From a virus, in the IMG/VR virus record IMGVR_UViG_3300042907_001080, positions 124,001 to 188,000 of that record: a stretch of 64,000 nucleotides of DNA; one strand, written 5' to 3'. Each line of letters begins with the position of its first letter. Positions within the stretch are counted from its first letter, which is position 1. A model generated the notes under the pieces. That model ran no database searches and was not told where the DNA came from. It saw only the letters and a list, made by a program, of their open reading frames with translations. A program made the position numbers and the translations under genes. Positions 1 to 64,000 of this stretch are shown piece by piece.

Positions 1-2
1 TC

Positions 3-3000
3 TATATTGGCCCTCCGGTGATTATTACCGGAGATGGTTTGAATGCCACAGCAGTGTGTCACATTGACGGTCAAGGCAGAGTAATAGCTGTGGTGGTCAC
101 CAATCGCGGTAAAAATTACGGTGTCATCAAAGTTGATGTTAGATATTTTTCTGTTTTAGTAAACAATGATGCAACTTTAAATAATTTCTGGAGTATATAT
201 TCTTGGGACGATCTACGTAAGACGTATTTCCGTAGTAGGTCACAGGCTTACGACACCACCAAGTATTGGAATAAAGTGGATTGGTTTAGATCCGGATATA
301 ATGATACTCAACGTGTTGTTAAAGAGTATTCTAACATTTATGAAGTTGTAGATAGCCTTGTGACGATTGGTGACATAATCAAAGTCAAAGAATATGCTGC
401 CGGCGGCTGGGCGAAATTCCAAAAAACTCAAGAAATAGGTCAAACGTTTTTAGACAAGTATCTATTGGTCGGTAGACAAAACGGTACAATACAATTTGAT
501 TCTATACTATATAACACCAGTGCAGTTGGAGTAGGATTCGATAATACACAGGCGTTTGATACCACAACCTATGACATTGAAAATTCACAAGAACTTAGAA
601 ATATTTTTGCAGCAGTAAAAGAAAATATTTTTGTAGGTGATTACGCAGTAGAATGGAACAAATTATTTTTTGCTTCAATAAGACATGTATTCAGCGAACA
701 ACAGTATGTAGATTGGGTGTTTAAAACCAGTTTCCTAAATGCCACGCATAACATTGGCACATTAGCAAGCCCACCGAATTACAAAAATGATAATTTATCA
801 AGTTATCAAGATTACATCAACGAAGTTAAACCATTTAGAACCACAGTTAGAGAGTATATCAGCCGTTATGATCAACCAGAATCATACGCATCGGCAGCGA
901 TCGATTTTGATTTGCCACCGTCGTATTCAATCTTTGACGGTCGTGCCAATCCTGTTAATGCATCATCACTAGAAATATCACAGTATCCATGGAAATGGTG
1001 GGCAGATAATAAAGGCTATGCAGTCACCGCTATAGAGGTATATCAGCAGGGCACAGAATATTTAACTCCGCCTAGAGTTTTGATAGAAGGAGACGGCACC
1101 GGCGCTACTGCTAGAGCATTTATCTCGAATGGTAAAGTGGCAGGCATACAAATGTTAACTCAAGGTTCAGGATATATCAAAGCTCCGACAGTGACATTGG
1201 TAGGAGGAAATTCATCTACTGCTGTACAGGCCAAAGCCACTGCAATCATAGGAAATTCTCAAGTTCGTATGTTTGATGTTGCTTTGAAATTTGATAGACT
1301 TTCAGCTAACGGCATCTATGAAAATTTTTCGCAGACACAGACATTTATTGCCGGTGGCAGCAGTGCTGTATTCTTTTTAAATTATGCACCGACTAATGAT
1401 AAAACTCGAATCAAGGTAACTAGAAAAATATTTGCCACGCAAAAAACACAAGTTGTGTTAGCTAGTGACTATCAGGTATCTCTGTATTATCAAGCCACCG
1501 GTGGTTATAATTTGCTTCGTGGAAAACTGATATTTAATACTGCTCCGACTATAAATGATGAAATTATAGTGACTTATGACAAGAACATTTTGTTATTGGA
1601 TGCTGTAAATAGAATAGAAAAGTCCTATAACCCAAAAACAGGAATGGCAGGCAAAGAAATAAATCAACTCATGACTGGTATTGATTTTGGCGGAGTGAGA
1701 ATACAAGGCACGACATTTGATGTCACCGGTGGTTGGGATGCCTTGCCTTGGTTCACCGACAGTTGGGATTCAGTAGAGATCAGCTCAGATTATTATCACG
1801 TAGCGGACGGAAGCACCGGATCAGTGACGTTACCATATATACCAGCAGCTGGACAGCAAATCAACATATATATCAAACGTAAAAACACAAACATCACTGT
1901 GCGTATAGATGATGAAAATTACTCATCGGCACAAGATTCAAGCACAGGTGTTAATCCTGCAGCAGAAATGCCAACGTTTGTAGGTGATGGCGTAAATGCT
2001 GTAGTATTAATAGGCCCGTATATCAGCACTCAAGATGGTGATATCCTTATTTTCCGTCCTACAGACAGTGATGGATCTGTAGTAATTACAGATGATAATA
2101 TACTTGATACCAAACTCAGCGGTGGCTCGTTGTCAGCTATAAGTTCTGCTTACGCCACAGCTACAGGCAAAACTGCAGAAGAGATATCTATCTTGGGCGG
2201 AACATTCATTGACAAAGATAACGTTCCGGCACCTGAAGAAAACATACCAGGACAAGTAATAGACAGTGTTTCGATAAAAGTATATAACAACAAAACATCC
2301 GGAGCAGCTGCGTTACAATCAAAGATTACTATTTCCAATGGTCAAGACACTGCGTTTGCTATAGGTCAGACAGTTTTAGAAAACTCCTCAGTATTTGTTT
2401 ATGTTGATAACACTGCAAAAGCGTTGAATCAACACTACACCATAGACCGTTCAGCTGCAACTGTGAATTTTATTTCAGCCCCAGCAATAGGCGAACTAGT
2501 GGAAATATTAAGCATAGGAATTGGCGGCCTCGGCATATTAGATTATCAAAGTTACATAGCAGATGGCACTACTGGATTATTTCTTACCAATGCAGACTAT
2601 GATGCTACTAGTGGTGTATTTGTTACACTAAATGGATCTCGAGTTGATGTAGGCTTCCGCAACAGCACAGATATCATAGATGCTGTAGGAAAAACTTTAG
2701 TTGAATTTGCAATAAAACCTCAGCTTGGCGATGTAATTAAAATAGCATGTCTAGCAGCATCGTCGGATGTGGATTCATTAGGACTGTCCCTAGTAAATGT
2801 AAATACTCAGACATTTTATTACGAAGGTAGCACACGCAGTTTTGATCTCGATGGATTTAGTGAATTAGCCAGAGGATCGTCTCTAAGTTCTGCGATTGTG
2901 GAAGTCAACGGGCAATTACTTAGAGGTCCAGACACTAACTACGTAATATATGACGGCACTAATAATCAGTTCATACTTGGAGTAGATCCGTTTGAATCAG

Positions 3001-4292
3001 GAGGCAGCATATTACCTTCTAATCTAAAAGTTTACATTAATGATGATCCCAGCACGTTTGTGATTGATTACACATTCAACGGTCCTACCAAGGAATTGAT
3101 CATCAAACCAGAAAAGCTATCACTGGGCGATAAAATCAAAATTGAAAACGATTTAAATGCACAGTATTTTATACAAGGAAATAATGTAATTATTGACAGT
3201 GAATTTGATTTTGGATTTCCTGGAGATTCTACAATATCCGATTCAACATATCCTGCAATCAATGTTACTTGGTTTGGTGAATATCCTTCTATGGATATTA
3301 TTCAAGATGAAATCAAAGGCGGCAAAGTGAATTATCAATTGGCTAGATCTCCTATATCGGCCAGTTATGTATGGGTATACTTAAACGGCATCAGACTTCA
3401 ACAAGAAAAAGATTACTTTGTGAGCCTGCCAAGAGCAGTGGTGTACCTCAATGTCACGACCACACTTGACGATGATATCAAAATAATTACTTTTGGAAAT
3501 GATATTTTTAAATTGCCCTCAGCTTACGAAATCCATAAAGACATGTTAAATGTATATCACTTTAACAGATTTTCAAAAGCATCATGCAAATTAACAAAAC
3601 CTTTGAGATATTTTGATACGACCATAGAAGTATCAGATGCTAGTTTGTTAGGGCATCCGATTATGTCTAGAAATTTACCAGGAACTATATTCATTGAGGG
3701 CGAACGCATTGAATATATGTTGAAGACAGGAAATGTGTTGAGCCAGCTGCGTAGAGGAGTGCAAGGAACATCGATCGCAGAAACATATGCTATAAACACT
3801 GTGGTTGCTGATGTAGGGTATAGTGAAACGATTCCTTACAATGAAACACAACAGCGGATTGATTTTACCAGCGACGGTAGCACATTACTGATTGGGCCAT
3901 TGGATTTTACTCCTGTAAAAGGCTCACGAAGCGGTCTCTGGTATAGAAAATCTATTCCGCTAACTTATGGACCGTGCGACCAACTTGAAGTTTTTGCAGC
4001 AGGCCGTAGATTAAAAAAAGATCCACAGGATGTATACACCGAAATTAATGGAGCGGCAAGTCCTGAGGCAGATCAAACACAAGAAGCTGAGTTTAGTGTG
4101 GACGGTGTTTCACAGCAAATTAGATTAACCGCTGCGTTACCTGCTGGAACTAGGGTTACCGTACTTAAACGACTAGGACAAACTTGGTATACGAGGGGCA
4201 ATACTACAGCAGCAGATGGTGTGAGTCTAATAGACAGTTTGACGCCGGTGGCTAGATTCATTGTGGAAAAGACCACTGACATCCCTGAATAA
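3..4292 (+). CDS. Large virion structural protein, 5' end cut by window
   Basis: The reading frame is open to the left edge, so the true start lies outside the window and the visible part is about 1,430 residues. The product contains repeats of the type YxxPPxxxIxGDGxGAxA followed by GxGY (at the extreme left and again about 350 residues in). These are common in large beta-rich structural proteins of marine T4-like phages. Near the C-terminus is a segment with IEGERIEYM followed by LRRGVQGT, another pattern recurrent in phage tail or baseplate-associated proteins. It precedes the fibre genes on the same strand, which supports a tail or baseplate role. No enzymatic motif is visible. Exact position in the virion is inference. 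Confidence 0.8.
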   Translation, partial: YIGPPVIITGDGLNATAVCHIDGQGRVIAVVVTNRGKNYGVIKVDVRYFSVLVNNDATLNNFWSIYSWDDLRKTYFRSRSQAYDTTKYWNKVDWFRSGYNDTQRVVKEYSNIYEVVDSLVTIGDIIKVKEYAAGGWAKFQKTQEIGQTFLDKYLLVGRQNGTIQFDSILYNTSAVGVGFDNTQAFDTTTYDIENSQELRNIFAAVKENIFVGDYAVEWNKLFFASIRHVFSEQQYVDWVFKTSFLNATHNIGTLASPPNYKNDNLSSYQDYINEVKPFRTTVREYISRYDQPESYASAAIDFDLPPSYSIFDGRANPVNASSLEISQYPWKWWADNKGYAVTAIEVYQQGTEYLTPPRVLIEGDGTGATARAFISNGKVAGIQMLTQGSGYIKAPTVTLVGGNSSTAVQAKATAIIGNSQVRMFDVALKFDRLSANGIYENFSQTQTFIAGGSSAVFFLNYAPTNDKTRIKVTRKIFATQKTQVVLASDYQVSLYYQATGGYNLLRGKLIFNTAPTINDEIIVTYDKNILLLDAVNRIEKSYNPKTGMAGKEINQLMTGIDFGGVRIQGTTFDVTGGWDALPWFTDSWDSVEISSDYYHVADGSTGSVTLPYIPAAGQQINIYIKRKNTNITVRIDDENYSSAQDSSTGVNPAAEMPTFVGDGVNAVVLIGPYISTQDGDILIFRPTDSDGSVVITDDNILDTKLSGGSLSAISSAYATATGKTAEEISILGGTFIDKDNVPAPEENIPGQVIDSVSIKVYNNKTSGAAALQSKITISNGQDTAFAIGQTVLENSSVFVYVDNTAKALNQHYTIDRSAATVNFISAPAIGELVEILSIGIGGLGILDYQSYIADGTTGLFLTNADYDATSGVFVTLNGSRVDVGFRNSTDIIDAVGKTLVEFAIKPQLGDVIKIACLAASSDVDSLGLSLVNVNTQTFYYEGSTRSFDLDGFSELARGSSLSSAIVEVNGQLLRGPDTNYVIYDGTNNQFILGVDPFESGGSILPSNLKVYINDDPSTFVIDYTFNGPTKELIIKPEKLSLGDKIKIENDLNAQYFIQGNNVIIDSEFDFGFPGDSTISDSTYPAINVTWFGEYPSMDIIQDEIKGGKVNYQLARSPISASYVWVYLNGIRLQQEKDYFVSLPRAVVYLNVTTTLDDDIKIITFGNDIFKLPSAYEIHKDMLNVYHFNRFSKASCKLTKPLRYFDTTIEVSDASLLGHPIMSRNLPGTIFIEGERIEYMLKTGNVLSQLRRGVQGTSIAETYAINTVVADVGYSETIPYNETQQRIDFTSDGSTLLIGPLDFTPVKGSRSGLWYRKSIPLTYGPCDQLEVFAAGRRLKKDPQDVYTEINGAASPEADQTQEAEFSVDGVSQQIRLTAALPAGTRVTVLKRLGQTWYTRGNTTAADGVSLIDSLTPVARFIVEKTTDIPE

Positions 4293-4320
4293 ATACATGA
4301 TGGAACAAAAAGAGATAAAA

Positions 4321-4971
4321 ATGCCTAAAAATCAAGATCAATCAGCTCAAAATACACAATCTCGACCCAACGAAACGGGCGGATTTAATTTTGAAGGTCA
4401 TATCAAGATTCACGATCCTGAGACCAAAGAAATTTTTGTAGACAAACGCAATGCTATTCACTATGAAAATATGAGTGTGGCCATGGTCAACAGTCTTAGT
4501 AATCAAGGATACGGTACAGTATATCAGATGATTTTTGGTACAGGCGGAACCACAGTCGATCCTACAGGTCTTATCACTTATCTTACACCCAATACTGTTG
4601 GTGTTAATTCTAGCCTCTATAATCAAACCTACCAAAAAGTAGTGGATCAAAATGCTATTGAAAACCAAGATCCTGTAAGAAATAAAATGGAAATTAGACA
4701 TATCAGCGGAGCGACTTATAGTGATATTGTGATCAGCTGCTTGTTAGATTATGGAGAACCATTAGAACAAGAAGCATTTGACAACAGTGTTGACATGAAT
4801 GGTGAATTTGTGTTTGATGAATTAGGATTAAAAAGCATCGGCCAAAACGGTGCTGAGGGAAAACTATTAACACATGTGGTGTTTCACCCTGTGCAGAAAA
4901 GTCTTAACAGACTGTTACAGATTGACTACACTATCCGTGTGCAGAGTTTAACCGGATTCACTGAGATATAA
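4321..4971 (+). CDS. Conserved phage virion-type protein
   Basis: A 216-residue protein, soluble in appearance and without signal peptide or membrane segment. The frame is open further upstream (TTG 4261, ATG 4297). ATG 4321 is preferred because an AGAG-type ribosome site lies just before it and because the first residues from there (MPKNQDQ) form a polar tail before the folded part beginning FNFEGHIKIHDP. It lies between the large structural protein and the first fibre gene, and its stop is two bases before the next ATG, so it is probably co-transcribed and part of the tail or fibre attachment apparatus. I do not recognise a named family; structural role is inferred from position. Confidence 0.75.
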   Translation: MPKNQDQSAQNTQSRPNETGGFNFEGHIKIHDPETKEIFVDKRNAIHYENMSVAMVNSLSNQGYGTVYQMIFGTGGTTVDPTGLITYLTPNTVGVNSSLYNQTYQKVVDQNAIENQDPVRNKMEIRHISGATYSDIVISCLLDYGEPLEQEAFDNSVDMNGEFVFDELGLKSIGQNGAEGKLLTHVVFHPVQKSLNRLLQIDYTIRVQSLTGFTEI

Positions 4972-4973
4972 TC

Positions 4974-7091
4974 ATGCCATACATAGTTAATTTTACAGAT
5001 AAAGAAAACAAAAGTCCTATCACGGTGTTTGATAATACTTCTAGTACAGACACTAGTCTCAAATTTCCAGGTCGTAATGTTACCGGCTACGGTCAGATTA
5101 TCGCAGAGAATTTTTTATCACTGCTAGAAAATTTTGCATCTACTAGTCAACCAGTTAACCCTGTAGAAGGACAGCTTTGGTATGATAGTACAAGTGGAAC
5201 ACAAACCCTAAAAATATGGGATAATACTGCATGGAAAGCAGCATCCGGAATACAAAAAGGAGTTAGTCAACCTTCAGTAGAAACTAGTAAAGTAGGAGAA
5301 TTATGGGTAGACACTACCAATCAACAACTACGGATATTCACAGGCACACGATGGATATTAGTTGGGCCGGTTGAGAGTTCAGTTGGTGGCTTGAGATATG
5401 GACCGGTTATAGAAAAAATATCAGATTCTGATAACTTAGATAGATTTATTTTAACATTTTATATTGCAGATATTCCTGTAATTATTTTTTCCAAAGACAG
5501 TTTTACACCGAAGACTTTGATCACTGGATTTGCTCTGATAAAATCAGGCATCAACATCAGTGCTCCTGCAACGTCAGGTGAAATTGCAAATTTTGTAGGG
5601 GGATTTTTACCTGTGCTAAATGGCACAGCAAGAAATGCTCAAGCATTGTTAGTAGGGGGAGTAGAAAAAGCTGCGGGAACATTCCTTAGATCAGATACCA
5701 TCAACACCACTAATTTTGAAATAAAGATCAAAAACAATAACGGTATCTCTATAGGTGCTGATGAGACATTCAAGTTATCAGCTACAACAACATCTAGTAA
5801 TATCTATAACTCTGCTGCAGGCAGTTCTATAGATCTACAGACAAATCGCAACGGTATTCCAGCAACGGTTTTAAGAATTGTTGACAACAAAGTTGGTATA
5901 AATCAAAGCAATCCACTAGAAGCGTTAGACATTCAAGGCAATGCAAAAATCACAGGTTCTTTTTTTACTACCAGTAGCTTAGCCAGCACCAATTTAAATA
6001 ACGGCAGTATTGTTACTCAAGGTGGAATTGCAGTTGCAAAAAACATAATTGTCGGCGACGGCATCGATGTTACCGGTCCACTGCAAACTGCGTTTATATT
6101 ACCAAAAATTACAAACACATATGATATAGGCACTGCAACAAGACGCTTCAATAATATACGTGCCAAAACAATCATCGCAGATACTATACAAGGAGTGCTT
6201 GACGGAAACATCAGTGGCAATGCTAACACTGCGACATCTCTCAGCACAATTACTAGTTTTCAATTAGCAGGTGATGTGATTTCACCGGCTGTGCAATTTG
6301 ACGGGCAAGTAGGCAGTTCTACTAAAATTCTTAATGCCACACTCACAGCAAATATTATTGCAGGTAAAGAAACTCCGGTGCCTAATCGTGGCAAAAAAGG
6401 CGATTTTATTTTAACCTACAGACCTAGTGAAAGCACTCTAGCTAGTTCTGGTCTTCTTAAACAAACCAGAGAAGTGTTTCTTGGTGATCTAGCAGTGCCG
6501 ATAGGAGCTATTCTGCCGTATGCAGGTATTACTGCTCCTGATGGTTACTTGTTTTGTGACGGTTCAGAAATTGAAAGGGTAAAGTTTACAGATCTGTTTG
6601 ATGTGATCGGCAATGTATATAATGGAGCCACACCATTACTAGGAGTAAACACATTTAGATTACCTGATCTTAGAGGTAGATTTGCACTTGGTAAGGATAA
6701 TATGGATAATGCTGGCACCGTGCCGACTATTGCAGGTCCTTATGTAGATGCTGGCGGCGGCGTTGCAGGCCGAGTTCCGGATGTGCAGGCCACAATACTT
6801 GGGGGGTCAGCAGGACAAAGTTCTGTAGCGTTGACATTGCCGAACCTACCAGAACACAGTCATACACTGTCAACTCCCACTCAAGACTATTCTGCAGTTG
6901 CACTTACAACAACACTCGATCCGTTAGCCACTTCCGGACCTGGCCCAACAGCCCCAGGTCAGGCACAATATCTCAAAGACAGCGGCGGAGTAAAAAAAGC
7001 CGTGGGAGTAACACTAGCAACACCAGTAGGTTTAATGAATCCTTTCTTGGCAATGAATTATATTATAAGATCTGGACCACCAGCTTTCTAA
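4974..7091 (+). CDS. Tail fibre protein with N-terminal fibre module and C-terminal tail-collar domain
   Basis: A 705-residue protein and the first of four tandem paralogues. Residues 1-110 form the shared module: a start like MPYIVNFTDKENKSPITVF, then GYGQIIAENFLSLLENFA, then two GQLWYD / GELWVD-type repeats ending WILVGP. The middle has NANTAT-type beta repeats typical of fibres. The C-terminal ~200 residues match the phage tail collar domain seen in short tail fibres such as T4 gp12: GAILPYAG, DGYLFCDGSEI, FRLPDLRGRFALG and LPEHSHT are visible. It probably contributes to host adhesion or forms a short fibre. Which receptor it binds cannot be read from the sequence. Confidence 0.88.
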   Translation: MPYIVNFTDKENKSPITVFDNTSSTDTSLKFPGRNVTGYGQIIAENFLSLLENFASTSQPVNPVEGQLWYDSTSGTQTLKIWDNTAWKAASGIQKGVSQPSVETSKVGELWVDTTNQQLRIFTGTRWILVGPVESSVGGLRYGPVIEKISDSDNLDRFILTFYIADIPVIIFSKDSFTPKTLITGFALIKSGINISAPATSGEIANFVGGFLPVLNGTARNAQALLVGGVEKAAGTFLRSDTINTTNFEIKIKNNNGISIGADETFKLSATTTSSNIYNSAAGSSIDLQTNRNGIPATVLRIVDNKVGINQSNPLEALDIQGNAKITGSFFTTSSLASTNLNNGSIVTQGGIAVAKNIIVGDGIDVTGPLQTAFILPKITNTYDIGTATRRFNNIRAKTIIADTIQGVLDGNISGNANTATSLSTITSFQLAGDVISPAVQFDGQVGSSTKILNATLTANIIAGKETPVPNRGKKGDFILTYRPSESTLASSGLLKQTREVFLGDLAVPIGAILPYAGITAPDGYLFCDGSEIERVKFTDLFDVIGNVYNGATPLLGVNTFRLPDLRGRFALGKDNMDNAGTVPTIAGPYVDAGGGVAGRVPDVQATILGGSAGQSSVALTLPNLPEHSHTLSTPTQDYSAVALTTTLDPLATSGPGPTAPGQAQYLKDSGGVKKAVGVTLATPVGLMNPFLAMNYIIRSGPPAF

Positions 7092-7102
7092 CAGAGTAAA
7101 AC

Positions 7103-8917
7103 ATGGCATATCAAATAAACAAAACTGACGGCACAATTGTAGCAACTGTAGCAGACGGCCAGATCGACGATCTTTCCACTGATATCACTCTTATAGGAAA
7201 GAATTTCAGCGGTTTCGGCGAAGCATTTAACGAGAATCTTATTAAATTGCTAGAGCATTTTTCTAGTAATACAGCCCCCATACACCCCATTAAAGGTCAA
7301 ATATGGTTTGACGCTAGCCAGTCAAAATTAAAAGTTTACAACGGTATTACTTTTGTTCCGGTAAGTTCGGCTACGGTATCGAGCTCCCAACCAAGCACAC
7401 TGGCCACCGGTGACCTTTGGTATGACGATATCGGAAAACAACTATACTTTTTTGATGGGGTTACAGCGGTGTTACTTGCACCGGCGTATAGTAGTGTGCA
7501 AGGTCTTAGCGGACTGAGAGTAGATACTATTTTAGATACACTAAATCAAACTAGGGTAGTAACTAGTCTTTATAATAATGGTGTGTTACTGGGAATTTTT
7601 TCCAAAGACAGTTTTACACCCAAAGTAGGAATCATAGGATTTAATGGCAATATAGAACCTGGTTTCAATGCAGGCACATTATCTAATTTTAAAATACGTG
7701 CGACTTGTATAAACAGCGATAGTTTAGGCGGAGCTCCGGCAACCACCTATGTTAGAACTGACACTTCTAATAGCATAAATGGGCAACTGCAGATTACTAG
7801 TGATTTAGGTATCACAGTAGGTTCAGCAGGCCAGGCAAATCTATTTGTTAGTGCAGGAGATGTATTGATAAGCAATGCTGCAACTGATAGGAATATTCAG
7901 TTGAGTGTTCGAAAGGGTATTACACAAGAAGCAGCTATCACGATTAATGCAGCAACAAGAAACATCGATCTATATTCTGGATTTACCAACAGCACAGTGG
8001 TCGCCGGCGGCGATCTAATAGTCAATGGTAATCTCACAGTCGAAGGAACGACTACAACTATTAATACCACAACAGTGGCGATAGAAGACAAAAATATTGT
8101 TATAGCTAATGTGGTTAGTCCTACAAACATCACGGCCGATGGTGCAGGTATCACAATCAAAGCGTCTACAGATAAAACTATAACTTACAACAACAGTAGT
8201 AATTGGCTTGATATATCCGAGACACTGAATTTAGCCGCAGGACGAGCAGTATATATTGGCGGAACTAAGGTAATAGATGGCAACAGTCTGGGTTCGGCTA
8301 TTACAAGTATTCCAGGAGTTAGTTCCTTTGGTACACAGACTGTAGTTAACATAGGTCCGGGTGCTCCTGCAGTCACTCAGATGAGACTGGAAAATCACAG
8401 AATCAGCACGGTGAGTACGAATTTTGATATTGAGTTAGAACCAGACGGCTCAGGAAATGTTGCATTGATCGGGTCTCCAAGAATCACCGGCATGCAAGAT
8501 CCTGTGGCAGCTCAAGATGCTGCCACCAAAGAGTATACAGATAACAGGGTGGAATCAAGACCTGTGATTTTTACTATTGATTTATCCGATGGCAAATCTA
8601 ATACATATATTATTACAAACATATTGAATAATCTTGCTCCTGTGAGCGAGTATAGAGCATTCACATATGCTAGAATTTTATGTAATTTGATAAGCAATAA
8701 CGCTCAATCTTTAAGTATAAATTCATTGCCACCGTCAATTTCCACAGCAGCATTTTTAACCAATCTTGGTGGAGCCAGCAGCCAAGCAATCACAAACATT
8801 AGTTTCCCCACAGCAACTATAGCTGCGGCAAGTGTCTCGGTAACAAGAATTATCAAAGTATTTCGAATAATCGGAGGAGTGTGGACATGGCAGTCGGATC
8901 TACCACTACCTCCATAA
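7103..8917 (+). CDS. Tail fibre paralogue 2
   Basis: A 604-residue protein opening with the same N-terminal module as its neighbours (MAYQINKTDG, GFGEAFNENLIKLLEHF, GQIWFD, GDLWYD). The middle is beta-rich, including TVEGTTTTINTTTVAIEDKNIVIA, a pattern shared with the next gene and common in fibre shafts. The C-terminal end lacks both the collar domain of the preceding gene and the YADLAE domain of the two following ones, so it carries a different tip. It starts 11 bases after the previous stop, in the same transcription unit. A structural or adhesive role is inferred from the shared module and location. Confidence 0.85.
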   Translation: MAYQINKTDGTIVATVADGQIDDLSTDITLIGKNFSGFGEAFNENLIKLLEHFSSNTAPIHPIKGQIWFDASQSKLKVYNGITFVPVSSATVSSSQPSTLATGDLWYDDIGKQLYFFDGVTAVLLAPAYSSVQGLSGLRVDTILDTLNQTRVVTSLYNNGVLLGIFSKDSFTPKVGIIGFNGNIEPGFNAGTLSNFKIRATCINSDSLGGAPATTYVRTDTSNSINGQLQITSDLGITVGSAGQANLFVSAGDVLISNAATDRNIQLSVRKGITQEAAITINAATRNIDLYSGFTNSTVVAGGDLIVNGNLTVEGTTTTINTTTVAIEDKNIVIANVVSPTNITADGAGITIKASTDKTITYNNSSNWLDISETLNLAAGRAVYIGGTKVIDGNSLGSAITSIPGVSSFGTQTVVNIGPGAPAVTQMRLENHRISTVSTNFDIELEPDGSGNVALIGSPRITGMQDPVAAQDAATKEYTDNRVESRPVIFTIDLSDGKSNTYIITNILNNLAPVSEYRAFTYARILCNLISNNAQSLSINSLPPSISTAAFLTNLGGASSQAITNISFPTATIAAASVSVTRIIKVFRIIGGVWTWQSDLPLPP

Positions 8918-8936
8918 TGAATCAGGAGCGGCATAA

Positions 8937-11039
8937 ATGGCCTATGTAATAAACAAGTTCAACAAGGAACAATTAGTGGTGTTGCAAGATGGCACCATTG
9001 ATACTACTACTAGTCTAGGATTGGTTGGTAGAAACTATGTAGGCTATGGCGAAATACAGAATGAAAATTTTGTGTTCCTCTTAGAAAATTTTGCTAATAC
9101 AGCTCCTCCATCAAGACCGTTGACTGGACAGATATGGTTTAATACCACAAACGACATAGCTCATGCCTATGATGGCACACAATGGAATCCTATAGGATCT
9201 GCTATTGTGAGTGCAACAGTCCCATCCAGTGCTAGCCCGGGATCGTTATGGTTCAAGACTCCTATCAATCAATTGTTTACATATACCGGTACATCATGGA
9301 GATTGATAGGTCCAGAGGCCGTAGAAGGATTTGGATCTACCAAAGCAAGATCAGGAACACTGGACGACAATACCGGTAATCCTCGTCCAGTGATATTCTT
9401 AGAAACCAATGGCGTGATATTTGCTATCTGCACTGCGGCAGCTTTTACTATCAACACAAACAATCAAGTTGAGGGGTTCGGCAACAGTCTATTGGTGGGA
9501 ATCAATCTTTCTAGCACAGCCAAGATCAATGGCAGTGTAACCGGCAATGCTGCCACAGCTGATCAGTTATCAACACCTAGACTAATCAATGGAGTACCAT
9601 TTACAGCTGCGTCAAATATCACAATCACAGCAAATACTACCAATACATTGAAAAAAGGTGATTATATTGTAGGATCAGATTTCAATGGTGCGGTGGAAAG
9701 AACATGGAACGTAGACGCATCGTCTGCCAATCTTATAGGCAAGATAGTTGCCAGAAATTCACAGGGCGGGTTTTCAGCAGGTATCATTACAGCAGATTTC
9801 GTTGGCAACCTTACCGGAAATGTCACAGCAACCAGCGGAACCAGCACATTTAACATAGTTCAGGCCACCCAATTTATTGGTGAACAGTTGTCCGGAAATG
9901 CAAACACTGCTACTAGATTAGCTACTGCTAGAACTATTAATGGTGTGAATTTTGATGGTTCTAACAATATCACAGTCACAGCTGATGCTGCAACCTTGAC
10001 GGGAAGCAGTCTTAATAATTCTGTGACACTGAGTGGACTCACACAGCTAGGAACACTGAGTTCGTTGAATGTCAGTGACACTGGAATATTGTTAGGCAGT
10101 GGAAATCAACTGAGGTTGTTTGTTCATTCGAGTGGTCCTACGATAAGATCTACTAGCGGAAAATTAAAATTTGATATGTTAGGAATAGGACCCGAGTTAT
10201 CGTTTATAGATGCTCCGGAATCATTGTCTTTAGGCGGTCCTAACGAGCCTGCAATTATTTCTGATAATACATCAAATTTAGGTATTCCAGGTCATAAATT
10301 TAAGAATGTGTATGCAACATATTTCAAGGGCACTAATGTTGAAGTTAATAGCATAACGTCGGCAGACCCTGGTAATGATATAACAGCTAACGGCAATTTA
10401 ATTGTAACTGGAAATTTAACAGTTCAAGGAAATGTAACAGCAGTCAATTCTACAGAACTTACAATCGAAGACAAATTAATAACATTGGCCAGCGGAGCAG
10501 CTACAGCAGCTGAAGCTAACGGTGCTGGTATATTTATTAATGGGTCTGGCGCTTCGGTTATGTATTCAAGCATTGGTAACAAGTGGGTTTTAAACAAAGT
10601 TTTAGATACAGGTAGTAATGATATTTTTACCACCGGGTTATTTAGAGGAACAGCAACAACTGCTCAGTATGCGGATCTAGCAGAAAATTATGTAGCTGAC
10701 AGAGAATATGAACCTGGCACAGTTTTGGAAATTGGCGGAGAATATGAAGTTACTTTAGCTCACCCAGAAACTAATAAAATTGCTGGTGTTGTTTCTACTA
10801 ATCCTGCGTATTTAATGAATTCCTTGTGTGCAGGCAACAATGTAGTTGCTGTAGCATTGCAAGGGCGAGTTCCGTGTAAAGTTACAGGAAAAATTAATAA
10901 AGGTGATATGTTAGTCAGCGCCGGTAACGGGTTTGCTAAAGCAACTAATCAACCGAAGTTCGGTAATATAATAGGTAAATCTTTAGAAAATTTTGACGGA
11001 ACTGAAGGAATTATTGAAGTTTTAGTTGGAAGAAACTAA
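8937..11039 (+). CDS. Tail fibre paralogue 3, YADLAE-type C-terminal domain
   Basis: A 700-residue protein. It has the shared N-terminal module (MAYVINKFNKEQ, GYGEIQNENFVFLLENFANT, GQIWFN, GSLWFK). The middle carries several phage-tail repeats of the form GNANTATRLATARTINGVNF. The last ~115 residues begin with TAQYADLAENYVADREYEPGTV and include GVVSTNPAYLMN and VALQGRVPCKVTGKINKGD. This C-terminal beta domain is shared with the next gene and is widespread in fibres of T4-like marine phages. A tail-fibre role is well supported by architecture; the receptor is unknown. Confidence 0.87.
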   Translation: MAYVINKFNKEQLVVLQDGTIDTTTSLGLVGRNYVGYGEIQNENFVFLLENFANTAPPSRPLTGQIWFNTTNDIAHAYDGTQWNPIGSAIVSATVPSSASPGSLWFKTPINQLFTYTGTSWRLIGPEAVEGFGSTKARSGTLDDNTGNPRPVIFLETNGVIFAICTAAAFTINTNNQVEGFGNSLLVGINLSSTAKINGSVTGNAATADQLSTPRLINGVPFTAASNITITANTTNTLKKGDYIVGSDFNGAVERTWNVDASSANLIGKIVARNSQGGFSAGIITADFVGNLTGNVTATSGTSTFNIVQATQFIGEQLSGNANTATRLATARTINGVNFDGSNNITVTADAATLTGSSLNNSVTLSGLTQLGTLSSLNVSDTGILLGSGNQLRLFVHSSGPTIRSTSGKLKFDMLGIGPELSFIDAPESLSLGGPNEPAIISDNTSNLGIPGHKFKNVYATYFKGTNVEVNSITSADPGNDITANGNLIVTGNLTVQGNVTAVNSTELTIEDKLITLASGAATAAEANGAGIFINGSGASVMYSSIGNKWVLNKVLDTGSNDIFTTGLFRGTATTAQYADLAENYVADREYEPGTVLEIGGEYEVTLAHPETNKIAGVVSTNPAYLMNSLCAGNNVVAVALQGRVPCKVTGKINKGDMLVSAGNGFAKATNQPKFGNIIGKSLENFDGTEGIIEVLVGRN

Positions 11040-11052
11040 TAGTATTTGAATA

Positions 11053-11060
11053 GATAAATA
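11053..11060 (+). promoter_or_regulatory. Late-promoter-like box GATAAATA
   Basis: GATAAATA differs at one position from the T4 late consensus TATAAATA and lies 27 bases before the ATG of the fourth fibre gene, in one of the few gaps (48 bases) in the structural block. A GAGG-type ribosome site follows it. The same octamer recurs before several minus-strand late-type genes in this window, which supports it as a real element. Confidence 0.5.
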
Positions 11061-11087
11061 TAAAACATAGCAGAGGTTCTTACTAAC

Positions 11088-12890
11088 ATGGCATATGAAG
11101 TCAACAAATTTAACGGTGTATTTTTAACGTCTGTAGCCGACGGCACCATCGACACCAATACCGACCTAAGGCTAGTAGGTAAAAATTACGCAGGTTACGG
11201 CGAAGTGCAGAATGAAAATTTTGTGCACCTATTGGAAAATTTTGCCAATACAACAGCACCACCAAAAGCCATAACCGGACAAATTTGGTTTGATACAGCA
11301 ATTAAAAAACTAAAATTTTATGATGGCGCTAAGTTTAAAACAGCCGGTGGTGCTGAAGCCAGCGCATCAGCACCTAGTGGATTATCTATCGGTGATTTTT
11401 GGTGGGACACAGCGGCTAAACAGTTGTATACATACACCGGGAATGATTTCACACTCATTGGTCCTATAGCTAGTCCCGATCTAGGCACATCAATTATTAG
11501 TCCGGCAGTGGTATATGGAACATTGGCTACTGCAGAAGGTCCTCATACTATACTTAAAGTCATAGCAGACAACAAAACCATAGCTGTGATCAGCAAGACT
11601 GCTTTTACTCTCGACACTAGTAAAAACCCCATTGACGATTTCACAGTGATTAAGAAAGGTGTAACATTAGTAAAATCACAGACTGGTGTTTCTACGGATG
11701 ATTTTACCTTTTGGGGCACCGCAAGCAATGCTACCAAGCTAGGCGGGTTCACCGCTGATCAATATATTAAAACAGGTGAAAGTGCATTTATTTCTGAAGT
11801 GAATTTTGGTGATCCTGGATTTCAATTGGGCGATGGCAACGATCTCAGAGTCAGGGTTGAAAACGGTACTGATGTAATTGTAGAAAATCGTTTAGGCAAT
11901 GATATAACATTTAGGATCACAGTAGACGATGTTATCGATGAGAGAGATATTGCGATTATAAAACGCACAGGCGTAGAACCTGGTATCTCTAATGCATACA
12001 CATTAGGATCAACTACAAAGCGGTGGAGCAATGTTTTTTCTACAGCATTCACCGGTGCATTAACCGGAGCAGTGACCGGAAACACCACAGGAGTTCATAC
12101 AGGTAATGTGTTAGCCAATGACAGTACAGTTCTGATAAACGCTACGACGAAAGAAATAGGATTTGCCGGTGCTAATATTATTGGTACTCTTACTGGGTCA
12201 GTTACTGGGTCTGCGTCAACAGCGGTAAATGCCAGTAAACTAAACAATTTAGATCCGAGTGCTGTTATACCTGGATTAGCAATTTCGACAATAGCTGTGC
12301 GAAACTCCAACGGCGATATATTAGCCAATCAATTTGTAGGTATAGCAGACAACGCTGATAGAACGTTCATCGATAGAACCAACGCAAGAATTGATCCTAC
12401 GTGGGCGGATGGCACAGCCAGCACTCAATATAGAACTGCAAGAATCACAGCCACAGCTTACAGTATAGCAGCTAGAGATGTCAGCGGTAACATCACCGCA
12501 AATATTTTTAATGGCACAGCCACAGCTGCTCGTTATGCAGATTTAGCTGAAAAATATCTTGCTGATAAAGAATACGAAGCAGGAACAGTGATGATAATAG
12601 GTGGAGAAAAAGAAGTTACAGCCGGTGATGTTAATACTCGTGCTATAGGAGTCGTTAGTGCAGATCCTGCTTTTATGATGAACAAAGATCTCGAAGGTGG
12701 GATATATGTTGCTCTCAAAGGAAGGGTTCCATGTAAGGCATACGGTTCAGTAACAAAAGGAGATAGACTGATAGCTGGCCCAAGCGGCACAGCTATGGCA
12801 GCCCACGGTAATTATGCCAATGTGTTTGCAGTTGCTCTAGAATCAACCGGAACACGAACTGGCAATATCATTGAAGTATTGGTGCTGTAA
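11088..12890 (+). CDS. Tail fibre paralogue 4, YADLAE-type C-terminal domain
   Basis: A 600-residue protein. The N-terminal module is closest to the preceding paralogue (MAYEVNKFNGVF, GYGEVQNENFVHLLENFANT, GQIWFD, GDFWWD). The middle has GALTGAVTGNTTGVHTGNV-like repeats. The C-terminus has ARYADLAEKYLADKEYEAGTV and VALKGRVPCKAYGSVTKGD, the same tip-type domain as paralogue 3. Its stop overlaps the next start in TAATG. With its neighbour it looks like a relatively recent duplication whose central shafts have diverged. Confidence 0.87.
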   Translation: MAYEVNKFNGVFLTSVADGTIDTNTDLRLVGKNYAGYGEVQNENFVHLLENFANTTAPPKAITGQIWFDTAIKKLKFYDGAKFKTAGGAEASASAPSGLSIGDFWWDTAAKQLYTYTGNDFTLIGPIASPDLGTSIISPAVVYGTLATAEGPHTILKVIADNKTIAVISKTAFTLDTSKNPIDDFTVIKKGVTLVKSQTGVSTDDFTFWGTASNATKLGGFTADQYIKTGESAFISEVNFGDPGFQLGDGNDLRVRVENGTDVIVENRLGNDITFRITVDDVIDERDIAIIKRTGVEPGISNAYTLGSTTKRWSNVFSTAFTGALTGAVTGNTTGVHTGNVLANDSTVLINATTKEIGFAGANIIGTLTGSVTGSASTAVNASKLNNLDPSAVIPGLAISTIAVRNSNGDILANQFVGIADNADRTFIDRTNARIDPTWADGTASTQYRTARITATAYSIAARDVSGNITANIFNGTATAARYADLAEKYLADKEYEAGTVMIIGGEKEVTAGDVNTRAIGVVSADPAFMMNKDLEGGIYVALKGRVPCKAYGSVTKGDRLIAGPSGTAMAAHGNYANVFAVALESTGTRTGNIIEVLVL

Positions 12891-13792
12891 TGACTAGCGG
12901 AACACAAATATTTGCTTCGCAGTATGTGGCCATACAGGACAAGGCCGAATCTTTGTTAGGCATAGGATCTGCTACTAGGGGATATGGGCAAGCAGTGCAA
13001 TCTTCGGATGTCTTCATCGGCAACTCGATCACCAAAGCACAGTGGGATCTATTGAGATTTGATATCATCAATATAAGATTACATCAAGACGGTGTGATGC
13101 CCAATGTGGTGCAAGTTAATGTCGGCGATGCAATTGGATTTGGACCAAGTTCTCCAAATACCAATTACGATATATTGTTAGAACAGGCTATTACAAATAG
13201 ATTCAATCTTGCCGACAATCAATCCGTAGTCTCAGCTAAAGCCACACAGACATTCAGTTCTCCGTGGACAACACAAGCCCAGACAGTATTGACCTGTAAC
13301 TTTGCTGATGCTACCACAGCCAGATATTTTTTCAATAGTGGTGGAAAAATCAGAATTACATCGGCGTTGACAGCTGGTGTATCAACCGCGCAGGTTACAG
13401 CTTGGGTAAACTTTTTGAACAGTGTTGGAACACGAAGCTTTGGTGCCGGCACGGATCCTACAGTTAATTACTACACTCTGACAAATTCTTATCAGACATT
13501 CTATCAAGATTCTCTCAGCAGCCCTTATTCTGCAAATAATTATAGACTTGAAGCCAAGACCGATGTAGCAAATAACTCCACAGGAACAGCTACGCAAGTT
13601 CAGATACGTATTACACTGACAGACACGTATACTGATCCTGGACCAGAACCTAGTCCACCTCCAGGAGATTCTGTATCGGGCACGTTGACAGTAAATGTGG
13701 CAGAAGTCAAAGCTTCTGGACTGCTACAGCCATCAGGCAATTTTACAGTTACAGGACCGACATATTCACTTTCAAGCATTGTAGCATCATAA
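12890..13792 (+). CDS. Conserved virion-type protein, paralogue A
   Basis: A 300-residue protein paralogous to the next gene. Shared features are an N-terminal segment ending GYGQ, the motif W..LRFDIINxxxH, then TTNRF / ITNRF, RYFFNSGGKIRI (RYWFNSGGKIRI in the paralogue) and a Pro-rich hinge followed by GTLTVNV. No signal peptide or membrane segment is visible. It is translationally coupled to the last fibre gene by a one-base TAATG overlap, so it is probably a virion component or fibre-associated factor. I do not recognise a named family. Confidence 0.75.
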   Translation: MTSGTQIFASQYVAIQDKAESLLGIGSATRGYGQAVQSSDVFIGNSITKAQWDLLRFDIINIRLHQDGVMPNVVQVNVGDAIGFGPSSPNTNYDILLEQAITNRFNLADNQSVVSAKATQTFSSPWTTQAQTVLTCNFADATTARYFFNSGGKIRITSALTAGVSTAQVTAWVNFLNSVGTRSFGAGTDPTVNYYTLTNSYQTFYQDSLSSPYSANNYRLEAKTDVANNSTGTATQVQIRITLTDTYTDPGPEPSPPPGDSVSGTLTVNVAEVKASGLLQPSGNFTVTGPTYSLSSIVAS

Positions 13793-13808
13793 TCTCTTAA
13801 ATATTCTC

Positions 13809-14789
13809 ATGCCAGCTGTTAACAGTACAATAGTCCAAGCAGACTACAATTCGATAAGAAACAAAATCGTTGCTGTGTTAGGCAACGGCAGTGGAAACTC
13901 TGGATATGGTCAACAGGTCAGAATAGTCTCTACAGAAGTTCTTGAAGGACAACGAGTCACCATTAACGAATGGGCAAATCTACGATTTGACATCATCAAT
14001 GCCTACAAGCACATCAACGGATCTAATCCGACTACGGCTGTGGTCGCAGACGGTGATACTATTAGATATACCAGTTCATTTACTCCTGATACCGGAACTC
14101 TCGACGTACCGCAAAAGCAATATGATGATTGGGCCGATAATATCACAACTAATAGATTTACGATAGCCACTAGTGAATCAGCTACCACAGCAGCGACCAC
14201 ATCAAGCAGAACCGGAGCATGGATCAGCCAGTGTGAATGCGTCATACAGTTTTATTGGACCAATGCCAATGATGCTAGATACTGGTTCAATAGTGGCGGT
14301 AAAATTAGGATCAGTGCGAGTCGAACCGGTGGGGTGCTTGGCACCCAGCAAAACACTAGTTGGACTAGTCTTCTCAGTGCTGCAGGTACACAGAACTTTG
14401 GCGGTGCTGTGCCTAGTGCAGGAACTTCTCCTAACGATGGCACCAATTGGTATAAAACCACTAATACTTTTCAAACATTTTATACAGCCACAGCCAGTAG
14501 CCCTTACGGATCTAACAACTATCGATTACAAGCTAGATGTGTTGATGTACCTTCGAACAGCGGAGGCACATCGGCTAGCGGTGAAATACGAGTGTTGTTC
14601 ACAGACGGATACACCGACTCGGGTGCAATAGGTCCTCCGTTTTTAAACCCACCCCCGGGTGATGACATAGATGGTACTCTCACAGTGAGTGTTTCGACAT
14701 TATTTGCCACGGGTATCATGGCTCCTAGCAGCGCAGTATTCACCGTAACTCAACCCACAGTTTCTATTGGGGCTGTCACTGGCTCGTAA
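13809..14789 (+). CDS. Conserved virion-type protein, paralogue B
   Basis: A 326-residue paralogue of the preceding gene. It has the same block order: GYGQQV, WANLRFDIINAYKHI, ITTNRF, ARYWFNSGGKIRISAS, SSPYGSNNYRLQA, a Pro-rich hinge and DIDGTLTVSV. CTTAAATA just upstream is a weak late-box variant. The two genes are a tandem duplication with substantial divergence. A structural role is inferred only from position at the end of the fibre block. Confidence 0.75.
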   Translation: MPAVNSTIVQADYNSIRNKIVAVLGNGSGNSGYGQQVRIVSTEVLEGQRVTINEWANLRFDIINAYKHINGSNPTTAVVADGDTIRYTSSFTPDTGTLDVPQKQYDDWADNITTNRFTIATSESATTAATTSSRTGAWISQCECVIQFYWTNANDARYWFNSGGKIRISASRTGGVLGTQQNTSWTSLLSAAGTQNFGGAVPSAGTSPNDGTNWYKTTNTFQTFYTATASSPYGSNNYRLQARCVDVPSNSGGTSASGEIRVLFTDGYTDSGAIGPPFLNPPPGDDIDGTLTVSVSTLFATGIMAPSSAVFTVTQPTVSIGAVTGS

Positions 14790-14813
14790 TTTATTTCACA
14801 CCACATAGTTCTC

Positions 14814-14821
14814 TATAAATA
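14814..14821 (+). promoter_or_regulatory. Late promoter TATAAATA
   Basis: An exact match to the T4-type late promoter octamer, in a 59-base intergenic gap. It is followed 18 bases later by a strong ribosome site (AAGGAG) and the ATG at 14849. T4-like late promoters consist of little more than this -10-like octamer, so the match is meaningful. It would drive the gene at 14849 and possibly the glycosyltransferases beyond. Confidence 0.7.
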
Positions 14822-14848
14822 AACTACGCAGTTTATCAAGGAGAACTC

Positions 14849-15199
14849 ATGAACGCACAGTTAAAAGCTGTATTGGATTTTGCCAATTATCAGCAGACTT
14901 TTTCAATCCACAAAAAAATTCTCAAAGAACGCACAGCTGCCAAACTGATGTACGGTTTCTCCGGCGGGCTGTTTGCCATTGATAGAAATCTGTTGACATT
15001 TGTTGAAATGCTGTGTAGCAAAGGCAGAGTTTCTGGAACGGTGCTGTTAGACGTCAATGAAAATCCCATATTGATAGAAAATCTAGAAGCTTTTCGTGAT
15101 GAAATCTTCAGCAGATATTTCGAAGTCACTAATGAATACTTTCAAGAATTTGATAAAATCAAGAAATCTAGATCTGTAGAAAAACTTATCACACAATGA
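14849..15199 (+). CDS. Small conserved phage protein, function unknown
   Basis: A 116-residue soluble protein with a strong AAGGAG ribosome site and its own late promoter. Mixed helical and strand composition, no Cys motif (two Cys in all), no signal peptide. Blocks such as DFANYQQTFSI, KLMYGFSGGLFAID and TFVEML look like those of a conserved T4-like marine phage family, but I cannot name it. Its stop overlaps the next start by four bases (ATGA), coupling it to the glycosyltransferase that follows. Confidence 0.75.
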   Translation: MNAQLKAVLDFANYQQTFSIHKKILKERTAAKLMYGFSGGLFAIDRNLLTFVEMLCSKGRVSGTVLLDVNENPILIENLEAFRDEIFSRYFEVTNEYFQEFDKIKKSRSVEKLITQ

Positions 15200-16056
15200 C
15201 CAATGGCATTTTAATTTTCGCACACAATAATCGTGAAGTAGATTATGGATTATTAGCAGTGATCAGCGGCGGTCTTGCAAAAAAACATCTTAATGTTCCA
15301 GTTTCATTGGTCACAGATCTCAGCACCAAGGAATGGTTGATTGAATCACATACATGGCAGCAGGTTGAAACAGTATTCGAGCATGTGATAATTGTAGATA
15401 AACCTGTCACAGATAATCAACGTGGATTACACGACGGTGTAATCAATAAAAAAATACCATTTTGTAATACCAATAGACACTCTGTATGGGACCTCACACC
15501 CTACGATAGAACGCTACTGATAGACAGCGATTTTTTGATATTCAGTGATAATCTAAACAAATATTGGAATGTGGAAGCTGACGTAATGATAGGTGATTCG
15601 ATCAACGATATCTACAGTGAAGAAAGATTAGGCTACCTTGATAGATATGTCTGTGAAACCAGCTGTAAAATGTATTGGGCAACCACAGTGATGTTCACGA
15701 AAAATCCACAATCTAAACTGTTTTTTGATACTGTGAATTTAGTCAAAGAAAATTACAAGCACTATGCTGATGTCTTCCGATTCGATCACAGACAATATCG
15801 AAATGACATAGCGTTTAGTGTTGCCAAACACATGCTAGATGGATTTGAGAACATGCACACACCAACACTCCCACCCGTGTTATCAGTCATGGACAAAGAC
15901 ATACTCACTGCTGTCGACAAAGACAAATTAACATTCTTGATTGATCATCGATTAGATGCCACATATTGTGCAGCATCTGTGACTGGAGTTGATATACATG
16001 TGATGAATAAACAAAGTATATTGAGACATCGACAACAGTTAATGGAGTTGATATGA
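15196..16056 (+). CDS. GT-A-like glycosyltransferase
   Basis: A 286-residue protein resembling GT8-type retaining glycosyltransferases. Near the N-terminus is ILIFAHNN followed by a segment that would bind nucleotide-sugar. The metal-binding DxD is at residues 110-112 (LLIDSDFLIF). The region around 245-285 (FLIDHRLDATYCAAS, DIHVMNK) probably completes the active site. No membrane segment is present, so it acts in the cytoplasm. It is linked by ATGA overlaps to genes on both sides. Target unknown: fibre proteins just upstream, host surface sugars or a small molecule are all possible. Confidence 0.72.
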   Translation: MTNGILIFAHNNREVDYGLLAVISGGLAKKHLNVPVSLVTDLSTKEWLIESHTWQQVETVFEHVIIVDKPVTDNQRGLHDGVINKKIPFCNTNRHSVWDLTPYDRTLLIDSDFLIFSDNLNKYWNVEADVMIGDSINDIYSEERLGYLDRYVCETSCKMYWATTVMFTKNPQSKLFFDTVNLVKENYKHYADVFRFDHRQYRNDIAFSVAKHMLDGFENMHTPTLPPVLSVMDKDILTAVDKDKLTFLIDHRLDATYCAASVTGVDIHVMNKQSILRHRQQLMELI

Positions 16057-16892
16057 ACTTTGGATATCTGTTGTTTGTAGCACACTATGATGACATTGAT
16101 TATCTCAAGTGCGCCTATGCTCTAGCTTTGAGTATAAAAACCACTCAAAAACCAGGGTATGACAGGGTGGCACTGGTAATTGACAACAAAGAATCACTTG
16201 CAAAATTATCAAGTCCGTGGGTGTTTGACACAGTGATCGAATGGGACCAAGAGAAATATTGGGATGGCAGATCATGGATGGACCAACTGTCTCCGTTTGA
16301 TCACACAGTATGCCTTGATGCTGATATGTTATTCCTACGAGATTACAGTCATTGGATTGATTATTTTATTGCCAACAGCGAATTGTATGTGGCCAATCAG
16401 GTCTATACCTATAGAGGCGAAACAATCACAGATCGCACATATAGAAAAACCTTTGACAGAAATTGTCTGCCGGATTTATACTCCATGTGGACTTTTTTCT
16501 CTAAAGGATCTGTGCTATGCCAAGAATTTTTTGAATTAGGTCGACAGATTATAAAAAATCCCCGCGAATTCGCCAATCAGTTTTTAAGTGAACACAGGCC
16601 TAAGGTAATTGGCACAGATGAAGCATTCGCATTGGCTGCTAACATACTAGACATCACTGACGACATTGCCTACGATTTACCATTTCCTCGAGTAGTGCAT
16701 ATGAAACCAATGCTGCAAAAATGGCCATGGCCGGCTGATACTTGGAGCGATCATGTGGGATTTTATCTTAATGCAGACGCTAGACTAAAGATAGGAAATT
16801 TTCAACAGAATGATATTGTGCATTACGTAGAGAAAAATTTAATCACAAATGAGTGTATACATATCTTGGAGACTAAAGCATGGAAACTATAG
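16053..16892 (+). CDS. GT-A-like glycosyltransferase
   Basis: A 279-residue protein with the same general fold signature as the gene before it. It has a start like GYLLFVAHYDDIDYLKCAYALALSIK, then VALVIDN, then a DxD at residues 89-91 (VCLDADMLFL). Later blocks include YSMWTFFSKGS and GTDEAFALAANI, which match GT8-like layouts in which an acceptor-site Asp follows. Cytoplasmic, no signal peptide. It is the second gene of a coupled glycosyltransferase series. Substrate is not predictable. Confidence 0.72.
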   Translation: MNFGYLLFVAHYDDIDYLKCAYALALSIKTTQKPGYDRVALVIDNKESLAKLSSPWVFDTVIEWDQEKYWDGRSWMDQLSPFDHTVCLDADMLFLRDYSHWIDYFIANSELYVANQVYTYRGETITDRTYRKTFDRNCLPDLYSMWTFFSKGSVLCQEFFELGRQIIKNPREFANQFLSEHRPKVIGTDEAFALAANILDITDDIAYDLPFPRVVHMKPMLQKWPWPADTWSDHVGFYLNADARLKIGNFQQNDIVHYVEKNLITNECIHILETKAWKL

Positions 16893-17497
16893 AAGATTTT
16901 GATAAATGGCTGAGAGAATACAAGCCACCAATTACACAGTATGTAGCGGTGTTTGATCCAAATACGGGTCAAGTTATCAGCGTGGGGCCAGATCATGCTT
17001 TTGCAGATCAAAAACATATAGTGCAGATATCACAAGAAATTGCTGAATCCATAATCACAGCTGAAATACAGATACACAACTGTCAAATAAATGTAGAGTC
17101 AGGACAGTTAGACATAGCTGAAAAAAAGACACTAAACAAATTAGATGATGTGTTGCATAGAATTCCTGATATCAAATATTCAGATCAAATTGAATCGGAT
17201 ATACATATAACATATAATTCAAAAAACAAATATTTGAAAATTCAACTGTCTACAGAATACGGCGGAACCAAAAAATACAAAGGCAACGACGGAACAAGAA
17301 AATTTATTTGGGATGGTAGCACCGATCTGGATTTTTTAATCACAGATTACAACGATCCCAACTTGATTTTTCAGATGTTTTCTGTTAAACTAAATGAACT
17401 AATAGGGCATAATGTAACAATTAAAAATATTGACTATGATAAGTTTAGTGTGTATACAAGACGCCTATTTAAAAATTATGTGATTGAATATAAATGA
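16880..17497 (+). CDS. Hypothetical protein in glycosyltransferase cluster
   Basis: A 205-residue protein overlapping the preceding gene by 13 bases and the next by 4 bases, so it belongs to the same operon. The N-terminal block (ITQYVAVFDPNTGQVISVGPDHAF) resembles small beta domains found near phage fibre or tail proteins; the rest is helical and polar. No catalytic motif is visible. It could be a scaffold or acceptor protein for the surrounding enzymes, but nothing in the sequence proves this. Confidence 0.65.
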   Translation: METIEDFDKWLREYKPPITQYVAVFDPNTGQVISVGPDHAFADQKHIVQISQEIAESIITAEIQIHNCQINVESGQLDIAEKKTLNKLDDVLHRIPDIKYSDQIESDIHITYNSKNKYLKIQLSTEYGGTKKYKGNDGTRKFIWDGSTDLDFLITDYNDPNLIFQMFSVKLNELIGHNVTIKNIDYDKFSVYTRRLFKNYVIEYK

Positions 17498-18411
17498 AAG
17501 TAATTGAATTTGATGTAGTTTTTTTAAGTTACGACGAACCTAACGCAGATCTGCATTATGCTGACTTGTGTAATAAAGTACCTTGGGCTAAACGTATTCA
17601 CGGAGTCAAAGGATCAGACCACGCCCATAAAGCCGCAGCAGAAGCCAGTGAAACAGATTGGTTTATCACTGTTGATGCTGATAATATTGTAGATCCTAGA
17701 TTTTTTAATATCGACCTTGACATGAGTGATCCCAAGATACAGGTCTATGGTTGGTGCGGCCGCAATGCAATTAATGGTCTTCGATATGGCAACGGTGGAT
17801 TGAAAATCTGGCGTAAAGATTTTGTTCTTAACATGAAAACGCATGAAAACTCCAACAGTGATCGCGGCCAAGTAGACTTTTGTTGGGAAGATGGGTATAG
17901 AAATTTTCCATTGACGTTCAGTGAAAGCGTTATCACAGGATCACCATTCCAAGCATGGAGAGCAGGATTCCGTGAAGGTGTTAAGATGACTTTGCTAGAC
18001 GGGGTCAAAGTTCCTCCTATGGAAATTAAAGAACGCATATGGTGGCACAATATCCATAGACTGCGCATGTGGTCAACTGTGGGTGCTCACGAAGAAAACG
18101 GAATTTATGCAGTATATGGTGCTAGATTAGGAACATGGATGGCTAATTGCACACAGTGGAATTATGTCGATGTTCGAGATTTTGAAATACTCAGAGATAT
18201 ATGGAATCAATACGGTAAACCGTATGAAGATGTAAACGGTGATGGTCTAGTAGATGAGATTAAAAATTTAGGCGAAAAAATAAAAATGAGTTTGGGATTA
18301 GATTGGCCGTTTCTTGATGCGCAGCAAAGTAAATTTACTTTAGATTTGTATAATGAAACCATGAATCTCAACGACACTTATTTTAAGATGCCGGTGCCAG
18401 CCAATGTATGA
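17494..18411 (+). CDS. GT-A-like glycosyltransferase (DVVFLSYDEPNAD family)
   Basis: A 305-residue protein with a GT2-like layout: DVVFLSYDEPNAD at residues 7-19, HGVKGSDHAH at 36-45, and TVDADN at 59-64 as the DxD. Later come RNAINGLRYGNGGLKIW, an aromatic acceptor-side block (WWHNIHRLRMWSTVG) and an EF-hand-like DVNGDGLVDE near residue 248. The same glycosyltransferase domain is repeated at the C-terminus of the next gene, where HGVKG, DGD and YGNGGVKL align. Cytoplasmic. It overlaps the next gene by eight bases. Acceptor unknown. Confidence 0.72.
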   Translation: MKVIEFDVVFLSYDEPNADLHYADLCNKVPWAKRIHGVKGSDHAHKAAAEASETDWFITVDADNIVDPRFFNIDLDMSDPKIQVYGWCGRNAINGLRYGNGGLKIWRKDFVLNMKTHENSNSDRGQVDFCWEDGYRNFPLTFSESVITGSPFQAWRAGFREGVKMTLLDGVKVPPMEIKERIWWHNIHRLRMWSTVGAHEENGIYAVYGARLGTWMANCTQWNYVDVRDFEILRDIWNQYGKPYEDVNGDGLVDEIKNLGEKIKMSLGLDWPFLDAQQSKFTLDLYNETMNLNDTYFKMPVPANV

Positions 18412-20713
18412 TATTTTTTATGTTTCAAAAGGCGAAGGAAATACTAAAGATTGGAATGCAATAAAGTCTAGGTATCCCCTTGCTCAAAAATTAACAAACA
18501 TAAAGTCTTACGAAGAAATTCGATCTAAATCTTTTACAAAAATGTTCTGGGTAATCTGGGACGATATAAATCTTACAGAATTTAATTTATTAGATTATAA
18601 AGCCACTAAGTGGGATGACATGTATGTTCACGTTTTTAAAAACGGAGAACACTATGATGGTATTTGTTTGTTTCCTAAATCGTTGACGATTTCTCAGCGT
18701 GAATTTCATCATAGATTTTTTACAGCTAAAAAAGAAATTGATATTGTTGCTAGTATTCCAAAACAATATAAAACATACAGTCCTAATACATTCAACGAAT
18801 ACCAACACATAACCGACGACATGTTTTGGCTAGTATGGCCAGAAGTTACTGTAACTGACAAATCAATTTTTGACATATATTTTAGTCATCATAATAGTTA
18901 TGACCGCAGAGAAAATCATGTATTTAAAAATCTCTGCAATAGTGTTGAATCTTATCTCAGCGGAGTAATCCTTTGCAGCAAATATAAACCTTTATCAAAT
19001 CGAGAGTTTGATAAACAGTATGCTGTAGATAAAAAAGAGCACAACAAAGTTGTCAGCAAATATCAATACCCAGTTTATAAAATTAATTCTTATGCTGATT
19101 ATTTAGAGATTATTGACAATGAAAAACAACAAATGTTTTGGTGTCAGTGGCCTAGTATAGAAATTATTGACGATACAATATTTGATTTTTATCTTGATCC
19201 TAACAATGGTGCATTAGATTATGATAGGCAAGAAAATCATGTATTTAAAAATTTATGCAATGATAAAGAATCATATCTAAGCGGAGTTGTTTTATTTTCT
19301 AAATCTAAAATTATTTCTAAGAAAGAATTTGATAGAAAATATTTAATTGACAAAAAAGAACATACCCGCATAGTTAGTAGGTATAGATATAATCGATACA
19401 ATATTTCCAGTTACGAAGAATATAAACAAATTATAGAAACAGAAACTCAACCTTTATTCTGGGGTATCTGGCCCGAAATAGCTGTTACAGATAATTCTGT
19501 TTTTGATTTATATTTTGATCCCAATGACGGAAAATACGATCAAGATAGAAAAACAAATCATATGTTTAAAAATTTGTGTAACGATAAAGAAACTTATCTT
19601 TGTGGATTAGTATTGTTTTCAACAACACAAGTTATTTCACAGAAAGAATTTAATAGAAGATATTTAATAGATAAAAAAGAACATGCAGAAGTTGTAAGCC
19701 GTTACAGATATAATAGATATGTGTTATCGTCATATGACGAGTATACCGACATTGTTAAAAAAGAAACCCAACCACTATTTTGGGGAATCTGGCCCGAAAT
19801 AGATATTATCGACGAATCGATATTTGATTTATATTTTGATCCCAATGACGGAAAATACGAACACGATCGAAAAGAAAATCATACATTTAAACACTTATTC
19901 AATGAAAAAGAAATTTTTGTTAACGGTGTAGTGTTATTGTCTAAAGATAAAATAATTGGTCAAAGAGAATTTAAACACAGATTTTTAATTGAGAAAAAAG
20001 AACATGATAGATTAGTATCTAAACATTCTTTATATGATGTTGTTTTTATTTCTTATAACGAACCCAATGCCGATGAAAACTGTAACAAGTTATTAGAAAT
20101 GTGTCCAAGAGCAAAACGTATTCACGGAGTTAAAGGAATTCACCAGGCGCATATACAAGCAGCTAAAATGTGCAATACTGACATGATATGGATCGTTGAC
20201 GGTGATGCTATTGTCGAAAATGATTTTAATTTTAATTTAGTTATGAGTAGTTACGACATAGACTGTGTTCATGTTTGGAAAAGCCGCAATCCTATTAACA
20301 ATCTAGAATACGGCAACGGAGGTGTTAAGTTATTACCAAGACAATTAACAATATCTGTTGATGTTAATTCGCCCGATATGACCACTAGCATATCGAAAAA
20401 ATTTAAAGCTATGAATACTGTGTCTAACACGAATTCATTTAACACAGATGAATTTGCTACATGGAGATCAGCATTTAGAGAATGTTGTAAACTAGCTAGT
20501 CGTGTAATCGAAAGACAATACGAGGAAGAAACTACACATCGTTTAGATGTATGGTGCTCAGTTGGTGTTGATAAACTATTTGGCAAATATGCAATTAAAG
20601 GTGCTCAGGCAGGTAGAGAATACGGCGAAACTAACAAAAACAATCCAGAGGCCCTTAAGAAAATTAATGACTTTGATTGGTTAAAGGAACAGTTCAGTGG
20701 AATACAATCGTAA
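18404..20713 (+). CDS. Repeat-containing protein fused to a C-terminal glycosyltransferase domain
   Basis: A 769-residue protein. An N-terminal divergent copy (about residues 1-122) is followed by four clearer repeats of 100-108 residues (about 123-222, 224-331, 332-438 and 439-541). Each repeat contains a block like PLFWGIWPEI, then FDLYFDPNDG, FKNLCNDKE, and a tail like KKEHxxxVSRYRYN. Residues 543-769 are a glycosyltransferase domain homologous to the preceding gene (DVVFISYNEPNAD, HGVKG, VDGD at 598-601, YGNGGVKL). Repeats 3 and 4 share an exact 38-bp DNA stretch, so duplication or gene conversion is recent. The repeats may bind the acceptor or position the enzyme; that is inference. Confidence 0.72.
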   Translation: MYDIFYVSKGEGNTKDWNAIKSRYPLAQKLTNIKSYEEIRSKSFTKMFWVIWDDINLTEFNLLDYKATKWDDMYVHVFKNGEHYDGICLFPKSLTISQREFHHRFFTAKKEIDIVASIPKQYKTYSPNTFNEYQHITDDMFWLVWPEVTVTDKSIFDIYFSHHNSYDRRENHVFKNLCNSVESYLSGVILCSKYKPLSNREFDKQYAVDKKEHNKVVSKYQYPVYKINSYADYLEIIDNEKQQMFWCQWPSIEIIDDTIFDFYLDPNNGALDYDRQENHVFKNLCNDKESYLSGVVLFSKSKIISKKEFDRKYLIDKKEHTRIVSRYRYNRYNISSYEEYKQIIETETQPLFWGIWPEIAVTDNSVFDLYFDPNDGKYDQDRKTNHMFKNLCNDKETYLCGLVLFSTTQVISQKEFNRRYLIDKKEHAEVVSRYRYNRYVLSSYDEYTDIVKKETQPLFWGIWPEIDIIDESIFDLYFDPNDGKYEHDRKENHTFKHLFNEKEIFVNGVVLLSKDKIIGQREFKHRFLIEKKEHDRLVSKHSLYDVVFISYNEPNADENCNKLLEMCPRAKRIHGVKGIHQAHIQAAKMCNTDMIWIVDGDAIVENDFNFNLVMSSYDIDCVHVWKSRNPINNLEYGNGGVKLLPRQLTISVDVNSPDMTTSISKKFKAMNTVSNTNSFNTDEFATWRSAFRECCKLASRVIERQYEEETTHRLDVWCSVGVDKLFGKYAIKGAQAGREYGETNKNNPEALKKINDFDWLKEQFSGIQS
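19502..19539 (+). repeat. Exact 38-bp repeat, copy 1
   Basis: Identical base for base to 19823-19860, 321 bp away (107 codons, one protein-repeat unit). Both copies lie in frame inside the same gene and encode FDLYFDPNDGKY. Confidence 0.9.
19823..19860 (+). repeat. Exact 38-bp repeat, copy 2
   Basis: Second copy of the in-frame repeat at 19502-19539. The spacing equals one protein repeat, so unequal recombination between copies would delete or add a whole repeat without a frameshift. Confidence 0.9.
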
Positions 20714-22130
20714 TATAAAAGGCAACGAACTTAAAGAGATTAACGGTAGATATGAATCTCGATATCTTGCTGATGCTGACTACGTGTATAAAGAACTAAA
20801 CAAAGTTAGTCCGAGCTTTTGTCTTGCTAAATGGTATAATGTTAGTCTACACATTCCTACGGGAAAAACACATAGTTGTTATCATCCTAGGACACATCAA
20901 GTTCCTTTAGAAGAAGTTCGAATTGATGTTAGTGCATTACATAATACAAAATATAAAAAAGAACAACGCAAATTAATGTTAGCTGGAGAACGTCCTAAAG
21001 AATGTGAATTTTGTTGGCAGATAGAAGATAGTGGTACGCAGTTAAGTGATCGTGCATATCGAAGTAAAGATGTTTACGAACACGGTTTAATAGAAGAAGC
21101 ACAGTTAGTAGAAAATCCTAATCCACGCTACGTTGAAGTAAATTTTAATCAAGCCTGTAATTTTAAATGTAGTTATTGCAGCCCTCATCTAAGTACAGCA
21201 TGGCACAACGATATTCAACATAACGGTGCGTTTATTTTAAAAGATCGTTGGCACAATGATATTAATTGGATGAAGAGTCTTAACATAGATAACGGGCCAA
21301 ACAATCCTTACTTGCTAGCGTTCTGGGAATGGTTGCCACAGATATATCCAACACTACATACATTCCGTATGACTGGCGGTGAGCCATTGATGGATAAGAA
21401 CACGTTCCGTATGTTTGACTATGTTAAAGAACATCCTAAAGAAGATCTGCATCTAAGTATTACTAGTAACTGTTGTCCGCCGGGTGATCAGTGGGCTAAA
21501 TTTATGACTAGTCTTAAAGAGATTACAGATGTAGATGCAATTGATCATTTTATGTTGTATTGTAGTTTAGACTCTTGGGGTAATCAAGCAGAATATATTC
21601 GCAACGGTATGGATTTTAATCTACTGTATAATAATGTATGTGATTATTTGCAAAATAGTGATAAACACAGTTTAACATTTATTATAACTTTTACCGCATT
21701 AAGTTATACAGGATTTTATTCTTACATAGAAAATATTTTAAAACTTAGAAAACAATATAACAAAGGACGTCAATTAGTTTGGTTTGATGTTCCACAGTTA
21801 TTAGATCCTGATTTTTTAAATCCTAAATTATTACCAGAAATGGTTAGTGAATTAGAACGCACTATAGAATTTATGAAATACAATCCTGAAACACGCTGGA
21901 ACGAATTTAAAGGATTTAGTGATTTTGAAATTAGTAAGGTTCAGCGTTTAATTGATTGGATTAAATCGGATACAGGTTTTAATCGTGAGCTGGCGATGGA
22001 AAATTTTTATTTGTTCTTTAGCCAGCATGATGCACGTAGAGATACAAATTTTTTAAATACTTTTCCAGAGTTAGAAAATTTCTGGAAAGAATGCGAGGTA
22101 AAATGCAAGAAAGCAATACACAAGCAATGA
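20697..22130 (+). CDS. Radical SAM enzyme with N-terminal SPASM/twitch-like cysteine domain
   Basis: A 477-residue protein starting at GTG, supported by AAAGGA eight bases upstream. The CX3CX2C radical-SAM cluster motif is CNFKCSYC at residues 154-161, and MTGGEPL later supplies the SAM-binding GGE. The N-terminal part carries a second Cys set (C42, C61, C103, C106, the last two in CEFCW) that resembles a twitch/SPASM auxiliary Fe-S domain placed before the core. LHNTKYKKEQRK and the N-terminal block are closely shared with the gene at 22797, so these two are paralogues. The substrate is unknown; the family includes peptide- and small-molecule-modifying enzymes. Confidence 0.82.
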   Translation: MEYNRNIKGNELKEINGRYESRYLADADYVYKELNKVSPSFCLAKWYNVSLHIPTGKTHSCYHPRTHQVPLEEVRIDVSALHNTKYKKEQRKLMLAGERPKECEFCWQIEDSGTQLSDRAYRSKDVYEHGLIEEAQLVENPNPRYVEVNFNQACNFKCSYCSPHLSTAWHNDIQHNGAFILKDRWHNDINWMKSLNIDNGPNNPYLLAFWEWLPQIYPTLHTFRMTGGEPLMDKNTFRMFDYVKEHPKEDLHLSITSNCCPPGDQWAKFMTSLKEITDVDAIDHFMLYCSLDSWGNQAEYIRNGMDFNLLYNNVCDYLQNSDKHSLTFIITFTALSYTGFYSYIENILKLRKQYNKGRQLVWFDVPQLLDPDFLNPKLLPEMVSELERTIEFMKYNPETRWNEFKGFSDFEISKVQRLIDWIKSDTGFNRELAMENFYLFFSQHDARRDTNFLNTFPELENFWKECEVKCKKAIHKQ

Positions 22131-22807
22131 CGATTTTCATATACGGTGATAGTTTTAGCATGTCTAGTGAAGTGAGATGCACTTCGTGGATTGATCAATT
22201 ACATGGAAAACATCAACTAATAAATCGATCAATTGCAGGTGCAAGCAATCATTATATATTTTTAAGATTCATGGAAGACTTAGACCGTATAACACCTGAC
22301 GATTTAGTTGTTTTTTGTTGGTCTGAGAATCAAAGATATTATCAGAAAGATTCTAAGAAGACACAAGAAATTCACCAGTTGTATCATAAACACTTTTATA
22401 ATCAACGTCTTCTTGAAATGCAGTCTGATATGTATTTGGATAAGATCGAAGCGGTTGTTAAAGAACGAAAGATCCGCATGTTGTTTTTCTGGGCTTTCCC
22501 TTCCGGATACGGTGATTCGAGCAATTGGGTATCTACTAAATTTGTATCCGAGGATAGCTTAGTTTATTCGCACACATTTGAAAACGAAGTTAGGCCAGCT
22601 CTGATATATTTCTCTAGAATAGAAATACCAAAAAAATATTTAAACACAGAAGAAAAACTGCTTGAGTTTGCCTCTAAAGATATGAGACCTAATCATATGG
22701 CTAACCAAAAATTGCACGACGAACTATTTAAAATAGTAGATGATGTTTTTCATCATAGACTAGCAGGTCAAATTAATTTAAAAAACAGGTTACATAATGA
22801 GTCATAA
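22127..22807 (+). CDS. SGNH/GDSL-like hydrolase
   Basis: About 226 residues if started at the ATG that overlaps the previous stop (ATGA). An in-frame ATG at 22103 has a better ribosome site (GAGG) and would add eight residues. Block I is FIYGDSFS near the N-terminus with the candidate nucleophile Ser, followed by SIAGASNHYIF (block II-like Gly and Asn). The C-terminal RPNHMANQKLHDEL may hold the catalytic Asp/His. No signal peptide, so it acts in the cytoplasm. It sits between two paralogous radical-SAM genes. A role in adding or removing acyl groups on a modified sugar or peptide is plausible but not shown. Confidence 0.68.
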   Translation: MTIFIYGDSFSMSSEVRCTSWIDQLHGKHQLINRSIAGASNHYIFLRFMEDLDRITPDDLVVFCWSENQRYYQKDSKKTQEIHQLYHKHFYNQRLLEMQSDMYLDKIEAVVKERKIRMLFFWAFPSGYGDSSNWVSTKFVSEDSLVYSHTFENEVRPALIYFSRIEIPKKYLNTEEKLLEFASKDMRPNHMANQKLHDELFKIVDDVFHHRLAGQINLKNRLHNES

Positions 22808-24155
22808 ATTACAATATATTAAAAACGTAAGAGATAGATTAAACAAAGTCGGTACGGGATTCTGTGCAATGAAGTGGTTGCACCAAACTCTGTATCTACA
22901 CACCGGTGATAATCACAGTTGCTATCATCCGCGCCCACATCATATTGGTTTAGATGAAATTGCAGCAGATCCTAGTGCATTACACAATACAAAATGGAAA
23001 AAAGAACAGCGTAAAACCATGTTAGAAGGCGGTCGCCCTAACGAATGCCAATATTGTTGGAATATTGAAGATCTACCAGGCGAGCATATCAGTGACAGAA
23101 TGATACATAGTTCCAGTGATTTCAGCGAACCACTGATTGAAAAACTAGCAGAATTACCTTGGGATGCTCCGGTTAATCCTCGTTACTTAGAAGTGAGTTT
23201 TGGTAACGGATGTAATTATCGTTGCGGTTATTGCTGCCCACAAGCAAGCACCATGTGGACAGAAGAAATCAAGAAGCATGGCAATTACGATCTAACCTAT
23301 AATCAGTATGGCATTGAGTTTATGACCAACGGAACATACTACGGTCCTAAAGACGAAAATCCCTACATTGAAGCATTCTGGAAATGGTGGCCAAGTTTAA
23401 AAAATGACTTACATACTCTGCGTATTACTGGCGGCGAACCTCTAATGAATCCAGGGGCTATGCAGTTTTTTGATTTGCTAGAAACAGAACCAAGTCCTCA
23501 TTTAGAAATTACATTAAACAGTAATCTAGGTGTAACCTTTGATCGTGTTGACAGACTTATTCAAAGAGTAACTAGTCTTGTTCGTCAAAAGAAGATCCGT
23601 AAATTTAGTTTCTTTACAAGCATTGATAGTTGGGGCGAGCAAGCAGAATATATGCGTACAGGACTTAAATGTGATCACTGGGAACGCAATATGATAGAAG
23701 TAATCAAGGCAGGTGCTACTGTAAATTTGATGTGTACCTATAATGTCTTGTGCGTTACTAACTTTCAACAACTATTAGAAAAGGTAATCGAATGGCGCGA
23801 GAAGTTTGGATTTGAGTCAGTGTCTTTTGATACACCGTACTTGAAAGAACCACCACATTGGATGATTAACATTCTCACAGATGATTTTATAGCACATCAA
23901 GAACGTCAATTACAATTTATTGTAGACAATAAAAAATGGTTCACCGACGTCGAATATGAAAAAATGCTTCGTGTTACAGACTATATGAAAGAGAATCCGG
24001 TAAGCAAAGAAAAGATTCATGCTGGCAGAAGAGACTTTTATAGTTTTTTTAAAGAAAATGACAAACGTCTAGGTACAGATTTACTAAAGACATTTCCAGA
24101 ATACACAGAATTTTATAATCTGTGCAAACAAATTTACGAAAATTATGACAAATAA
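22797..24155 (+). CDS. Radical SAM enzyme with N-terminal SPASM/twitch-like cysteine domain
   Basis: A 452-residue paralogue of the gene at 20697. The core motif is CNYRCGYC at residues 139-146, followed by ITGGEPLM. The N-terminal Cys set is C23, C42, C84 and C87 (CQYCW). HSCYHPRPHH and LHNTKWKKEQRK are nearly the same as in the paralogue. It overlaps the genes on both sides by 11 bases, so it is part of one transcription unit. Two such similar enzymes in one operon suggest sequential or alternative modification of related substrates, which remains inference. Confidence 0.82.
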   Translation: MSHKLQYIKNVRDRLNKVGTGFCAMKWLHQTLYLHTGDNHSCYHPRPHHIGLDEIAADPSALHNTKWKKEQRKTMLEGGRPNECQYCWNIEDLPGEHISDRMIHSSSDFSEPLIEKLAELPWDAPVNPRYLEVSFGNGCNYRCGYCCPQASTMWTEEIKKHGNYDLTYNQYGIEFMTNGTYYGPKDENPYIEAFWKWWPSLKNDLHTLRITGGEPLMNPGAMQFFDLLETEPSPHLEITLNSNLGVTFDRVDRLIQRVTSLVRQKKIRKFSFFTSIDSWGEQAEYMRTGLKCDHWERNMIEVIKAGATVNLMCTYNVLCVTNFQQLLEKVIEWREKFGFESVSFDTPYLKEPPHWMINILTDDFIAHQERQLQFIVDNKKWFTDVEYEKMLRVTDYMKENPVSKEKIHAGRRDFYSFFKENDKRLGTDLLKTFPEYTEFYNLCKQIYENYDK

Positions 24156-25347
24156 ATCCACTTACTGTGTGAATCCATACATGAATCTAAGTATTCATCC
24201 TAAAGGCATAGTTAAAACATGCTGCATGAGTACTCGAGAATTGGTTACTGACTCAGGGAAGACTACCATTAATAATGCTAGTATTTTGGAGTTTTGGAAT
24301 AGTAAAGATCGTCAACAAATGATTAGCAATCTTAATAACGGGGTTAAAATACCGGAATGCACATTTTGCTGGCAAGAAGAGGAAGCCGGCAAGGAAAGCA
24401 AACGAATTAGAGACAATAAAACGTATGCAAGTATTATTACTGATAGTGACATGTTACCAGTAGTTGTAGACCTAAGTATGGGAAATCTATGCAATATAAA
24501 ATGTAGGATATGTAGCCCAACACACTCTACTCCTTGGATGATTGAAGAAGCTAGTATACATTTTCCAAATAATAAACAAGCATATTTAAAACAACCGAGG
24601 TGGCAAACTGTTAAAGATAGTTTTGATTACGAAAATAAATTTCTGTGGGATGATATTACTGCATTATTGCCCAATGTAACTAAATTTGATTTTGCCGGAG
24701 GCGAACCTTTTTATATCGAAAAACACTGGAGTATTGTAAACAAATGCGTTGAGGAAGGGTGGAGTAAAAAACAACACATTCATTATAACACTAATGGCAC
24801 TATCTACCCAGAGAAATATATGTCATTGCTAGAAGAGTTTAGACTTGTGGATATACAAATCAGCAGTGATGGTGTCGGTAAGAAATTTGAATATTGCCGT
24901 CATCCAGCTGTTTGGGAAGAAGTAGAAGAAAATATTGATAAGTTTATTTCTGCAAAAAATAATAGCAAAACTGAATGGTTGCTATCTGCTTGTATTTCTG
25001 TTTCAGCATTTAATGTATATGATTTTTTTGAAACATTTGAGCATTATGCCAGCAAGGGCATCGGTATATATGTTAATATGGTGCACGATCATCATAGTAT
25101 CAAAGTGTTGCCTTGTGAATTAAAACAATCAATAATTAATAGACTCAATGCATCTGAATCTAAATATCTGCCACAACAGTGGAACAATGATAGAAATATG
25201 GTTATACAATACCTATCTAACACAGAATTTTTTGAATCAGACTGGATTAATTTTTGGGCAGAACTCGAAAAGCGAGATACAATAAGAAAAGAATCTTTCA
25301 AAGAGATCTTTCCTGAATATTTCAACGAAATTAAAAAATACTTATAG
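24145..25347 (+). CDS. Radical SAM enzyme with N-terminal SPASM/twitch-like domain
   Basis: A 400-residue protein. The N-terminal domain reads like a SPASM module moved to the front: CVNPYMNLSIHPKG, then CC at residues 26-27, a helix with ILEFWNS, and CTFCW at 72-76. The radical-SAM motif CNIKCRIC is at 116-123, with FAGGEPFY as the GGE element. An NTNG block (HYNTNGTIYPE) follows, as in other members. It overlaps the upstream paralogue by 11 bases. It is most similar in layout to the gene at 26575. Confidence 0.82.
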   Translation: MTNKSTYCVNPYMNLSIHPKGIVKTCCMSTRELVTDSGKTTINNASILEFWNSKDRQQMISNLNNGVKIPECTFCWQEEEAGKESKRIRDNKTYASIITDSDMLPVVVDLSMGNLCNIKCRICSPTHSTPWMIEEASIHFPNNKQAYLKQPRWQTVKDSFDYENKFLWDDITALLPNVTKFDFAGGEPFYIEKHWSIVNKCVEEGWSKKQHIHYNTNGTIYPEKYMSLLEEFRLVDIQISSDGVGKKFEYCRHPAVWEEVEENIDKFISAKNNSKTEWLLSACISVSAFNVYDFFETFEHYASKGIGIYVNMVHDHHSIKVLPCELKQSIINRLNASESKYLPQQWNNDRNMVIQYLSNTEFFESDWINFWAELEKRDTIRKESFKEIFPEYFNEIKKYL

Positions 25348-25355
25348 GATATAAT

Positions 25356-26582
25356 ATGTGGAATGATGCAGTAACACAGGTTCATTGGGAACCAACAGAC
25401 AAATGTAACAGTGGATGTTCTATGTGTCCAAGATATGATTCAAAAGGTTTTGAGATAAGCACATTAGAAAATAAAGAATGGACTTTAGAAAGTTTTAAAA
25501 AAGCATGGTCTGTAAAATTTTTATCGCAATTGCAAAAGATACTTGCTTGTGGTAACTTTGGTGATCCTTGCGCCTGTAGAGAATTTGTAGACATATATGA
25601 ATACTGCAGAGAAATCAATCCAGGCATGGGGCTTGCCTGTAACACTAACGGTAGCCTTAGAAATCCAGCATGGTGGAGTCGGTTAGGGGCTGTGATGCGT
25701 GAAGATCAAAATCTAGGTAACTACTGTACGTTTAGTCTAGATGGACTTGAAGACACAAATCATCTTTATCGTCGAAATACCAACTGGAAAAAAATCATGG
25801 AAAACGCCAAAGCATTTATTGATGCTGGCGGTGTTGCTCATTGGGATTTTATTGTATTTGAGCACAATGAACATCAAGTTGAGGAAGCTAGAGAACTAGC
25901 ACGTTCTATGGGCTTTAAGAACTTTAACGTTAAAAGAACTACCCGTTGGGCAAAATACAAAGACGGTGTTGGGTCATATCCTGTTTATTCCAAAGGCATA
26001 CACTTGTATGATCTTAAACAACCCAATGAAGATAAATTCAAACACAACTTTGAAGATTCGCAATACTTCAAGCAGAGCAAATATCAAAGTATCACGCTGA
26101 ATGATTTTAAAAATATGGTAGGTATCAAGAATGGGGACATGAGATTTGTAAATGGAAAATGGGAAACTATTGATCTAGATTCACTTAACATAGCGTGCCG
26201 CGCAGTCAAAGATGCTAGAATGCATCAACCGCACAATGAAATATTTGTAAGTGCAGGAGGACATGTTGCTCCTTGTTGTTTTTTAGGTTCCGAGCCTATG
26301 ATAGATACCAAAGTTAAAGACCGAGACGAAAATTATATCAGTATGATTAATGCTCAAGGTGGACTACATAGACTTAATATGCATATCAACGATATCTACG
26401 ACATACTGCAATTAGATATTTTCCAGAAATGGATTCCCGACACGTGGGATAACGAAAATGGTAATACTTCAATGCGTCCAGCGAAATGCGGACAATGCTG
26501 TGGTGTAGAATTTAATGGTCTCGATTTTGGAGAACTTGGAAACAAAAAAGATTCATACATTATCAAGGAAAACAATGAATAA
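25356..26582 (+). CDS. Radical SAM enzyme with C-terminal SPASM-like domain
   Basis: A 408-residue protein with the conventional order. The CX3CX2C motif is CNSGCSMC at residues 17-24, close to the N-terminus. A C-terminal Cys-rich region follows (C281, C307-C308 in APCC, and C378-C382 in KCGQCC), which fits a SPASM domain holding auxiliary clusters. FSLDGLEDTNHLYR and ACNTNGS are typical of the superfamily core. It starts with an AGGA ribosome site eight bases after the previous gene. It is the only one of the five not carrying the N-terminal Cys domain, so it may act at a different step. Confidence 0.83.
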   Translation: MWNDAVTQVHWEPTDKCNSGCSMCPRYDSKGFEISTLENKEWTLESFKKAWSVKFLSQLQKILACGNFGDPCACREFVDIYEYCREINPGMGLACNTNGSLRNPAWWSRLGAVMREDQNLGNYCTFSLDGLEDTNHLYRRNTNWKKIMENAKAFIDAGGVAHWDFIVFEHNEHQVEEARELARSMGFKNFNVKRTTRWAKYKDGVGSYPVYSKGIHLYDLKQPNEDKFKHNFEDSQYFKQSKYQSITLNDFKNMVGIKNGDMRFVNGKWETIDLDSLNIACRAVKDARMHQPHNEIFVSAGGHVAPCCFLGSEPMIDTKVKDRDENYISMINAQGGLHRLNMHINDIYDILQLDIFQKWIPDTWDNENGNTSMRPAKCGQCCGVEFNGLDFGELGNKKDSYIIKENNE

Positions 26583-27774
26583 TTTATGTGTCTTACCTTT
26601 TAATAGCATAAGCATAGATGCAGTCGGGCAATTTAGAGCTTGTTGTAGCAGTGGAACCAATGGATTCAAATTATATGCCAAGGATTTAACTCCTGAAGAA
26701 TTCATTAATAATAAAAAAATTGTAGAACTAAGACAGGATTTTTTAAATGGACAAAAGCCTAGTAACTGTGATCGATGCTGGAACATGGAGGCTATCGGGA
26801 ATCCTAGTTTTAGACACGTAGCAAATGAAAATCAATCTTATGGAATAAAAAATAACAAGACGATTGAATTTAAAAGTCACATAGGTTTTGAAAATATACA
26901 GTATCTTGATATTACACTAGGAAATAAATGTAATCTCGCCTGTCGAATGTGCAGTCCTTATAGCAGTTCTTTAGTTGCCAAACAATGGAATATCATTAAT
27001 AAATCACAGGGTCACAAGGAAATCATCGAATTTGATAGATCTACCAAAGACAAAATACTTGACACAATCAACAAATCTGTTAACTTAACAGAAATATACA
27101 TGTTGGGAGGAGAACCACTGGTATCTGAATTTCACGATGAGATTGTTGAACTGCTCATTGCGAACGGTAGATCAAAAAATTTAATCTTGCATTACAATAC
27201 AAACCTACAAATTGATGCTGAACGTAAATTAGAAGTATGGGAAAAATTTAGAAATATAGATTTAAGCATCAGTATAGACGGCCATGGTGATACTTATGAG
27301 TATATAAGGTGGCCTGGAAATTGGGCTAAATTACATAAAAATATAAACCTTGTAATTGATTATTCTAAACAGAATAAGAATATACTACCTGGAATAGCCA
27401 CCACTGTGCAAAATTTAAATGTTGATAACTTAGACCAACTTATTGATAGCATGCATGAACTATCAGATAATAAACTCAGCTTTTATTTTATTCCGGTAGT
27501 TCAATTCAATGAGCTTGACATAACACCCTTGCATGTTTTGGAAGAGTCACACAGCAAATTACAAAAGTATAGAAATACATCGTTGCATCGAGCAGATGAA
27601 TTATTAAATATGATTAAGGAAGCAATAGATAAATCTAAAAATGTGGACTCTAAAAGGGTGGTCGAATTTTTTAAAATGCAAAAAAACTATGATATGATAC
27701 GTAATCAAAATTTATTCAAAATCAAACCTCATTTTATAGAATACGCAAAACAATTCAAGGTAAACACATGGTAA
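26575..27774 (+). CDS. Radical SAM enzyme with N-terminal SPASM/twitch-like domain
   Basis: A 399-residue protein if started at ATG 26575, chosen because AAGGAA lies just before it and because MNNLCVLPFNS aligns with the start of the paralogue at 24145. The N-terminal Cys set is C5, C23-C24 and C65/C68 (CDRCW). The core motif is CNLACRMC at 119-126 and LGGEPLV carries the GGE element. It overlaps the preceding gene by eight bases. Probably one of a set of enzymes acting on a common substrate; the substrate is unknown. Confidence 0.82.
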   Translation: MNNLCVLPFNSISIDAVGQFRACCSSGTNGFKLYAKDLTPEEFINNKKIVELRQDFLNGQKPSNCDRCWNMEAIGNPSFRHVANENQSYGIKNNKTIEFKSHIGFENIQYLDITLGNKCNLACRMCSPYSSSLVAKQWNIINKSQGHKEIIEFDRSTKDKILDTINKSVNLTEIYMLGGEPLVSEFHDEIVELLIANGRSKNLILHYNTNLQIDAERKLEVWEKFRNIDLSISIDGHGDTYEYIRWPGNWAKLHKNINLVIDYSKQNKNILPGIATTVQNLNVDNLDQLIDSMHELSDNKLSFYFIPVVQFNELDITPLHVLEESHSKLQKYRNTSLHRADELLNMIKEAIDKSKNVDSKRVVEFFKMQKNYDMIRNQNLFKIKPHFIEYAKQFKVNTW

Positions 27775-28610
27775 AACTTACTATCAAAGAAAATACATTT
27801 AATGTAAAAAGAATCGTAGCATTCGGTTGCAGTTTTACAGCCGGGACCGAAATACTAGATTATCAATTAAATCCCTATTTTGTAGATTTAAAAAATAAAT
27901 TAGATGCGTATCAGTGGTGGGAAAAACTTAAAAAAGATCCAGATCAGATGAAGCTACAGCTAGAAATTCGAAAACAAGAACCCAACCATTCTTGGCCGGC
28001 ACATCTAGCTTCTTACTTGGGTGTGAACTTTATAAATTATGCAAAGCCTGGTAATAGTAATGAACTCATGTGTTGGCAGATAGAACAAAAATTAAATTCG
28101 GGAGAAATTACCGATGACGATTTAATTTTGGTCGGAACAACCGGAACCCAGCGATCTATGTTTTTCTCTAGTACCTATCCAGAACCTGTGCCGTTTTTAC
28201 TTTCAAATATCGAATCGTACAAAGTCGAACTATCAGAACATATAACAAAATATTTCACAGACGATAGACTCTTGTGGAATTATTATAGAGATTTAAAAGT
28301 ATTCGAATCAATAAAACAGAAAATAAATGGCAGATTGTTTGTGATCCCTATGGAACAAATTCGTGAAGAATTATGTCTTTGGCCCAGCACACACGCTTAC
28401 GGCACATATCGGGTAGCGTCACTTGAGAATGCTTTATTTTTTAACAAAATAATAAATCAATTACATAATTCTCAACTATTTGCAACTACAGATTGTTGTT
28501 TATACGATTTTAAAACGGAAAAAACTACATTACCACATGGACATTTAAATGAGGATGCTCATAAATCTTTCGCCGAACAGCTTTACAAAGAGCATGTTAT
28601 TATCAACTAA
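27768..28610 (+). CDS. SGNH/GDSL-like hydrolase
   Basis: A 280-residue protein. Block I is VAFGCSFTAGTE near residue 20, with Ser as candidate nucleophile. Block II is AKPGNSNELM, and the C-terminal PHGHLNEDAHKSFAEQL contains the probable catalytic His. Cytoplasmic. It ends the plus-strand island and overlaps the last radical-SAM gene by seven bases. Together with the gene at 22127 it makes two SGNH-like proteins in the same cluster, perhaps acyl esterases or transferases. Confidence 0.68.
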   Translation: MVKLTIKENTFNVKRIVAFGCSFTAGTEILDYQLNPYFVDLKNKLDAYQWWEKLKKDPDQMKLQLEIRKQEPNHSWPAHLASYLGVNFINYAKPGNSNELMCWQIEQKLNSGEITDDDLILVGTTGTQRSMFFSSTYPEPVPFLLSNIESYKVELSEHITKYFTDDRLLWNYYRDLKVFESIKQKINGRLFVIPMEQIREELCLWPSTHAYGTYRVASLENALFFNKIINQLHNSQLFATTDCCLYDFKTEKTTLPHGHLNEDAHKSFAEQLYKEHVIIN

Positions 28611-28632
28611 CCAGAATAGAGAAATTGTTCTG

Positions 28633-29283
28633 CTATAATTTAATTAATGGATTTGTTATTATTGCACATAGATCAAGTTTCCAGAGTCCGTTGTGTTCGA
28701 TATTAAAATAGACTAATTCTAAATGATGTTCTTTGGCAAATCTGTTGGCACACTTGTTAATATGTTCATACATACAATCGTCGACAAATATAATACCGGG
28801 CTTCATGTTCGCATAACAATATTCTAAGTCAGTTTTTAAAACTTCGTCCTTATGGCTACCATCGAGTATTATACAACTCATTTGAGAAATATCAACATTA
28901 TGCACTACATCTGTAATTAACGTAATATTATCGCACTCTTTTTTATACAATTTTTGAATATGTCTAAAAGATGCGGGCTCTAACATAAGTTCGGGATACT
29001 TCGATCGTAGGTGCATTAAATGATCTGAGAGACCTTTCATTGCGAAGTATTCTTCAAAGTTGCTAGGGTCAACGGTTGTTATTGAATTGCTTGGGAATTC
29101 TTTTGCTAGTATATATGTAGTGCCGCCTGCAAATGTTCCAATTTCTAATATTTGTGTTAACTTATAATCATTGATTGCTTTGATAATAGGTGTTAACTTA
29201 TTCATGGGCATCAACGACATTGGTCGAGATGTTAAAATCTCTATTACTTCTTTTTCTACAGATGAATCATCGACTCTATACAT
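28633..29283 (-). CDS. Class I SAM-dependent methyltransferase
   Basis: About 216 residues from ATG 29283; TTG 29298 is an alternative. The SAM-binding motif I is ILEIGTFAGGTTYIL, followed by SITTVDPSN as motif II. CIILDGSHKDEVLKTDLEYCYANMKPGIIFVDDC resembles the Methyltransf_24 / cephalosporin-hydroxylase-like group. It lies on the opposite strand, tail to tail with the radical-SAM island and only 22 bases from it, and may be a late addition to the same pathway or an unrelated accessory gene. Substrate unknown. Confidence 0.78.
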   Translation of the reverse strand: MYRVDDSSVEKEVIEILTSRPMSLMPMNKLTPIIKAINDYKLTQILEIGTFAGGTTYILAKEFPSNSITTVDPSNFEEYFAMKGLSDHLMHLRSKYPELMLEPASFRHIQKLYKKECDNITLITDVVHNVDISQMSCIILDGSHKDEVLKTDLEYCYANMKPGIIFVDDCMYEHINKCANRFAKEHHLELVYFNIEHNGLWKLDLCAIITNPLIKL

Positions 29284-29311
29284 AAGTAAATCTAACAATG
29301 CTTTTAATCAT

Positions 29312-29617
29312 CTAGAACAATTTATTAGTTTCGCTGGCAATATCAGTTTTCAAGCGGGTCACATCAACTTTAAAATCGATCTTTTTGATTTCATCCTTGT
29401 ATTCTTGGAGTGTGTTAAGCAATACGTCAGCGATGCTTTCGGAAGTTTGTTTAGTCAATTCATTTTTTACATCGATTTCCCATACTCTGCCATCTATAAA
29501 ATCCAGTCGTACTGAATCCAGATAGGCTACCGGCATGGTATTCATGTAGAGATCTTCAAAAACCTCCGGCCATTCTTTTACAAGATGGCGCGGAGGTTTG
29601 AACAAGGGATTAGGCAT
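29312..29617 (-). CDS. Conserved phage protein, function unknown
   Basis: A 101-residue soluble protein with an N-terminal block PPRHLVKEWPEVFEDLYMNTMPVAYLDSV and a helical C-terminal half. I believe it belongs to a family found in T4-like cyanophages but cannot assign a role. It overlaps the preceding gene (29610) by eight bases, so the two are probably coupled. Confidence 0.75.
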   Translation of the reverse strand: MPNPLFKPPRHLVKEWPEVFEDLYMNTMPVAYLDSVRLDFIDGRVWEIDVKNELTKQTSESIADVLLNTLQEYKDEIKKIDFKVDVTRLKTDIASETNKLF

Positions 29618-30260
29618 CAGCAGTTTCTTCTACCTTTTTAACTTTTTTAACAGTGGGATCGAGTTCTTCCGCTTCTTTGCGTAATCTTGCTGCTTCTTTA
29701 TACATAGCATCAGCTTGGCTACGATATGATTTTGCTAGATCCTTGTCAGTTAGTACAGCATCGGTTGCGGCCTGCGCTCGTATAGGAGCAGGTATATCTG
29801 AATCTACCGCAGGAATCGTATCATTTACTGTGGCTGCATTTTTAACTTCAGCTTTAGCAGACGGAGCACCTGCTACAAATGTGCATAGATCATCTACGGT
29901 GCAGTTTTTCTGTTCTGCTATCAGCGTGTTAAGATTAGCCAACAGCACAGTATCGTTGGTAGTAGGTGTCATCATTACAGCATCTGTGGCTACTTTAATC
30001 AATCTGCCATCTGCTTGCATGGCCCGCAACATAGGTCTACCATCCGGGAATGGGCGTATGTGCATGATTTCGCCAAACTCAAATGCATCCTGCGCTTGTT
30101 CTGTTTCTACCAAAGTCATAATCGAATCATGATATTGATCTGGCAGTTGAGCTACAGGTAATACTAGAGCCATGTTTGACTCTCCGGGCAACGTTCTAAA
30201 CACTACCAATACCTTGGCACCTGTGTTTTGAATTCTACCTATGTGTTTAAGGCTTTTCAT
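29610..30260 (-). CDS. Conserved phage protein with long helical C-terminus
   Basis: A 216-residue protein. The N-terminal half is a beta-rich domain (IGRIQNTGAKVLVVFRTLPGE, HIRPFPDGRPMLRAM) and looks like a conserved marine T4-like phage family. The C-terminal third is charged and helical (SYRSQADAMYKEAARLRKEAEEL), probably a coiled coil. No enzymatic motif. It directly abuts the next gene upstream with no gap, implying one operon of small late-type proteins. Confidence 0.78.
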   Translation of the reverse strand: MKSLKHIGRIQNTGAKVLVVFRTLPGESNMALVLPVAQLPDQYHDSIMTLVETEQAQDAFEFGEIMHIRPFPDGRPMLRAMQADGRLIKVATDAVMMTPTTNDTVLLANLNTLIAEQKNCTVDDLCTFVAGAPSAKAEVKNAATVNDTIPAVDSDIPAPIRAQAATDAVLTDKDLAKSYRSQADAMYKEAARLRKEAEELDPTVKKVKKVEETADA

Positions 30261-30500
30261 TTAGGCTTCCTTTTTAGATACAGCTTCAAGGAAGGAATTT
30301 AGTTTGTTGAAACTTTTACCAACTGCTTCCAATTCTGCTGCTTTGAACGCTCCTCTGCTTGTTGCAACTTCGATGATATTTTTTACGGCTAACAGATCGC
30401 TGATATTTAAATCAGGACCTTGTGCTGCAGGTGCTTCTGTTGCCGCAGGCGCTGCTTGGGCTGGTGTCTCTACGACTTGATCTTTAACTTCTTCTGACAT
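30261..30500 (-). CDS. Small acidic phage protein
   Basis: 79 residues from ATG 30500, chosen for AAGGAG nine bases upstream. The N-terminal half is Ala/Pro/Glu-rich and probably disordered; the C-terminal half (LLAVKNIIEVATSRGAF) is helical. It overlaps the upstream gene by one base. Function unknown; it resembles small conserved proteins of cyanophage-like genomes. Confidence 0.72.
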   Translation of the reverse strand: MSEEVKDQVVETPAQAAPAATEAPAAQGPDLNISDLLAVKNIIEVATSRGAFKAAELEAVGKSFNKLNSFLEAVSKKEA

Positions 30501-30769
30501 TAGTTTCTCCTTAGATGTGGGCATGCAAGCATGAAATAGGTTAATTCTTTTTGATCTTCAAAACCTACGAAATGCGAAGATCTTAAATTTCCACTCTGGT
30601 CTAGAGCAGGTTTTTTGCAGATATAATATCTGCCCTTGAGTTTGACTTTGATCCAATCTTCGATGCCTTCAAATATTTCAGATTCTGAAATATTCAATTC
30701 AGTGAAATGTGGGGCCACAGTCTTCAGCTTTCGCTGTTGTAGTACGTCCATTGGATTAAGGTCAAACAT
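30500..30769 (-). CDS. Conserved phage protein, function unknown
   Basis: An 89-residue protein with the conserved-looking blocks KGRYYICKKPALD and SHFVGFEDQKELTYFMLACPHL. A late-type box (TATAAATA) lies only eight bases before the ATG and no ribosome site is visible, so translation from a nearly leaderless mRNA or from the internal Met at residue 7 is possible. I recognise it as a family seen in T4-like cyanophages, without known function. Confidence 0.75.
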   Translation of the reverse strand: MFDLNPMDVLQQRKLKTVAPHFTELNISESEIFEGIEDWIKVKLKGRYYICKKPALDQSGNLRSSHFVGFEDQKELTYFMLACPHLRRN

Positions 30770-30777
30770 AGTGAAAA

Positions 30778-30785
30778 TATTTATA
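30778..30785 (-). promoter_or_regulatory. Late promoter TATAAATA (minus strand)
   Basis: An exact T4-type late octamer reading on the minus strand, located between the stop of the gene at 30794 and the start at 30769. Only eight bases separate it from the ATG, so an mRNA starting at the usual distance would have almost no leader. Confidence 0.55.
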
Positions 30786-30793
30786 CAGGGGGA

Positions 30794-31192
30794 TTACTCG
30801 GGGGTAGATTCTTGGCTAAGTCTTTTACTCATGGCTCGATTGTGTCCTAGCTTTCTAACATCTCCACTAAGAAGATATAACTCAAATGCAGCTTTTTCTT
30901 TCATTACTATAATGTGTTTTTTATTAACAAAGAAAGGAGAATCAATGTAGTTATCTAACCAAAGCAGCACCTGCGGAGTGAATGCAAATTCTTTGGGAAA
31001 TTCTATTTTGTAGGTTTTAATTTTGGCATATTTCTCAATGAATTCGAGAGCCTGTTCAGTTAATCTTAAACCACCTTGATCTTTTTTCCTAAAACTCCAC
31101 CACCATACAGCTTTGTAGTCTTTGATGTTTTTTTCATTAACCGGTAATTCTGCTGCCTGCAAGAACGCCTTGGTGTAGGCATCTTTGTTCAT
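30794..31192 (-). CDS. Conserved phage protein, function unknown
   Basis: 132 residues from ATG 31192, which is placed directly at the end of the upstream gene (stop at 31194-31196). Helical, basic, with WWWSFRKKDQGGLRLTEQALEFI, suggestive of a small nucleic-acid-associated helical domain, but no recognised motif. It is in the same late-type operon as its neighbours. Confidence 0.72.
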   Translation of the reverse strand: MNKDAYTKAFLQAAELPVNEKNIKDYKAVWWWSFRKKDQGGLRLTEQALEFIEKYAKIKTYKIEFPKEFAFTPQVLLWLDNYIDSPFFVNKKHIIVMKEKAAFELYLLSGDVRKLGHNRAMSKRLSQESTPE

Positions 31193-31193
31193 G

Positions 31194-31478
31194 TCATTTA
31201 ATCTCTTCACCTGCAGTGAGTTTATATACAGCAAAGTCTTTGGTCTTGAACAATCGATTTAATTTCTTTGCCAGATTATGTGCATGACCTGGATTTGAAA
31301 ATGAGACTTTTTTATATTTTGGTCCGGGATAGCTGGCTACCAAACTACCGCTCTTGAGATTGAAAGGTTGGCCGTTATAGAACACAGCCCAGATAGCTTC
31401 TGAATCGAGAATTTGCTCAACCTTGTAGGTTTCTTTGTTAGCATATTCTAAAAGAATTTTAGGTTTGGGTCTACTCAT
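31194..31478 (-). CDS. Conserved phage protein, function unknown
   Basis: A 94-residue basic protein with the blocks AIWAVFYNGQPFNLK and YPGPKYKKVSFSNPGHAHNLAKKLN, the latter resembling conserved cyanophage hypothetical proteins. It is preceded by AGGA and a TATAAATA late box 27 bases upstream. The fold is probably small alpha/beta. No catalytic motif seen. Confidence 0.76.
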   Translation of the reverse strand: MSRPKPKILLEYANKETYKVEQILDSEAIWAVFYNGQPFNLKSGSLVASYPGPKYKKVSFSNPGHAHNLAKKLNRLFKTKDFAVYKLTAGEEIK

Positions 31479-31505
31479 ATACGTGTTCCTAATTAACCAC
31501 GTATA

Positions 31506-31513
31506 TATTTATA
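31506..31513 (-). promoter_or_regulatory. Late promoter TATAAATA (minus strand)
   Basis: An exact T4-type late octamer in the 40-base gap between the genes at 31519 and 31478. The distance to the ATG (27 bases) and the AGGA ribosome site between fit a functional late promoter. Confidence 0.68.
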
Positions 31514-31518
31514 TCTTT

Positions 31519-31767
31519 TTAGAACTTGCCGCCGTCGAATTTTACGTCTATTTGAGTGGTTGATTCTTTGATTGCTGCCAGCATTTGATGTATTTCGCCC
31601 ACAGTCTTGCTTAGTTTAGCAGACATGAGTGCCAGTTCTGTGGTCAGATCACGTGCTTCTTGTAAACTAATGCGTATTTCTTTTTGTTGACTGCGTTCAG
31701 CTACTTGAATTCTCTGCAACAGTTTCTGTATAGTGGGCAGTGTATCTGGTAGATTATTTTGCAACAT
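31519..31767 (-). CDS. Small coiled-coil phage protein
   Basis: An 82-residue, almost entirely helical protein with heptad-like spacing of Leu/Ile (LQRIQVAERSQQKEIRISL, LTTELALMSAKLSKTV). Soluble. It overlaps the upstream gene by 14 bases. Probably an oligomerising structural or accessory protein; function unknown. Confidence 0.72.
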   Translation of the reverse strand: MLQNNLPDTLPTIQKLLQRIQVAERSQQKEIRISLQEARDLTTELALMSAKLSKTVGEIHQMLAAIKESTTQIDVKFDGGKF

Positions 31768-32230
31768 TAGCCAATACCTGTTTCATTTCTAATTCTGTTT
31801 TGAACGGACCTTTATATGGATATCGTTCCAGTGTGATTTTTTTTGGACAAAAACTTTTAACCCATCCTTTGTCAAATTTTATACAGTAGTAACCTGCACA
31901 GTATAGACTCTTGGAATCGCTGCTCTTGGTGAATAGCGGCAGTTTCTTACGAATATCAAACATGGCATTGTGAGGTTCGGCACTGGTGGAGTATCCATGA
32001 ACCTCATTAGGTAGAGCTGTGTCGGCTTCCTTGACAATTTTTACTGTGAAAAACTTTTTACCAAACTGACGAGTTAGACTGTCTTTGGTTTCGTAAATTT
32101 TCACACCCGACTCGTTGCTCATAAAAAATCTATTGTCGTCGTCTTTTCTCAGAGTGGCAATCTTCTCACCGTTCTCCTCTACGATCCAAAATTTATTTGC
32201 TATGATAGGTTTAGCATGTATATCTGTCAT
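31754..32230 (-). CDS. Conserved phage protein, function unknown
   Basis: A 158-residue protein opening with a beta-hairpin-rich segment (FWIVEENGEKIATLRKDDDNRFFMSN) and ending with CAGYYCIKFDKGWVKSFCPKKITLERYPYKGPF. Four Cys are present without a regular metal-binding spacing. It overlaps the 5' nuclease gene by four bases, so it is translated with it and may serve DNA metabolism. No known family name recalled. Confidence 0.74.
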   Translation of the reverse strand: MTDIHAKPIIANKFWIVEENGEKIATLRKDDDNRFFMSNESGVKIYETKDSLTRQFGKKFFTVKIVKEADTALPNEVHGYSTSAEPHNAMFDIRKKLPLFTKSSDSKSLYCAGYYCIKFDKGWVKSFCPKKITLERYPYKGPFKTELEMKQVLANVAK

Positions 32231-33213
32231 TGTGTATACCTCGCATTAAGTGGTTCTGCATAACTCTGTGCCTGATCAGCAATCTTTTTCAAGTCCCACA
32301 AATTACAGAACTTGATCAATCTTATACCTACTTGACTCACATTCTTTTGTTCGGCGGTTGCAGTAGAAATGGTATTTGTAATTATTTCTTTGATGTTATC
32401 TGGCTGATGACTTAGATCAATCAGTCGACGATTGCGTTCATAATCTTCTAAGACTCTATGTTCTTTGCCTTCGTGATCGGACCATCTCTGTAACATGAGA
32501 TTGTTCCACGCAAATCCTTTGCTTTTACGATCTTCGAACGCTTCACTAAGACCCACTTTTTTGCTTGTGCCTTTAGTACGCACACCTGGATACGCTGAGA
32601 AGACATTATCACTGGTATCACCACGCATGCATTTTTCGAACAACAGCCATTCTGGGTTAGGTGCAGGCTTAGGCTCTTGTGTTTTTTTGTCAATGATGGG
32701 CTTGCCTTTGTCATCAAAAATTCCTTTGTCAGTGATAACATGTTCCATAACACCATTGTATTGTGTGACATTGGGTGCAATCAATTGAACGAAGTCTGTG
32801 TCTGTGCTGATGATCACATGTTTGTCATTTGGATGTGTTTGTATCCACCCTGCAATTAAATCATCAGCTTCTAGTTGCGGATTTTGCAAAACAGTGCAGT
32901 TAGTCTTTTCTGCAATAAATTCTTTGAACGTGTCAAATGCTTCCCAGAAGATTTTGTCTTCTTCTTGTTCTTTTTCTGTGTGTGCGGCACGAGCATCTGA
33001 ACGATTACGCTTGTAAGGAGCATAGTAGTCCTTGCGCCACGATCTACCCTCTAAACAGAAGATAACATGACTACCTTCGAACTGCTGCCATGCTTTGCGA
33101 ATACTGTTTAATGTGATGTGAAATGCCATGCCTAGTTTGATATCAGCGTCACCGTTGATAACGTGACGAGCACGAAAGAATGTGTTTGCTGTATCAACTA
33201 AGATATAATTCAT
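32227..33213 (-). CDS. rnh: FEN-type 5'-3' exonuclease / RNase H
   Basis: 328 residues, close to T4 RNase H (about 305). Metal-site acidic residues of the FEN/5' nuclease family are visible: D7 in LVDTAN, EADD at 115-118, STDTD at 136-140 and GDTSDN at 198-203. The last block starts the helix-hairpin-helix region (AYPGVRTKGT). The T4 enzyme removes RNA primers and flaps from lagging-strand fragments, and this protein very likely does the same for the gp43/gp44/gp45 replisome. It is in an operon with small conserved proteins. Confidence 0.88.
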   Translation of the reverse strand: MNYILVDTANTFFRARHVINGDADIKLGMAFHITLNSIRKAWQQFEGSHVIFCLEGRSWRKDYYAPYKRNRSDARAAHTEKEQEEDKIFWEAFDTFKEFIAEKTNCTVLQNPQLEADDLIAGWIQTHPNDKHVIISTDTDFVQLIAPNVTQYNGVMEHVITDKGIFDDKGKPIIDKKTQEPKPAPNPEWLLFEKCMRGDTSDNVFSAYPGVRTKGTSKKVGLSEAFEDRKSKGFAWNNLMLQRWSDHEGKEHRVLEDYERNRRLIDLSHQPDNIKEIITNTISTATAEQKNVSQVGIRLIKFCNLWDLKKIADQAQSYAEPLNARYTQ

Positions 33214-33650
33214 AGATTATCTTTCTTCACTGTTTTAATATCAATTACGCCTGTGTTTACAGGACCGCCGAAATCGCCATCGACTACTACATTGGCACAC
33301 AGTTCACGGAACCAACGATCTATAATTTCTTCGTCTTTGTCTCCGTCCTCACCATATCCCTCTTGCTTTAATTTTAACACAAAAAGGTCGTTCCAGTCAA
33401 GCTCAAAAAAGCCATTACGAACATTATCTTTGTTGACATGTGTTTCGATTACGCCTACCCACGGTTCTTTTTTACGTGTTGCACGTTCTTTTGGAGATAA
33501 TTTGGCCTGTGCCTCTGCTTCTGTAGCACGTTCGGCAGCTTCAGTGGCTGCTTTGGCTGTTTCAGAGGCTTGTGCTGCAATGCCTATTGATCGTTCTGCT
33601 TCTGCTCTGATCTTGTCAATACCAAATAATTTTTCAATCCATTTATTCAT
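33210..33650 (-). CDS. Conserved phage protein with N-terminal coiled coil
   Basis: About 146 residues from ATG 33650; the adjacent ATG 33653 overlaps the queE stop as ATGA, and GGGGA lies upstream. An Ala/Glu-rich helical segment (AEAERSIGIAAQASETAKAA) is followed by KKEPWVGVIETHVNKDNVRNGFFELDWNDLFV and a terminal beta region. The central block is strongly reminiscent of a conserved cyanophage family of unknown role. The internal spacing suggests a virion or DNA-metabolism accessory protein. Confidence 0.74.
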   Translation of the reverse strand: MNKWIEKLFGIDKIRAEAERSIGIAAQASETAKAATEAAERATEAEAQAKLSPKERATRKKEPWVGVIETHVNKDNVRNGFFELDWNDLFVLKLKQEGYGEDGDKDEEIIDRWFRELCANVVVDGDFGGPVNTGVIDIKTVKKDNL

Positions 33651-34504
33651 CATGTTCCCCATTCATTTTTAAACAATGGCACCTGCAATCTGTCTGAATA
33701 TCTCAGTCCATGTTTCATTGCCAGTTCTGCTACTCTGCGGTTATTTAGTGTGTATACACTTTCAACCCCGCCCACAGGCATGAGATAAACATTACCAGTG
33801 AAACCTTCTGCACGATAGATATCCACAGCTTCTAGAGCTTCTTCTGCATCACCTTCAGTGGCCACTACTAATTTGAGATATACATGACCAGCTTCTTGAT
33901 ATTCACAGACTATGTCTGGGCGTATAGCTTCACTAGGCTGTTCTCCTGAACAACTGAGTTTGGCACTGACCGAGAATGTAACTTCTCTACTGGCAAAAGG
34001 AGGATTCTGTGCCCATTCTTGTAGATATTTTTTAAACTCCGGAGTTAGCTTTTGAGTACCGTTGGTTTCAAAAGTAATTTCTTTAAGACCTGTCATACTC
34101 AGATGATTCAACAGATCCGGATAAGCACGTTGCCAACCTAACAACGGTTCACCGCCAGTGATAACCAAGTGTTCATCTTCCCAACGCTTGTAAGGTAATA
34201 TTTCCATGATGCGTTCTGCAATCGCATCAGTTGTTAGCATGGGCGAAAGATCTTTGAATCTAGGATCCCAGCTGGCATAGCTATCACAACCTGTGCTTAC
34301 TAATGGTAAGTCTTGATATTTAAAAAACTTCTTAATATCGGCCGCAATAAAATCACGCTCCTTGCTTTGTTCACCACGTGACATACCAAAGCCGTCACAA
34401 GTAAAGTTACATCCAAACGTGCGTAAGAACACACTAGGGACACCCATATATCGGCCTTCGCCTTGTATGCTGTAAAAAAGTTCTGCTATTTTTATTTTGC
34501 TCAT
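33650..34504 (-). CDS. queE: 7-carboxy-7-deazaguanine synthase (QueE-like radical SAM)
   Basis: A 284-residue protein. FYSIQGEGRYMGVPSVFLR at residues 10-28 is the QueE signature, and VITGGEPLL is the SAM-binding element. QueE rearranges 6-carboxy-tetrahydropterin to 7-carboxy-7-deazaguanine. The cluster Cys are C32 and C36 (GCNFTC), but the third Cys with its following Asp appears only at C73 (TGCDSYASW). The usual CX3CX2C is therefore opened by a ~36-residue insert. Start has no ribosome site; a sigma70-like -10 lies five bases upstream. With folE, the QueD-like gene and the DpdA-like gene it defines a deazaguanine pathway. Confidence 0.88.
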   Translation of the reverse strand: MSKIKIAELFYSIQGEGRYMGVPSVFLRTFGCNFTCDGFGMSRGEQSKERDFIAADIKKFFKYQDLPLVSTGCDSYASWDPRFKDLSPMLTTDAIAERIMEILPYKRWEDEHLVITGGEPLLGWQRAYPDLLNHLSMTGLKEITFETNGTQKLTPEFKKYLQEWAQNPPFASREVTFSVSAKLSCSGEQPSEAIRPDIVCEYQEAGHVYLKLVVATEGDAEEALEAVDIYRAEGFTGNVYLMPVGGVESVYTLNNRRVAELAMKHGLRYSDRLQVPLFKNEWGT

Positions 34505-34509
34505 AGTTT

Positions 34510-34538
34510 ATTATACACTCTTTTTTTGTAATTGCCAA
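34510..34538 (-). promoter_or_regulatory. Sigma70-like promoter before queE, possibly leaderless
   Basis: On the minus strand TTGGCA (34533-34538) and TATAAT (34510-34515) are separated by exactly 17 bases. The -10 ends five bases before the queE ATG and no ribosome site is present, so a transcript would begin at or within a base or two of the start codon. It lies over the 3' end of the small gene at 34511-34675. Confidence 0.5.
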
Positions 34539-34675
34539 GAGCCATTGCCCTGATCTAGCCATTCTAATGTGTCGCCTTCGCCCCAACCTTGCAGATCCAA
34601 TACTTCCTGTGGTATTGGCATAATGAGATCACCAGTATCGGGATCTTCTTCAAGAGTAACTGTCCATCGAGTCAT
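34511..34675 (-). CDS. Small AbrB/SpoVT-like protein (54 residues)
   Basis: A 54-codon gene whose ATG overlaps the upstream stop (ATGA). The product starts MTRWTVTLEEDPDTGDLIMP and continues with an IPQEVLDLQGWGEGDTLEW block and a short C-terminal strand. This resembles the swapped-hairpin AbrB/SpoVT DNA-binding fold (strand, I/VP.E, GDxLxW). I recall very similar short proteins in T4-like phages. A DNA-binding or antitoxin-like role is inference from fold resemblance. Confidence 0.72.
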   Translation of the reverse strand: MTRWTVTLEEDPDTGDLIMPIPQEVLDLQGWGEGDTLEWLDQGNGSWQLQKKSV

Positions 34676-34854
34676 GTTATCATTCCTGGTTGTGATCTAC
34701 GCTTACGACATTCTTGTTTTACTTCATTAGGAACATCAGGATGCCATTCGGATATACTGCAATCGTATACCTTATATTCTGGCACGTCTACTTGAGAAAG
34801 AAAGAGAATCCAAAGCACACAGGCAACAACAAACCCAATGATGTATTTCTTCAT
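34672..34854 (-). CDS. Small membrane-anchored protein
   Basis: 60 residues from ATG 34854, which overlaps the upstream stop. MKKYIIGFVVACVLWILFLSQV is a single N-terminal hydrophobic segment, either an uncleaved anchor or a signal peptide, followed by a short polar domain with two Cys (VYDCSISEW, QECRKRR) that could form a disulfide outside the cytoplasm. Function unknown. Confidence 0.72.
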   Translation of the reverse strand: MKKYIIGFVVACVLWILFLSQVDVPEYKVYDCSISEWHPDVPNEVKQECRKRRSQPGMIT

Positions 34855-35057
34855 ATTCTGTCGCTTAACAATATTTTGCACAGCATGGCATCATGTTCGT
34901 GATAAAATTTAAATGTCATTTGATCTGTTTCTGGATGACTAGTGTATCGATCGCCTGGCAAGCCAAAGTGTTCCAACACCATGGCACAGGTTTCATTCCA
35001 CCAAAATCCAGTTTGTTCTTTTTTCCAAGGAACTAAAATTGTTTTTAGATCAGACAC
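34851..35057 (-). CDS. Conserved small phage protein
   Basis: 68 residues starting at GTG, with the block GFWWNETCAMVLEHFGLPGDRYTSHPETDQMTF. The pattern suggests a short alpha/beta domain; nothing catalytic is visible. Its stop overlaps the next start. I believe related proteins occur in cyanophages. Confidence 0.65.
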   Translation of the reverse strand: MSDLKTILVPWKKEQTGFWWNETCAMVLEHFGLPGDRYTSHPETDQMTFKFYHEHDAMLCKILLSDRI

Positions 35058-35067
35058 AATATCTCAC

Positions 35068-35445
35068 TCATTTTTTATAATTACCTTTTTCTGGAATAAC
35101 ATGTCTGACACCGCCTGTGGGGTCTTCCATGTCACCTTTGCGTCGAGGAATCAAATGAACATGTGGATACGGCACAGTCTGTCCAGCAGCTTCGCCCCAA
35201 TTAAGGCCAATATTGAATCCATCCCACTCACCATTTTTAACCTTTGCCTGCCCTACTCTCAGAGCATCAGCAAAACAATCTTCAATAACTCCCACAGCTG
35301 AATATTTAGGCACAAACAACAAGTGACCGTCTGTTACAGGATACTTGTCTTTAAAAACAACCACATGAAAGTCGTCTTGTACAACATCGTTCCATGGTGC
35401 CTGCCCTGCATCACGTGCATCGTCTAACGAATAATGTAAGTTCAT
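35068..35445 (-). CDS. HIT-family nucleotide-binding protein
   Basis: A 125-residue HIT-like protein. The N-terminal part has KYPVTDGHLLFVPK, as in HIT domains, and the catalytic strand is TVPYPHVHLIPRR. The usual H-x-H-x-H triad reads Y93-P-H95-V-H97, so the first His is Tyr while the central (nucleophilic) His and the third are kept. HIT proteins hydrolyse or transfer nucleotides. AAGGAA precedes the ATG. It lies in the nucleotide-modification region; a dinucleotide or nucleoside-phosphoramidate hydrolase role is possible. Confidence 0.8.
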   Translation of the reverse strand: MNLHYSLDDARDAGQAPWNDVVQDDFHVVVFKDKYPVTDGHLLFVPKYSAVGVIEDCFADALRVGQAKVKNGEWDGFNIGLNWGEAAGQTVPYPHVHLIPRRKGDMEDPTGGVRHVIPEKGNYKK

Positions 35446-35669
35446 CGTTTATATTCCTTTCTTTCTGTAGGTAGGTCATCTTCTCGTACAACAAACTCAC
35501 GGCCGCCTAGACTGCCTGCAAATGCTTTAGTGCGTTCCATATAAACTAATCGTAGTTTAAGAGTTTGAAATGCAACATCTAAAAATGCCTTGGGCTTATA
35601 ACCTAGAACATGCATATCAAAATCTTTACCTGCGTCAGTGCAATGAACTTTAATCTTAGAATCGATCAT
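35442..35669 (-). CDS. Conserved small phage protein
   Basis: 75 residues from ATG 35669, which overlaps the phosphoribosyltransferase stop (ATGA). It has KVHCTDAGKDFDMHVLGYKPKAFLDVAF and a charged C-terminus. Its coupling to the phosphoribosyltransferase suggests a shared task, but no motif reveals it. Confidence 0.66.
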   Translation of the reverse strand: MIDSKIKVHCTDAGKDFDMHVLGYKPKAFLDVAFQTLKLRLVYMERTKAFAGSLGGREFVVREDDLPTERKEYKR

Positions 35670-36205
35670 TTTGTCCACCAATCTTCCCAAGGAAAATCAA
35701 TCCATACATCCTTCTCTGCCTTGTTAACTTCCATGCCAACGAAATCCATCTTAACATTGCACTTGCTGGCGAGATTATCTACTAACACAGCAAATTTAAC
35801 ATTGTTATTCCACACTTCTTCCCAGGCTGGATCATCTGGAAAGCAACCACTTGGCCAATCTTTCATGATCCAGTTAAGTGTGGTGCCTTGATCGTTGATA
35901 TCATCTACAATTAAAATGTTTTTAAAAGCAGTATCGCTATCAACTGCACGATCCTTGGACAACGGTCCTAGAGCATCTTCAGCCATCCATAAATTACTCT
36001 CCGGACCAATCTCACTATCTCGTAGACTTACATTGAGAGTATGTAACGGAATATTAAAATATTGACTGATCATAACAGCAGGAATCAATCCCCCTCGAGT
36101 AATTCCTACAATATAATCGGGCCTCCACGTTCCTATAGCAAGCTCTCTACAAATCTTGCCGACTAGTCCGGTTACTTCATGCTGGTTGATTTTGAGTTTG
36201 TTCAT
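35666..36205 (-). CDS. Phosphoribosyltransferase
   Basis: A 179-residue type I PRTase. DYIVGITRGGLIPAVMIS forms the N-terminal binding strand and loop, and ILIVDDINDQGTTL at residues 97-110 is the PRPP-binding motif. The overall layout resembles xanthine/hypoxanthine-guanine type enzymes that join purine bases to PRPP. AAGGA precedes the ATG. In this context it may salvage guanine-type bases for nucleotide supply, or recycle bases released by base exchange in DNA; the second is speculation. Confidence 0.82.
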   Translation of the reverse strand: MNKLKINQHEVTGLVGKICRELAIGTWRPDYIVGITRGGLIPAVMISQYFNIPLHTLNVSLRDSEIGPESNLWMAEDALGPLSKDRAVDSDTAFKNILIVDDINDQGTTLNWIMKDWPSGCFPDDPAWEEVWNNNVKFAVLVDNLASKCNVKMDFVGMEVNKAEKDVWIDFPWEDWWTK

Positions 36206-36644
36206 TTCTATCCTTGAGATATTGTTCGTGTTGTATCCATTTGTTGTTGACTAAAAATCCCCATTCACGTTTATGCGGGCCAGGCATGAATAGGGTCCAA
36301 GCAGTTATTCCAGGTTGAAGTTCGATGCGATGATAGCTATTAGAACCACAAATACGGAAGTGACCAGGACCCCGCCAATGCTTGGTCTCTCCAATCATTT
36401 GGCCATTTTCGAAATTAGGAGTATATTCATAGTATCCACCTTTTAGTATCAGTGTAGCATAGGGCCACGGATGATCATGAACATCGTCAGGATCACCTTT
36501 GAGGAATTTATGTAAAAATACGTTGAATGGAAAACGATCTCTTTCTTTCAAGAAGAGATAATACCGTTCGAGATACGGTTCGTTATTAACACGATCATAA
36601 ATGATACGCTTGCGGCCCAGTCGTTCAAGCAGTTTCAAAAACAT
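36177..36644 (-). CDS. Cupin-fold protein
   Basis: A 155-residue protein with the cupin-like metal block DPDDVHDHPWPYATLILKGGYYEY and a later HRIEL / TLFMPGPHKREWGF. The two His near the start and the later His could bind a metal. It overlaps genes on both sides. Cupins cover many functions (isomerases, dioxygenases, sugar epimerases), so only the fold is assigned. Confidence 0.74.
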   Translation of the reverse strand: MFLKLLERLGRKRIIYDRVNNEPYLERYYLFLKERDRFPFNVFLHKFLKGDPDDVHDHPWPYATLILKGGYYEYTPNFENGQMIGETKHWRGPGHFRICGSNSYHRIELQPGITAWTLFMPGPHKREWGFLVNNKWIQHEQYLKDRNEQTQNQPA

Positions 36645-37044
36645 TATTAACTTCTTCCTTGAGATATCTTATCAGTTCTTTATCTGTGGGCGATACACTA
36701 TAATTGTTCTTGTAAAAAATCTCATAGCTGTCGCTGCCGTATTTTCCAATGCCATATAACATTGTAGCATCATTTCCGTCCCAAGTCAAATAGTCTTGAC
36801 TCATTCTAATCAATCGAGTATAACGAACATTAACCATTCCGAGTGGTTGGATTATGCTTTTGACAAACTCTTCGTCTGCTTGTAGCAATGCCAGTGCTGT
36901 AGGAAACCAATATAGAAATTCTGGCAGAGTGGTCTTCACAGCTTTGCGACCAGTTTGATTTAACATAATTACCCCAACAAAATGCTGCCAAGCATTGTCA
37001 ACTTGTTGTTGCACCATTAGATCGTCACGTAGAGGTTTAATCAT
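36625..37044 (-). CDS. MBD4-like HhH-GPD DNA glycosylase
   Basis: A 139-residue protein that reads closely like the glycosylase domain of MBD4. Matching blocks are FVGVIMLNQTGRKAV, FPTALALLQAD, IIQPLGM, then the helix-hairpin-helix LYGIGKYGSDSYEIF (residues 96-110), and SPTDKELIRYL with D121 as candidate catalytic Asp. MBD4 removes T or U opposite G. No Lys sits in the bifunctional position and no Fe-S Cys cluster is present. The protein is a bare catalytic domain with no methyl-CpG module. It lies within the DNA-modification gene block. The family call is mine by motif comparison. Confidence 0.76.
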   Translation of the reverse strand: MIKPLRDDLMVQQQVDNAWQHFVGVIMLNQTGRKAVKTTLPEFLYWFPTALALLQADEEFVKSIIQPLGMVNVRYTRLIRMSQDYLTWDGNDATMLYGIGKYGSDSYEIFYKNNYSVSPTDKELIRYLKEEVNNVFETA

Positions 37045-37259
37045 TCTACATCCTCGTCAAACCATTCATCAACTTGACGTTCTGCTTCTTCTCGGGTCAT
37101 TGCATGAACAAAGATTCTAGCAGGTTCTCCGACAGTGTGCTGAATATTAAACTTTATCACACCAGCGGGGATAAGATTCCAATCTCGTTCTACAACAAAC
37201 TCTTGTAGATGCTTCATTCTGTGTATTAAATTATCTGTAAGATCTTTGGCTGTGTTCAT
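37041..37259 (-). CDS. Small conserved phage protein
   Basis: 72 residues from ATG 37259, which overlaps the upstream stop. The N-terminal helix (DLTDNLIHRMKHLQEFV) is followed by beta segments (NLIPAGVIKFNIQ, ARIFVHAMTREEAERQV). No catalytic motif is seen. Coupled by overlap to the glycosylase gene downstream. Confidence 0.66.
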   Translation of the reverse strand: MNTAKDLTDNLIHRMKHLQEFVVERDWNLIPAGVIKFNIQHTVGEPARIFVHAMTREEAERQVDEWFDEDVE

Positions 37260-37450
37260 TGCTGTCCCCGAACTATATTCTTGTTCTCTGTTTCGGCATC
37301 TTGACGCAGTTGATCTTCCATCCACAACATTTTTTGATGTTGATACATTTCTTCTGAAAGTCCATGCCATCCACAGCATTTACCAGTCGGGCTTCGGCCG
37401 CATCCGCATTTACCAAATTCTTCTGCATTTTCTTTAACTCTTATTTGCAT
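37256..37450 (-). CDS. Small Cys-rich protein, CDGSH-like
   Basis: 64 residues from ATG 37450, chosen because AAGGAA lies nine bases upstream. The core [21 protein letters not shown] resembles the CDGSH Fe-S motif (CxCxxS...CDGxH), but one residue shorter between Ser and the third Cys and with Cys-Gly-Trp-His in place of Asp-Gly-Ser-His. A 2Fe-2S or zinc site is plausible. The C-terminus is helical. Function unknown. Confidence 0.66.
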
Positions 37451-37458
37451 AATATTCC

Positions 37459-37944
37459 TTAAGTTGGGAAGGGCCACGCTTTACTTGGCTCTGGTCGAGT
37501 TTTTAATTTTACATTCTCTTCAATAACGTCACCTGTTATTTCATCACACAGGTCAACTTGATACGGTGCAATGATATGCACTGCACAATCTTCTTCTGAC
37601 CAATCATGTTCGCCGTCATAGAGCCAACCTGCACCACCTTCGTAGTAGAGTTCTTTGAGTTCTTGTTGCTCTAATTCGCTAATGTCATCACTGAATTCCC
37701 ACTCAACACTGACACTGTCGTCAAACTCACAACCCCAACCACAATCGGTTCGAGCATAGGCAACAGGATCACCTTCCCAGGGAAGATTGCAATCTAAATC
37801 ACCTTCAACAAAGCCTTGTCCCCAACGATAGGTTTCGTCAATGTTAAACCAACTGATGCTATCATCTGGATTCTTACGATACATTTCTACATGGTAGACA
37901 ATGCTTTTCTTTTCCAGTGGTTTGATTACATATACTTGACTCAT
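37459..37944 (-). CDS. Acidic conserved phage protein
   Basis: A 161-residue, very acidic protein with many Trp and Tyr (WGQGFVEGDLDCNLPWEGD, YARTDCGWGCEFDDSV). The strong negative charge could mimic DNA, as in some phage anti-restriction proteins, but that is only a suggestion from composition. Starts next to the stop of the small membrane gene upstream. Confidence 0.65.
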   Translation of the reverse strand: MSQVYVIKPLEKKSIVYHVEMYRKNPDDSISWFNIDETYRWGQGFVEGDLDCNLPWEGDPVAYARTDCGWGCEFDDSVSVEWEFSDDISELEQQELKELYYEGGAGWLYDGEHDWSEEDCAVHIIAPYQVDLCDEITGDVIEENVKLKTRPEPSKAWPFPT

Positions 37945-38118
37945 TTAAATTCCCTTGTAAGCATCAAGAATAAGAGCACCGCCAATTGTAAATCCTACAA
38001 TAGCAAGTCCGTAGTTACCGTTAACTAACGCACTCAATCCAGATAGTAAGTTTAGTCCGCCGATTGTAAGGCTAATTTCTTTTCTGTTACGGCCAACCCA
38101 TATAAAAAATTTATCCAT
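37945..38118 (-). CDS. Small membrane protein (57 residues)
   Basis: A 57-codon gene with AAGGAA before the ATG. It ends exactly at the next gene's start and begins in a TAATG overlap with the upstream 37-codon frame. The product has two hydrophobic segments (ISLTIGGLNLLSGLSALV and YGLAIVGFTIGGALIL) separated by NGN, so it is probably a helical hairpin in the inner membrane. Function unknown. Confidence 0.7.
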   Translation of the reverse strand: MDKFFIWVGRNRKEISLTIGGLNLLSGLSALVNGNYGLAIVGFTIGGALILDAYKGI

Positions 38119-38231
38119 TATATTTCCTTAATAAAGTATTTTGATGCAGGGTATTGCACCTGCAACCACTCTAACAAGCCCGCTTCAACTGGTAAGCGAA
38201 CGCTATCAAACTTGTTAGTAATGTATCTCAT
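38118..38231 (-). CDS. Very small protein (37 residues) between folE and membrane gene
   Basis: A 37-codon frame whose ATG overlaps the folE stop (ATGA) and whose stop overlaps the next ATG (TAATG). The product starts MRYITNKFDSVRLPVEAGLL and ends in a charged tail. The perfect tiling argues that it is translated. The same DNA also has strong inverted repeats (38171-38218 and 38145-38164), so an RNA-structure role is possible as well. Confidence 0.55.
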   Translation of the reverse strand: MRYITNKFDSVRLPVEAGLLEWLQVQYPASKYFIKEI

Positions 38232-38974
38232 CGTGGCGAAAATTCTTGCTGCATTTTAATATTGTCAAAGAATTCTTTCTTTGTTCCTGGATCATCTTTA
38301 AATGCACCTTTGAGTACAGTGGTCTGTGTTAGACTCGAATGCGCCATAATGCCACGATTCTCACAGCAACCGTGAGTGGCTTGTATGTATACTCCGATGT
38401 TTTCACTATCTGTAGCTCGACTTATTTCTCTTGCAATATCATTGCAGAGTTCTTCCTGGAGAGTGCCACGCCTAGCGCACCACTGAGCAATACGAGTATA
38501 CTTGCTAAGGCCAATAAGTTTGTTGGCAGCAATGATACCAATATAAGCCACCCCAGATACAGGCTGGTGATGATGACTACACATACTACGCAATTCACTT
38601 CTAACAACCAACATTCCTTCATATCTATCCTCACTATCATTCGGAAACGCTGTTGCATCTGGAGCAGGGTCGTATCTACCTGACATGATTTCATTAAAAT
38701 ACATTTTAGCAAGTCTACGTGCTGTGCCTTTACTGTTGGGATCATTTTCACGATCAATAAGCAAACTGTCTAGCACTTGTTCAAATGCAGGAGTTGCTTC
38801 GTCAATTAATTTTTCTAAGTCGCCGTCATGCAGATAATCACTGATGTTGTCACCGGCCCAGAAACGCTTGCCTTCACGTTTCATCTTAAAACGAATGTGA
38901 TCACCTAGATATGCTTCTTTATATCCGCCATCGCCTGCCATTGCGTCCAGGCCTGTTTCTGTTTTATTTGTCAA
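38228..38974 (-). CDS. folE: GTP cyclohydrolase I
   Basis: A 248-residue protein starting at TTG 38974, supported by GGAG seven bases upstream. Family hallmarks are MCSHHHQPVSGVAYIGI at residues 131-147, GLSKYTRI at 155-162 and ATHGCCENRGI at 199-209. Zinc ligands C132, H135 and C203 are present. It converts GTP to dihydroneopterin triphosphate, the first step toward 6-carboxy-tetrahydropterin and 7-deazaguanine, which fits its location with queE and the QueD-like gene. The host enzyme could do the same, so the phage copy likely raises flux. Confidence 0.92.
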   Translation of the reverse strand: MTNKTETGLDAMAGDGGYKEAYLGDHIRFKMKREGKRFWAGDNISDYLHDGDLEKLIDEATPAFEQVLDSLLIDRENDPNSKGTARRLAKMYFNEIMSGRYDPAPDATAFPNDSEDRYEGMLVVRSELRSMCSHHHQPVSGVAYIGIIAANKLIGLSKYTRIAQWCARRGTLQEELCNDIAREISRATDSENIGVYIQATHGCCENRGIMAHSSLTQTTVLKGAFKDDPGTKKEFFDNIKMQQEFSPR

Positions 38975-39013
38975 TTTATTCTCCGAGTTAATGACGTGGA
39001 TGTCATATAATAG

Positions 39014-40078
39014 TTATTTTAACATCTCTAATAGTTTATTACAACTAAAAAAGTTTTCTTGTAGTATAGCTACCTGTTTATTTAGGCTAGGCAGTCGAGT
39101 TTCGTAATTATCCATATGCTGGATTATTTCTCTACAAATATCTGGACGATATACAGTATATGCATCGTAGCTCTCAGTCCATTTGCTAGGATACTTAAAT
39201 GTATCTAAAGCCATTTCACTATAGCTGAGTCTATCAGGAACCATAGGAATGGCACCTACAATAGCACCTTCATACCAACTGATGCCTAGGGTTTCTTGCA
39301 GGTTTGCACTAAACACCAATTTGGCTTCGCCTAGCAAATTATGATATTCGTTTTTTGTTAGTTGTTGATCTTGACAGACGACAAATTCATATTGCGGTAA
39401 GTGTTCTTTCAAGTCACGAAAGATTTCAACCTGTTTCTCTGGAGCGATACGATGCGGGAACAAGATAAGATCACGTTTAGTCATGTTTTTATACATTGTT
39501 AACGTGTCCTCCATATACTCCATAGGCCAACCTGTGCGCACAATCTTAGTATCATATAGTTTTTTTGCTGGAGTAAATCCTAACAAATTTTCACAAAACA
39601 TGTCAATATGAAACTGTGTAGCAAAGTAGTTGTGATCAAACGCATGATAGAAACTTTGTTCAGCATTTCTAACCCAGGGTTTATTTCCTACAAGGCGTCC
39701 TAAGAAGTCTTGCGGATCATATGAGCCAGCATGCCAAAGACCATGTGTAGTTACTGGAATTCCCAGTAGCTCACTCATATACTTTAAATTTATGATACCA
39801 GGATGCCAAGCATCAGTAAAGATAAAGTGATCGCCGGGATGAATGGATCCGTTACAAAATAACCTACCCATTTGTTCAATTTGACTAGCCTTGTAGATAT
39901 TCGTGCCGCCAAAGTTGAGAAATGCTCCAGGAGTGGTAGCACTAGGAATGTCCGTAGGACCTGATATAATGTTGACATGGTGCCCTGCTTTTTTAAGGAT
40001 TGCCGGCACGTGAGTTTTCCACTGACCCGTATATCTAGTCTCTACTGCTTCAAGATCAATGAGAAAAACTCGTGCCAT
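39014..40078 (-). CDS. GT-B-fold glycosyltransferase
   Basis: A 354-residue protein. The C-terminal half has GT4-like features: LILFPHRIAPEKQVEIF, then FVVCQDQQLT, then LVFSANLQETLGISWYEGAIVGAIPMVPDRLSY, where the Glu pair and the EG block would contact the nucleotide sugar. The N-terminal half is a Rossmann-like acceptor domain. No membrane segment. It lies between folE and the QueD-like gene. Phages use such enzymes to glycosylate modified DNA bases, so DNA is a candidate acceptor, but this is inference from context. Confidence 0.8.
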   Translation of the reverse strand: MARVFLIDLEAVETRYTGQWKTHVPAILKKAGHHVNIISGPTDIPSATTPGAFLNFGGTNIYKASQIEQMGRLFCNGSIHPGDHFIFTDAWHPGIINLKYMSELLGIPVTTHGLWHAGSYDPQDFLGRLVGNKPWVRNAEQSFYHAFDHNYFATQFHIDMFCENLLGFTPAKKLYDTKIVRTGWPMEYMEDTLTMYKNMTKRDLILFPHRIAPEKQVEIFRDLKEHLPQYEFVVCQDQQLTKNEYHNLLGEAKLVFSANLQETLGISWYEGAIVGAIPMVPDRLSYSEMALDTFKYPSKWTESYDAYTVYRPDICREIIQHMDNYETRLPSLNKQVAILQENFFSCNKLLEMLK

Positions 40079-40081
40079 TAA

Positions 40082-40306
40082 TTAACCTCTTTTTTGAAAG
40101 TGTGGTCTGTTGCCTTGATATGGACGTCTTGGCCGTTTGCTGGCAAGATAGGATCCATAGTTTTGACTATCCCTGCGATAGAGATCTGCAGGATTAAAAT
40201 CGCAGAGTTGAAATCTGCACCAATCGTGGTAGGCCTCGAGGTCCTCCCACACCTTTACAACGTCAGGACGATTTTCAAAGTACCTGTAGTCCTTGTAGTT
40301 TTTCAT
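40082..40306 (-). CDS. Small basic phage protein
   Basis: A 74-residue protein with an aromatic, charged N-terminal half (YKDYRYFENRPDVVKVWEDL) and an Arg-rich C-terminal tail (SKRPRRPYQGNRPHFQKRG) that could bind nucleic acid. Three bases separate it from the glycosyltransferase. Function unknown. Confidence 0.65.
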   Translation of the reverse strand: MKNYKDYRYFENRPDVVKVWEDLEAYHDWCRFQLCDFNPADLYRRDSQNYGSYLASKRPRRPYQGNRPHFQKRG

Positions 40307-40317
40307 CGATGTTCCTT

Positions 40318-40707
40318 TTAGTATTTGATGAATGAACCATTTTCTCCGTCTTCGGAGACCTCAATCCAAATCTCGCGACCTGGATACTTTTTGCTAATGA
40401 CGTCATATAAGTCGCCTGACATCATTTCACAACTCTTATAATCTAAACTTAGTGTAGCATCTTTGTAGAGATTTAGCAACCATCGTTTAAACTGAATAAA
40501 CTCAATATCACGATCATCGTGTGTAACGCCAATCCAAACTTTGAAGTGAAAGATGTGACGATGCGGATAACCTAGAAAACTTACATCATATTCATCACCT
40601 GTAGCAAGTGCTGGGTCTGTAAGTGCAGCTGGATATTTGTGCATACCTTCTTTCTGAAAGGTAACCCAAATCATTTTGTTAGGTCTAACGTCTTGTCGAA
40701 TGTTCAT
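40318..40707 (-). CDS. QueD/6-pyruvoyltetrahydropterin synthase-like T-fold protein
   Basis: A 129-residue protein. Three candidate zinc His are present in the usual order, H23 (MHKYPAA), H49 and H51 (YPHRHIFHFKVWI), followed by a T-fold pattern (DRDIEFIQFKRWL) and an acidic C-terminal strand (IWIEVSEDGE). The nucleophilic Cys found four residues before the HxH in most QueD enzymes is absent here. QueD makes 6-carboxy-tetrahydropterin for QueE. It overlaps the upstream gene by four bases. The assignment depends partly on the neighbours queE and folE. Confidence 0.58.
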   Translation of the reverse strand: MNIRQDVRPNKMIWVTFQKEGMHKYPAALTDPALATGDEYDVSFLGYPHRHIFHFKVWIGVTHDDRDIEFIQFKRWLLNLYKDATLSLDYKSCEMMSGDLYDVISKKYPGREIWIEVSEDGENGSFIKY

Positions 40708-41078
40708 CTTAGTTGTTCCATGGTTATAATTTTAGATAATTCTTCACCGAGATCTTTATCTTCAGTGACCACATGTAGACTGTGTCGATTCTCATCGTTC
40801 TTTCGGTCATACTTGGTAGTTTCAATGATAGTACCGCCACTAGCGCCATAGACATTTAGTCGAAAACCTTGTGATGCAATGTTTGGGCCTTCGCTGTCAA
40901 CTGAAATAAGCTGATTACTGTAATCTTCTTCGTCGTTCATTAGCCAGTTGCGAATTTTTTGTTTAAATGTTAATTTCATAGGTTTCTTTTCTACTACACT
41001 TCTTGCACGATTAATTTTATTAGCACCGCGGATTCTTGGAACCTTTGTCACCGATGCTACTGCGTAGCCACCACTCAT
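40704..41078 (-). CDS. Conserved phage protein in deazaguanine block
   Basis: 124 residues from ATG 41078, which overlaps the upstream stop (ATGA). An internal ATG 40979 (MKLTFKQKIRNWLM) could be the real start and would give 91 residues. The body has SVDSEGPNIASQGFRLNVYGASGGTIIETTKYD, a beta-rich segment. No known motif. Its coupling to the QueD-like gene is the only functional hint. Confidence 0.62.
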   Translation of the reverse strand: MSGGYAVASVTKVPRIRGANKINRARSVVEKKPMKLTFKQKIRNWLMNDEEDYSNQLISVDSEGPNIASQGFRLNVYGASGGTIIETTKYDRKNDENRHSLHVVTEDKDLGEELSKIITMEQLR

Positions 41079-41608
41079 TTGATAATCTCATCTTTACCAT
41101 ATTGATCCCAACTAGTAAACTTATTTCTATCTAGTAGGTCATGGAGGTTATGGCACCACACTCCGTGATTAGTTGCTTTAAAGTCTTTGTCATCAATTTT
41201 CAGCGTAGCGTTATAGCCTAGTTGATTAATATAAGGTAATTTTACACTAATCTGCGGAATAAATCTACGCTTTTCGGTAAGACCACTTTCAAGCAATCCT
41301 TCCGTTTCACGAACATCAAAGTCTAAGGTACACCAAAATTCGTCCTCTGCATCTAAGCAGACATAGATCATATCTTCCCAAGGACGCCATGTTTCTGTAT
41401 CGTTAACACCATTAGTCTTAAAACTTTGATTAGCACCAAAGTAAATATGTTTGCACCTGTTGTTACGAGCCAATTCCATAATAATATATGGATCATGCAC
41501 ACCTACAACAAACAGTGTTTTCATTCCGTAGGCAGGAGTATGTTCAATCTCTACGCCGGTGAAGAAGGTAATGCTATCAGCAACACCTGAATCGTAATTT
41601 CTTTTCAT
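41075..41608 (-). CDS. Conserved protein associated with 7-deazaguanine genes
   Basis: A 177-residue protein with VEIEHTPAYGMKTLFVVGV, HIYFGANQSFKTNG, VCLDAEDEFWCTLDFD and a C-terminal NHGVWCHNLHDLL. The layout looks like a compact alpha/beta enzyme or binding protein, and I recall similar proteins next to phage queuosine genes. It overlaps small genes on both sides. Specific activity unknown. Confidence 0.66.
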   Translation of the reverse strand: MKRNYDSGVADSITFFTGVEIEHTPAYGMKTLFVVGVHDPYIIMELARNNRCKHIYFGANQSFKTNGVNDTETWRPWEDMIYVCLDAEDEFWCTLDFDVRETEGLLESGLTEKRRFIPQISVKLPYINQLGYNATLKIDDKDFKATNHGVWCHNLHDLLDRNKFTSWDQYGKDEIIK

Positions 41609-41751
41609 TTTTTAAATAAATTTTGAATTGATCGGATTAGATTAAGAAATCGAAAATGATAGTCGGTTAAGAATGGAGTTCGATGCGGACAACGACCTTG
41701 TTGCCAATCACAGTTAACTGTGATTTCTTGCCTGCATGTGTCGCATTTCAT
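41605..41751 (-). CDS. Very small Cys-containing protein (48 residues)
   Basis: A 48-codon gene with ATGA overlaps at both ends, linking the DUF465-like gene to the gene at 41608. The N-terminal MKCDTCRQEITVNCDWQQGR has CxxC plus two further Cys (the last in RCPH), suggesting a small zinc ribbon. The C-terminal half is helical and basic. It contains a perfect 20-bp DNA palindrome (41706-41725). Confidence 0.62.
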   Translation of the reverse strand: MKCDTCRQEITVNCDWQQGRCPHRTPFLTDYHFRFLNLIRSIQNLFKK

Positions 41752-41975
41752 AGTTCTAGTCCATTTCTTCTTGCTTCTTGTTCTGCCTGCGCTTCTTGCA
41801 TCACTGCTTCGTGCTTGTGTTTAAGTATAACAATATCATCCTTTAAACGCAACCTTTGTTTCTTCAATTCTTCTATTTTTAGGTCATCAAAGATACCAGT
41901 TTTTTCCATACTGTCTATCTGTTTGTCCAAAGCACGGTGAGCTTCTTCTAGATGCTTGATTCTATTTTGATACAT
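41748..41975 (-). CDS. DUF465/YdcH-like coiled-coil protein
   Basis: A 75-residue helical hairpin protein. RIKHLEEAHRALDKQIDSM followed by IEELKKQRLRLKDDI is the pattern of the DUF465 (YdcH-like) family. AAGGAG precedes the ATG. Soluble and probably oligomeric. The cellular role of the family is not known to me. Confidence 0.74.
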   Translation of the reverse strand: MYQNRIKHLEEAHRALDKQIDSMEKTGIFDDLKIEELKKQRLRLKDDIVILKHKHEAVMQEAQAEQEARRNGLEL

Positions 41976-41984
41976 ATCAACTCC

Positions 41985-43595
41985 TTATTCTACAACCAAA
42001 CTGTTTAATTCGTCATCGTCTGGATTGGCAAAATCAATTTCGCCTGCTTTCTTGCCATCATCGAAATCAAATAAGTTACCAAATGTGTTAGCAGCAGGAC
42101 CGCCTTGTAAACGTGAACCTTCTAGTGATTTCAAGAACTGCGCACCAGTTTCAATCATATCAAACGCTTCTGCTTTGGTTTTGGTATTGAATAGTTCTTC
42201 AACAAATGTACCGAAGTAAAGAATTTTATTTGGAACCCAATCGCTGAATTCAATTTCTTTCTTGCCTTCAATGCTCTTCATACGCCAGTCTGGAGTAAAC
42301 CTAGCACATTCAATATCCATTAACTGTTGAGCACGTTGCACCGCTTTGATATGACATTCGACATTATGCCCCATCATTAGTGCGTAACTGAAACTATCCC
42401 AACTAGTCTTGTTTGGAATCTTACCTAGCTTGTTAAGTCTCGGAACTTCGTGATAGTGTTCTGGATTCAAGTGATTAAACTTAACATCTCCGAGTTCGGC
42501 ATCTGTCTTACGAACACCGTAATTGTAATATGCAATATCGCCCATGGTCAAACGGCTTCCGAATTCACTTTCAAAAGGAAACGGAATATCAAATCGTCCT
42601 GAAAGTGCTTTATTATCAGGAGCCTTGTCCATGATCACTGACCAACGCTTGTTGGTATGTTGTGCATTTGTGTAAACAAGTCCGTGAGCAGTAGCAATGA
42701 ACGGGCTTGCACAGTCAAAACTGATTGTGAGTTCTGGATTGATGTGTTTACGGATCTGACGTTGAATTTGAGTTAGATAGCATGACCAATCTAATTGTGC
42801 TGTGCCCAAGAAGTGAATCCAGTTCTTGCCGTCTAGCATTCCTTCGTCACGCATGGTCATTAGACGTTTGAGTGTGATATCCATCTTACACATATTAGCA
42901 CCACCAAATGCCCAACCTTCTGCTTCTTTTCCTGCAAATGGTCCTTTGGGATCGCTGAACTCTACAACGCCACGATACCACTTTTCTGCAGTATCCCAAT
43001 CACCGCCTTGCAATACATTAAGCCACTTGGTAGCTCCCAACCGATTATCTAGAAAATACTTGTTATTATAACGAGTCTTTTCTAAACAGTCTTCGAATGT
43101 TTTCAATCCAGTCTTCGGACTGTGGATGTGATCACAGGCCCATGTAGGCACGTCTAACATCATTGACCAATCAGCAGTTGCTTCTAGCCATTCAAGAATC
43201 TTTTGACGTGTCTTGGTAGCTTCTGCACCTTCAAAGTTCAACCAATCAAACTTGAGAACACCTTTACCGATCTGATAACCACCGGAGTCGCCTAAAATCA
43301 TTGTTTGTCCGCGATCACGCTGTTGTATCATGGATTCTTGATCCTGTGCTTTGATAACATCAAGTTGAGCGTGTCCTGCTGAATACAGAGCATACTTATA
43401 GGTAAAGTATCCTTGATCTGGATTAAGAAAGTTCATTCCTTCAATTCCTTGATCAAAGCCTGCAGGAATACGATCCTTTGGTACAAACTCTTCTAGTCGC
43501 TGTTTTGCAACATAGGTAGAATAAAAAGAACTAATTGCCGGCAGATATACTGCATAGTCCTTTTGTAATGGTGTTAGATTAACTGGTGGTTTCAT
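41985..43595 (-). CDS. dpdA: DpdA-like DNA-guanine transglycosylase (TGT family)
   Basis: A 536-residue member of the tRNA-guanine transglycosylase superfamily. Active-site blocks are LGDSGGYQIG (D103, base-binding), NVLQGGDW (QGG at 196-198), WAFGGA, HFLGTAQ and ISFDCASPF with the candidate nucleophile D294. The CxCxxC zinc motif of tRNA enzymes is not visible. Phage DpdA proteins exchange guanine in DNA for a 7-deazaguanine, and the presence of queE, folE and a QueD-like gene within 10 kb supports this over tRNA modification. It directly abuts gp45 upstream, so it is likely expressed with replication genes. Confidence 0.78.
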   Translation of the reverse strand: MKPPVNLTPLQKDYAVYLPAISSFYSTYVAKQRLEEFVPKDRIPAGFDQGIEGMNFLNPDQGYFTYKYALYSAGHAQLDVIKAQDQESMIQQRDRGQTMILGDSGGYQIGKGVLKFDWLNFEGAEATKTRQKILEWLEATADWSMMLDVPTWACDHIHSPKTGLKTFEDCLEKTRYNNKYFLDNRLGATKWLNVLQGGDWDTAEKWYRGVVEFSDPKGPFAGKEAEGWAFGGANMCKMDITLKRLMTMRDEGMLDGKNWIHFLGTAQLDWSCYLTQIQRQIRKHINPELTISFDCASPFIATAHGLVYTNAQHTNKRWSVIMDKAPDNKALSGRFDIPFPFESEFGSRLTMGDIAYYNYGVRKTDAELGDVKFNHLNPEHYHEVPRLNKLGKIPNKTSWDSFSYALMMGHNVECHIKAVQRAQQLMDIECARFTPDWRMKSIEGKKEIEFSDWVPNKILYFGTFVEELFNTKTKAEAFDMIETGAQFLKSLEGSRLQGGPAANTFGNLFDFDDGKKAGEIDFANPDDDELNSLVVE

Positions 43596-44333
43596 TTAAG
43601 CAGCCTGTGCTGGGATAATATATTTGTAAGTTGCTAGTCCGCTATCTAGAGTGATCTGAATAGCACCTTCATTGCTCAACGACATCTTAGCAGTGTTGGT
43701 ATCTGAAATCTTAAGTATGCTCAAGATCGGAGCAACTGGCCAAGTCCAACCGCGATCTAATTTGCCTGCAACATTCTGTGCAAACACAAACTCACCACCG
43801 TGTGTTGATGCATCACCGAATGTAAATTTAAGATTACCGCCTTCAGTTTTAGCAAGGAATGTGGGATGCTCTGAGTTAGCACCTGCTTGAAAGTTAAAAC
43901 GAATCACAGAAGTCACTGATGGTTCGATTTCAACATCCCACTTAACACCACGAAACTTCACAGTCTTCATCTTTTCATTGATGATTTCTTGATTCATGAA
44001 GCGATAGTCGTTCTTGAAGTCGCCGTCTTTGTTTTCAAAGTGTAGACCTACTGGCAAAGTTTCGCCATTGCGTTCTGCTGTGGTGATACTGATCTTTGCA
44101 CCTTCTTTGTATTCTGCACCTTCCAACAGATATTTCAACTTGTTCAGTTGCGGCATGCCAAACACACCAATCATATCTGGATACGGATTAGCAGTTTCTG
44201 CTTCCATGATCACTGAACGGTCATCTGCCATTGAGTTAATAGTTGTGCCTTTGTCTGTGCCTGTGACTTTAACTGTGGTCAAGAAGCCGAGGTTCTGTGT
44301 GTGGCTAACGATGTCTTGTAAAATATCTTTCAT
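43596..44333 (-). CDS. 45: Sliding clamp (gp45-like)
   Basis: A 245-residue protein. Blocks MNQEIINEKMKTVKFRGVKWDVEIEPSV, FGDASTHGGEFVFA and LDSGLATYKYIIPAQ match what I recall of the sliding clamps of T4-like marine phages, and the size fits T4 gp45 (228). The clamp tethers gp43 to DNA, is loaded by gp44/62, and in T4 also activates late transcription. It has a good ribosome site (AGGAG) and its own sigma70-like promoter. Confidence 0.88.
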   Translation of the reverse strand: MKDILQDIVSHTQNLGFLTTVKVTGTDKGTTINSMADDRSVIMEAETANPYPDMIGVFGMPQLNKLKYLLEGAEYKEGAKISITTAERNGETLPVGLHFENKDGDFKNDYRFMNQEIINEKMKTVKFRGVKWDVEIEPSVTSVIRFNFQAGANSEHPTFLAKTEGGNLKFTFGDASTHGGEFVFAQNVAGKLDRGWTWPVAPILSILKISDTNTAKMSLSNEGAIQITLDSGLATYKYIIPAQAA

Positions 44334-44356
44334 TAAGAATTCTCCTGTATATTAAG

Positions 44357-44385
44357 ATTATATTTAGATCTTGAGAAAAAATCAA
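44357..44385 (-). promoter_or_regulatory. Sigma70-like promoter before gp45
   Basis: On the minus strand TTGATT (44380-44385) and TATAAT (44357-44362) are separated by exactly 17 bases, within the 60-base gap between gp43 and gp45. The leader of about 17 bases includes AGGAG before the ATG. It fits an early or middle promoter read by the host polymerase. Confidence 0.66.
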
Positions 44386-44393
44386 CCTAGAAA

Positions 44394-47063
44394 TCACTCA
44401 AAATCAAACAGTTTGTTAAATGTATTATCCGACCTTGTTGAACTGATGTCCCATTCCAAAACACCAATAAGGTTTCCTAACTTCTCATCTATCACAGTGG
44501 TTTCCATTTCTGCATCGTTGAAAGGAAGATCCTTGAACCACTGCGGCAATCTCAGTTCATCCACAGGATAGGCCACGGAAGTATGCCCCATAGGATTGTC
44601 TTTGATCTTGCATACAATTACTTTCATGCCATCTACAATCTGCATGGAGTATTTGTCATCCATCATACGCCGGAGAGTGTTCCAATTCAATGAAGCTCTA
44701 ACATGCCCGGGCATGTTAGTCTTGCCTGCTTTTTTTTCTTTGGCAGCGTATTCTGTGATATTGTTGGCTCGCTTAGGCGAGCCCTTTTCCCAACCCGGTC
44801 GAGTTTTAAATTCTGTGCGAAAATCAGTGATATATTGCAGGATCTCTTCTTTGGTCACACCAGTTAGTGTCTTAGTCAGCACCTCACTCAAGAAGTCTTG
44901 TATAACAACCGGGGTATCTGAACGCTTGAGATCAAGCCCCATCGCTTTAATTTTTCCTGGTTTGCCTTCTGTGTCTGCTCGTTTGCCTTCTTTGTCGTAG
45001 TAGAGAACTGCGTATCGCTTTTTGGTGATGAACAGTCCTTTGCTTGCAACAATTTCGCGACCTGCTTTGATGACCTCGGCTCTGGTTCGAGGGACATGAA
45101 ATGCGTCCTGCATGAATTTGACAAATGTGCCATTGACCGTATCTCCTATGGTATCGTAAAGTTCGACCACTGATTCTCTGTTCCAGGGAATCAGTCCCTT
45201 CTCAATGTCTTTTTTCAAGGTAGTATACGCTGAAAAATAACAAGAGTCTGTGTCACCGTAGATTACTGCTCGACCGATGTGATCATACTCTCCAGTGATA
45301 ATTTCGTTTACTTTTGATGCCATGTGTTTGGCAATTTGTCTTCCGGTGAGAGTTGTGGACTGTCCAATTCTGTTATCAAAGAATCTACAGCCTGGATTTA
45401 AAATTGCACCATACAGACTGTTTAGTAGAATCTTCTTGACCAACTGTCGCTTGTCCCAGTATTCTTCTTCAATCTTGTTGCCGGCCTGGATACATTCTCG
45501 CAGTTTGGCCTGCATTTCTTTACGTTCTTTATACCAACGTGCTAGCAGTCCGGATATAACACCCTCAGTTTCATATGTGAATATAGTGCCGTTGGCTGAG
45601 ATCATCCAAGGTTGATTGCTGTCAAATATAAGATCATAGGCCTGAGCCGCACTTAGCGTATCCGAGCCGCCACCTTCCCAATCGACAGTGACTTCACGAC
45701 CCACTTCTCGATTCATCACAGCGGAATATTCAAGACTACCAAATATGCCTTCCCAAGCGGACGCAAATGATTTTCCTTTTGACATTTCTGCTGCAATAAA
45801 ATCCTTGGTCCCATCCTGTCTCAACTGACCTACGATGGTTTCAGGACCCATATTCAAAGCCCGAATAGCACTAGGATACAGTGAGTTAATATCTAGCGAG
45901 CCGATCCACTCATGTATACCTTTCTTGGGATATGCAACGTAGGCACCAGCAGCTTGAGTGTCTCCGTGCTCTTCCATTTTTTTGCGATTAGGAACTATCA
46001 TACCTCTGCGATGAGCTTCGTTGATGATAGCTTGTTCAGTCACAGCCACTGCACCCATAGTAGTTGCTAACAGCACTGTGTTTTCGTGTGCAATTGTATT
46101 GGCTAAGTCAATAAATTTCAGTTTCTTATCTAGATCATCTAACAGTTTACAATCGTTGATATTGTATTCAACGAATGTTTTAAAATCGTTGTTGTATAAT
46201 TGATCCAATGTGCCTTCATACTGAGTCTTTCTCTGACCTAGTTCATATTCGGCAATAGCATCTAATCGATAGGTGTGACGTTCTTCATAGGTATACTTGC
46301 GATAAAGTTCAAGACTGTCTATATGCACACGGCCAATGAAGTCATATGTAGTGGCAGTTTTACCGAACTTTTCATATTCTCGTTTCTTAGGCAAACAATT
46401 CCATAGACAAAAACGTTTGGTATCTTCTTTACTGAGAACCTTGGTAACACGATTAACAGTATATGGAATATCAAAGCCTTCCGAGTTCCAACCACTCAGC
46501 ACATCAGCATCTTGTATGAGATCCAAGAATGTGTTTAGCATGTCTGCTTCGTTGTCAAACAGCATGGTATTGGGAAATTCTTCAACCTGCTTGGTGGCTT
46601 CTGCCATGCTGAGTGTTTTGGGAGGTATGGCTAGACACACCATGGTCTCCATCCATTGTAGGTAGACAGCAATCGCAGTAATTGGCATGAACGCATCATC
46701 TGGTGATGCATAGCCACGTTCTGGATCAAAGTCTACCTCAATATCGAAAAACGCTACATTTAGCTTAGGTGCATCTTGATTGAGATAATTGTCTTCTAAA
46801 CAACGATATATGGGATTAATATCGCTTTCGTGAAGTTTTTTGTTTGAATGTATGGCAAGTTCTTTGCGATGTTCTTTGACATTCTTTGAACTTACACGGC
46901 TAAGAGGTTCACGCTTAATGGATTGGAACTTGCCTTTGGGGTCGTTGTAATAGAATATATGTCTGGCAGGATAGTCTTTGAAATGCCTCTGCCCTTTGTC
47001 GTCACGCTCAACAACACGTATCATGTCATCGTCGCGATCGTAGTATGCGTCCACGAAACTCAT
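44394..47063 (-). CDS. 43: DNA polymerase, family B (gp43)
   Basis: An 889-residue protein, close to T4 gp43 (898), complete. Exonuclease motif I is FFDIEVDFD with SGWNSEGFDIPY as motif II. Polymerase motifs are LDINSLYPSAIRAL (motif A), KKILLNSLYGAILN (motif B) and YGDTDSCYF (motif C, the two catalytic Asp). It is the replicative polymerase with 3'-5' proofreading. The 73-base leader carries a compact hairpin next to the ribosome site (47075-47092) that may be an autogenous translational operator. It is downstream of the DsbA-like and membrane genes, probably in the same transcript. Confidence 0.96.
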   Translation of the reverse strand: MSFVDAYYDRDDDMIRVVERDDKGQRHFKDYPARHIFYYNDPKGKFQSIKREPLSRVSSKNVKEHRKELAIHSNKKLHESDINPIYRCLEDNYLNQDAPKLNVAFFDIEVDFDPERGYASPDDAFMPITAIAVYLQWMETMVCLAIPPKTLSMAEATKQVEEFPNTMLFDNEADMLNTFLDLIQDADVLSGWNSEGFDIPYTVNRVTKVLSKEDTKRFCLWNCLPKKREYEKFGKTATTYDFIGRVHIDSLELYRKYTYEERHTYRLDAIAEYELGQRKTQYEGTLDQLYNNDFKTFVEYNINDCKLLDDLDKKLKFIDLANTIAHENTVLLATTMGAVAVTEQAIINEAHRRGMIVPNRKKMEEHGDTQAAGAYVAYPKKGIHEWIGSLDINSLYPSAIRALNMGPETIVGQLRQDGTKDFIAAEMSKGKSFASAWEGIFGSLEYSAVMNREVGREVTVDWEGGGSDTLSAAQAYDLIFDSNQPWMISANGTIFTYETEGVISGLLARWYKERKEMQAKLRECIQAGNKIEEEYWDKRQLVKKILLNSLYGAILNPGCRFFDNRIGQSTTLTGRQIAKHMASKVNEIITGEYDHIGRAVIYGDTDSCYFSAYTTLKKDIEKGLIPWNRESVVELYDTIGDTVNGTFVKFMQDAFHVPRTRAEVIKAGREIVASKGLFITKKRYAVLYYDKEGKRADTEGKPGKIKAMGLDLKRSDTPVVIQDFLSEVLTKTLTGVTKEEILQYITDFRTEFKTRPGWEKGSPKRANNITEYAAKEKKAGKTNMPGHVRASLNWNTLRRMMDDKYSMQIVDGMKVIVCKIKDNPMGHTSVAYPVDELRLPQWFKDLPFNDAEMETTVIDEKLGNLIGVLEWDISSTRSDNTFNKLFDFE

Positions 47064-47074
47064 TTTTTCTCCTA

Positions 47075-47092
47075 TGCAATTTTAGGCTTGCA
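47075..47092 (-). promoter_or_regulatory. Putative gp43 translational operator hairpin
   Basis: On the minus strand TGCAA-GCCTAAAA-TTGCA forms a perfect 5-bp stem with an 8-base loop, and the ribosome site TAGGAG follows immediately. In T4 the gp43 mRNA operator is also a 5-bp, 8-base-loop hairpin abutting the ribosome site and is bound by the polymerase itself. The loop sequence differs from that of T4, so the resemblance is in geometry and position. Confidence 0.55.
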
Positions 47093-47136
47093 AATACCAA
47101 TGTGCGGTTTATGGCCCGCCTACCTTCTTACTTTAT

Positions 47137-47427
47137 TTAATTAATTAGCATTCTTGCTAGGCCGAATGTGTCAATTGCGGTTAGCAAGATGTAGTTAGCC
47201 AACATGCCAAACGATTTCCGAGTATAAGCAGCCCAAGCATACATGGCACAGCCAGCGATCCAAATAGGATACAACACAAGTAAAGGCGGATTGGGAACTG
47301 TAAGCGCCATAGTGATTGAGCAGCCGATACTAACAGCCCAGGCAAGCAGCTCAACAACAAAACGGAAGCGATTGCTGTGCCAGTCATCTCTGATCCAATC
47401 AAAAGTTGGTTTTAATAATTCATTCAT
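47137..47427 (-). CDS. Small integral membrane protein
   Basis: A 96-residue protein with about three hydrophobic segments (FVVELLAWAVSIGCSITMAL, LLVLYPIWIAGCAMYAWAA, LANYILLTAIDTFGLARMLI). The C-terminal pattern is reminiscent of PnuC-like or related small transporters but is too short to assign. It overlaps the DsbA-like gene by four bases. Function unknown; inner membrane location predicted. Confidence 0.72.
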   Translation of the reverse strand: MNELLKPTFDWIRDDWHSNRFRFVVELLAWAVSIGCSITMALTVPNPPLLVLYPIWIAGCAMYAWAAYTRKSFGMLANYILLTAIDTFGLARMLIN

Positions 47428-47684
47428 TCAGGAAGTTTTTTAGTAACACCGAGAATCATTTCAATCTCGCTCCACTCTGCCTCATGGTCTTTCCAATTGT
47501 CTTTGTGTGCGATACGTATGGCTTTGTTGATCCAACTGGGTTTGATTTGTAATTCTTCTGCGACAGCTTTAACAGTTTCTTTAAGACCTTCATTGAGATC
47601 TTCTACTTCACGAAGCACATTAGATCCTTCGTTGATTAATCTTTCGAGTTTGGCTTTTTCTTCCGGTCCATACATTTTTGACAT
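47424..47684 (-). CDS. DsbA-like dsDNA-binding protein
   Basis: An 86-residue protein resembling T4 DsbA (89 residues, a double-stranded DNA-binding protein linked to late transcription). The C-terminal half WINKAIRIAHKDNWKDHEAEWSEIEMIL aligns with the T4 pattern of a helix followed by HKDN...EAE..E. The N-terminal half is a charged helix. AGGAG precedes the ATG and a strong sigma70-like promoter lies just upstream. It opens the operon that continues to gp43. Confidence 0.7.
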   Translation of the reverse strand: MSKMYGPEEKAKLERLINEGSNVLREVEDLNEGLKETVKAVAEELQIKPSWINKAIRIAHKDNWKDHEAEWSEIEMILGVTKKLPE

Positions 47685-47704
47685 TTGTTCTCTCCTATAC
47701 GACT

Positions 47705-47733
47705 ATTATATAGTCATAAAAAAAGCCAGTCAA
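47705..47733 (-). promoter_or_regulatory. Sigma70-like promoter overlapping terminator
   Basis: On the minus strand TTGACT (47728-47733) and TATAAT (47705-47710) are spaced by exactly 17 bases. The -10 sits in the middle of a palindrome (GACTAT-TAT-ATAGTC, 47701-47715) that could be an operator. The -35 falls in the loop-side half of the preceding terminator hairpin. It would drive the DsbA-like gene, the membrane gene and gp43. Confidence 0.7.
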
Positions 47734-47750
47734 TGATAGACTGGCTTTTT
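47720..47750. terminator. Strong hairpin terminator
   Basis: AAAAAGCCAGTC pairs perfectly with GACTGGCTTTTT across a 7-base loop (12-bp stem with A/T tracts on both sides), so it can act in both directions. It lies 18 bases after the stop of the gene at 47768 and ends the late block read on the minus strand. Confidence 0.88.
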
Positions 47751-47767
47751 AACACTTTTTGGTTGAA

Positions 47768-48625
47768 TTACTTTTGTGCTTCGCTTAGTACATCATACAT
47801 TTCAAATACGCCACCGTTGCGTTCATAGACCAACCCTGCGTATAAGTCTGCTTTCATGCCTTCGCCTAGTTTGTTACGAGCTACACGCTCTGCCCATGTA
47901 AACAGAGCTTTGTCTACAGGATCAATTTGTTGCTGGCCGCCACTTTCTTGAACCAGTTGAACCATTTGTTTGAAAGATAATTTTGTTTCTACTGATTCAG
48001 CAACTACTTTCTTAGAAGTTGTTACTGATTCATTTTTCTTACCAAAGTATTTGGCCTGCTTGTCGCTCATACCTTTCTTGCTAGCTGGCTTGTCGCCGCC
48101 CTTTTCACCGGCAGCTTTCTTCATTGGCTCTTTCTTGTCGCCGTCTTTGTCGAGGTCTAGGAAATCTGGCTTAGATCCTTCTGCCATTTTTTCTTTCTTG
48201 GCCATTTTCTTTTTCTTATCAGCAGCTTCATCTTTCTTGGCTTCTACCATTTTCATGAATTTGCTTTTAAATTCTGGTTCTACACTTTCTTTTTTGGCTT
48301 TTTTCTTTGGCTTGTCTTCGTCATCAGCTTCTTTTTCTTCACTGCCACCATAGGCCTTGCTGCTCTTGTGAACAATGCCTGTTTTTGTTTTTTCAACAGT
48401 GCCAGTAGCAATGTTTTTCTTATCGCCTACTTTCATGTCGTCCGCTTCTTTAACGTCTTCTTCAGCTTTTTTCTTAGCTTCAGCAACGTAGGTAGTGCGG
48501 CCACTTAGAACACGCAGTTGTGCGTCTTCATTTAATTGCACAGATTTTGGCAGCTCTGGTGCTTTTGGAGTATCGATTTTGCCGTCGATACTTTCTATTT
48601 TGCTGATTAACGATTTGAAGTCCAT
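47768..48625 (-). CDS. Lys/Glu-rich head-type protein
   Basis: 285 residues from ATG 48625, chosen because AGGA lies eight bases upstream; an ATG six bases earlier is too close to it. The first residues MDFKSLISKIESID are helical. The middle is extremely rich in Lys, Glu, Asp and Ala with little hydrophobic content, and two similar amphipathic motifs occur (ESVEPEFKSKFMKMVE and ESVETKLSFKQMVQLVQES). The C-terminus (LFTWAERVARNKLGEGM) is helical. Composition resembles phage prohead-core or internal head proteins. A late-type box precedes it. Confidence 0.74.
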   Translation of the reverse strand: MDFKSLISKIESIDGKIDTPKAPELPKSVQLNEDAQLRVLSGRTTYVAEAKKKAEEDVKEADDMKVGDKKNIATGTVEKTKTGIVHKSSKAYGGSEEKEADDEDKPKKKAKKESVEPEFKSKFMKMVEAKKDEAADKKKKMAKKEKMAEGSKPDFLDLDKDGDKKEPMKKAAGEKGGDKPASKKGMSDKQAKYFGKKNESVTTSKKVVAESVETKLSFKQMVQLVQESGGQQQIDPVDKALFTWAERVARNKLGEGMKADLYAGLVYERNGGVFEMYDVLSEAQK

Positions 48626-48651
48626 GTTCACATTCCTAAAAGTGTATTATG

Positions 48652-48659
48652 TATTTATC
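48652..48659 (-). promoter_or_regulatory. Late-promoter-like box GATAAATA (minus strand)
   Basis: One base off the T4 late octamer, 26 bases before ATG 48625 with an AGGA ribosome site between. It overlaps the end of the small gene at 48655. Confidence 0.5.
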
Positions 48660-48840
48660 TTTTTACCAAAGACCCACCAGTTAACAGATTAGTTCCCTTG
48701 AGATCTAATGCGTTTTTTGCGGTTCCGTCTTTGTTTTTTGCCGTTTTTCCGGGTTTATTTTTGTATACCGCACCTATAGCTACGTTACCAGCACTGGTAG
48801 CGCCTGCTGTTGCTGATTCTACAATTTCACGTATTTTCAT
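48655..48840 (-). CDS. Small basic protein with capsid-tag-like N-terminus
   Basis: 61 residues from ATG 48840. The first nine residues MKIREIVES resemble the capsid-targeting sequence of T4 internal head proteins. The remainder is Gly/Ala/Lys-rich (YKNKPGKTAKNKDGTAKNAL) and probably disordered and DNA-associated. Function unknown. Confidence 0.62.
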   Translation of the reverse strand: MKIREIVESATAGATSAGNVAIGAVYKNKPGKTAKNKDGTAKNALDLKGTNLLTGGSLVKR

Positions 48841-48844
48841 ACTA

Positions 48845-49165
48845 TTATTTATTCTTCTTAGCACGACCTGCTTTCATGTTAGCTAGCCAGTGCGCTAGTT
48901 GTCCTTTGCGCCCGCCTTGTTTCGCAGTTTTACGTAGACTACTTACTGATGCTTTGGTATTAATGCCGTGTCGTTTGCTGTCGCCTTTGTCCTGAGGATT
49001 CTTGCCATCCGCAAAGTTTTCTCCTACACCTCCACCATCTCCTCCACCATCTCCACTATAACCTACAGCATAGCCATAACCGCCGTAAGGACCCGGACCG
49101 TAAGCAGCCCAACGTGGCTTTTTACGTTTCTTTTTTCTTTCAACTATAAATTCACTTGCTCTCAT
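48845..49165 (-). CDS. Basic Gly-rich protein with capsid-tag-like N-terminus
   Basis: A 106-residue protein. [19 protein letters not shown] at the start combines a tag of the M-R-x-x-E-F-I-x-E type with a basic patch. It is followed by a Gly/Tyr-rich stretch (YGPGPYGGYGYAVGYSGD) and a basic C-terminal domain (KRHGINTKASVSSLRKTAK). Likely packaged in the head with DNA; this is inference. Its ATG overlaps the 25-codon frame upstream. Confidence 0.7.
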   Translation of the reverse strand: MRASEFIVERKKKRKKPRWAAYGPGPYGGYGYAVGYSGDGGGDGGGVGENFADGKNPQDKGDSKRHGINTKASVSSLRKTAKQGGRKGQLAHWLANMKAGRAKKNK

Positions 49166-49239
49166 ACTGGGCTATAAGGATTCTTTGGAGTGTCGTATCC
49201 GTCATCATCTGGATACACTGGATAATTGTTTGGGTTCAT
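49162..49239 (-). CDS. Tiny conserved-looking peptide (25 residues)
   Basis: A 25-codon frame tiled by ATGA overlaps with the Fe-S protein upstream and the tag-bearing gene downstream. Product: Asn/Pro/Tyr/Asp-rich, [20 protein letters not shown] then a short tail. Tiling alone supports it; it could instead be a coupling spacer. Confidence 0.5.
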
Positions 49240-49562
49240 ACTGAAAAACTTGATCCACACCCGCAGGTAGATTGTGCATTGGGATTACTAATAACAAACT
49301 GACTGCCCATGGCTTCTTCTTTGTAATCAATAACAGCACCTTGTAGATATTGCATACTCATTGCATCAACAAACACGTTGTATTGTTCGTTGATAGGAAA
49401 TTCAAAGTCGTCTTCGTTCTTTGTTTCGTCAAAGGTAAAGCCATAACTGAAGCCACTGCAACCGCCACCTTGCACAAAGGTGCGCAATGCCAGCTTGGGA
49501 TTATTTTCTTCTAGCAGCAAATCCATAATCTTTGATTTCGCTGATTGTGTTATTTCAACCAT
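49236..49562 (-). CDS. iscA: A-type iron-sulfur carrier protein (IscA/ErpA-like)
   Basis: 108 residues from ATG 49562; an in-frame TTG at 49574 adds four residues. The three conserved Cys are C35 ([11 protein letters not shown]) and C100/C102 (STCGCGSSF), with the usual spacing of the HesB/IscA family. Such proteins carry and deliver Fe-S clusters. In a phage coding at least six radical-SAM enzymes (queE plus five in the island), a cluster-delivery protein makes biological sense. It lies in the late head-cargo block, so it might also be packaged. Confidence 0.88.
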
Positions 49563-49770
49563 TTTGTTTTCCAATAGGCTTTTCGCCTGTTAAGTAAGGC
49601 AAACTAAACCATAGCTTAAACCATTCTTCGGTGCCTGGTCTTATATCATGTTTTTTCATAAGTTCACCTTTTTCATTACCAGTTATACTTATGTTACTGC
49701 CAGCATATGGTTGATATCCTTGATATTCTGTGATACCAGCTAATTTTTTCAGTTCATCTAGTTCTGACAT
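49555..49770 (-). CDS. Small conserved phage protein
   Basis: 71 residues from ATG 49770, downstream of [26 protein letters not shown] is an N-terminal block that recurs in marine T4-like phage proteins. The C-terminal half has [25 protein letters not shown]. It overlaps both neighbours. Function unknown; possibly head-associated by context. Confidence 0.7.
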
Positions 49771-50122
49771 TTTTAGCTGCTCCTTTGCGATTGGCATTGG
49801 GGTCTTCACGACGTTTGCGAGCAGCAGCAGTGGCACGACCTTTCTTGCCTAGTGCGTGAGCCTTGCTCTGTGGTAGACACTTAGGCTTGCCTTCTTTCTC
49901 ACTGTCTCTAGCACAGTCGCCACGTATCTTGCCATCTGGTCCAAAGCGGACCCATTTGTCTTTGAACCACTGACGCAGATTTTCATCTATGGGTGCTATG
50001 TCTTCTGATTTTTTACGACCTTGGCAGTGAGCTCGTTGACTAAACCCTTTGGGGTTAGAACAGTTTATGGACTTTTTATATTTTTTAGTCCACTTCTCAG
50101 TGACAAACTCATATGCTCTCAC
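49754..50122 (-). CDS. Basic Cys-containing protein with capsid-tag-like N-terminus
   Basis: 122 residues starting at GTG, which overlaps the upstream stop. The first residues MRAYEFVTEKW match the capsid-tag pattern. Then come SINCSNPKGFSQRAHCQGR, WFKDKWVRFGPDGKIRGDCARDSEK, PKCLPQSKAHALGKKGR and a very basic tail (ARKRREDPNANRKGAAK). Four Cys in two pairs could bind zinc. I recall this block as common in marine T4-like phages. DNA-binding in the capsid is plausible. Confidence 0.72.
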   Translation of the reverse strand: MRAYEFVTEKWTKKYKKSINCSNPKGFSQRAHCQGRKKSEDIAPIDENLRQWFKDKWVRFGPDGKIRGDCARDSEKEGKPKCLPQSKAHALGKKGRATAAARKRREDPNANRKGAAKNVRTR

Positions 50123-50499
50123 TTCTTCTTGCCCTTGCCATAATTAGCAGCACCTGCTTTGCGACACTGTACCAATCGTCCTGACGCATAGGCACTGGGC
50201 CAAACCTTGGACGAAGCTTTGATCTTGTGATAGCAGGCATCTTTCTTGCCTTCTTCAAGTTGGTCTTCTGAGACCATGTCTCCGTGACATATAGGGCATA
50301 CACCTGCTTCTATGTAGTCTTGAAGACTTTTACCTTCCGCTACATCTTGCTCCATAGGAATCAAATCTTTCTTATGTTTAGTGTCGCCCTGTTTCTCTGC
50401 CCGCTTTTTATCTTTGTGAGCGCCAGCACCTGCGCTTTTAGAATTTTTAGCAACAAAGTTTCTAGGCCGGCTGGCTGGTATAATGTCTTTGGCTCTCAT
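50119..50499 (-). CDS. Basic protein with Cys blocks and capsid-tag-like N-terminus
   Basis: A 126-residue protein. It starts MRAKDIIPASRPRNFVAKN, a looser version of the tag. GVCPICHGDM forms a CxxC pair, and DACYHKIKASSKVWPSAYASGRLVQCRKAGAANYG is a block I have seen in many marine T4-like phages. The tail is basic. ATGA overlap with the upstream nucleotidyltransferase. Confidence 0.72.
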   Translation of the reverse strand: MRAKDIIPASRPRNFVAKNSKSAGAGAHKDKKRAEKQGDTKHKKDLIPMEQDVAEGKSLQDYIEAGVCPICHGDMVSEDQLEEGKKDACYHKIKASSKVWPSAYASGRLVQCRKAGAANYGKGKKK

Positions 50500-51641
50500 A
50501 CTGTAATACCTCTTGATCGTATTCCGCCCTTGCTTTTGATTTTACCTAGCTCTTCGAGCGCATGACGAATTTGTTCCATGTTCATTTTCAGTTCTTCAAA
50601 CTGACGAGCCATGATTTGCCATTCACCCGGACTGGCGTTTTCTGCCCGAGCTGCAAGATCTTTTAATTGACCAGCAGCACGTAGCATACGATATTTTAAT
50701 TTAGCAGGATTGCTGCCAGTACCATATATCATTGGATCCATGGGATCGCTGGGATCCATTTCAATTGGAGCTTCTTTGACTTCTTCTTTCTTTTTAGGAT
50801 ATCCGTGTTTGATATTTAACGTATATCCCTGCAGTCCTTGTTTATCTAAAACTCCGCTGATAAATTTTTCTGCTTCTCTAGCATTATCGAATTTATCACC
50901 TAAATTATATTTTCTAACCTCGCCGTCAATCATTACATAGGCAATGGTGATAGGCTTAACAGGTTCTTCTGCTGCCTGAGCAGGACTTCCTAAAAGATTG
51001 GCGGCGGCCAATGCTGCACCAGCAGCTTTGCTTTTCCAGCCTTCTTCTACTTCGCCCTTGATTCCCATGCCTTTTCTCACAGCAGCGAACAACGGTTTGG
51101 ACAACTCGCCTGCGCCAGTGGATTCTTGGAATGCTTCGAAATCATTATTAGCTGCTGCTGCTCTTGCACCGCTGGCGCTGACTCCTGCTACACCTTCGGC
51201 ACCGTCTTCACGGTCTCCGCTGCTGGCAAAATCAATTACGTCAAACTTATAAAAACCATGTGCTTTGCCTTCGACACCGTTGTATTGTGTGAGAAGGCTT
51301 TTCATGTCTTCTAGGCGATCTGAGCCTGCTACGAAGGTAACTGCGTTGTAACCCTGCTCATGTAGGTAGCTGGCCACCTTGCCGATGGTGTTTAATGCTG
51401 CATTCTCTACAACATCCTTGGCATACTGGGGGAACATTTCCTTAATGAATTTGATCTTGGTAGCATAGTCCAATGGGTTTTTCTTTTTGTCTTGACTTTG
51501 GCTGACAAAAATTTTCATTTCTCCGCCTTGGCTTTTCATGGTATCTAATACCTGTTTGTGACCAATGGTAGGTGGATTCATTCTGCCAAAGCAGAATGTC
51601 ACATGTTTGGTTCCGGCTTCGAACAATTCATTTAACAGCAT
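50496..51641 (-). CDS. Nucleotidyltransferase (NMN adenylyltransferase-like) with capsid-tag-like N-terminus
   Basis: A 381-residue protein. Residues 12-28 contain the HxGH-type signature VTFCFGRMNPPTIGH (TIGH form), residues near 50 have FVSQSQDKKKNP, and a second block ASGARAAAANNDFEAF corresponds to the SxxxR ATP-binding motif. This matches the cytidylyltransferase/NMN adenylyltransferase superfamily, which could act in NAD or cofactor synthesis. The first residues MLLNELFEAG resemble a cleavable head tag, and a long C-terminal extension follows the catalytic domain. It is packed among head-type genes. Confidence 0.76.
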   Translation of the reverse strand: MLLNELFEAGTKHVTFCFGRMNPPTIGHKQVLDTMKSQGGEMKIFVSQSQDKKKNPLDYATKIKFIKEMFPQYAKDVVENAALNTIGKVASYLHEQGYNAVTFVAGSDRLEDMKSLLTQYNGVEGKAHGFYKFDVIDFASSGDREDGAEGVAGVSASGARAAAANNDFEAFQESTGAGELSKPLFAAVRKGMGIKGEVEEGWKSKAAGAALAAANLLGSPAQAAEEPVKPITIAYVMIDGEVRKYNLGDKFDNAREAEKFISGVLDKQGLQGYTLNIKHGYPKKKEEVKEAPIEMDPSDPMDPMIYGTGSNPAKLKYRMLRAAGQLKDLAARAENASPGEWQIMARQFEELKMNMEQIRHALEELGKIKSKGGIRSRGITV

Positions 51642-51976
51642 TAATCGTAGTCGCCTTTTTCTATGTGTTTTTCTTGCTCACCGGCAATACGTTTGGCCAA
51701 GTCTATGAGCTTGTCTTTGGGAAACTTTTGTTCCGCATCGTCGATATCGTATTTGTCGCAATAATGACCCATGCACTTTTCTAATGGTCGGATGTAGACC
51801 TTGAATACATTGGGATTGCCTCTGTGCTCGCGATGACGTTTCACCGCAGGGAAAAAATACTGGTCCAGCATTTTTGAATCGTTGTCGATGAAAAATTTTA
51901 AATCATCCAACCAATCGATTTCTTGTTGTTCGTCTTTGGGTGCGCCAATGGCACTGAACATTTCTTTTAATAACAT
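51641..51976 (-). CDS. Conserved phage protein with tag-like N-terminus
   Basis: 111 residues from ATG 51976, in a TAATG overlap with the upstream gene. It begins MLLKEMFSAIGAPKDEQQEI, then WLDDLKFFIDNDSKML and a helical body with charged residues. MLLxEMF resembles MLLNELF of the neighbouring nucleotidyltransferase. Function unknown, head-associated by context. Confidence 0.72.
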   Translation of the reverse strand: MLLKEMFSAIGAPKDEQQEIDWLDDLKFFIDNDSKMLDQYFFPAVKRHREHRGNPNVFKVYIRPLEKCMGHYCDKYDIDDAEQKFPKDKLIDLAKRIAGEQEKHIEKGDYD

Positions 51977-53052
51977 TACCAGCTCCGGCAAGACCAGTAT
52001 CTGGCTTTATGACGAGGTCCTGGATTAGCACAATTATGACGAGCACGGAATGATTTTCTACGTGCAGGATTGGATTTTTTGATACGCATTTTCTTGTCAC
52101 CGAAGTTTACTTTGACAATGTTACCATTAGGCTTGCGAACATATACTTTGGATTTCTTGACATCACCAGCCATCTTTTTACCTAATGGAACTTCGCGGCC
52201 TTGATACTTTGCTTCGTCAACATCTCCTTCTGCTACACCTTCTTCGTATTTCTGTGCTTTCATATAATCACGAGCTGTGTCAATATAGTCCACAGCTTTG
52301 GTGATCTTACTCTGCACCCATTCTGGAAGATTGTCGTCCGCTTGTAGAATACTGTATAGTTCTTCGGCAGCACTGTCTATGGTGCGTAGATCATCCTTGG
52401 CCATGTCGCCTTCGCGATCATATTCGCCGTAGTTCACAGGTGCATCTGGATTCTCGGGACCGTGATCTTCTTTTTTTAGATACTTGTCCTTGATACGACC
52501 TTTTTCTTCTTCGTCAGCACCCTCACGCCCTGCTTTCTGTAGTGCTTCAAATCCATCTTTGCCGTATTTTTTAATACCTGTATATCTTTGTAATCCGCTT
52601 TCACCTATCTTTGTGCAGTCGTTCTTGCCGACTCTGCGATAGCCTTTCCAACAGGCCTTGCCGTGTGTGCCTTTGACTTTGTCTTCTACTAGTTCACCTT
52701 CTAAGAATTGTAAGCCTTCATTAGTCAGCATCTCTAGTGCGGTGTCATCTAATTCGATTACAATGCCATCTTCTAGAATATCTACAATAGTAGTGGCAAT
52801 CTCGTGATCTTCTGAAAAGCTGATACCAAACTCGTCACCTACTTCAAATGATTCTGCAAATCCTTTAGATTTGGCCTCTTTTTCGAGATCTGTTTTTCTT
52901 TGTGTAATTGCACTGCTGATTTCTGGATCGGTGCTAGCCACAGGATCTTTTTCAAGATCTGCCAGGGCTTTGCGTTTGGCCTGAAGATCTTCAGGATTTT
53001 TTAATGCTGTTTCGCTTACTATAGCGTCTAATTTAGATAACAGGTCTCTCAT
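51976..53052 (-). CDS. Large head-type protein with basic C-terminus
   Basis: A 358-residue protein starting MRDLLSKLDAIVSETALK, again a helical tag ending in E-T-A. The central part is acidic. A block GKACWKGYRRVGKNDCTKIG and a C-terminal basic domain (KKMRIKKSNPARRKSFRARH, followed by a Cys/Trp-rich end) are of types I recall from T4-like marine phage head proteins. A GATAAATA box and GAGAGGA ribosome site precede it. Probably an internal or vertex-associated head protein; precise role unknown. Confidence 0.74.
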   Translation of the reverse strand: MRDLLSKLDAIVSETALKNPEDLQAKRKALADLEKDPVASTDPEISSAITQRKTDLEKEAKSKGFAESFEVGDEFGISFSEDHEIATTIVDILEDGIVIELDDTALEMLTNEGLQFLEGELVEDKVKGTHGKACWKGYRRVGKNDCTKIGESGLQRYTGIKKYGKDGFEALQKAGREGADEEEKGRIKDKYLKKEDHGPENPDAPVNYGEYDREGDMAKDDLRTIDSAAEELYSILQADDNLPEWVQSKITKAVDYIDTARDYMKAQKYEEGVAEGDVDEAKYQGREVPLGKKMAGDVKKSKVYVRKPNGNIVKVNFGDKKMRIKKSNPARRKSFRARHNCANPGPRHKARYWSCRSW

Positions 53053-53076
53053 AGTATTCCTCTCGAGGTCATACTA

Positions 53077-53084
53077 TATTTATC
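53077..53084 (-). promoter_or_regulatory. Late-promoter-like box GATAAATA (minus strand)
   Basis: Located 24 bases before ATG 53052 in the 44-base gap after the gene at 53097, with a GAGAGGA ribosome site between. It would start the head-cargo block. Confidence 0.58.
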
Positions 53085-53096
53085 GTCTCAAACAGT

Positions 53097-53462
53097 TTAG
53101 TGATTATACCGAACTTCGGTGATTATGCCCTGTTCCAGCTGATACGCCACACGTATGAACACAAATTTACCAGTGAATGTGCAGGCAGCGTTAGTAGTAA
53201 CAGGTGTGCTATCTATAGCAGTTAACACAGTGTCTGAACTATCGAGAACTACATCAACCCAGTCGTTGACACCGGGATTTAGGTCTAGAGTGGCCTGTAT
53301 TTTAATGCTGCCCTTGAAATTATTCAGCTCAAAAGTCATAGTATGCACACCGTTACCGTTTTTGTAATAGCCTGCACCTATGTGTTTTTCGCCGTATTGC
53401 CACGTAGAGGGCTGACTATCGTCAGTGATATTTGATAATAATACTATGGTTTCTCTGCTCAT
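53097..53462 (-). CDS. Small beta-rich conserved phage protein
   Basis: 121 residues from ATG 53462. Alternating hydrophobic pattern throughout (HTMTFELNNFKGSIKIQATL, TFTGKFVFIRVAYQLEQGII) suggests a beta-sandwich of the type found in virion decoration or fibre proteins. No Cys motif. It begins right after the stop of the gene at 53466. Confidence 0.7.
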   Translation of the reverse strand: MSRETIVLLSNITDDSQPSTWQYGEKHIGAGYYKNGNGVHTMTFELNNFKGSIKIQATLDLNPGVNDWVDVVLDSSDTVLTAIDSTPVTTNAACTFTGKFVFIRVAYQLEQGIITEVRYNH

Positions 53463-53465
53463 CAA

Positions 53466-54149
53466 CTATTTATCGCATACTATAAAGTTATATACTCTGC
53501 CCACAACGTCAGCACCACGCAGTTTCATCATTAGCAGTGTGGATTCATCTTCAACTAATACATATCTACGGTCCCAATTCCAATCTGTGGTCAAGAACCA
53601 ACGTTCGATCGCAGGAGTGCAGGTTATTCTAGGGGCTTGTGATTTCAGCCAGGCTAGATATTTCTGTTTGCCTTCACGATCTTTGGCCATTTTATGCGGC
53701 ATGAGATACACGCGATAGCGATATCTGTCCTTGGGCAGTTTACTCACTGTGATACAGTTCTGTGAATTATTCAACACATCGAGATTGTTGATGTTGGGTT
53801 CAAATCTATGCACCAAGTAATCTTGGCTAGCTAGGCTGAGTTTTTCGTAGAACTCAGGATCGTTGGTATAAACATCTAGTCTATTCCTTTCAACCCTTGT
53901 TGCGTATGCATCTTCGTCGTAGGAACTAAAAAAGTCACAAACGCTGCTTATTATTTCTTTATTAGCTGTGGCCCTACGCCAATTATCATAATGATATCCG
54001 CTGTCACTGTTAGAATTTTCTAACCAGTCCTTGATATTTGAAATAGGCTGTGTGCGAAATATCACACAGCCGTCTATTTGCAGGCTGATTTTATATAACC
54101 ATTTGTTGTAGAACTTACGACTGGTCGATTTGGTTTTCAGTTGTAGCAT
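53466..54149 (-). CDS. Hypothetical phage protein downstream of clpA
   Basis: About 227 residues from ATG 54149; the start overlaps the clpA 3' end by 35 bases. It begins MLQLKTKSTSRKFYNKWLYK and has FRTQPISNIKDWL, DYLVHRFEPNI and RYRYRVYLMPHKM, with many aromatic and basic residues. No recognised enzymatic motif. It could be a substrate adaptor or partner for the ClpA-like unfoldase because of the overlap, but this is inference. Confidence 0.68.
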   Translation of the reverse strand: MLQLKTKSTSRKFYNKWLYKISLQIDGCVIFRTQPISNIKDWLENSNSDSGYHYDNWRRATANKEIISSVCDFFSSYDEDAYATRVERNRLDVYTNDPEFYEKLSLASQDYLVHRFEPNINNLDVLNNSQNCITVSKLPKDRYRYRVYLMPHKMAKDREGKQKYLAWLKSQAPRITCTPAIERWFLTTDWNWDRRYVLVEDESTLLMMKLRGADVVGRVYNFIVCDK

Positions 54150-56472
54150 CTTGTTCTTGTGTATTTGCTGCTTCAGCAATTCGTTGCGCCCTAAGAGCTT
54201 TTCTTTCTTCCTTGGTCAACGGTTTTGGTATCTCAACCACTGTGAAATCCAATTTGTCATCGATGATATCCACGGTAACTCTTCCACCATTTACTAGATC
54301 ACCGAACAGCACTCTGCGACTTAGTGGGCTCTTGATTTCATTGTCGATGATTCGTGCCAATGGTCTAGCACCCATCTTCTTGTCGTAGCCTCGATCTGCT
54401 AGCCAACGTGTGGCCTTGGCGTTAACCACGATCTCAATGCCTTTGTCTTTTAATTGACTGTTGAGATCAGCCACAAACTTCTTGACGATCTGGATCACAG
54501 TATCGCCACTGAGTTTAGAGAACTTGATTACAGCATCTAGTCTATTGCGGAATTCTGGGCTGAAATGTTTCTTAATGGCTCTGTCATCTTCGCCATCACG
54601 TTCTAGTTCGCCAAATCCGATGGTGTTGAGTTCGTTGTCAGCGGCTCCGAGATTTGACGTCATAATCAAAATAGTATTACGACCGTCTGCTACTTTGCCA
54701 TTGGATCCGGTGATAAAACCATTGTCCATGAACGCTAGAAGAATATTCATAACATCCGGATGAGCTTTTTCAACTTCGTCTAATAGTAAGATAGCGTTGG
54801 GTGTTTCTTGTAGTTTGGTGATCAACATACCAGCATTATCTTCGTAACCAACATAACCCGGAGGAGCACCAATTAATCTTGCTACTGAATGCTTTTCCTG
54901 ATACTCACCCATGTCAAATCGGATTAACTGCATACCCATTTTATCTGATAATTGTTTAGCAGTTTCGGTTTTGCCACAGCCTGTGGGTCCCAAGAATAGG
55001 AATGACCCAATAGGCTTGTTAGGTGCCTTCATGCCAGCCTGACTCACAAAGATTTTATCTAACAATGTATCTACAGCATTATCTTGTCCGTAGACCACAC
55101 CCTTCATCTGAGTGTCTAACTCTGAAAGATTTTTGCTTTCTTTTTGCGCCACGGTTTCTAATGGCATGTTAATCATCTTACTGAGTTCGTAGGTGACCTG
55201 TTCGATGTCTACAATCTGTGTAACACCTTCCATGCCCTCATCATCTTTGAGCTTATATCTAGCACAGGCACAGTCAATAATATCAATAGCCTTGTCAGGC
55301 AGTTTTTTATCACTCATATATTTGACACTGAGCTTAACTGCTTGTTCGATGGCTGCATCGGATATTTTTACATTGTGATGTTGCTCGTAGTATTTCTTTA
55401 GACCTTTAAGGATCTTCACAGCCATTTCTGGTGTAGGCTCTTCAACGGTCACACGTTGGAATCGACGCATCAGCGCACGATCGCCTTCGAAGTGCTTGCG
55501 ATATTCTTCCCATGTGGTAGATGCTATCAGCTTGAGAACACCTTTGGTAAGTATGGGTTTCAACATATTGGCCATGTCGTTTGAACTGCCATTTGCAGCA
55601 CCCGCACCGTTCATCATGTGTGCTTCGTCGATGAACAAGATGATCTTGCCTTTTTTCTCTAGTGCAGCCAACACCGCTTTAACTCGTTCTTCGAAATCAC
55701 CACGATACTTTGATCCTGCTAGGAGAGCACTGATGTCCAAAGTATAGACTTGATGGTCCTTGATAAATTTAGGAACCTTGCCTTCGTGAATCTTACGAGC
55801 AATGCCCTCAGCAATAGCAGTTTTACCCACTCCGGGATCACCTACCATTAACACGTTGGCCTTGTTTCGACGTGCCAATACCAATTGTATTTTTTCTATT
55901 TCGTCATCACGGCCTATTACAGGATCAAGTTTTCGCTGTTTGGCCTTGAGACTGAGATTGGTACAAAACTGATTCAATATTCGATCTATTTGATTTGAGT
56001 TCACTATTCTTGTTTCAACTTCGGCGTCTTCGGTAACCTGCACATTTTCTTGGAAATACTTTACAAACTTTTCTTTAGTCACCCCGGCCTTGGTAAGAAA
56101 GTAGTAACCGAAACTGTTTTTCTCTGACAGCACACTGATAATGATATCTGCTATCTCCATGCGCTGTCTACCGCTAAACAACACCTGTGTAAAGCAACGA
56201 TTCAACACACGTTCTACGCTGTTGGTCTTTTTAGGTTTTGCGTTGGCATTGGTAGTTTTAATATCATTGAGATTGTTTTTTAAGTAGTGTTCTATATTTG
56301 TTTTAACAAATTTAGCATCAGCACCAAAACTTTCTAATAGTTTATAAGAATCCTCATCATCCATAATGCCATAGATAATATGTTCAATGGTTATGTACTC
56401 GTGACTCAAAGTCTTGGCCATCTCTATAGATTTTTCAAAAATTTCTTGTAGGCTCTTACTGGGTTCAATCAT
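54115..56472 (-). CDS. clpA: ClpA-type AAA+ unfoldase
   Basis: A 785-residue class I Clp/Hsp100 ATPase. A Clp N-domain occupies about residues 1-145. The first AAA+ module has Walker A GDPGVGKT (211-218) and Walker B ILFIDEAH (278-285); the second has GPTGCGKT (495-502) and LLLDEVEKAH (562-571). The spacing leaves no room for a ClpB-type middle domain. IGF at 618-620, followed by FSPEFRNRLD, matches the ClpP-docking tripeptide of ClpA. It probably unfolds host or phage proteins and feeds them to host ClpP. It overlaps the dnaJ-like gene in TAATG. Confidence 0.92.
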   Translation of the reverse strand: MIEPSKSLQEIFEKSIEMAKTLSHEYITIEHIIYGIMDDEDSYKLLESFGADAKFVKTNIEHYLKNNLNDIKTTNANAKPKKTNSVERVLNRCFTQVLFSGRQRMEIADIIISVLSEKNSFGYYFLTKAGVTKEKFVKYFQENVQVTEDAEVETRIVNSNQIDRILNQFCTNLSLKAKQRKLDPVIGRDDEIEKIQLVLARRNKANVLMVGDPGVGKTAIAEGIARKIHEGKVPKFIKDHQVYTLDISALLAGSKYRGDFEERVKAVLAALEKKGKIILFIDEAHMMNGAGAANGSSNDMANMLKPILTKGVLKLIASTTWEEYRKHFEGDRALMRRFQRVTVEEPTPEMAVKILKGLKKYYEQHHNVKISDAAIEQAVKLSVKYMSDKKLPDKAIDIIDCACARYKLKDDEGMEGVTQIVDIEQVTYELSKMINMPLETVAQKESKNLSELDTQMKGVVYGQDNAVDTLLDKIFVSQAGMKAPNKPIGSFLFLGPTGCGKTETAKQLSDKMGMQLIRFDMGEYQEKHSVARLIGAPPGYVGYEDNAGMLITKLQETPNAILLLDEVEKAHPDVMNILLAFMDNGFITGSNGKVADGRNTILIMTSNLGAADNELNTIGFGELERDGEDDRAIKKHFSPEFRNRLDAVIKFSKLSGDTVIQIVKKFVADLNSQLKDKGIEIVVNAKATRWLADRGYDKKMGARPLARIIDNEIKSPLSRRVLFGDLVNGGRVTVDIIDDKLDFTVVEIPKPLTKEERKALRAQRIAEAANTQEQDATTENQIDQS

Positions 56473-57308
56473 TACATATTTCCTTGTTTGATCTGTTGTA
56501 TTAGGTCGATTTGCTCGGGTTGTAGAATTTTTGGGATTGATACTTTAATTTTTATCAATAAGTTACCTCGCTGCCTTGTGCGCATATTGGGCAAACCTTC
56601 ACCTCTGCAACTCATTACTGTATCCGGTTGTGTACCGGGTGGCAAGTTCATTGATAATGTTTTACGATCTAGTGTTTGTATTTCTATACTAGCTCCCAGC
56701 AATGCATCCCATACACTTACTTCTCGTTCTACGATCAACGATGTGCCTTCTCGTCGGTATATGGGGTGTTCACGCACTATGACATTAACCAATAAATCTC
56801 CTGGTTTGAGACTGGGTATTGAATCATCACCCATGCCTTCGTATCTAATTTGTTGTCCATGCTCTATGCCCGGAGGAATCTGAATGTTGATCATCTTATT
56901 CTTACCAGGGATTGAAACTTCAGCGGTAAAGTCTTTGCCGTTAAGCACATCTTCTAAGGTAATTTCTACATTGATGTTTAGGGATCTATTTCTGCGTTGA
57001 GGCTGGCGACCAAATCCGCCAAAGCCAAAGTTACCGAAAATGTCATGCATATTACCAGTGTCGAAATGAAACTCAAACGGATTTTGACCTCTACCCATGC
57101 CCGGCTGTGCATTAGGATCACCGCCAAGGTCTATGATTTGTTTTTTCTGGGGGTCGCTAAGAAATTCGTAAGCCTGTGATATTTCTTTGAACTTCTTTTC
57201 ATCACCGCCTCGATCTGGGTGATATTTCATGGCCATGCTTCGGTATGCCTTTTTTATTTCGGCATCACTGGCGTTTCGTTTTAGTCCTAGGGTAGCGTAG
57301 TAATCCAT
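56472..57308 (-). CDS. DnaJ/CbpA-type co-chaperone
   Basis: A 278-residue type II J-protein. The J domain (residues 1-65) has the HPD motif in MKYHPDRGG, then a Gly/Phe-rich linker (GMGRGQNPFEF, GNFGFGGFGR) and two beta-sandwich C-terminal domains (VEITLEDVLNGK, IPPGIEHGQQIRYEGMG). No Cys-rich zinc domain is present, so it resembles CbpA. It would stimulate host DnaK and could hand substrates to the coupled ClpA-like unfoldase. The ATG lies six bases after a perfect -10 box and has no ribosome site. Confidence 0.93.
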   Translation of the reverse strand: MDYYATLGLKRNASDAEIKKAYRSMAMKYHPDRGGDEKKFKEISQAYEFLSDPQKKQIIDLGGDPNAQPGMGRGQNPFEFHFDTGNMHDIFGNFGFGGFGRQPQRRNRSLNINVEITLEDVLNGKDFTAEVSIPGKNKMINIQIPPGIEHGQQIRYEGMGDDSIPSLKPGDLLVNVIVREHPIYRREGTSLIVEREVSVWDALLGASIEIQTLDRKTLSMNLPPGTQPDTVMSCRGEGLPNMRTRQRGNLLIKIKVSIPKILQPEQIDLIQQIKQGNM

Positions 57309-57314
57309 GTTTAT

Positions 57315-57343
57315 ATTATATGATAAAAAAAGGACTGTGTCAA
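57315..57343 (-). promoter_or_regulatory. Consensus sigma70 promoter before dnaJ, leaderless
   Basis: On the minus strand TTGACA (57338-57343) and TATAAT (57315-57320) are both perfect and spaced by 17 bases. Six bases separate the -10 from the dnaJ ATG, so the usual start point falls on the A of ATG. The -35 lies wholly in the loop of the preceding terminator. Confidence 0.8.
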
Positions 57344-57354
57344 GCAGTCCTTTT
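57328..57354. terminator. Strong hairpin terminator with promoter box in loop
   Basis: AAAAGGACTG pairs with CAGTCCTTTT across a 7-base loop; on the minus strand it is followed by a run of T. It ends the lysis block (genes 58872 to 57379). The loop read on the minus strand is CTTGACA, which contains the -35 of the next operon. Confidence 0.88.
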
Positions 57355-57378
57355 ATTTAATTAGAAATTTACTGAGCT

Positions 57379-57603
57379 TTATTTTTTCTTTTCAGGAACT
57401 GCTGTGCCTTCATGTTTTTCACGCACTTTGACTTCTTTGCAGTTTTGTTTTGGTTTGTTGGTCTTAGGATCTATTACAGGCTTACCATCTTTGCCCTGTT
57501 GATCCACACAGACTTTTTTAGTTTTTGGTTTGGTATCATCGGCTGCATATATAGGGAATGACATCGCTAATGCAAGTCCTGCTACAAAAATAATGTTCTT
57601 CAT
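57379..57603 (-). CDS. Small secreted protein
   Basis: A 74-residue protein with a clear signal peptide (MKNIIFVAGLALAMSFPIYA, cleavage after AYAA-like AA-D). The mature part is highly charged (Lys/Asp/Glu-rich) with two Cys that could form a disulfide. GGAG precedes the ATG, inside the upstream 40-codon gene. It is in the lysis operon and may act in the periplasm; role unknown. Confidence 0.74.
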   Translation of the reverse strand: MKNIIFVAGLALAMSFPIYAADDTKPKTKKVCVDQQGKDGKPVIDPKTNKPKQNCKEVKVREKHEGTAVPEKKK

Positions 57604-57604
57604 A

Positions 57605-57727
57605 TTAGTCTCCTTTTTTAGCTATCATAGCTTGAATTTTTTCTTGAATAATCTTTGCCCAAAATGGCTGTGGAAAATTCCATCCTACAAATGCTCCTAC
57701 TGCTATCCATAGTAATGTATCTAACAT
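57605..57727 (-). CDS. Very small membrane protein (40 residues)
   Basis: A 40-codon gene with AAAAGGAG before the ATG. The product starts with a hydrophobic segment (MLDTLLWIAVGAFVGWNFPQ) and continues as a basic helix. Its 3' end contains the ribosome site of the secreted protein gene. Located between holin and secreted protein, so it may be part of the lysis apparatus, for example a holin modulator. Confidence 0.66.
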   Translation of the reverse strand: MLDTLLWIAVGAFVGWNFPQPFWAKIIQEKIQAMIAKKGD

Positions 57728-57739
57728 ATCCTGCTCCTT

Positions 57740-58282
57740 TTAAATTTCCGGCTGCTCTGGCTGTGCAGGCATTGGTTTGCCACTGCTAGAAACGCCTACT
57801 GATGGTTTAGCCGCTGGCGTTCCGAATCCTGGACTGCCACCAAAGCTGCTCGGTGCTGGAGTAGTAGATGTGCTTCCAAAGCTGCCTCCGAAACTGCCAC
57901 TTGATGCTGGAGCACTGAAGCTTCCTGCCTGTGCACCAAATCCTGGTTGAGGTGCGCCATATGTTGTTGTGACGCTCTGTGCCACTGGTTGCATGCCGCC
58001 ATTGTTTGCTCCATTTAGTTTTTCTTGTGTGCGACCAAATGCCGCAATACCTAAAACAGCACCCATTGCGATGTGAAACAAACCAGCACCTTGTAGTGTT
58101 AATGGATTCCATTGAGTGATTGGAGTATGAGTTGCTGTTTGTAACAAACTCCATAGTACTGGGAATAAGATCATGTCAAACATACATACCAACATATACA
58201 TCCAACCCATCATTGGACGCCACTTGCTGTTCATCCAATCTTCTTTCTTTTGTTCGCTTTCGCTTTTCACTGCTTCTGACAT
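57740..58282 (-). CDS. Putative holin (3TM family)
   Basis: A 180-residue protein. The N-terminal half matches the 3TM holin pattern: SKWRPMMGWMYMLVCMFDMI, then a second hydrophobic segment and LTLQGAGLFHIAMGAVLGIAAFGR. The C-terminal half is a Gly/Ser/Pro-rich low-complexity tail. AGGAG precedes the ATG. Together with the endolysin and spanins upstream on the same strand it forms a lysis cassette. It would permeabilise the inner membrane at the end of infection. Confidence 0.78.
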   Translation of the reverse strand: MSEAVKSESEQKKEDWMNSKWRPMMGWMYMLVCMFDMILFPVLWSLLQTATHTPITQWNPLTLQGAGLFHIAMGAVLGIAAFGRTQEKLNGANNGGMQPVAQSVTTTYGAPQPGFGAQAGSFSAPASSGSFGGSFGSTSTTPAPSSFGGSPGFGTPAAKPSVGVSSSGKPMPAQPEQPEI

Positions 58283-58308
58283 AGTTCGCTCCTATTTGTC
58301 TTTACTAT

Positions 58309-58872
58309 TTAAAACCAAAGGTATAAACCGTTTAGGCTTAATAATATTCCAAATCCTGCTACAGCAAAGCTGCCCCAGAACATGGCCATACTAACTGCAA
58401 GAATACTTGCTGATAACACAACGATTGCTAATTGATATGCTGTTGATGCATAACCGATCCATGGACTAGACTTTTTAGCCTCTTCACGTGCTGCTTCCAT
58501 GGCACGAGCCTTTTCGGCAATTTCTTTCTTGTCAGCATCCATGCGTTCTTTTTCAGCCATGAACTCTGCTTTGATCTTTGGATCGGCTGTTGTCTTAGCC
58601 GCAATTTCGTAGCTAACACCGCGACCTGCTTTGGCTTGATACTGTGCCCAAGTATTGTTAGCACCTAGTGTATTGTTTAATACTGTGCTGGACAACTTGC
58701 CGCCGTACCATGCGTTAACTGCTAACAACAAAGCAAATACGGAAATAACCATACCTGCTTTGTCTTTTAATTTTGCTTCACGCTCTGAACGTGAGCCAAC
58801 TGGTGGCTTTGGTGCGTCTGGATCTTTTGGTTGTTTGTTAACTAAATTTAATACTGAATCTATTAATGCCAT
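58309..58872 (-). CDS. DUF4337-like membrane protein
   Basis: A 187-residue protein with one N-terminal hydrophobic segment (MVISVFALLLAVNAWYGG), a central helical region with NTWAQYQAKA and charged coiled coil, and two C-terminal hydrophobic segments (AYQLAIVVLSASILAVSMAMF). This order is typical of the DUF4337 family. AGGAG precedes the ATG. It lies between holin and spanin genes; function unknown. Confidence 0.74.
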   Translation of the reverse strand: MALIDSVLNLVNKQPKDPDAPKPPVGSRSEREAKLKDKAGMVISVFALLLAVNAWYGGKLSSTVLNNTLGANNTWAQYQAKAGRGVSYEIAAKTTADPKIKAEFMAEKERMDADKKEIAEKARAMEAAREEAKKSSPWIGYASTAYQLAIVVLSASILAVSMAMFWGSFAVAGFGILLSLNGLYLWF

Positions 58873-58896
58873 TTTTCGCTCCTACTTAATGTCCTA

Positions 58897-59523
58897 TTAT
58901 TTAACTGATTCGAAGATTTTCTTCTGTTCTCGATACCATTCCTGCCACATTCTCAATTTTTCTGCATTTTCGTGGCAGGCACCGTAGTTTTCAACGACTC
59001 TGTCGAGGAGCCGACTGGCTTCAATTCCGCTGGGGGTTCCATCAGTTGCGGCGGCACGTTCGGGAACTTCATTACGACTGGCGCTGTCGTGCAAGCTGAC
59101 AGTAGACTTAGGCAAAGTACACTGAGCATCCAATTGCTTACCCGCAACTTCTTTGATAATTTCTCTGTTGACATAGACATTTTCCTTGACTACTTTAATT
59201 TTTTCTACAATTTTAGTTTCTATTACTGTGTTTACTTGCTGACTCTTTTCTTCAGCGGCTTTTACTTTTGCTTCTAATTCTTTAACACGTTCGCGCCAAG
59301 CCATTTCTGTTCCATGGCTTCCGAACAAATAACTACCTGCTACCAGTAATACAACTCCAACTAGTTCTGCAGGTAGTTTGTATTGAGATATTAGAGGAAT
59401 CCATGTAACCAACTTGCTGGCCACATACAATCCAACTCCAACAGCAATCAATAGGTAAGTGATCCAGAGAAAAAAACTATCTGGAATCAGCGCCAGCACC
59501 CATTGAATCTGCCACACGATCAA
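58897..59523 (-). CDS. Rz: i-spanin (Rz-like)
   Basis: A 208-residue protein starting at TTG (GTG 59517 is an alternative). Two hydrophobic segments lie near the N-terminus (FFLWITYLLIAVGVGLYVA, ELVGVVLLVAGSYLFG), one more than in lambda Rz. Then comes a coiled coil (RERVKELEAKVKAAEEKSQQ) and a helical C-terminus ending in an aromatic/basic block (MWQEWYREQKKIF). A complete lipoprotein frame is nested inside it. It would connect inner and outer membranes with the o-spanin and fuse them during lysis. Confidence 0.82.
   Translation of the reverse strand: MIVWQIQWVLALIPDSFFLWITYLLIAVGVGLYVASKLVTWIPLISQYKLPAELVGVVLLVAGSYLFGSHGTEMAWRERVKELEAKVKAAEEKSQQVNTVIETKIVEKIKVVKENVYVNREIIKEVAGKQLDAQCTLPKSTVSLHDSASRNEVPERAAATDGTPSGIEASRLLDRVVENYGACHENAEKLRMWQEWYREQKKIFESVK
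58953..59174 (-). CDS. Rz1: o-spanin lipoprotein (Rz1-like), embedded in Rz
   Basis: A 73-residue frame fully inside the Rz gene in another reading frame. Start at ATG 59174 is supported by AAGGAA eight bases upstream; ATG 59180 is too close to it. A hydrophobic signal ends in the lipobox LSAC (C28), and the mature part is Pro-rich (FPNVPPQLMEPPAELKP), as in Rz1. This is the nested arrangement known from lambda. The product would be an outer-membrane lipoprotein pairing with the i-spanin. Confidence 0.82.
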   Translation of the reverse strand: MSTEKLSKKLRVSNWMLSVLCLSLLSACTTAPVVMKFPNVPPQLMEPPAELKPVGSSTESLKTTVPATKMQKN

Positions 59524-60149
59524 TGTGCTCCGAATATATGCAGAGCGTGTTCGTAGTGTTTGATTCTATCCTCAAGACCAATAGTGCCACCGTTGATACG
59601 CTTGGTCAATGTGAGAATATCACCCTTATCTGCCCATTGGTTGAGATTGTTTTGATCCCAGAAGAAGCATGCGCTTTGTACAGCACCTTCAAATGTCTGA
59701 AGATATTCTGATGCTTCTTCTACAGGTACCTCAATACTGGCCGCAAAGAATGTATAGTTGTCTTTGCCAGTGAGCTGTATCAGCCCACGACCGCAGTATT
59801 TGAATCCGTCGCCACTTGCTTCGTCTCCGTTACCCATGCGATTAGCATATACTCTGTTGGCAATTTTTTCGGGCTTGTTAGCGTATGCGGCTGCAATAGC
59901 ATCATCTGGAAAGTATTTGGGAAACACTTTTCTAAGACTGGCTGCTTTGTAGTTTAAATTTTCTTTGAGGAACACAAATCCACCGCTTTCGTGAGCGCAT
60001 TGTGCTAGGAAAGCTGCCACACGCTGTGGAGTATTGATATCATATTCTGGAAGTATGGCATTTAGTGCATCATACCAGTTCTGTAGATACGGATTCTTTG
60101 GCAGCATTTCTTTCAGCTGCTCTTTGGTAAAATCAAATGTAAAGCTCAT
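59520..60149 (-). CDS. GH19 endolysin (chitinase-like lysozyme)
   Basis: A 209-residue glycoside hydrolase family 19 protein. FLAQCAHESGGFVFLKENLNY contains candidate catalytic E54 and E63, and GDGFKYCGRGLIQLTGKDNY is the substrate-binding signature. No signal peptide, so it needs the holin to reach the cell wall. AAGGA precedes the ATG. Likely cleaves the glycan strands of peptidoglycan. Confidence 0.92.
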   Translation of the reverse strand: MSFTFDFTKEQLKEMLPKNPYLQNWYDALNAILPEYDINTPQRVAAFLAQCAHESGGFVFLKENLNYKAASLRKVFPKYFPDDAIAAAYANKPEKIANRVYANRMGNGDEASGDGFKYCGRGLIQLTGKDNYTFFAASIEVPVEEASEYLQTFEGAVQSACFFWDQNNLNQWADKGDILTLTKRINGGTIGLEDRIKHYEHALHIFGAH

Positions 60150-60151
60150 TA

Positions 60152-60904
60152 TCAGATCCTTTTTAATAACATTGAACGTTCGCCGTTGTTGAACACGAAT
60201 GTGTCACCTACTTTGTTTATAGTGTAGTCTCCTAACACCTTTGTAAGCCAAAATGCTTCGCTGGTAGCTGCTTGATCTACACTGTATCCATCTGTGATGC
60301 CTTCTAAGATAGATTCTGTGTTGCCGTCTTTGACAATTTCTAATCGCACTTGAGAACCAAACGGTTTAATTATAGTTATCACGTTGCCGTCGAGATTCAG
60401 ATCGTCCATCAATGTCTTTGAAAAGAATCTTTTTACATCTTCGGTGCGATTTTTATTTATAAAATCTCGATATTCATTGACACTTGAGGGAATCTTATCC
60501 TTGAGATTGCCTGTGCTGGCTTCATGCACATGATTTTGTTTATAGTATTTAAATTTAAATTCATCTAATCCAGTAAGTCTTTTCACACCATAGGTTAGTT
60601 CCTGAATGTGTTCTGCTAGTTTAGGTGTCCTGCCAATTTCTACAAATACAGAATATTCGCCGTTGTTGTCCTCGCCACTACTGACATCTGCATCTAGCAC
60701 GAAATTGTAGCCCTTTTCGATAAACTCCATGAGATCCTTGGCAGGAGATCGATCTTTGACTTTGAAGCTGACTACGCAGACATCTTGATCCTCGCCCATT
60801 TTTGATCTAAAGGCATCTACTTCAAATACATCGTGGACCATCTCTTTCAGGTCTGTGGGTCTCAGCCCTTCGTTAAGCTGCTGGTTGTTCTGCTGGTTGT
60901 GCAT
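60152..60904 (-). CDS. Conserved late phage protein
   Basis: About 250 residues from ATG 60904, supported by AGGA nine bases upstream; the start overlaps the previous gene by 32 bases. LRPTDLKEMVHDVFEVDAF and a later DVCVVSFKVKDRSPAKDLMEFIEKGYNFVLDADVSSGE form an alpha/beta domain I recall from T4-like marine phages. Probably a virion or packaging accessory protein; function unknown. Confidence 0.74.
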   Translation of the reverse strand: MHNQQNNQQLNEGLRPTDLKEMVHDVFEVDAFRSKMGEDQDVCVVSFKVKDRSPAKDLMEFIEKGYNFVLDADVSSGEDNNGEYSVFVEIGRTPKLAEHIQELTYGVKRLTGLDEFKFKYYKQNHVHEASTGNLKDKIPSSVNEYRDFINKNRTEDVKRFFSKTLMDDLNLDGNVITIIKPFGSQVRLEIVKDGNTESILEGITDGYSVDQAATSEAFWLTKVLGDYTINKVGDTFVFNNGERSMLLKRI

Positions 60905-61412
60905 TTGCCATATCCTGTGCTTGTTGTTCTGCTGGATCGATCGAAGCATTGATGCTGTTGGCATTTACGATGTCTTCAATCTTATTCTTATCAAGTTCTG
61001 TGTAGCCTCGGTTGATATCACTCATGAGTTTCTTGGGCATGCTAATCTTTATCATCCATATGTCTTTGTGATCGATTTTGCCTTTGCGTGTGCCTGGCCT
61101 AATATCATCCGGAGTTTTGATCTTCCGCACTGTCGCAATCTTGCTTTCTGCTACTTGCACTCTACACCCGTATTCTAACAGACGTTTTCCGCCTGCGGGT
61201 TCAGGTAGCTGATCGTGTGGCCACATAAATGTGCATTCCACATAATATCTGCTTTCTCTCGGACCTTCTACAATTTCTCCGTCGATCCAGTTATCGAACA
61301 CGTATACATCTAATTCATCTAGTACACGCTCGAAGTCTTTGAGCAGTTGTAGGCTGTTGTTAGACCCGTAGATCTGTTCAATATTGCTGATTATGTCTTT
61401 GATATCTGCCAT
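60873..61412 (-). CDS. Conserved late phage protein
   Basis: 179 residues from ATG 61412, with GGGAGA upstream and a GATAAATA late box at 61427. Blocks LLKDFERVLDELDVYVFDNW, RYYVECTFMWPHDQLPEPAGGKRLL and KTPDDIRPGTRKGKIDHKDIW match a family I recall from cyanophage-like genomes. The C-terminal tail is Ala/Gln-rich. Structural role assumed from the late promoter. Confidence 0.76.
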   Translation of the reverse strand: MADIKDIISNIEQIYGSNNSLQLLKDFERVLDELDVYVFDNWIDGEIVEGPRESRYYVECTFMWPHDQLPEPAGGKRLLEYGCRVQVAESKIATVRKIKTPDDIRPGTRKGKIDHKDIWMIKISMPKKLMSDINRGYTELDKNKIEDIVNANSINASIDPAEQQAQDMANAQPAEQPAA

Positions 61413-61426
61413 AGTATCTCCCGTTG

Positions 61427-61434
61427 TATTTATC
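61427..61434 (-). promoter_or_regulatory. Late-promoter-like box GATAAATA (minus strand)
   Basis: Lies 14 bases before ATG 61412 with GGGAGA between, in the divergent gap with phoH. It would drive the two late proteins and possibly the endolysin and spanins. Confidence 0.55.
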
Positions 61435-61496
61435 GTCAAAATACAAACATAACATATAACTTTTAGATCCGGGAGTTAAATACACATGTGTTCGGT

Positions 61497-61523
61497 CACG
61501 GACACTACGGTTTGAGGTCCGTG
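61497..61523 (+). promoter_or_regulatory. Hairpin in phoH leader
   Basis: CACGGAC (61497-61503) pairs with GTCCGTG (61517-61523) across a 13-base loop; with one bulged T the stem can extend by two G-C pairs. It ends 29 bases before the phoH ATG. It has no T-run on the plus strand, so an mRNA-stability or translational control element is more likely than a terminator. Confidence 0.45.
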
Positions 61524-61552
61524 CCTAACACTTACAGGAGGGCTAACCTTAT

Positions 61553-62293
61553 ATGAAGCGAAAAAGAGCGCAAGTTCAGCAAAACGAGCAATATGATCCA
61601 CGATTTAACACAAACGTAATAAATATTGATCATAGGTTAAATGAAAAACGCAGAAGAGTACAGATTTATCCCAAGAGTCTAAGCCAAGAGACTTATCTAC
61701 TTAAACTAAACGATCCCAACAAAATGATTGTATTCGCCATCGGTCCAGCCGGTACGGGTAAAACCATGCTGGCGGTTCAGTGGGCCATAGATCAACTCAA
61801 ATATGGATCTGCAGATAAAATCATAATTACTCGACCTGCTGTGAGTGTTGATGAAGAACACGGATTCTTGCCCGGGGACCTAAATGAAAAAATGGCCCCT
61901 TGGACCAAGCCAATATTTGATGTAATCGCAGAAAATTTCAACGCCAGAGAGATAGAAAATTTTATCAAAGAAGGAGTGATAGAAACCAGTCCTTTGGCAT
62001 ATATGCGAGGTAGAACTTTTAAAAACGCAGTGGTTGTAGCTGATGAGATGCAGAATGCTACACCTAGTCAGATGAAGATGTTGCTGACGAGACTAGGACA
62101 GAACAGCAAGATGGTAGTTACAGGAGACCTACAACAGGCTGATCGTCCTAGCAACAATGGCTTACTAGAATTTTTGGGATTGTATAATAACTTCCAGGGC
62201 CACAGATATGTGGATCTAGTAAAATTTGATGTGCAGGATGTTGAACGTCACGAAGCTGTTAAGGAGATATTAGCAATCTACGGCGACGATTAA
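61553..62293 (+). CDS. phoH: PhoH-like ATPase
   Basis: A 246-residue protein. Walker A is GPAGTGKT at 64-71, ITRPAVSVDEEHGFLPGDL at 92-110 is the PhoH signature, and DEMQN at 164-168 is Walker B. MVVTGDLQQAD completes the helicase-like core. The very strong ribosome site AGGAGGG precedes the ATG. It is the only plus-strand gene in the right half of the window. PhoH is common in marine phages; a role in phosphate stress or RNA metabolism is suggested in the literature but not settled. Confidence 0.93.
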   Translation: MKRKRAQVQQNEQYDPRFNTNVINIDHRLNEKRRRVQIYPKSLSQETYLLKLNDPNKMIVFAIGPAGTGKTMLAVQWAIDQLKYGSADKIIITRPAVSVDEEHGFLPGDLNEKMAPWTKPIFDVIAENFNAREIENFIKEGVIETSPLAYMRGRTFKNAVVVADEMQNATPSQMKMLLTRLGQNSKMVVTGDLQQADRPSNNGLLEFLGLYNNFQGHRYVDLVKFDVQDVERHEAVKEILAIYGDD

Positions 62294-62532
62294 TCTTTAG
62301 GGAGGTAGGGGGTCAAGCGATCCCCTAACATTCTTTTATAAAACTCGATCATGTCATCATATCCTGCATCAGGATTGAGCCCGTTTTTGATCACAGTTTT
62401 CTTTTCAAAGTCTAGTATAACCTTGGAAGTCTGGATATCTGTGGTTCTGTAGTGCCTTTTGAATTCAGTGACTTCGTCGTATTTGCCATCAGGCTTCTTG
62501 ATGTATTTCACTATCATGTATCTATTATCCAT
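62290..62532 (-). CDS. Small conserved phage protein
   Basis: An 80-residue protein with NRYMIVKYIKKPDGKYDEVTEF and SKVILDFEKKTVIKNGLNPDAGYDDMIEFYKRMLG. AAGGAA precedes the ATG. It converges with phoH with a four-base overlap of coding ends and overlaps the DUF2452 gene by eight bases. Function unknown. Confidence 0.75.
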   Translation of the reverse strand: MDNRYMIVKYIKKPDGKYDEVTEFKRHYRTTDIQTSKVILDFEKKTVIKNGLNPDAGYDDMIEFYKRMLGDRLTPYLPKD

Positions 62533-63019
62533 TTACGCTATTTCCTTCTTGATCTATTTCCATCCAGGTGTGATCGCCCATGTATTTTACTCGAGCCTGA
62601 TATTCATAGTCTTCTGGAGCACTACTGGACCAATCGTTGGGACCATGTTGTGTTAGCAATGTATATTGCTTTCTCTTGTCCCATGCTAGCCAATAGATAT
62701 TACCCATTACCGGTTGAAACTGATACACCGCAGCATGAACAGCATCTGTGATATCTAATCTACGCTTGATAGCCTGCGCCTGTTTTTCTAACACATTAAC
62801 CAATTCCACAATTCGATCGTATTCCTGCTGTGCATACATCCTAGCATGATTGATCATTAGATCTTTCTGCTTGGTTACCGGAACTAACTCGAATTTAACT
62901 CCTCCGGCTTCCGTGGGATATTCTGATACGTTTCTATTGAAGAAAGGCACCATTGTTCCACCTATATCGGCATCAAAACTATTTCTGCCTTTGGCAAGAT
63001 TAGATTTTTTATCCGCCAT
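62525..63019 (-). CDS. DUF2452 protein
   Basis: A 164-residue protein. HARMYAQQEYDRIVELVNVL, IKRRLDITDAVHAAVYQFQPVMGNIYWL, and DYEYQARVKYMGDHTWMEI match the DUF2452 family as I recall it, which occurs in T4-like phages and bacteria. No catalytic residues are obvious. It overlaps gp44 by 11 bases, so it is co-expressed with replication genes. Confidence 0.8.
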   Translation of the reverse strand: MADKKSNLAKGRNSFDADIGGTMVPFFNRNVSEYPTEAGGVKFELVPVTKQKDLMINHARMYAQQEYDRIVELVNVLEKQAQAIKRRLDITDAVHAAVYQFQPVMGNIYWLAWDKRKQYTLLTQHGPNDWSSSAPEDYEYQARVKYMGDHTWMEIDQEGNSVNG

Positions 63020-63932
63020 TAATCTTTGATAATTTTACCAGAGTAGATGCTAAATTAATTTCTGGATCGATGATCAATGTGTGATCTACCAGAGCCTGCT
63101 TAATGACATGCAAAGCCTTGTCCTGATGTTCTTCTGATCCAAAAATATCTAAATGGTTGTATAGCCACACATATACTTCTTGCATCTCTTCAGCACGTAG
63201 TTTACCGCACAACATCTTACGTGCTTCTTGGATCTTTCCTGCTCTGAACAACTCGACCATATCAAACTTCCACTCTGCAGATCCTACATCTTCCTTAGTA
63301 GCACTGTGCAGTTTGGCATCGTTGGTATTTTGTTGCAATAAATTTAGACATTTACGCAGATCAGGATATGTGGTAGACACATACATATCTAGGGTATCTA
63401 AATCAAATTCAACGTTTTCTTCAACCAACACAGTGGCAGCTCTAGCGGTAAACTCTGTTTGATCAAGTTTTGAGAAATGCCATTGTTGGCAACGACTGTG
63501 CAATGCTGGCACAATCATATTAGGATTATTACAGGTTAAAATAAAGCGAGCATAATTGCTGTATTCTTCTATGATGCCTTTTAACGAATCCTGCGCCTGC
63601 GGACTAAGACGATCTGCTTCGTCTAACAGCACCACCTTAAAGGCACCCCAAGCGATACTGCTGATAAATGGCACTATCTTGTTGCGTATGAAATCAATAC
63701 CTGTTTCTCTACTGGCGTTTACTTCTAGCACATCAGCATCGAGAATTTCGATTTCGTTGACCAGAATCTTAGCCATGGTGGTTTTACCAATGCCTGGAGG
63801 CCCGCTTAACAGTAGATGAGGAATGCTTTTTTCAGCCACCCATGTTTCGACCTGTTTACGTTGTGCAGAGTCACGCCATACATACCCTTCCATCTTTTTA
63901 GGACGATACTTCTCAACCCATAGTTCTTTCAT
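63009..63932 (-). CDS. 44: Clamp-loader large subunit (gp44-like AAA+ ATPase)
   Basis: A 307-residue protein similar in size to T4 gp44 (319). Walker A is GPPGIGKT at 44-51 and Walker B LLDEAD ends in D107. The family's arginine-finger block appears as LHSRCQQW. The N-terminal MKELWVEKYRPKKM is typical of replication factor C/gp44 proteins. With gp62 (not seen in the window) it would open and load the gp45 clamp. ATGA overlap with a gene running off the right edge. Confidence 0.93.
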   Translation of the reverse strand: MKELWVEKYRPKKMEGYVWRDSAQRKQVETWVAEKSIPHLLLSGPPGIGKTTMAKILVNEIEILDADVLEVNASRETGIDFIRNKIVPFISSIAWGAFKVVLLDEADRLSPQAQDSLKGIIEEYSNYARFILTCNNPNMIVPALHSRCQQWHFSKLDQTEFTARAATVLVEENVEFDLDTLDMYVSTTYPDLRKCLNLLQQNTNDAKLHSATKEDVGSAEWKFDMVELFRAGKIQEARKMLCGKLRAEEMQEVYVWLYNHLDIFGSEEHQDKALHVIKQALVDHTLIIDPEINLASTLVKLSKINGG

Positions 63933-64000
63933 TCTTTTGCCTTGTTAATAATGTCTTGTGTAATTATACTATTTTCTGCATCATACAGCGAGAGGTTATG
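63929..64000 (-). CDS. C-terminal fragment of a gene cut by the right edge
   Basis: An open frame enters from the right edge and ends in a TGA that overlaps the gp44 ATG (ATGA). Only 23 residues are visible (HNLSLYDAENSIITQDIINK plus KAKE-like end), too short to identify. The overlap pattern, the same as at most other junctions here, supports it. Confidence 0.55.
   Translation of the reverse strand, partial: HNLSLYDAENSIITQDIINKAKE

Follow-up and report, generated by a model that had tools for sequence, protein, structure and literature searches.

From sequence comparison we conclude that the locus described here encodes a glycan-building and tailoring pathway which is common to Bdellovibrionota and appears to be used late by a phage; its most likely role, to which we assign a probability of about 40%, is the decoration of the phage's own fibres. 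The source is a T4-like jumbo phage of 282 kb with a T4-like DNA polymerase. Within the 64,000-nucleotide stretch of DNA analysed (the window), the island spans positions 15196–28610 and consists of 12 mostly overlapping genes on one strand, which encode four GT-A-type glycosyltransferases (GTs), five radical-SAM proteins, two SGNH-like proteins and one unknown protein (Table 1). All GT, radical-SAM, SGNH-like and methyltransferase genes named in an earlier, sequence-only reading were found where it had placed them, and the methyltransferase gene lies, as described there, tail to tail with the second SGNH gene (28610 against 28633 on the minus strand). The close overlap of neighbouring genes was likewise borne out, though not its range of 4–13 bases: the overlaps measure 4–17 bases with two longer ones (40 and 68 bases), and there is one 8-base gap. 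The two longer overlaps are probably start-codon artefacts, with likely starts at 22127 and 26575. Overlooked in that reading were the unknown gene 16880–17497 (x16880) amid the GT genes, the small gene 14849–15199 (h14849) and a second radical-SAM island beyond the window. Among close relatives dN/dS was mostly 0.02–0.15, with values of up to about 0.3 for x16880, and this purifying selection indicates that the island is more than a chance gathering of genes.

Table 1 Features of the island and its flanks; positions refer to the window
Feature	Position	Strand	Observation
Fibre/virion-type protein, first of the conserved block	13809..14789	+	directly upstream of h14849 in 47/48 loci
Late-type promoter motif TATAAATA	14814..14821	+	35 bases ahead of the h14849 start
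h14849, small conserved protein	14849..15199	+	in order in 53/54 loci
GT8-like glycosyltransferase 1 (IDSD)	15196..16056	+	joint profile against glycogenin; in order in 67/68 loci
GT8-like glycosyltransferase 2 (LDAD)	16053..16892	+	joint profile against glycogenin; in order in 69/69 loci
x16880, fast-evolving, mostly beta	16880..17497	+	in order in 70/70 loci
GT2-like glycosyltransferase (DADN), GT17494	17494..18411	+	homologous to GT18404 C-terminal domain; Bdellovibrionota homologues
GT with five ~107-aa FWxxW repeats and C-terminal GT2-like domain, GT18404	18404..20713	+	present in 72/72 loci
CYHP-type twitch radical-SAM protein 1	20697..22130	+	NF033640 307 bits; CxxxCxxC 52/52
SGNH-like, accessory (likely start 22127)	22091..22807	+	GDS motif; 5/42 dereplicated loci
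CYHP-type twitch radical-SAM protein 2, paralogue of 20697	22797..24155	+	NF033640 295 bits; CxxxCxxC 85/85
Twitch radical-SAM, exchangeable pair member A	24145..25347	+	NF033640 285 bits; alternative types exist
SPASM-like radical-SAM, exchangeable pair member B	25356..26582	+	Pfam PF04055 40.6 bits
Twitch radical-SAM, accessory (likely start 26575)	26515..27774	+	NF033640 288 bits; 16/42 loci
SGNH-like, accessory	27768..28610	+	Lipase_GDSL E=0.0017, below cut-off; 13/42 loci
Class I methyltransferase, accessory (ATG at 29283)	28633..29298	-	PF13578 29.1 bits, above cut-off; 3/42 loci
Backbone genes h29312 and h29610, outside the pathway	29312..30260	-	right border of exchange zone, conserved in 69 complete loci

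The joint profile of the first two GTs matches glycogenin (E=6e-8), and their DxD-type motifs are retained in 90/91 (15196) and 89/94 (16053) relatives; neither matches Pfam GT8, hence both are regarded as divergent GT8 members. Protein x16880 has a median identity of 44% among its relatives. A fold search with its structure model (pLDDT 81) returned only uncharacterised phage proteins and one weak virion-protein match, and the protein is a candidate acceptor or adaptor. The third GT and the C-terminal domain of the fourth share 36% identity (hhalign E=6e-43). The predicted structure of GT18404 matches the GT-A enzymes chondroitin polymerase, ppGalNAc-T and SunS (E ~1e-5 to 1e-4). Its repeats, not visible by self-BLAST, were revealed by an offset score with a period of 107, and their copy number differs among relatives. 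No relatives of the four GTs, h14849 or the fibre protein were found in cultured phages, and the GTs had none among 50,697 phage records.

Four of the radical-SAM proteins (20697, 22797, 24145 and 26515) score 285–308 bits with NCBIfam NF033640 (N_Twi_rSAM), above its curated cut-off of 170 bits; this model denotes a protein family, not a system, and states no chemistry. The fifth, 25356, reaches only 37 bits and is not a member, but shares 37% identity with rSb of the second island and is related to the radical-SAM half of a Bdellovibrionota fusion protein (see below). The CxxxCxxC motif is unbroken in all five proteins, and C25, C43, C85, C88, C139, C143 and C146, which include the N-terminal cysteines expected for auxiliary clusters, are invariant across nine twitch proteins. 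KVP40-type phages encode distant relatives (21–26% identity). For the accessory protein 22091, the GDS motif is the sole evidence of SGNH type.

Conservation was assessed in 72 non-redundant loci collected via one glycosyltransferase. The order fibre–h14849–GT–GT–x–GT–GT was held at 98–100% of positions and was conserved under two anchors; a radical-SAM gene lay within five genes of the GT in 33 of 33 cases. The search for co-occurrence suggested by the sequence-only reading thus found the GT core and a twitch radical-SAM gene recurring together, not scattered singly. The single pathway which that reading had envisaged holds for this linkage and not for co-inheritance of the exchangeable pair, the SGNH genes and the methyltransferase, all of them accessories. 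Genes 24145 and 25356 were present in 29 and 32 of the 42 dereplicated loci; they co-vary with each other (r=0.95) and correlate with neither the core nor any other gene. Several relatives have the radical-SAM block in inverted orientation. Across the loci, the exchange zone holds many SGNH families and deoxysugar-type enzymes (unscanned ORFs named by eye); sugar-nucleotide-type enzymes were seen only in the exchange zones of some relatives. Gene content, hypervariable in host recognition clusters, varies here only after GT18404; the GT block is fixed.

The first gene of the conserved block has no family match itself, and neither has h14849; genes 8937 and 11088 further upstream match tail-fibre/virion PHROGs. 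Plain identity correlations between the fibre and the other upstream genes were dropped as evidence of coupling, since a backbone gene correlates equally, and a partial Mantel test given h29610 was added. With 500 permutations and 16–17 loci, the fibre co-varied with h14849 (0.41), GT15196 (0.44) and x16880 (0.47; p=0.002 each), correlations to which neighbour linkage could have contributed in part; no co-variation was seen for GT16053, GT17494 or any of the radical-SAM genes. An exact copy of the late-type motif TATAAATA precedes 21 of 78 distinct h14849 orthologues, in 20 cases between −32 and −37, compared with 8 of 2003 other gene starts, and most of the remaining orthologues carry it at the same site with at most two mismatches. 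As its count in the window (4 against 5.3 expected) is not above chance, only the conserved position serves as evidence. The late promoter previously proposed to follow the fibre genes is present as a motif, but it stands before h14849 and not before 15196 or the remaining island genes.

Homologues of GT17494 and GT18404 occur with the same radical-SAM families on chromosomes of a single bacterial phylum, the Bdellovibrionota. In eight of nine bacterial loci these GT types lie beside rSa, rSb, rSd, MTc or CYHP radical-SAM genes, and one Bdellovibrionota reading frame (L324:16389-18293) fuses a GT18404-type GT to a radical-SAM enzyme. Because the partnership recurs on these chromosomes, once as a fusion, its probable task is to make and modify an uncommon sugar of the surface. 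Loci L319 and L320 additionally include GT2 enzymes and an amine-oxidase/UDP-galactopyranose-mutase-like FAD enzyme, and L320 a TMEM260-like membrane glycosyltransferase (weak match). Most of the bacterial loci have no fibre gene, the exception being L318; the GT2/radical-SAM part is therefore not tied specifically to fibres, a point against fibre decoration. The two GT8 types, h14849 and x16880 were seen solely alongside a fibre gene, in phages and in L318. Twitch radical-SAM arrays are also present without GTs in Bacteriovoracaceae. In the GT17494 tree the phage sequences form one clade nested among those of bacteria, L318 being its sister (SH-aLRT 97–98); long branches occur, the AU test did not reject the bacteria as a single clade (p=0.63), and no direction of transfer is claimed.

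In the pathway as we picture it, which is expressed late and joins a constant core to a variable end, GT2-type and radical-SAM enzymes would work on a common product, either a glycan or a glycoconjugate. Radical chemistry would change C–H positions of the sugar or of its acceptor, and SGNH proteins and methyltransferases would install or strip acyl and methyl substituents, creating serotype-like variety. More tentatively, the GT8-like pair, h14849 and x16880 might place a host-type glycan on the fibre or on x16880 at virion assembly, and this glycan might alter adsorption or shield the particle. Such fibre decoration is supported by the co-variation of part of the phage-specific genes with the fibre, by the likeness of the GT8 pair to glycogenin, a protein glycosyltransferase, and by the lack of a strong transmembrane segment in any protein of the window island, as expected for a cytoplasmic acceptor. 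In mycobacteriophages, phage-encoded GTs near virion genes glycosylate virion proteins; those systems are not known to include radical-SAM enzymes. Against decoration count the radical-SAM genes, which do not co-vary with the fibre once the backbone is taken into account, and the fact that GT8 families include LPS enzymes too. Moreover, adjacency of fibre and GT genes is general in host recognition clusters of marine T4-like phages, where a change of the host O-chain is favoured (PMC7029224).

It is possible, if somewhat doubtful, that the pathway draws on components of the host's Bdellovibrionota-type machinery to alter the O-antigen, capsule or lipid-linked glycan of the infected cell, thereby excluding rival phages or changing adsorption. 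The gene company in L319 and L320 resembles envelope-glycan loci, the exchange zone is as varied as O-antigen loci, and published phage GT islands are mostly read as host-surface change (PMC7029224; PMC7824862). However, the window island lacks the sugar-nucleotide enzymes and membrane assembly proteins that mark LPS/O-antigen clusters, in that a membrane protein, a flippase and a polyprenyl step are all absent, and both its late-type promoter and the restriction of the GT8 types, h14849 and x16880 to fibre-bearing loci speak against envelope modification.

A small molecule or modified peptide, released at lysis or active in the host, appears an unlikely product of the islands. The second, larger radical-SAM island raises the genome total to 18 radical-SAM genes; it encodes five further proteins above the NF033640 cut-off, one amidinotransferase/deiminase-like and one aminotransferase-like protein, several hydroxylases and a B12 radical-SAM methyltransferase of KedN5-like type, an enzyme set that would suit a secondary metabolite, and for a similar cluster in a cyanophage a metabolite product has been predicted (PMC7824862). 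Nonetheless, a non-systematic look identified neither transporter nor precursor peptide, and the first island is GT-centred and fibre-linked. Still less probable is a host-recognition hot spot gathering unrelated genes without a common product: the varying exchange zone and the independence of the radical-SAM pair would fit, but not the conserved core order, the constant proximity of radical-SAM and GT genes, their fusion or the same partners in bacteria. Hypermodification of phage DNA against host restriction is most improbable, since the island is linked to the fibre genes and has a late-type promoter, its GT8/GT2-like enzymes look like transferases for proteins and polysaccharides, and some homologous bacterial loci adjoin envelope-type genes, although FolE, QueE-like and QueC-like proteins and ThyX make base modification plausible elsewhere in the genome.

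The locus is a variant of known phage host-recognition and glycosylation islands. Like the hypervariable host recognition cluster that pelagimyophages and cyanomyophages carry (PMC7029224), it places GTs and radical-SAM cassettes beside tail-fibre genes in an aquatic T4-like phage; in contrast, its GT block is fixed and without relatives in the phage records searched, and neither radical-SAM pair exchange nor a Bdellovibrionota link was found described there. The jumbo cyanophages P-SSM2 and S-SSM6a (PMC7824862) similarly carry LPS-like GT/sugar-modification clusters, together with another, secondary-metabolite cluster that contains methyltransferases and 2OG hydroxylases, whereas the present island is radical-SAM centred, fibre-linked and has GT/radical-SAM partners in common with bacterial chromosomes. 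Many radical-SAM genes are also found in Vibrio phage KVP40 and in the T4-like environmental genome TARA_ERS488813_N000010, which has 12 (PMC5332604) against the 18 here; in the literature consulted, neither genome is reported to link them to a conserved GT block.

Aquatic T4-like phages commonly carry radical-SAM genes, and at this locus synteny, shared bacterial partners and a gene fusion tie one class of them to GTs. The locus supplies a small conserved gene set together with a candidate acceptor, the fibre or x16880. The Bdellovibrionota link, drawn from homology, may serve to predict the host of these phages, a widespread group of which no cultured member was found among the phages searched. 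As a tentative extension, an undescribed GT/radical-SAM pathway, with the fused enzyme as its signature, may give Bdellovibrionota a glycan or glycoconjugate altered at C–H positions, and T4-like jumbo phages infecting these predators, widespread and uncultured, may carry the pathway and vary its product on their fibres or on the host surface via exchangeable radical-SAM pairs.

All genes claimed by the sequence-only reading for the first island, i.e. four glycosyltransferases (GTs), five radical-SAM proteins, two SGNH-like proteins and a methyltransferase, were recovered as ORFs, named here by their start in the window. The GT-A-type glycosyltransferases (15196, 16053, 17494 and 18404) were assigned by profile and structure, with Pfam being silent or weak. 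A joint profile of the GT8-like 15196 and 16053 matched glycogenin at 6e-8. The GT2-like 17494 and the end of 18404 form one family, and the predicted model of 18404 (pLDDT 85) resembles GT-A enzymes. In 18404, five FWxxW repeats of ~107 aa precede the GT domain (window 18404-20713); its relatives range from 529 to 1084 aa, in steps of about one repeat. ORFs 20697, 22797, 24145, 25356 and 26515 are radical-SAM proteins. The SGNH-like assignments (22091 and 27768) are the least secure, and the class I methyltransferase is encoded at 28633-29298 on the minus strand. Two genes outside that reading's list, h14849 and x16880, are present in nearly all relatives.

Viral contigs were scanned with the twitch radical-SAM pair (320 relatives) and with GT17494 (at least 597 relatives) as anchors; the best 80 loci were kept per scan, and the samples are therefore biased to close relatives. 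The GT17494 scan gave 72 non-redundant loci, in which gene order was kept for GT18404 (72/72), x16880 (70/70), GT16053 (69/69), GT15196 (67/68), h14849 (53/54) and the fibre gene (47/48). A radical-SAM gene directly followed GT18404 in 52/64 loci and lay within five genes in 33/33. Gene content varies from GT18404 to the border genes h29312/h29610. Among 69 complete loci, near-copies counted, all carried a radical-SAM gene of the CYHP twitch type (that of 20697 and 22797), 41 the pair 24145/25356, and 29 one of the window's two SGNH types; the exchange zones of other loci hold other SGNH families or epimerase-, dehydrogenase- or methyltransferase-like genes, and several loci carry the radical-SAM block on the opposite strand. 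The proposed co-occurrence thus holds for the ordered GT core with a radical-SAM gene nearby, but not for the set behind GT18404, which changes.

Pairwise identities were compared over 42 dereplicated loci. The genes from fibre to GT17494 track the backbone gene h29610 (r 0.84-0.92). By contrast, the two genes 24145 and 25356 correlate with each other at 0.95 and with all else at -0.03 to 0.24; in most loci this pair is either window-like or of one type 30-38% alike. Judged by these identities, there are two evolutionary units, fibre to GT17494 with the backbone and the separate radical-SAM pair. With the backbone accounted for (16-17 loci), the fibre co-varied with h14849, GT15196 and x16880 at 0.41-0.47, and showed no co-variation with GT16053, GT17494 or the radical-SAM genes. 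In close comparisons dN/dS was mainly 0.02-0.15.

The motif TATAAATA, known as the T4 late-promoter core, is located 35 bases upstream of h14849. It precedes 21 of 78 distinct h14849 orthologues (20 at -32 to -37) versus 8 of 2003 other gene starts. Orthologues without the exact motif mostly have a near match at the equivalent position. It was found before no GT, radical-SAM, SGNH or methyltransferase gene in any relative. Its placement before h14849, together with the overlapping genes, suggests a single late operon. Short inverted repeats lie between the motif and the h14849 ribosome-binding site (window 14822-14848) and, judged by eye, seem to be present in relatives as well, in altered sequence.

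The viral IMG/VR record spans 281,658 bases (window: 124001-188000). Its T4-like DNA polymerase is closest to those of Sinorhizobium phage Phosso (50%), Agrobacterium phage Atu_ph07 (47%) and a Vibrio jumbo phage (43%). Enterobacterial jumbo phages come next, and the virus is therefore a T4-like jumbo phage. An array of 27 tRNA genes is present (L013:1947-8250). The QueE-like (PHROG 2076, E=7e-54), GTP cyclohydrolase I (E=1e-38) and QueC-like PP-loop proteins make a 7-deazaguanine DNA modification possible; a TGT/DpdA-like enzyme may be encoded by an ORF of 536 aa that has a DSGGYQ motif but matches no family.

The genome encodes 18 radical-SAM proteins (CxxxCxxC in ORFs of at least 100 aa), nine of them exceeding the twitch cut-off. 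A second, larger island also encodes aspartyl/asparaginyl hydroxylase-like proteins, a 2OG oxygenase, an epimerase, a KedN5-like B12 radical-SAM protein, a glutathione peroxidase fused to a cold-shock domain (L011:4701-5435) and, as weak matches, aminotransferase-like and amidinotransferase/deiminase-like proteins. As in the first island, part of it is fixed in relatives, namely an anchor of ThyX, the radical-SAM type rSa and the gene type MTc, and the remaining content is variable. Modules seem to move between both islands, as the first-island zone of locus L121, read by eye, holds rSa-, rSb- and MTc-like genes.

Coordinates of the second island, the putative deazaguanine genes and the bacterial fusion
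Feature	Position	Strand	Description
Second island	L011:2176-20000 and L012:973-16544 (G000:230176-262544)		13 radical-SAM genes
QueE-like, GTP cyclohydrolase I, QueC-like and 536-aa DSGGYQ ORFs (together)	window 33650-34504, 38228-38974, 41985-43595; L011:15273-16109		
Radical-SAM/GT fusion	L324:16389-18293	-	one ORF in a bacterial genome; SPASM-type radical-SAM and GT18404-type domain

No relatives of the island GTs were found among 50,697 phage records. Within the phylum that includes a Bacteriovoracaceae genome, for which the label Bdellovibrionota is inferred, 35/144 genomes have the CYHP type, compared with 1/249 and 1/148 in two other phyla. These lone matches are the seed genomes themselves: the first is L312, a contig on which fibre and GT genes stand in phage order, and the second, on a contig of 5.5 kb, shares 75% identity with the phage protein. 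L312 (G006:C10), with fibre, GTs, SGNH and radical-SAM in phage order, and L122 are viral-looking contigs of a 'Betaproteobacteria' and a 'Flavobacteriales' genome, probably phage DNA mis-binned into reference genomes. Relatives of GT17494 occurred in 11/192, 0/346 and 1/399 genomes of three sets, those of rSa in 11/192 and 0/249 of two. Nine bacterial loci were read, several of them located on contigs of 0.3 to 2 Mb. Eight combine GT17494 and/or GT18404 types with rSa, rSb, rSd, MTc or CYHP radical-SAM genes, and in some cases GT2, FAD-enzyme and membrane-protein genes are found nearby. The radical-SAM half of the fusion is a relative of rSb and 25356. Locus L318 adjoins a PheT-like gene and has the phage order of fibre-like gene, h14849, both GT8 types, GT17494 and radical-SAM genes, except that x16880 is replaced by a gene of 163 aa; the locus may be the remnant of a phage or the product of chimeric assembly. 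A Bacteriovoracaceae array of ~8 twitch radical-SAM genes near an obgE-like gene is without GTs (L309:3651-15647). Gene sharing makes Bdellovibrionota plausible as phage host.

As in this phage, GTs adjoin fibres in pelagimyophages, with radical-SAM cassettes (PMC7029224), and jumbo cyanophages carry GT clusters and metabolite-like clusters (PMC7824862). One T4-like environmental genome carries 12 radical-SAM genes (PMC5332604), fewer than this phage. The literature searched, with subscription papers mostly outside it, yielded no description of the fixed GT core, the exchangeable radical-SAM pair, the fusion or the Bdellovibrionota link.

The single pathway proposed from sequence gained support for the GT2-type and radical-SAM enzymes, because these are linked by fusion and repeated co-localisation. 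By gene content this pathway extends beyond phages, and the phage-specific portion consists of the GT8 pair, h14849 and x16880; some of these genes vary along with the fibre. A change of the host envelope by the island pathway is an alternative of only somewhat lower probability than the reading favoured here. The sharing beyond phages and the partial coupling of the phage-specific portion to the fibre favour decoration of the fibre or x16880, at a probability of about 40%: the GT2-type and radical-SAM enzymes would yield a host-type glycan tailored by radical chemistry, which would be placed on the fibre or on x16880.
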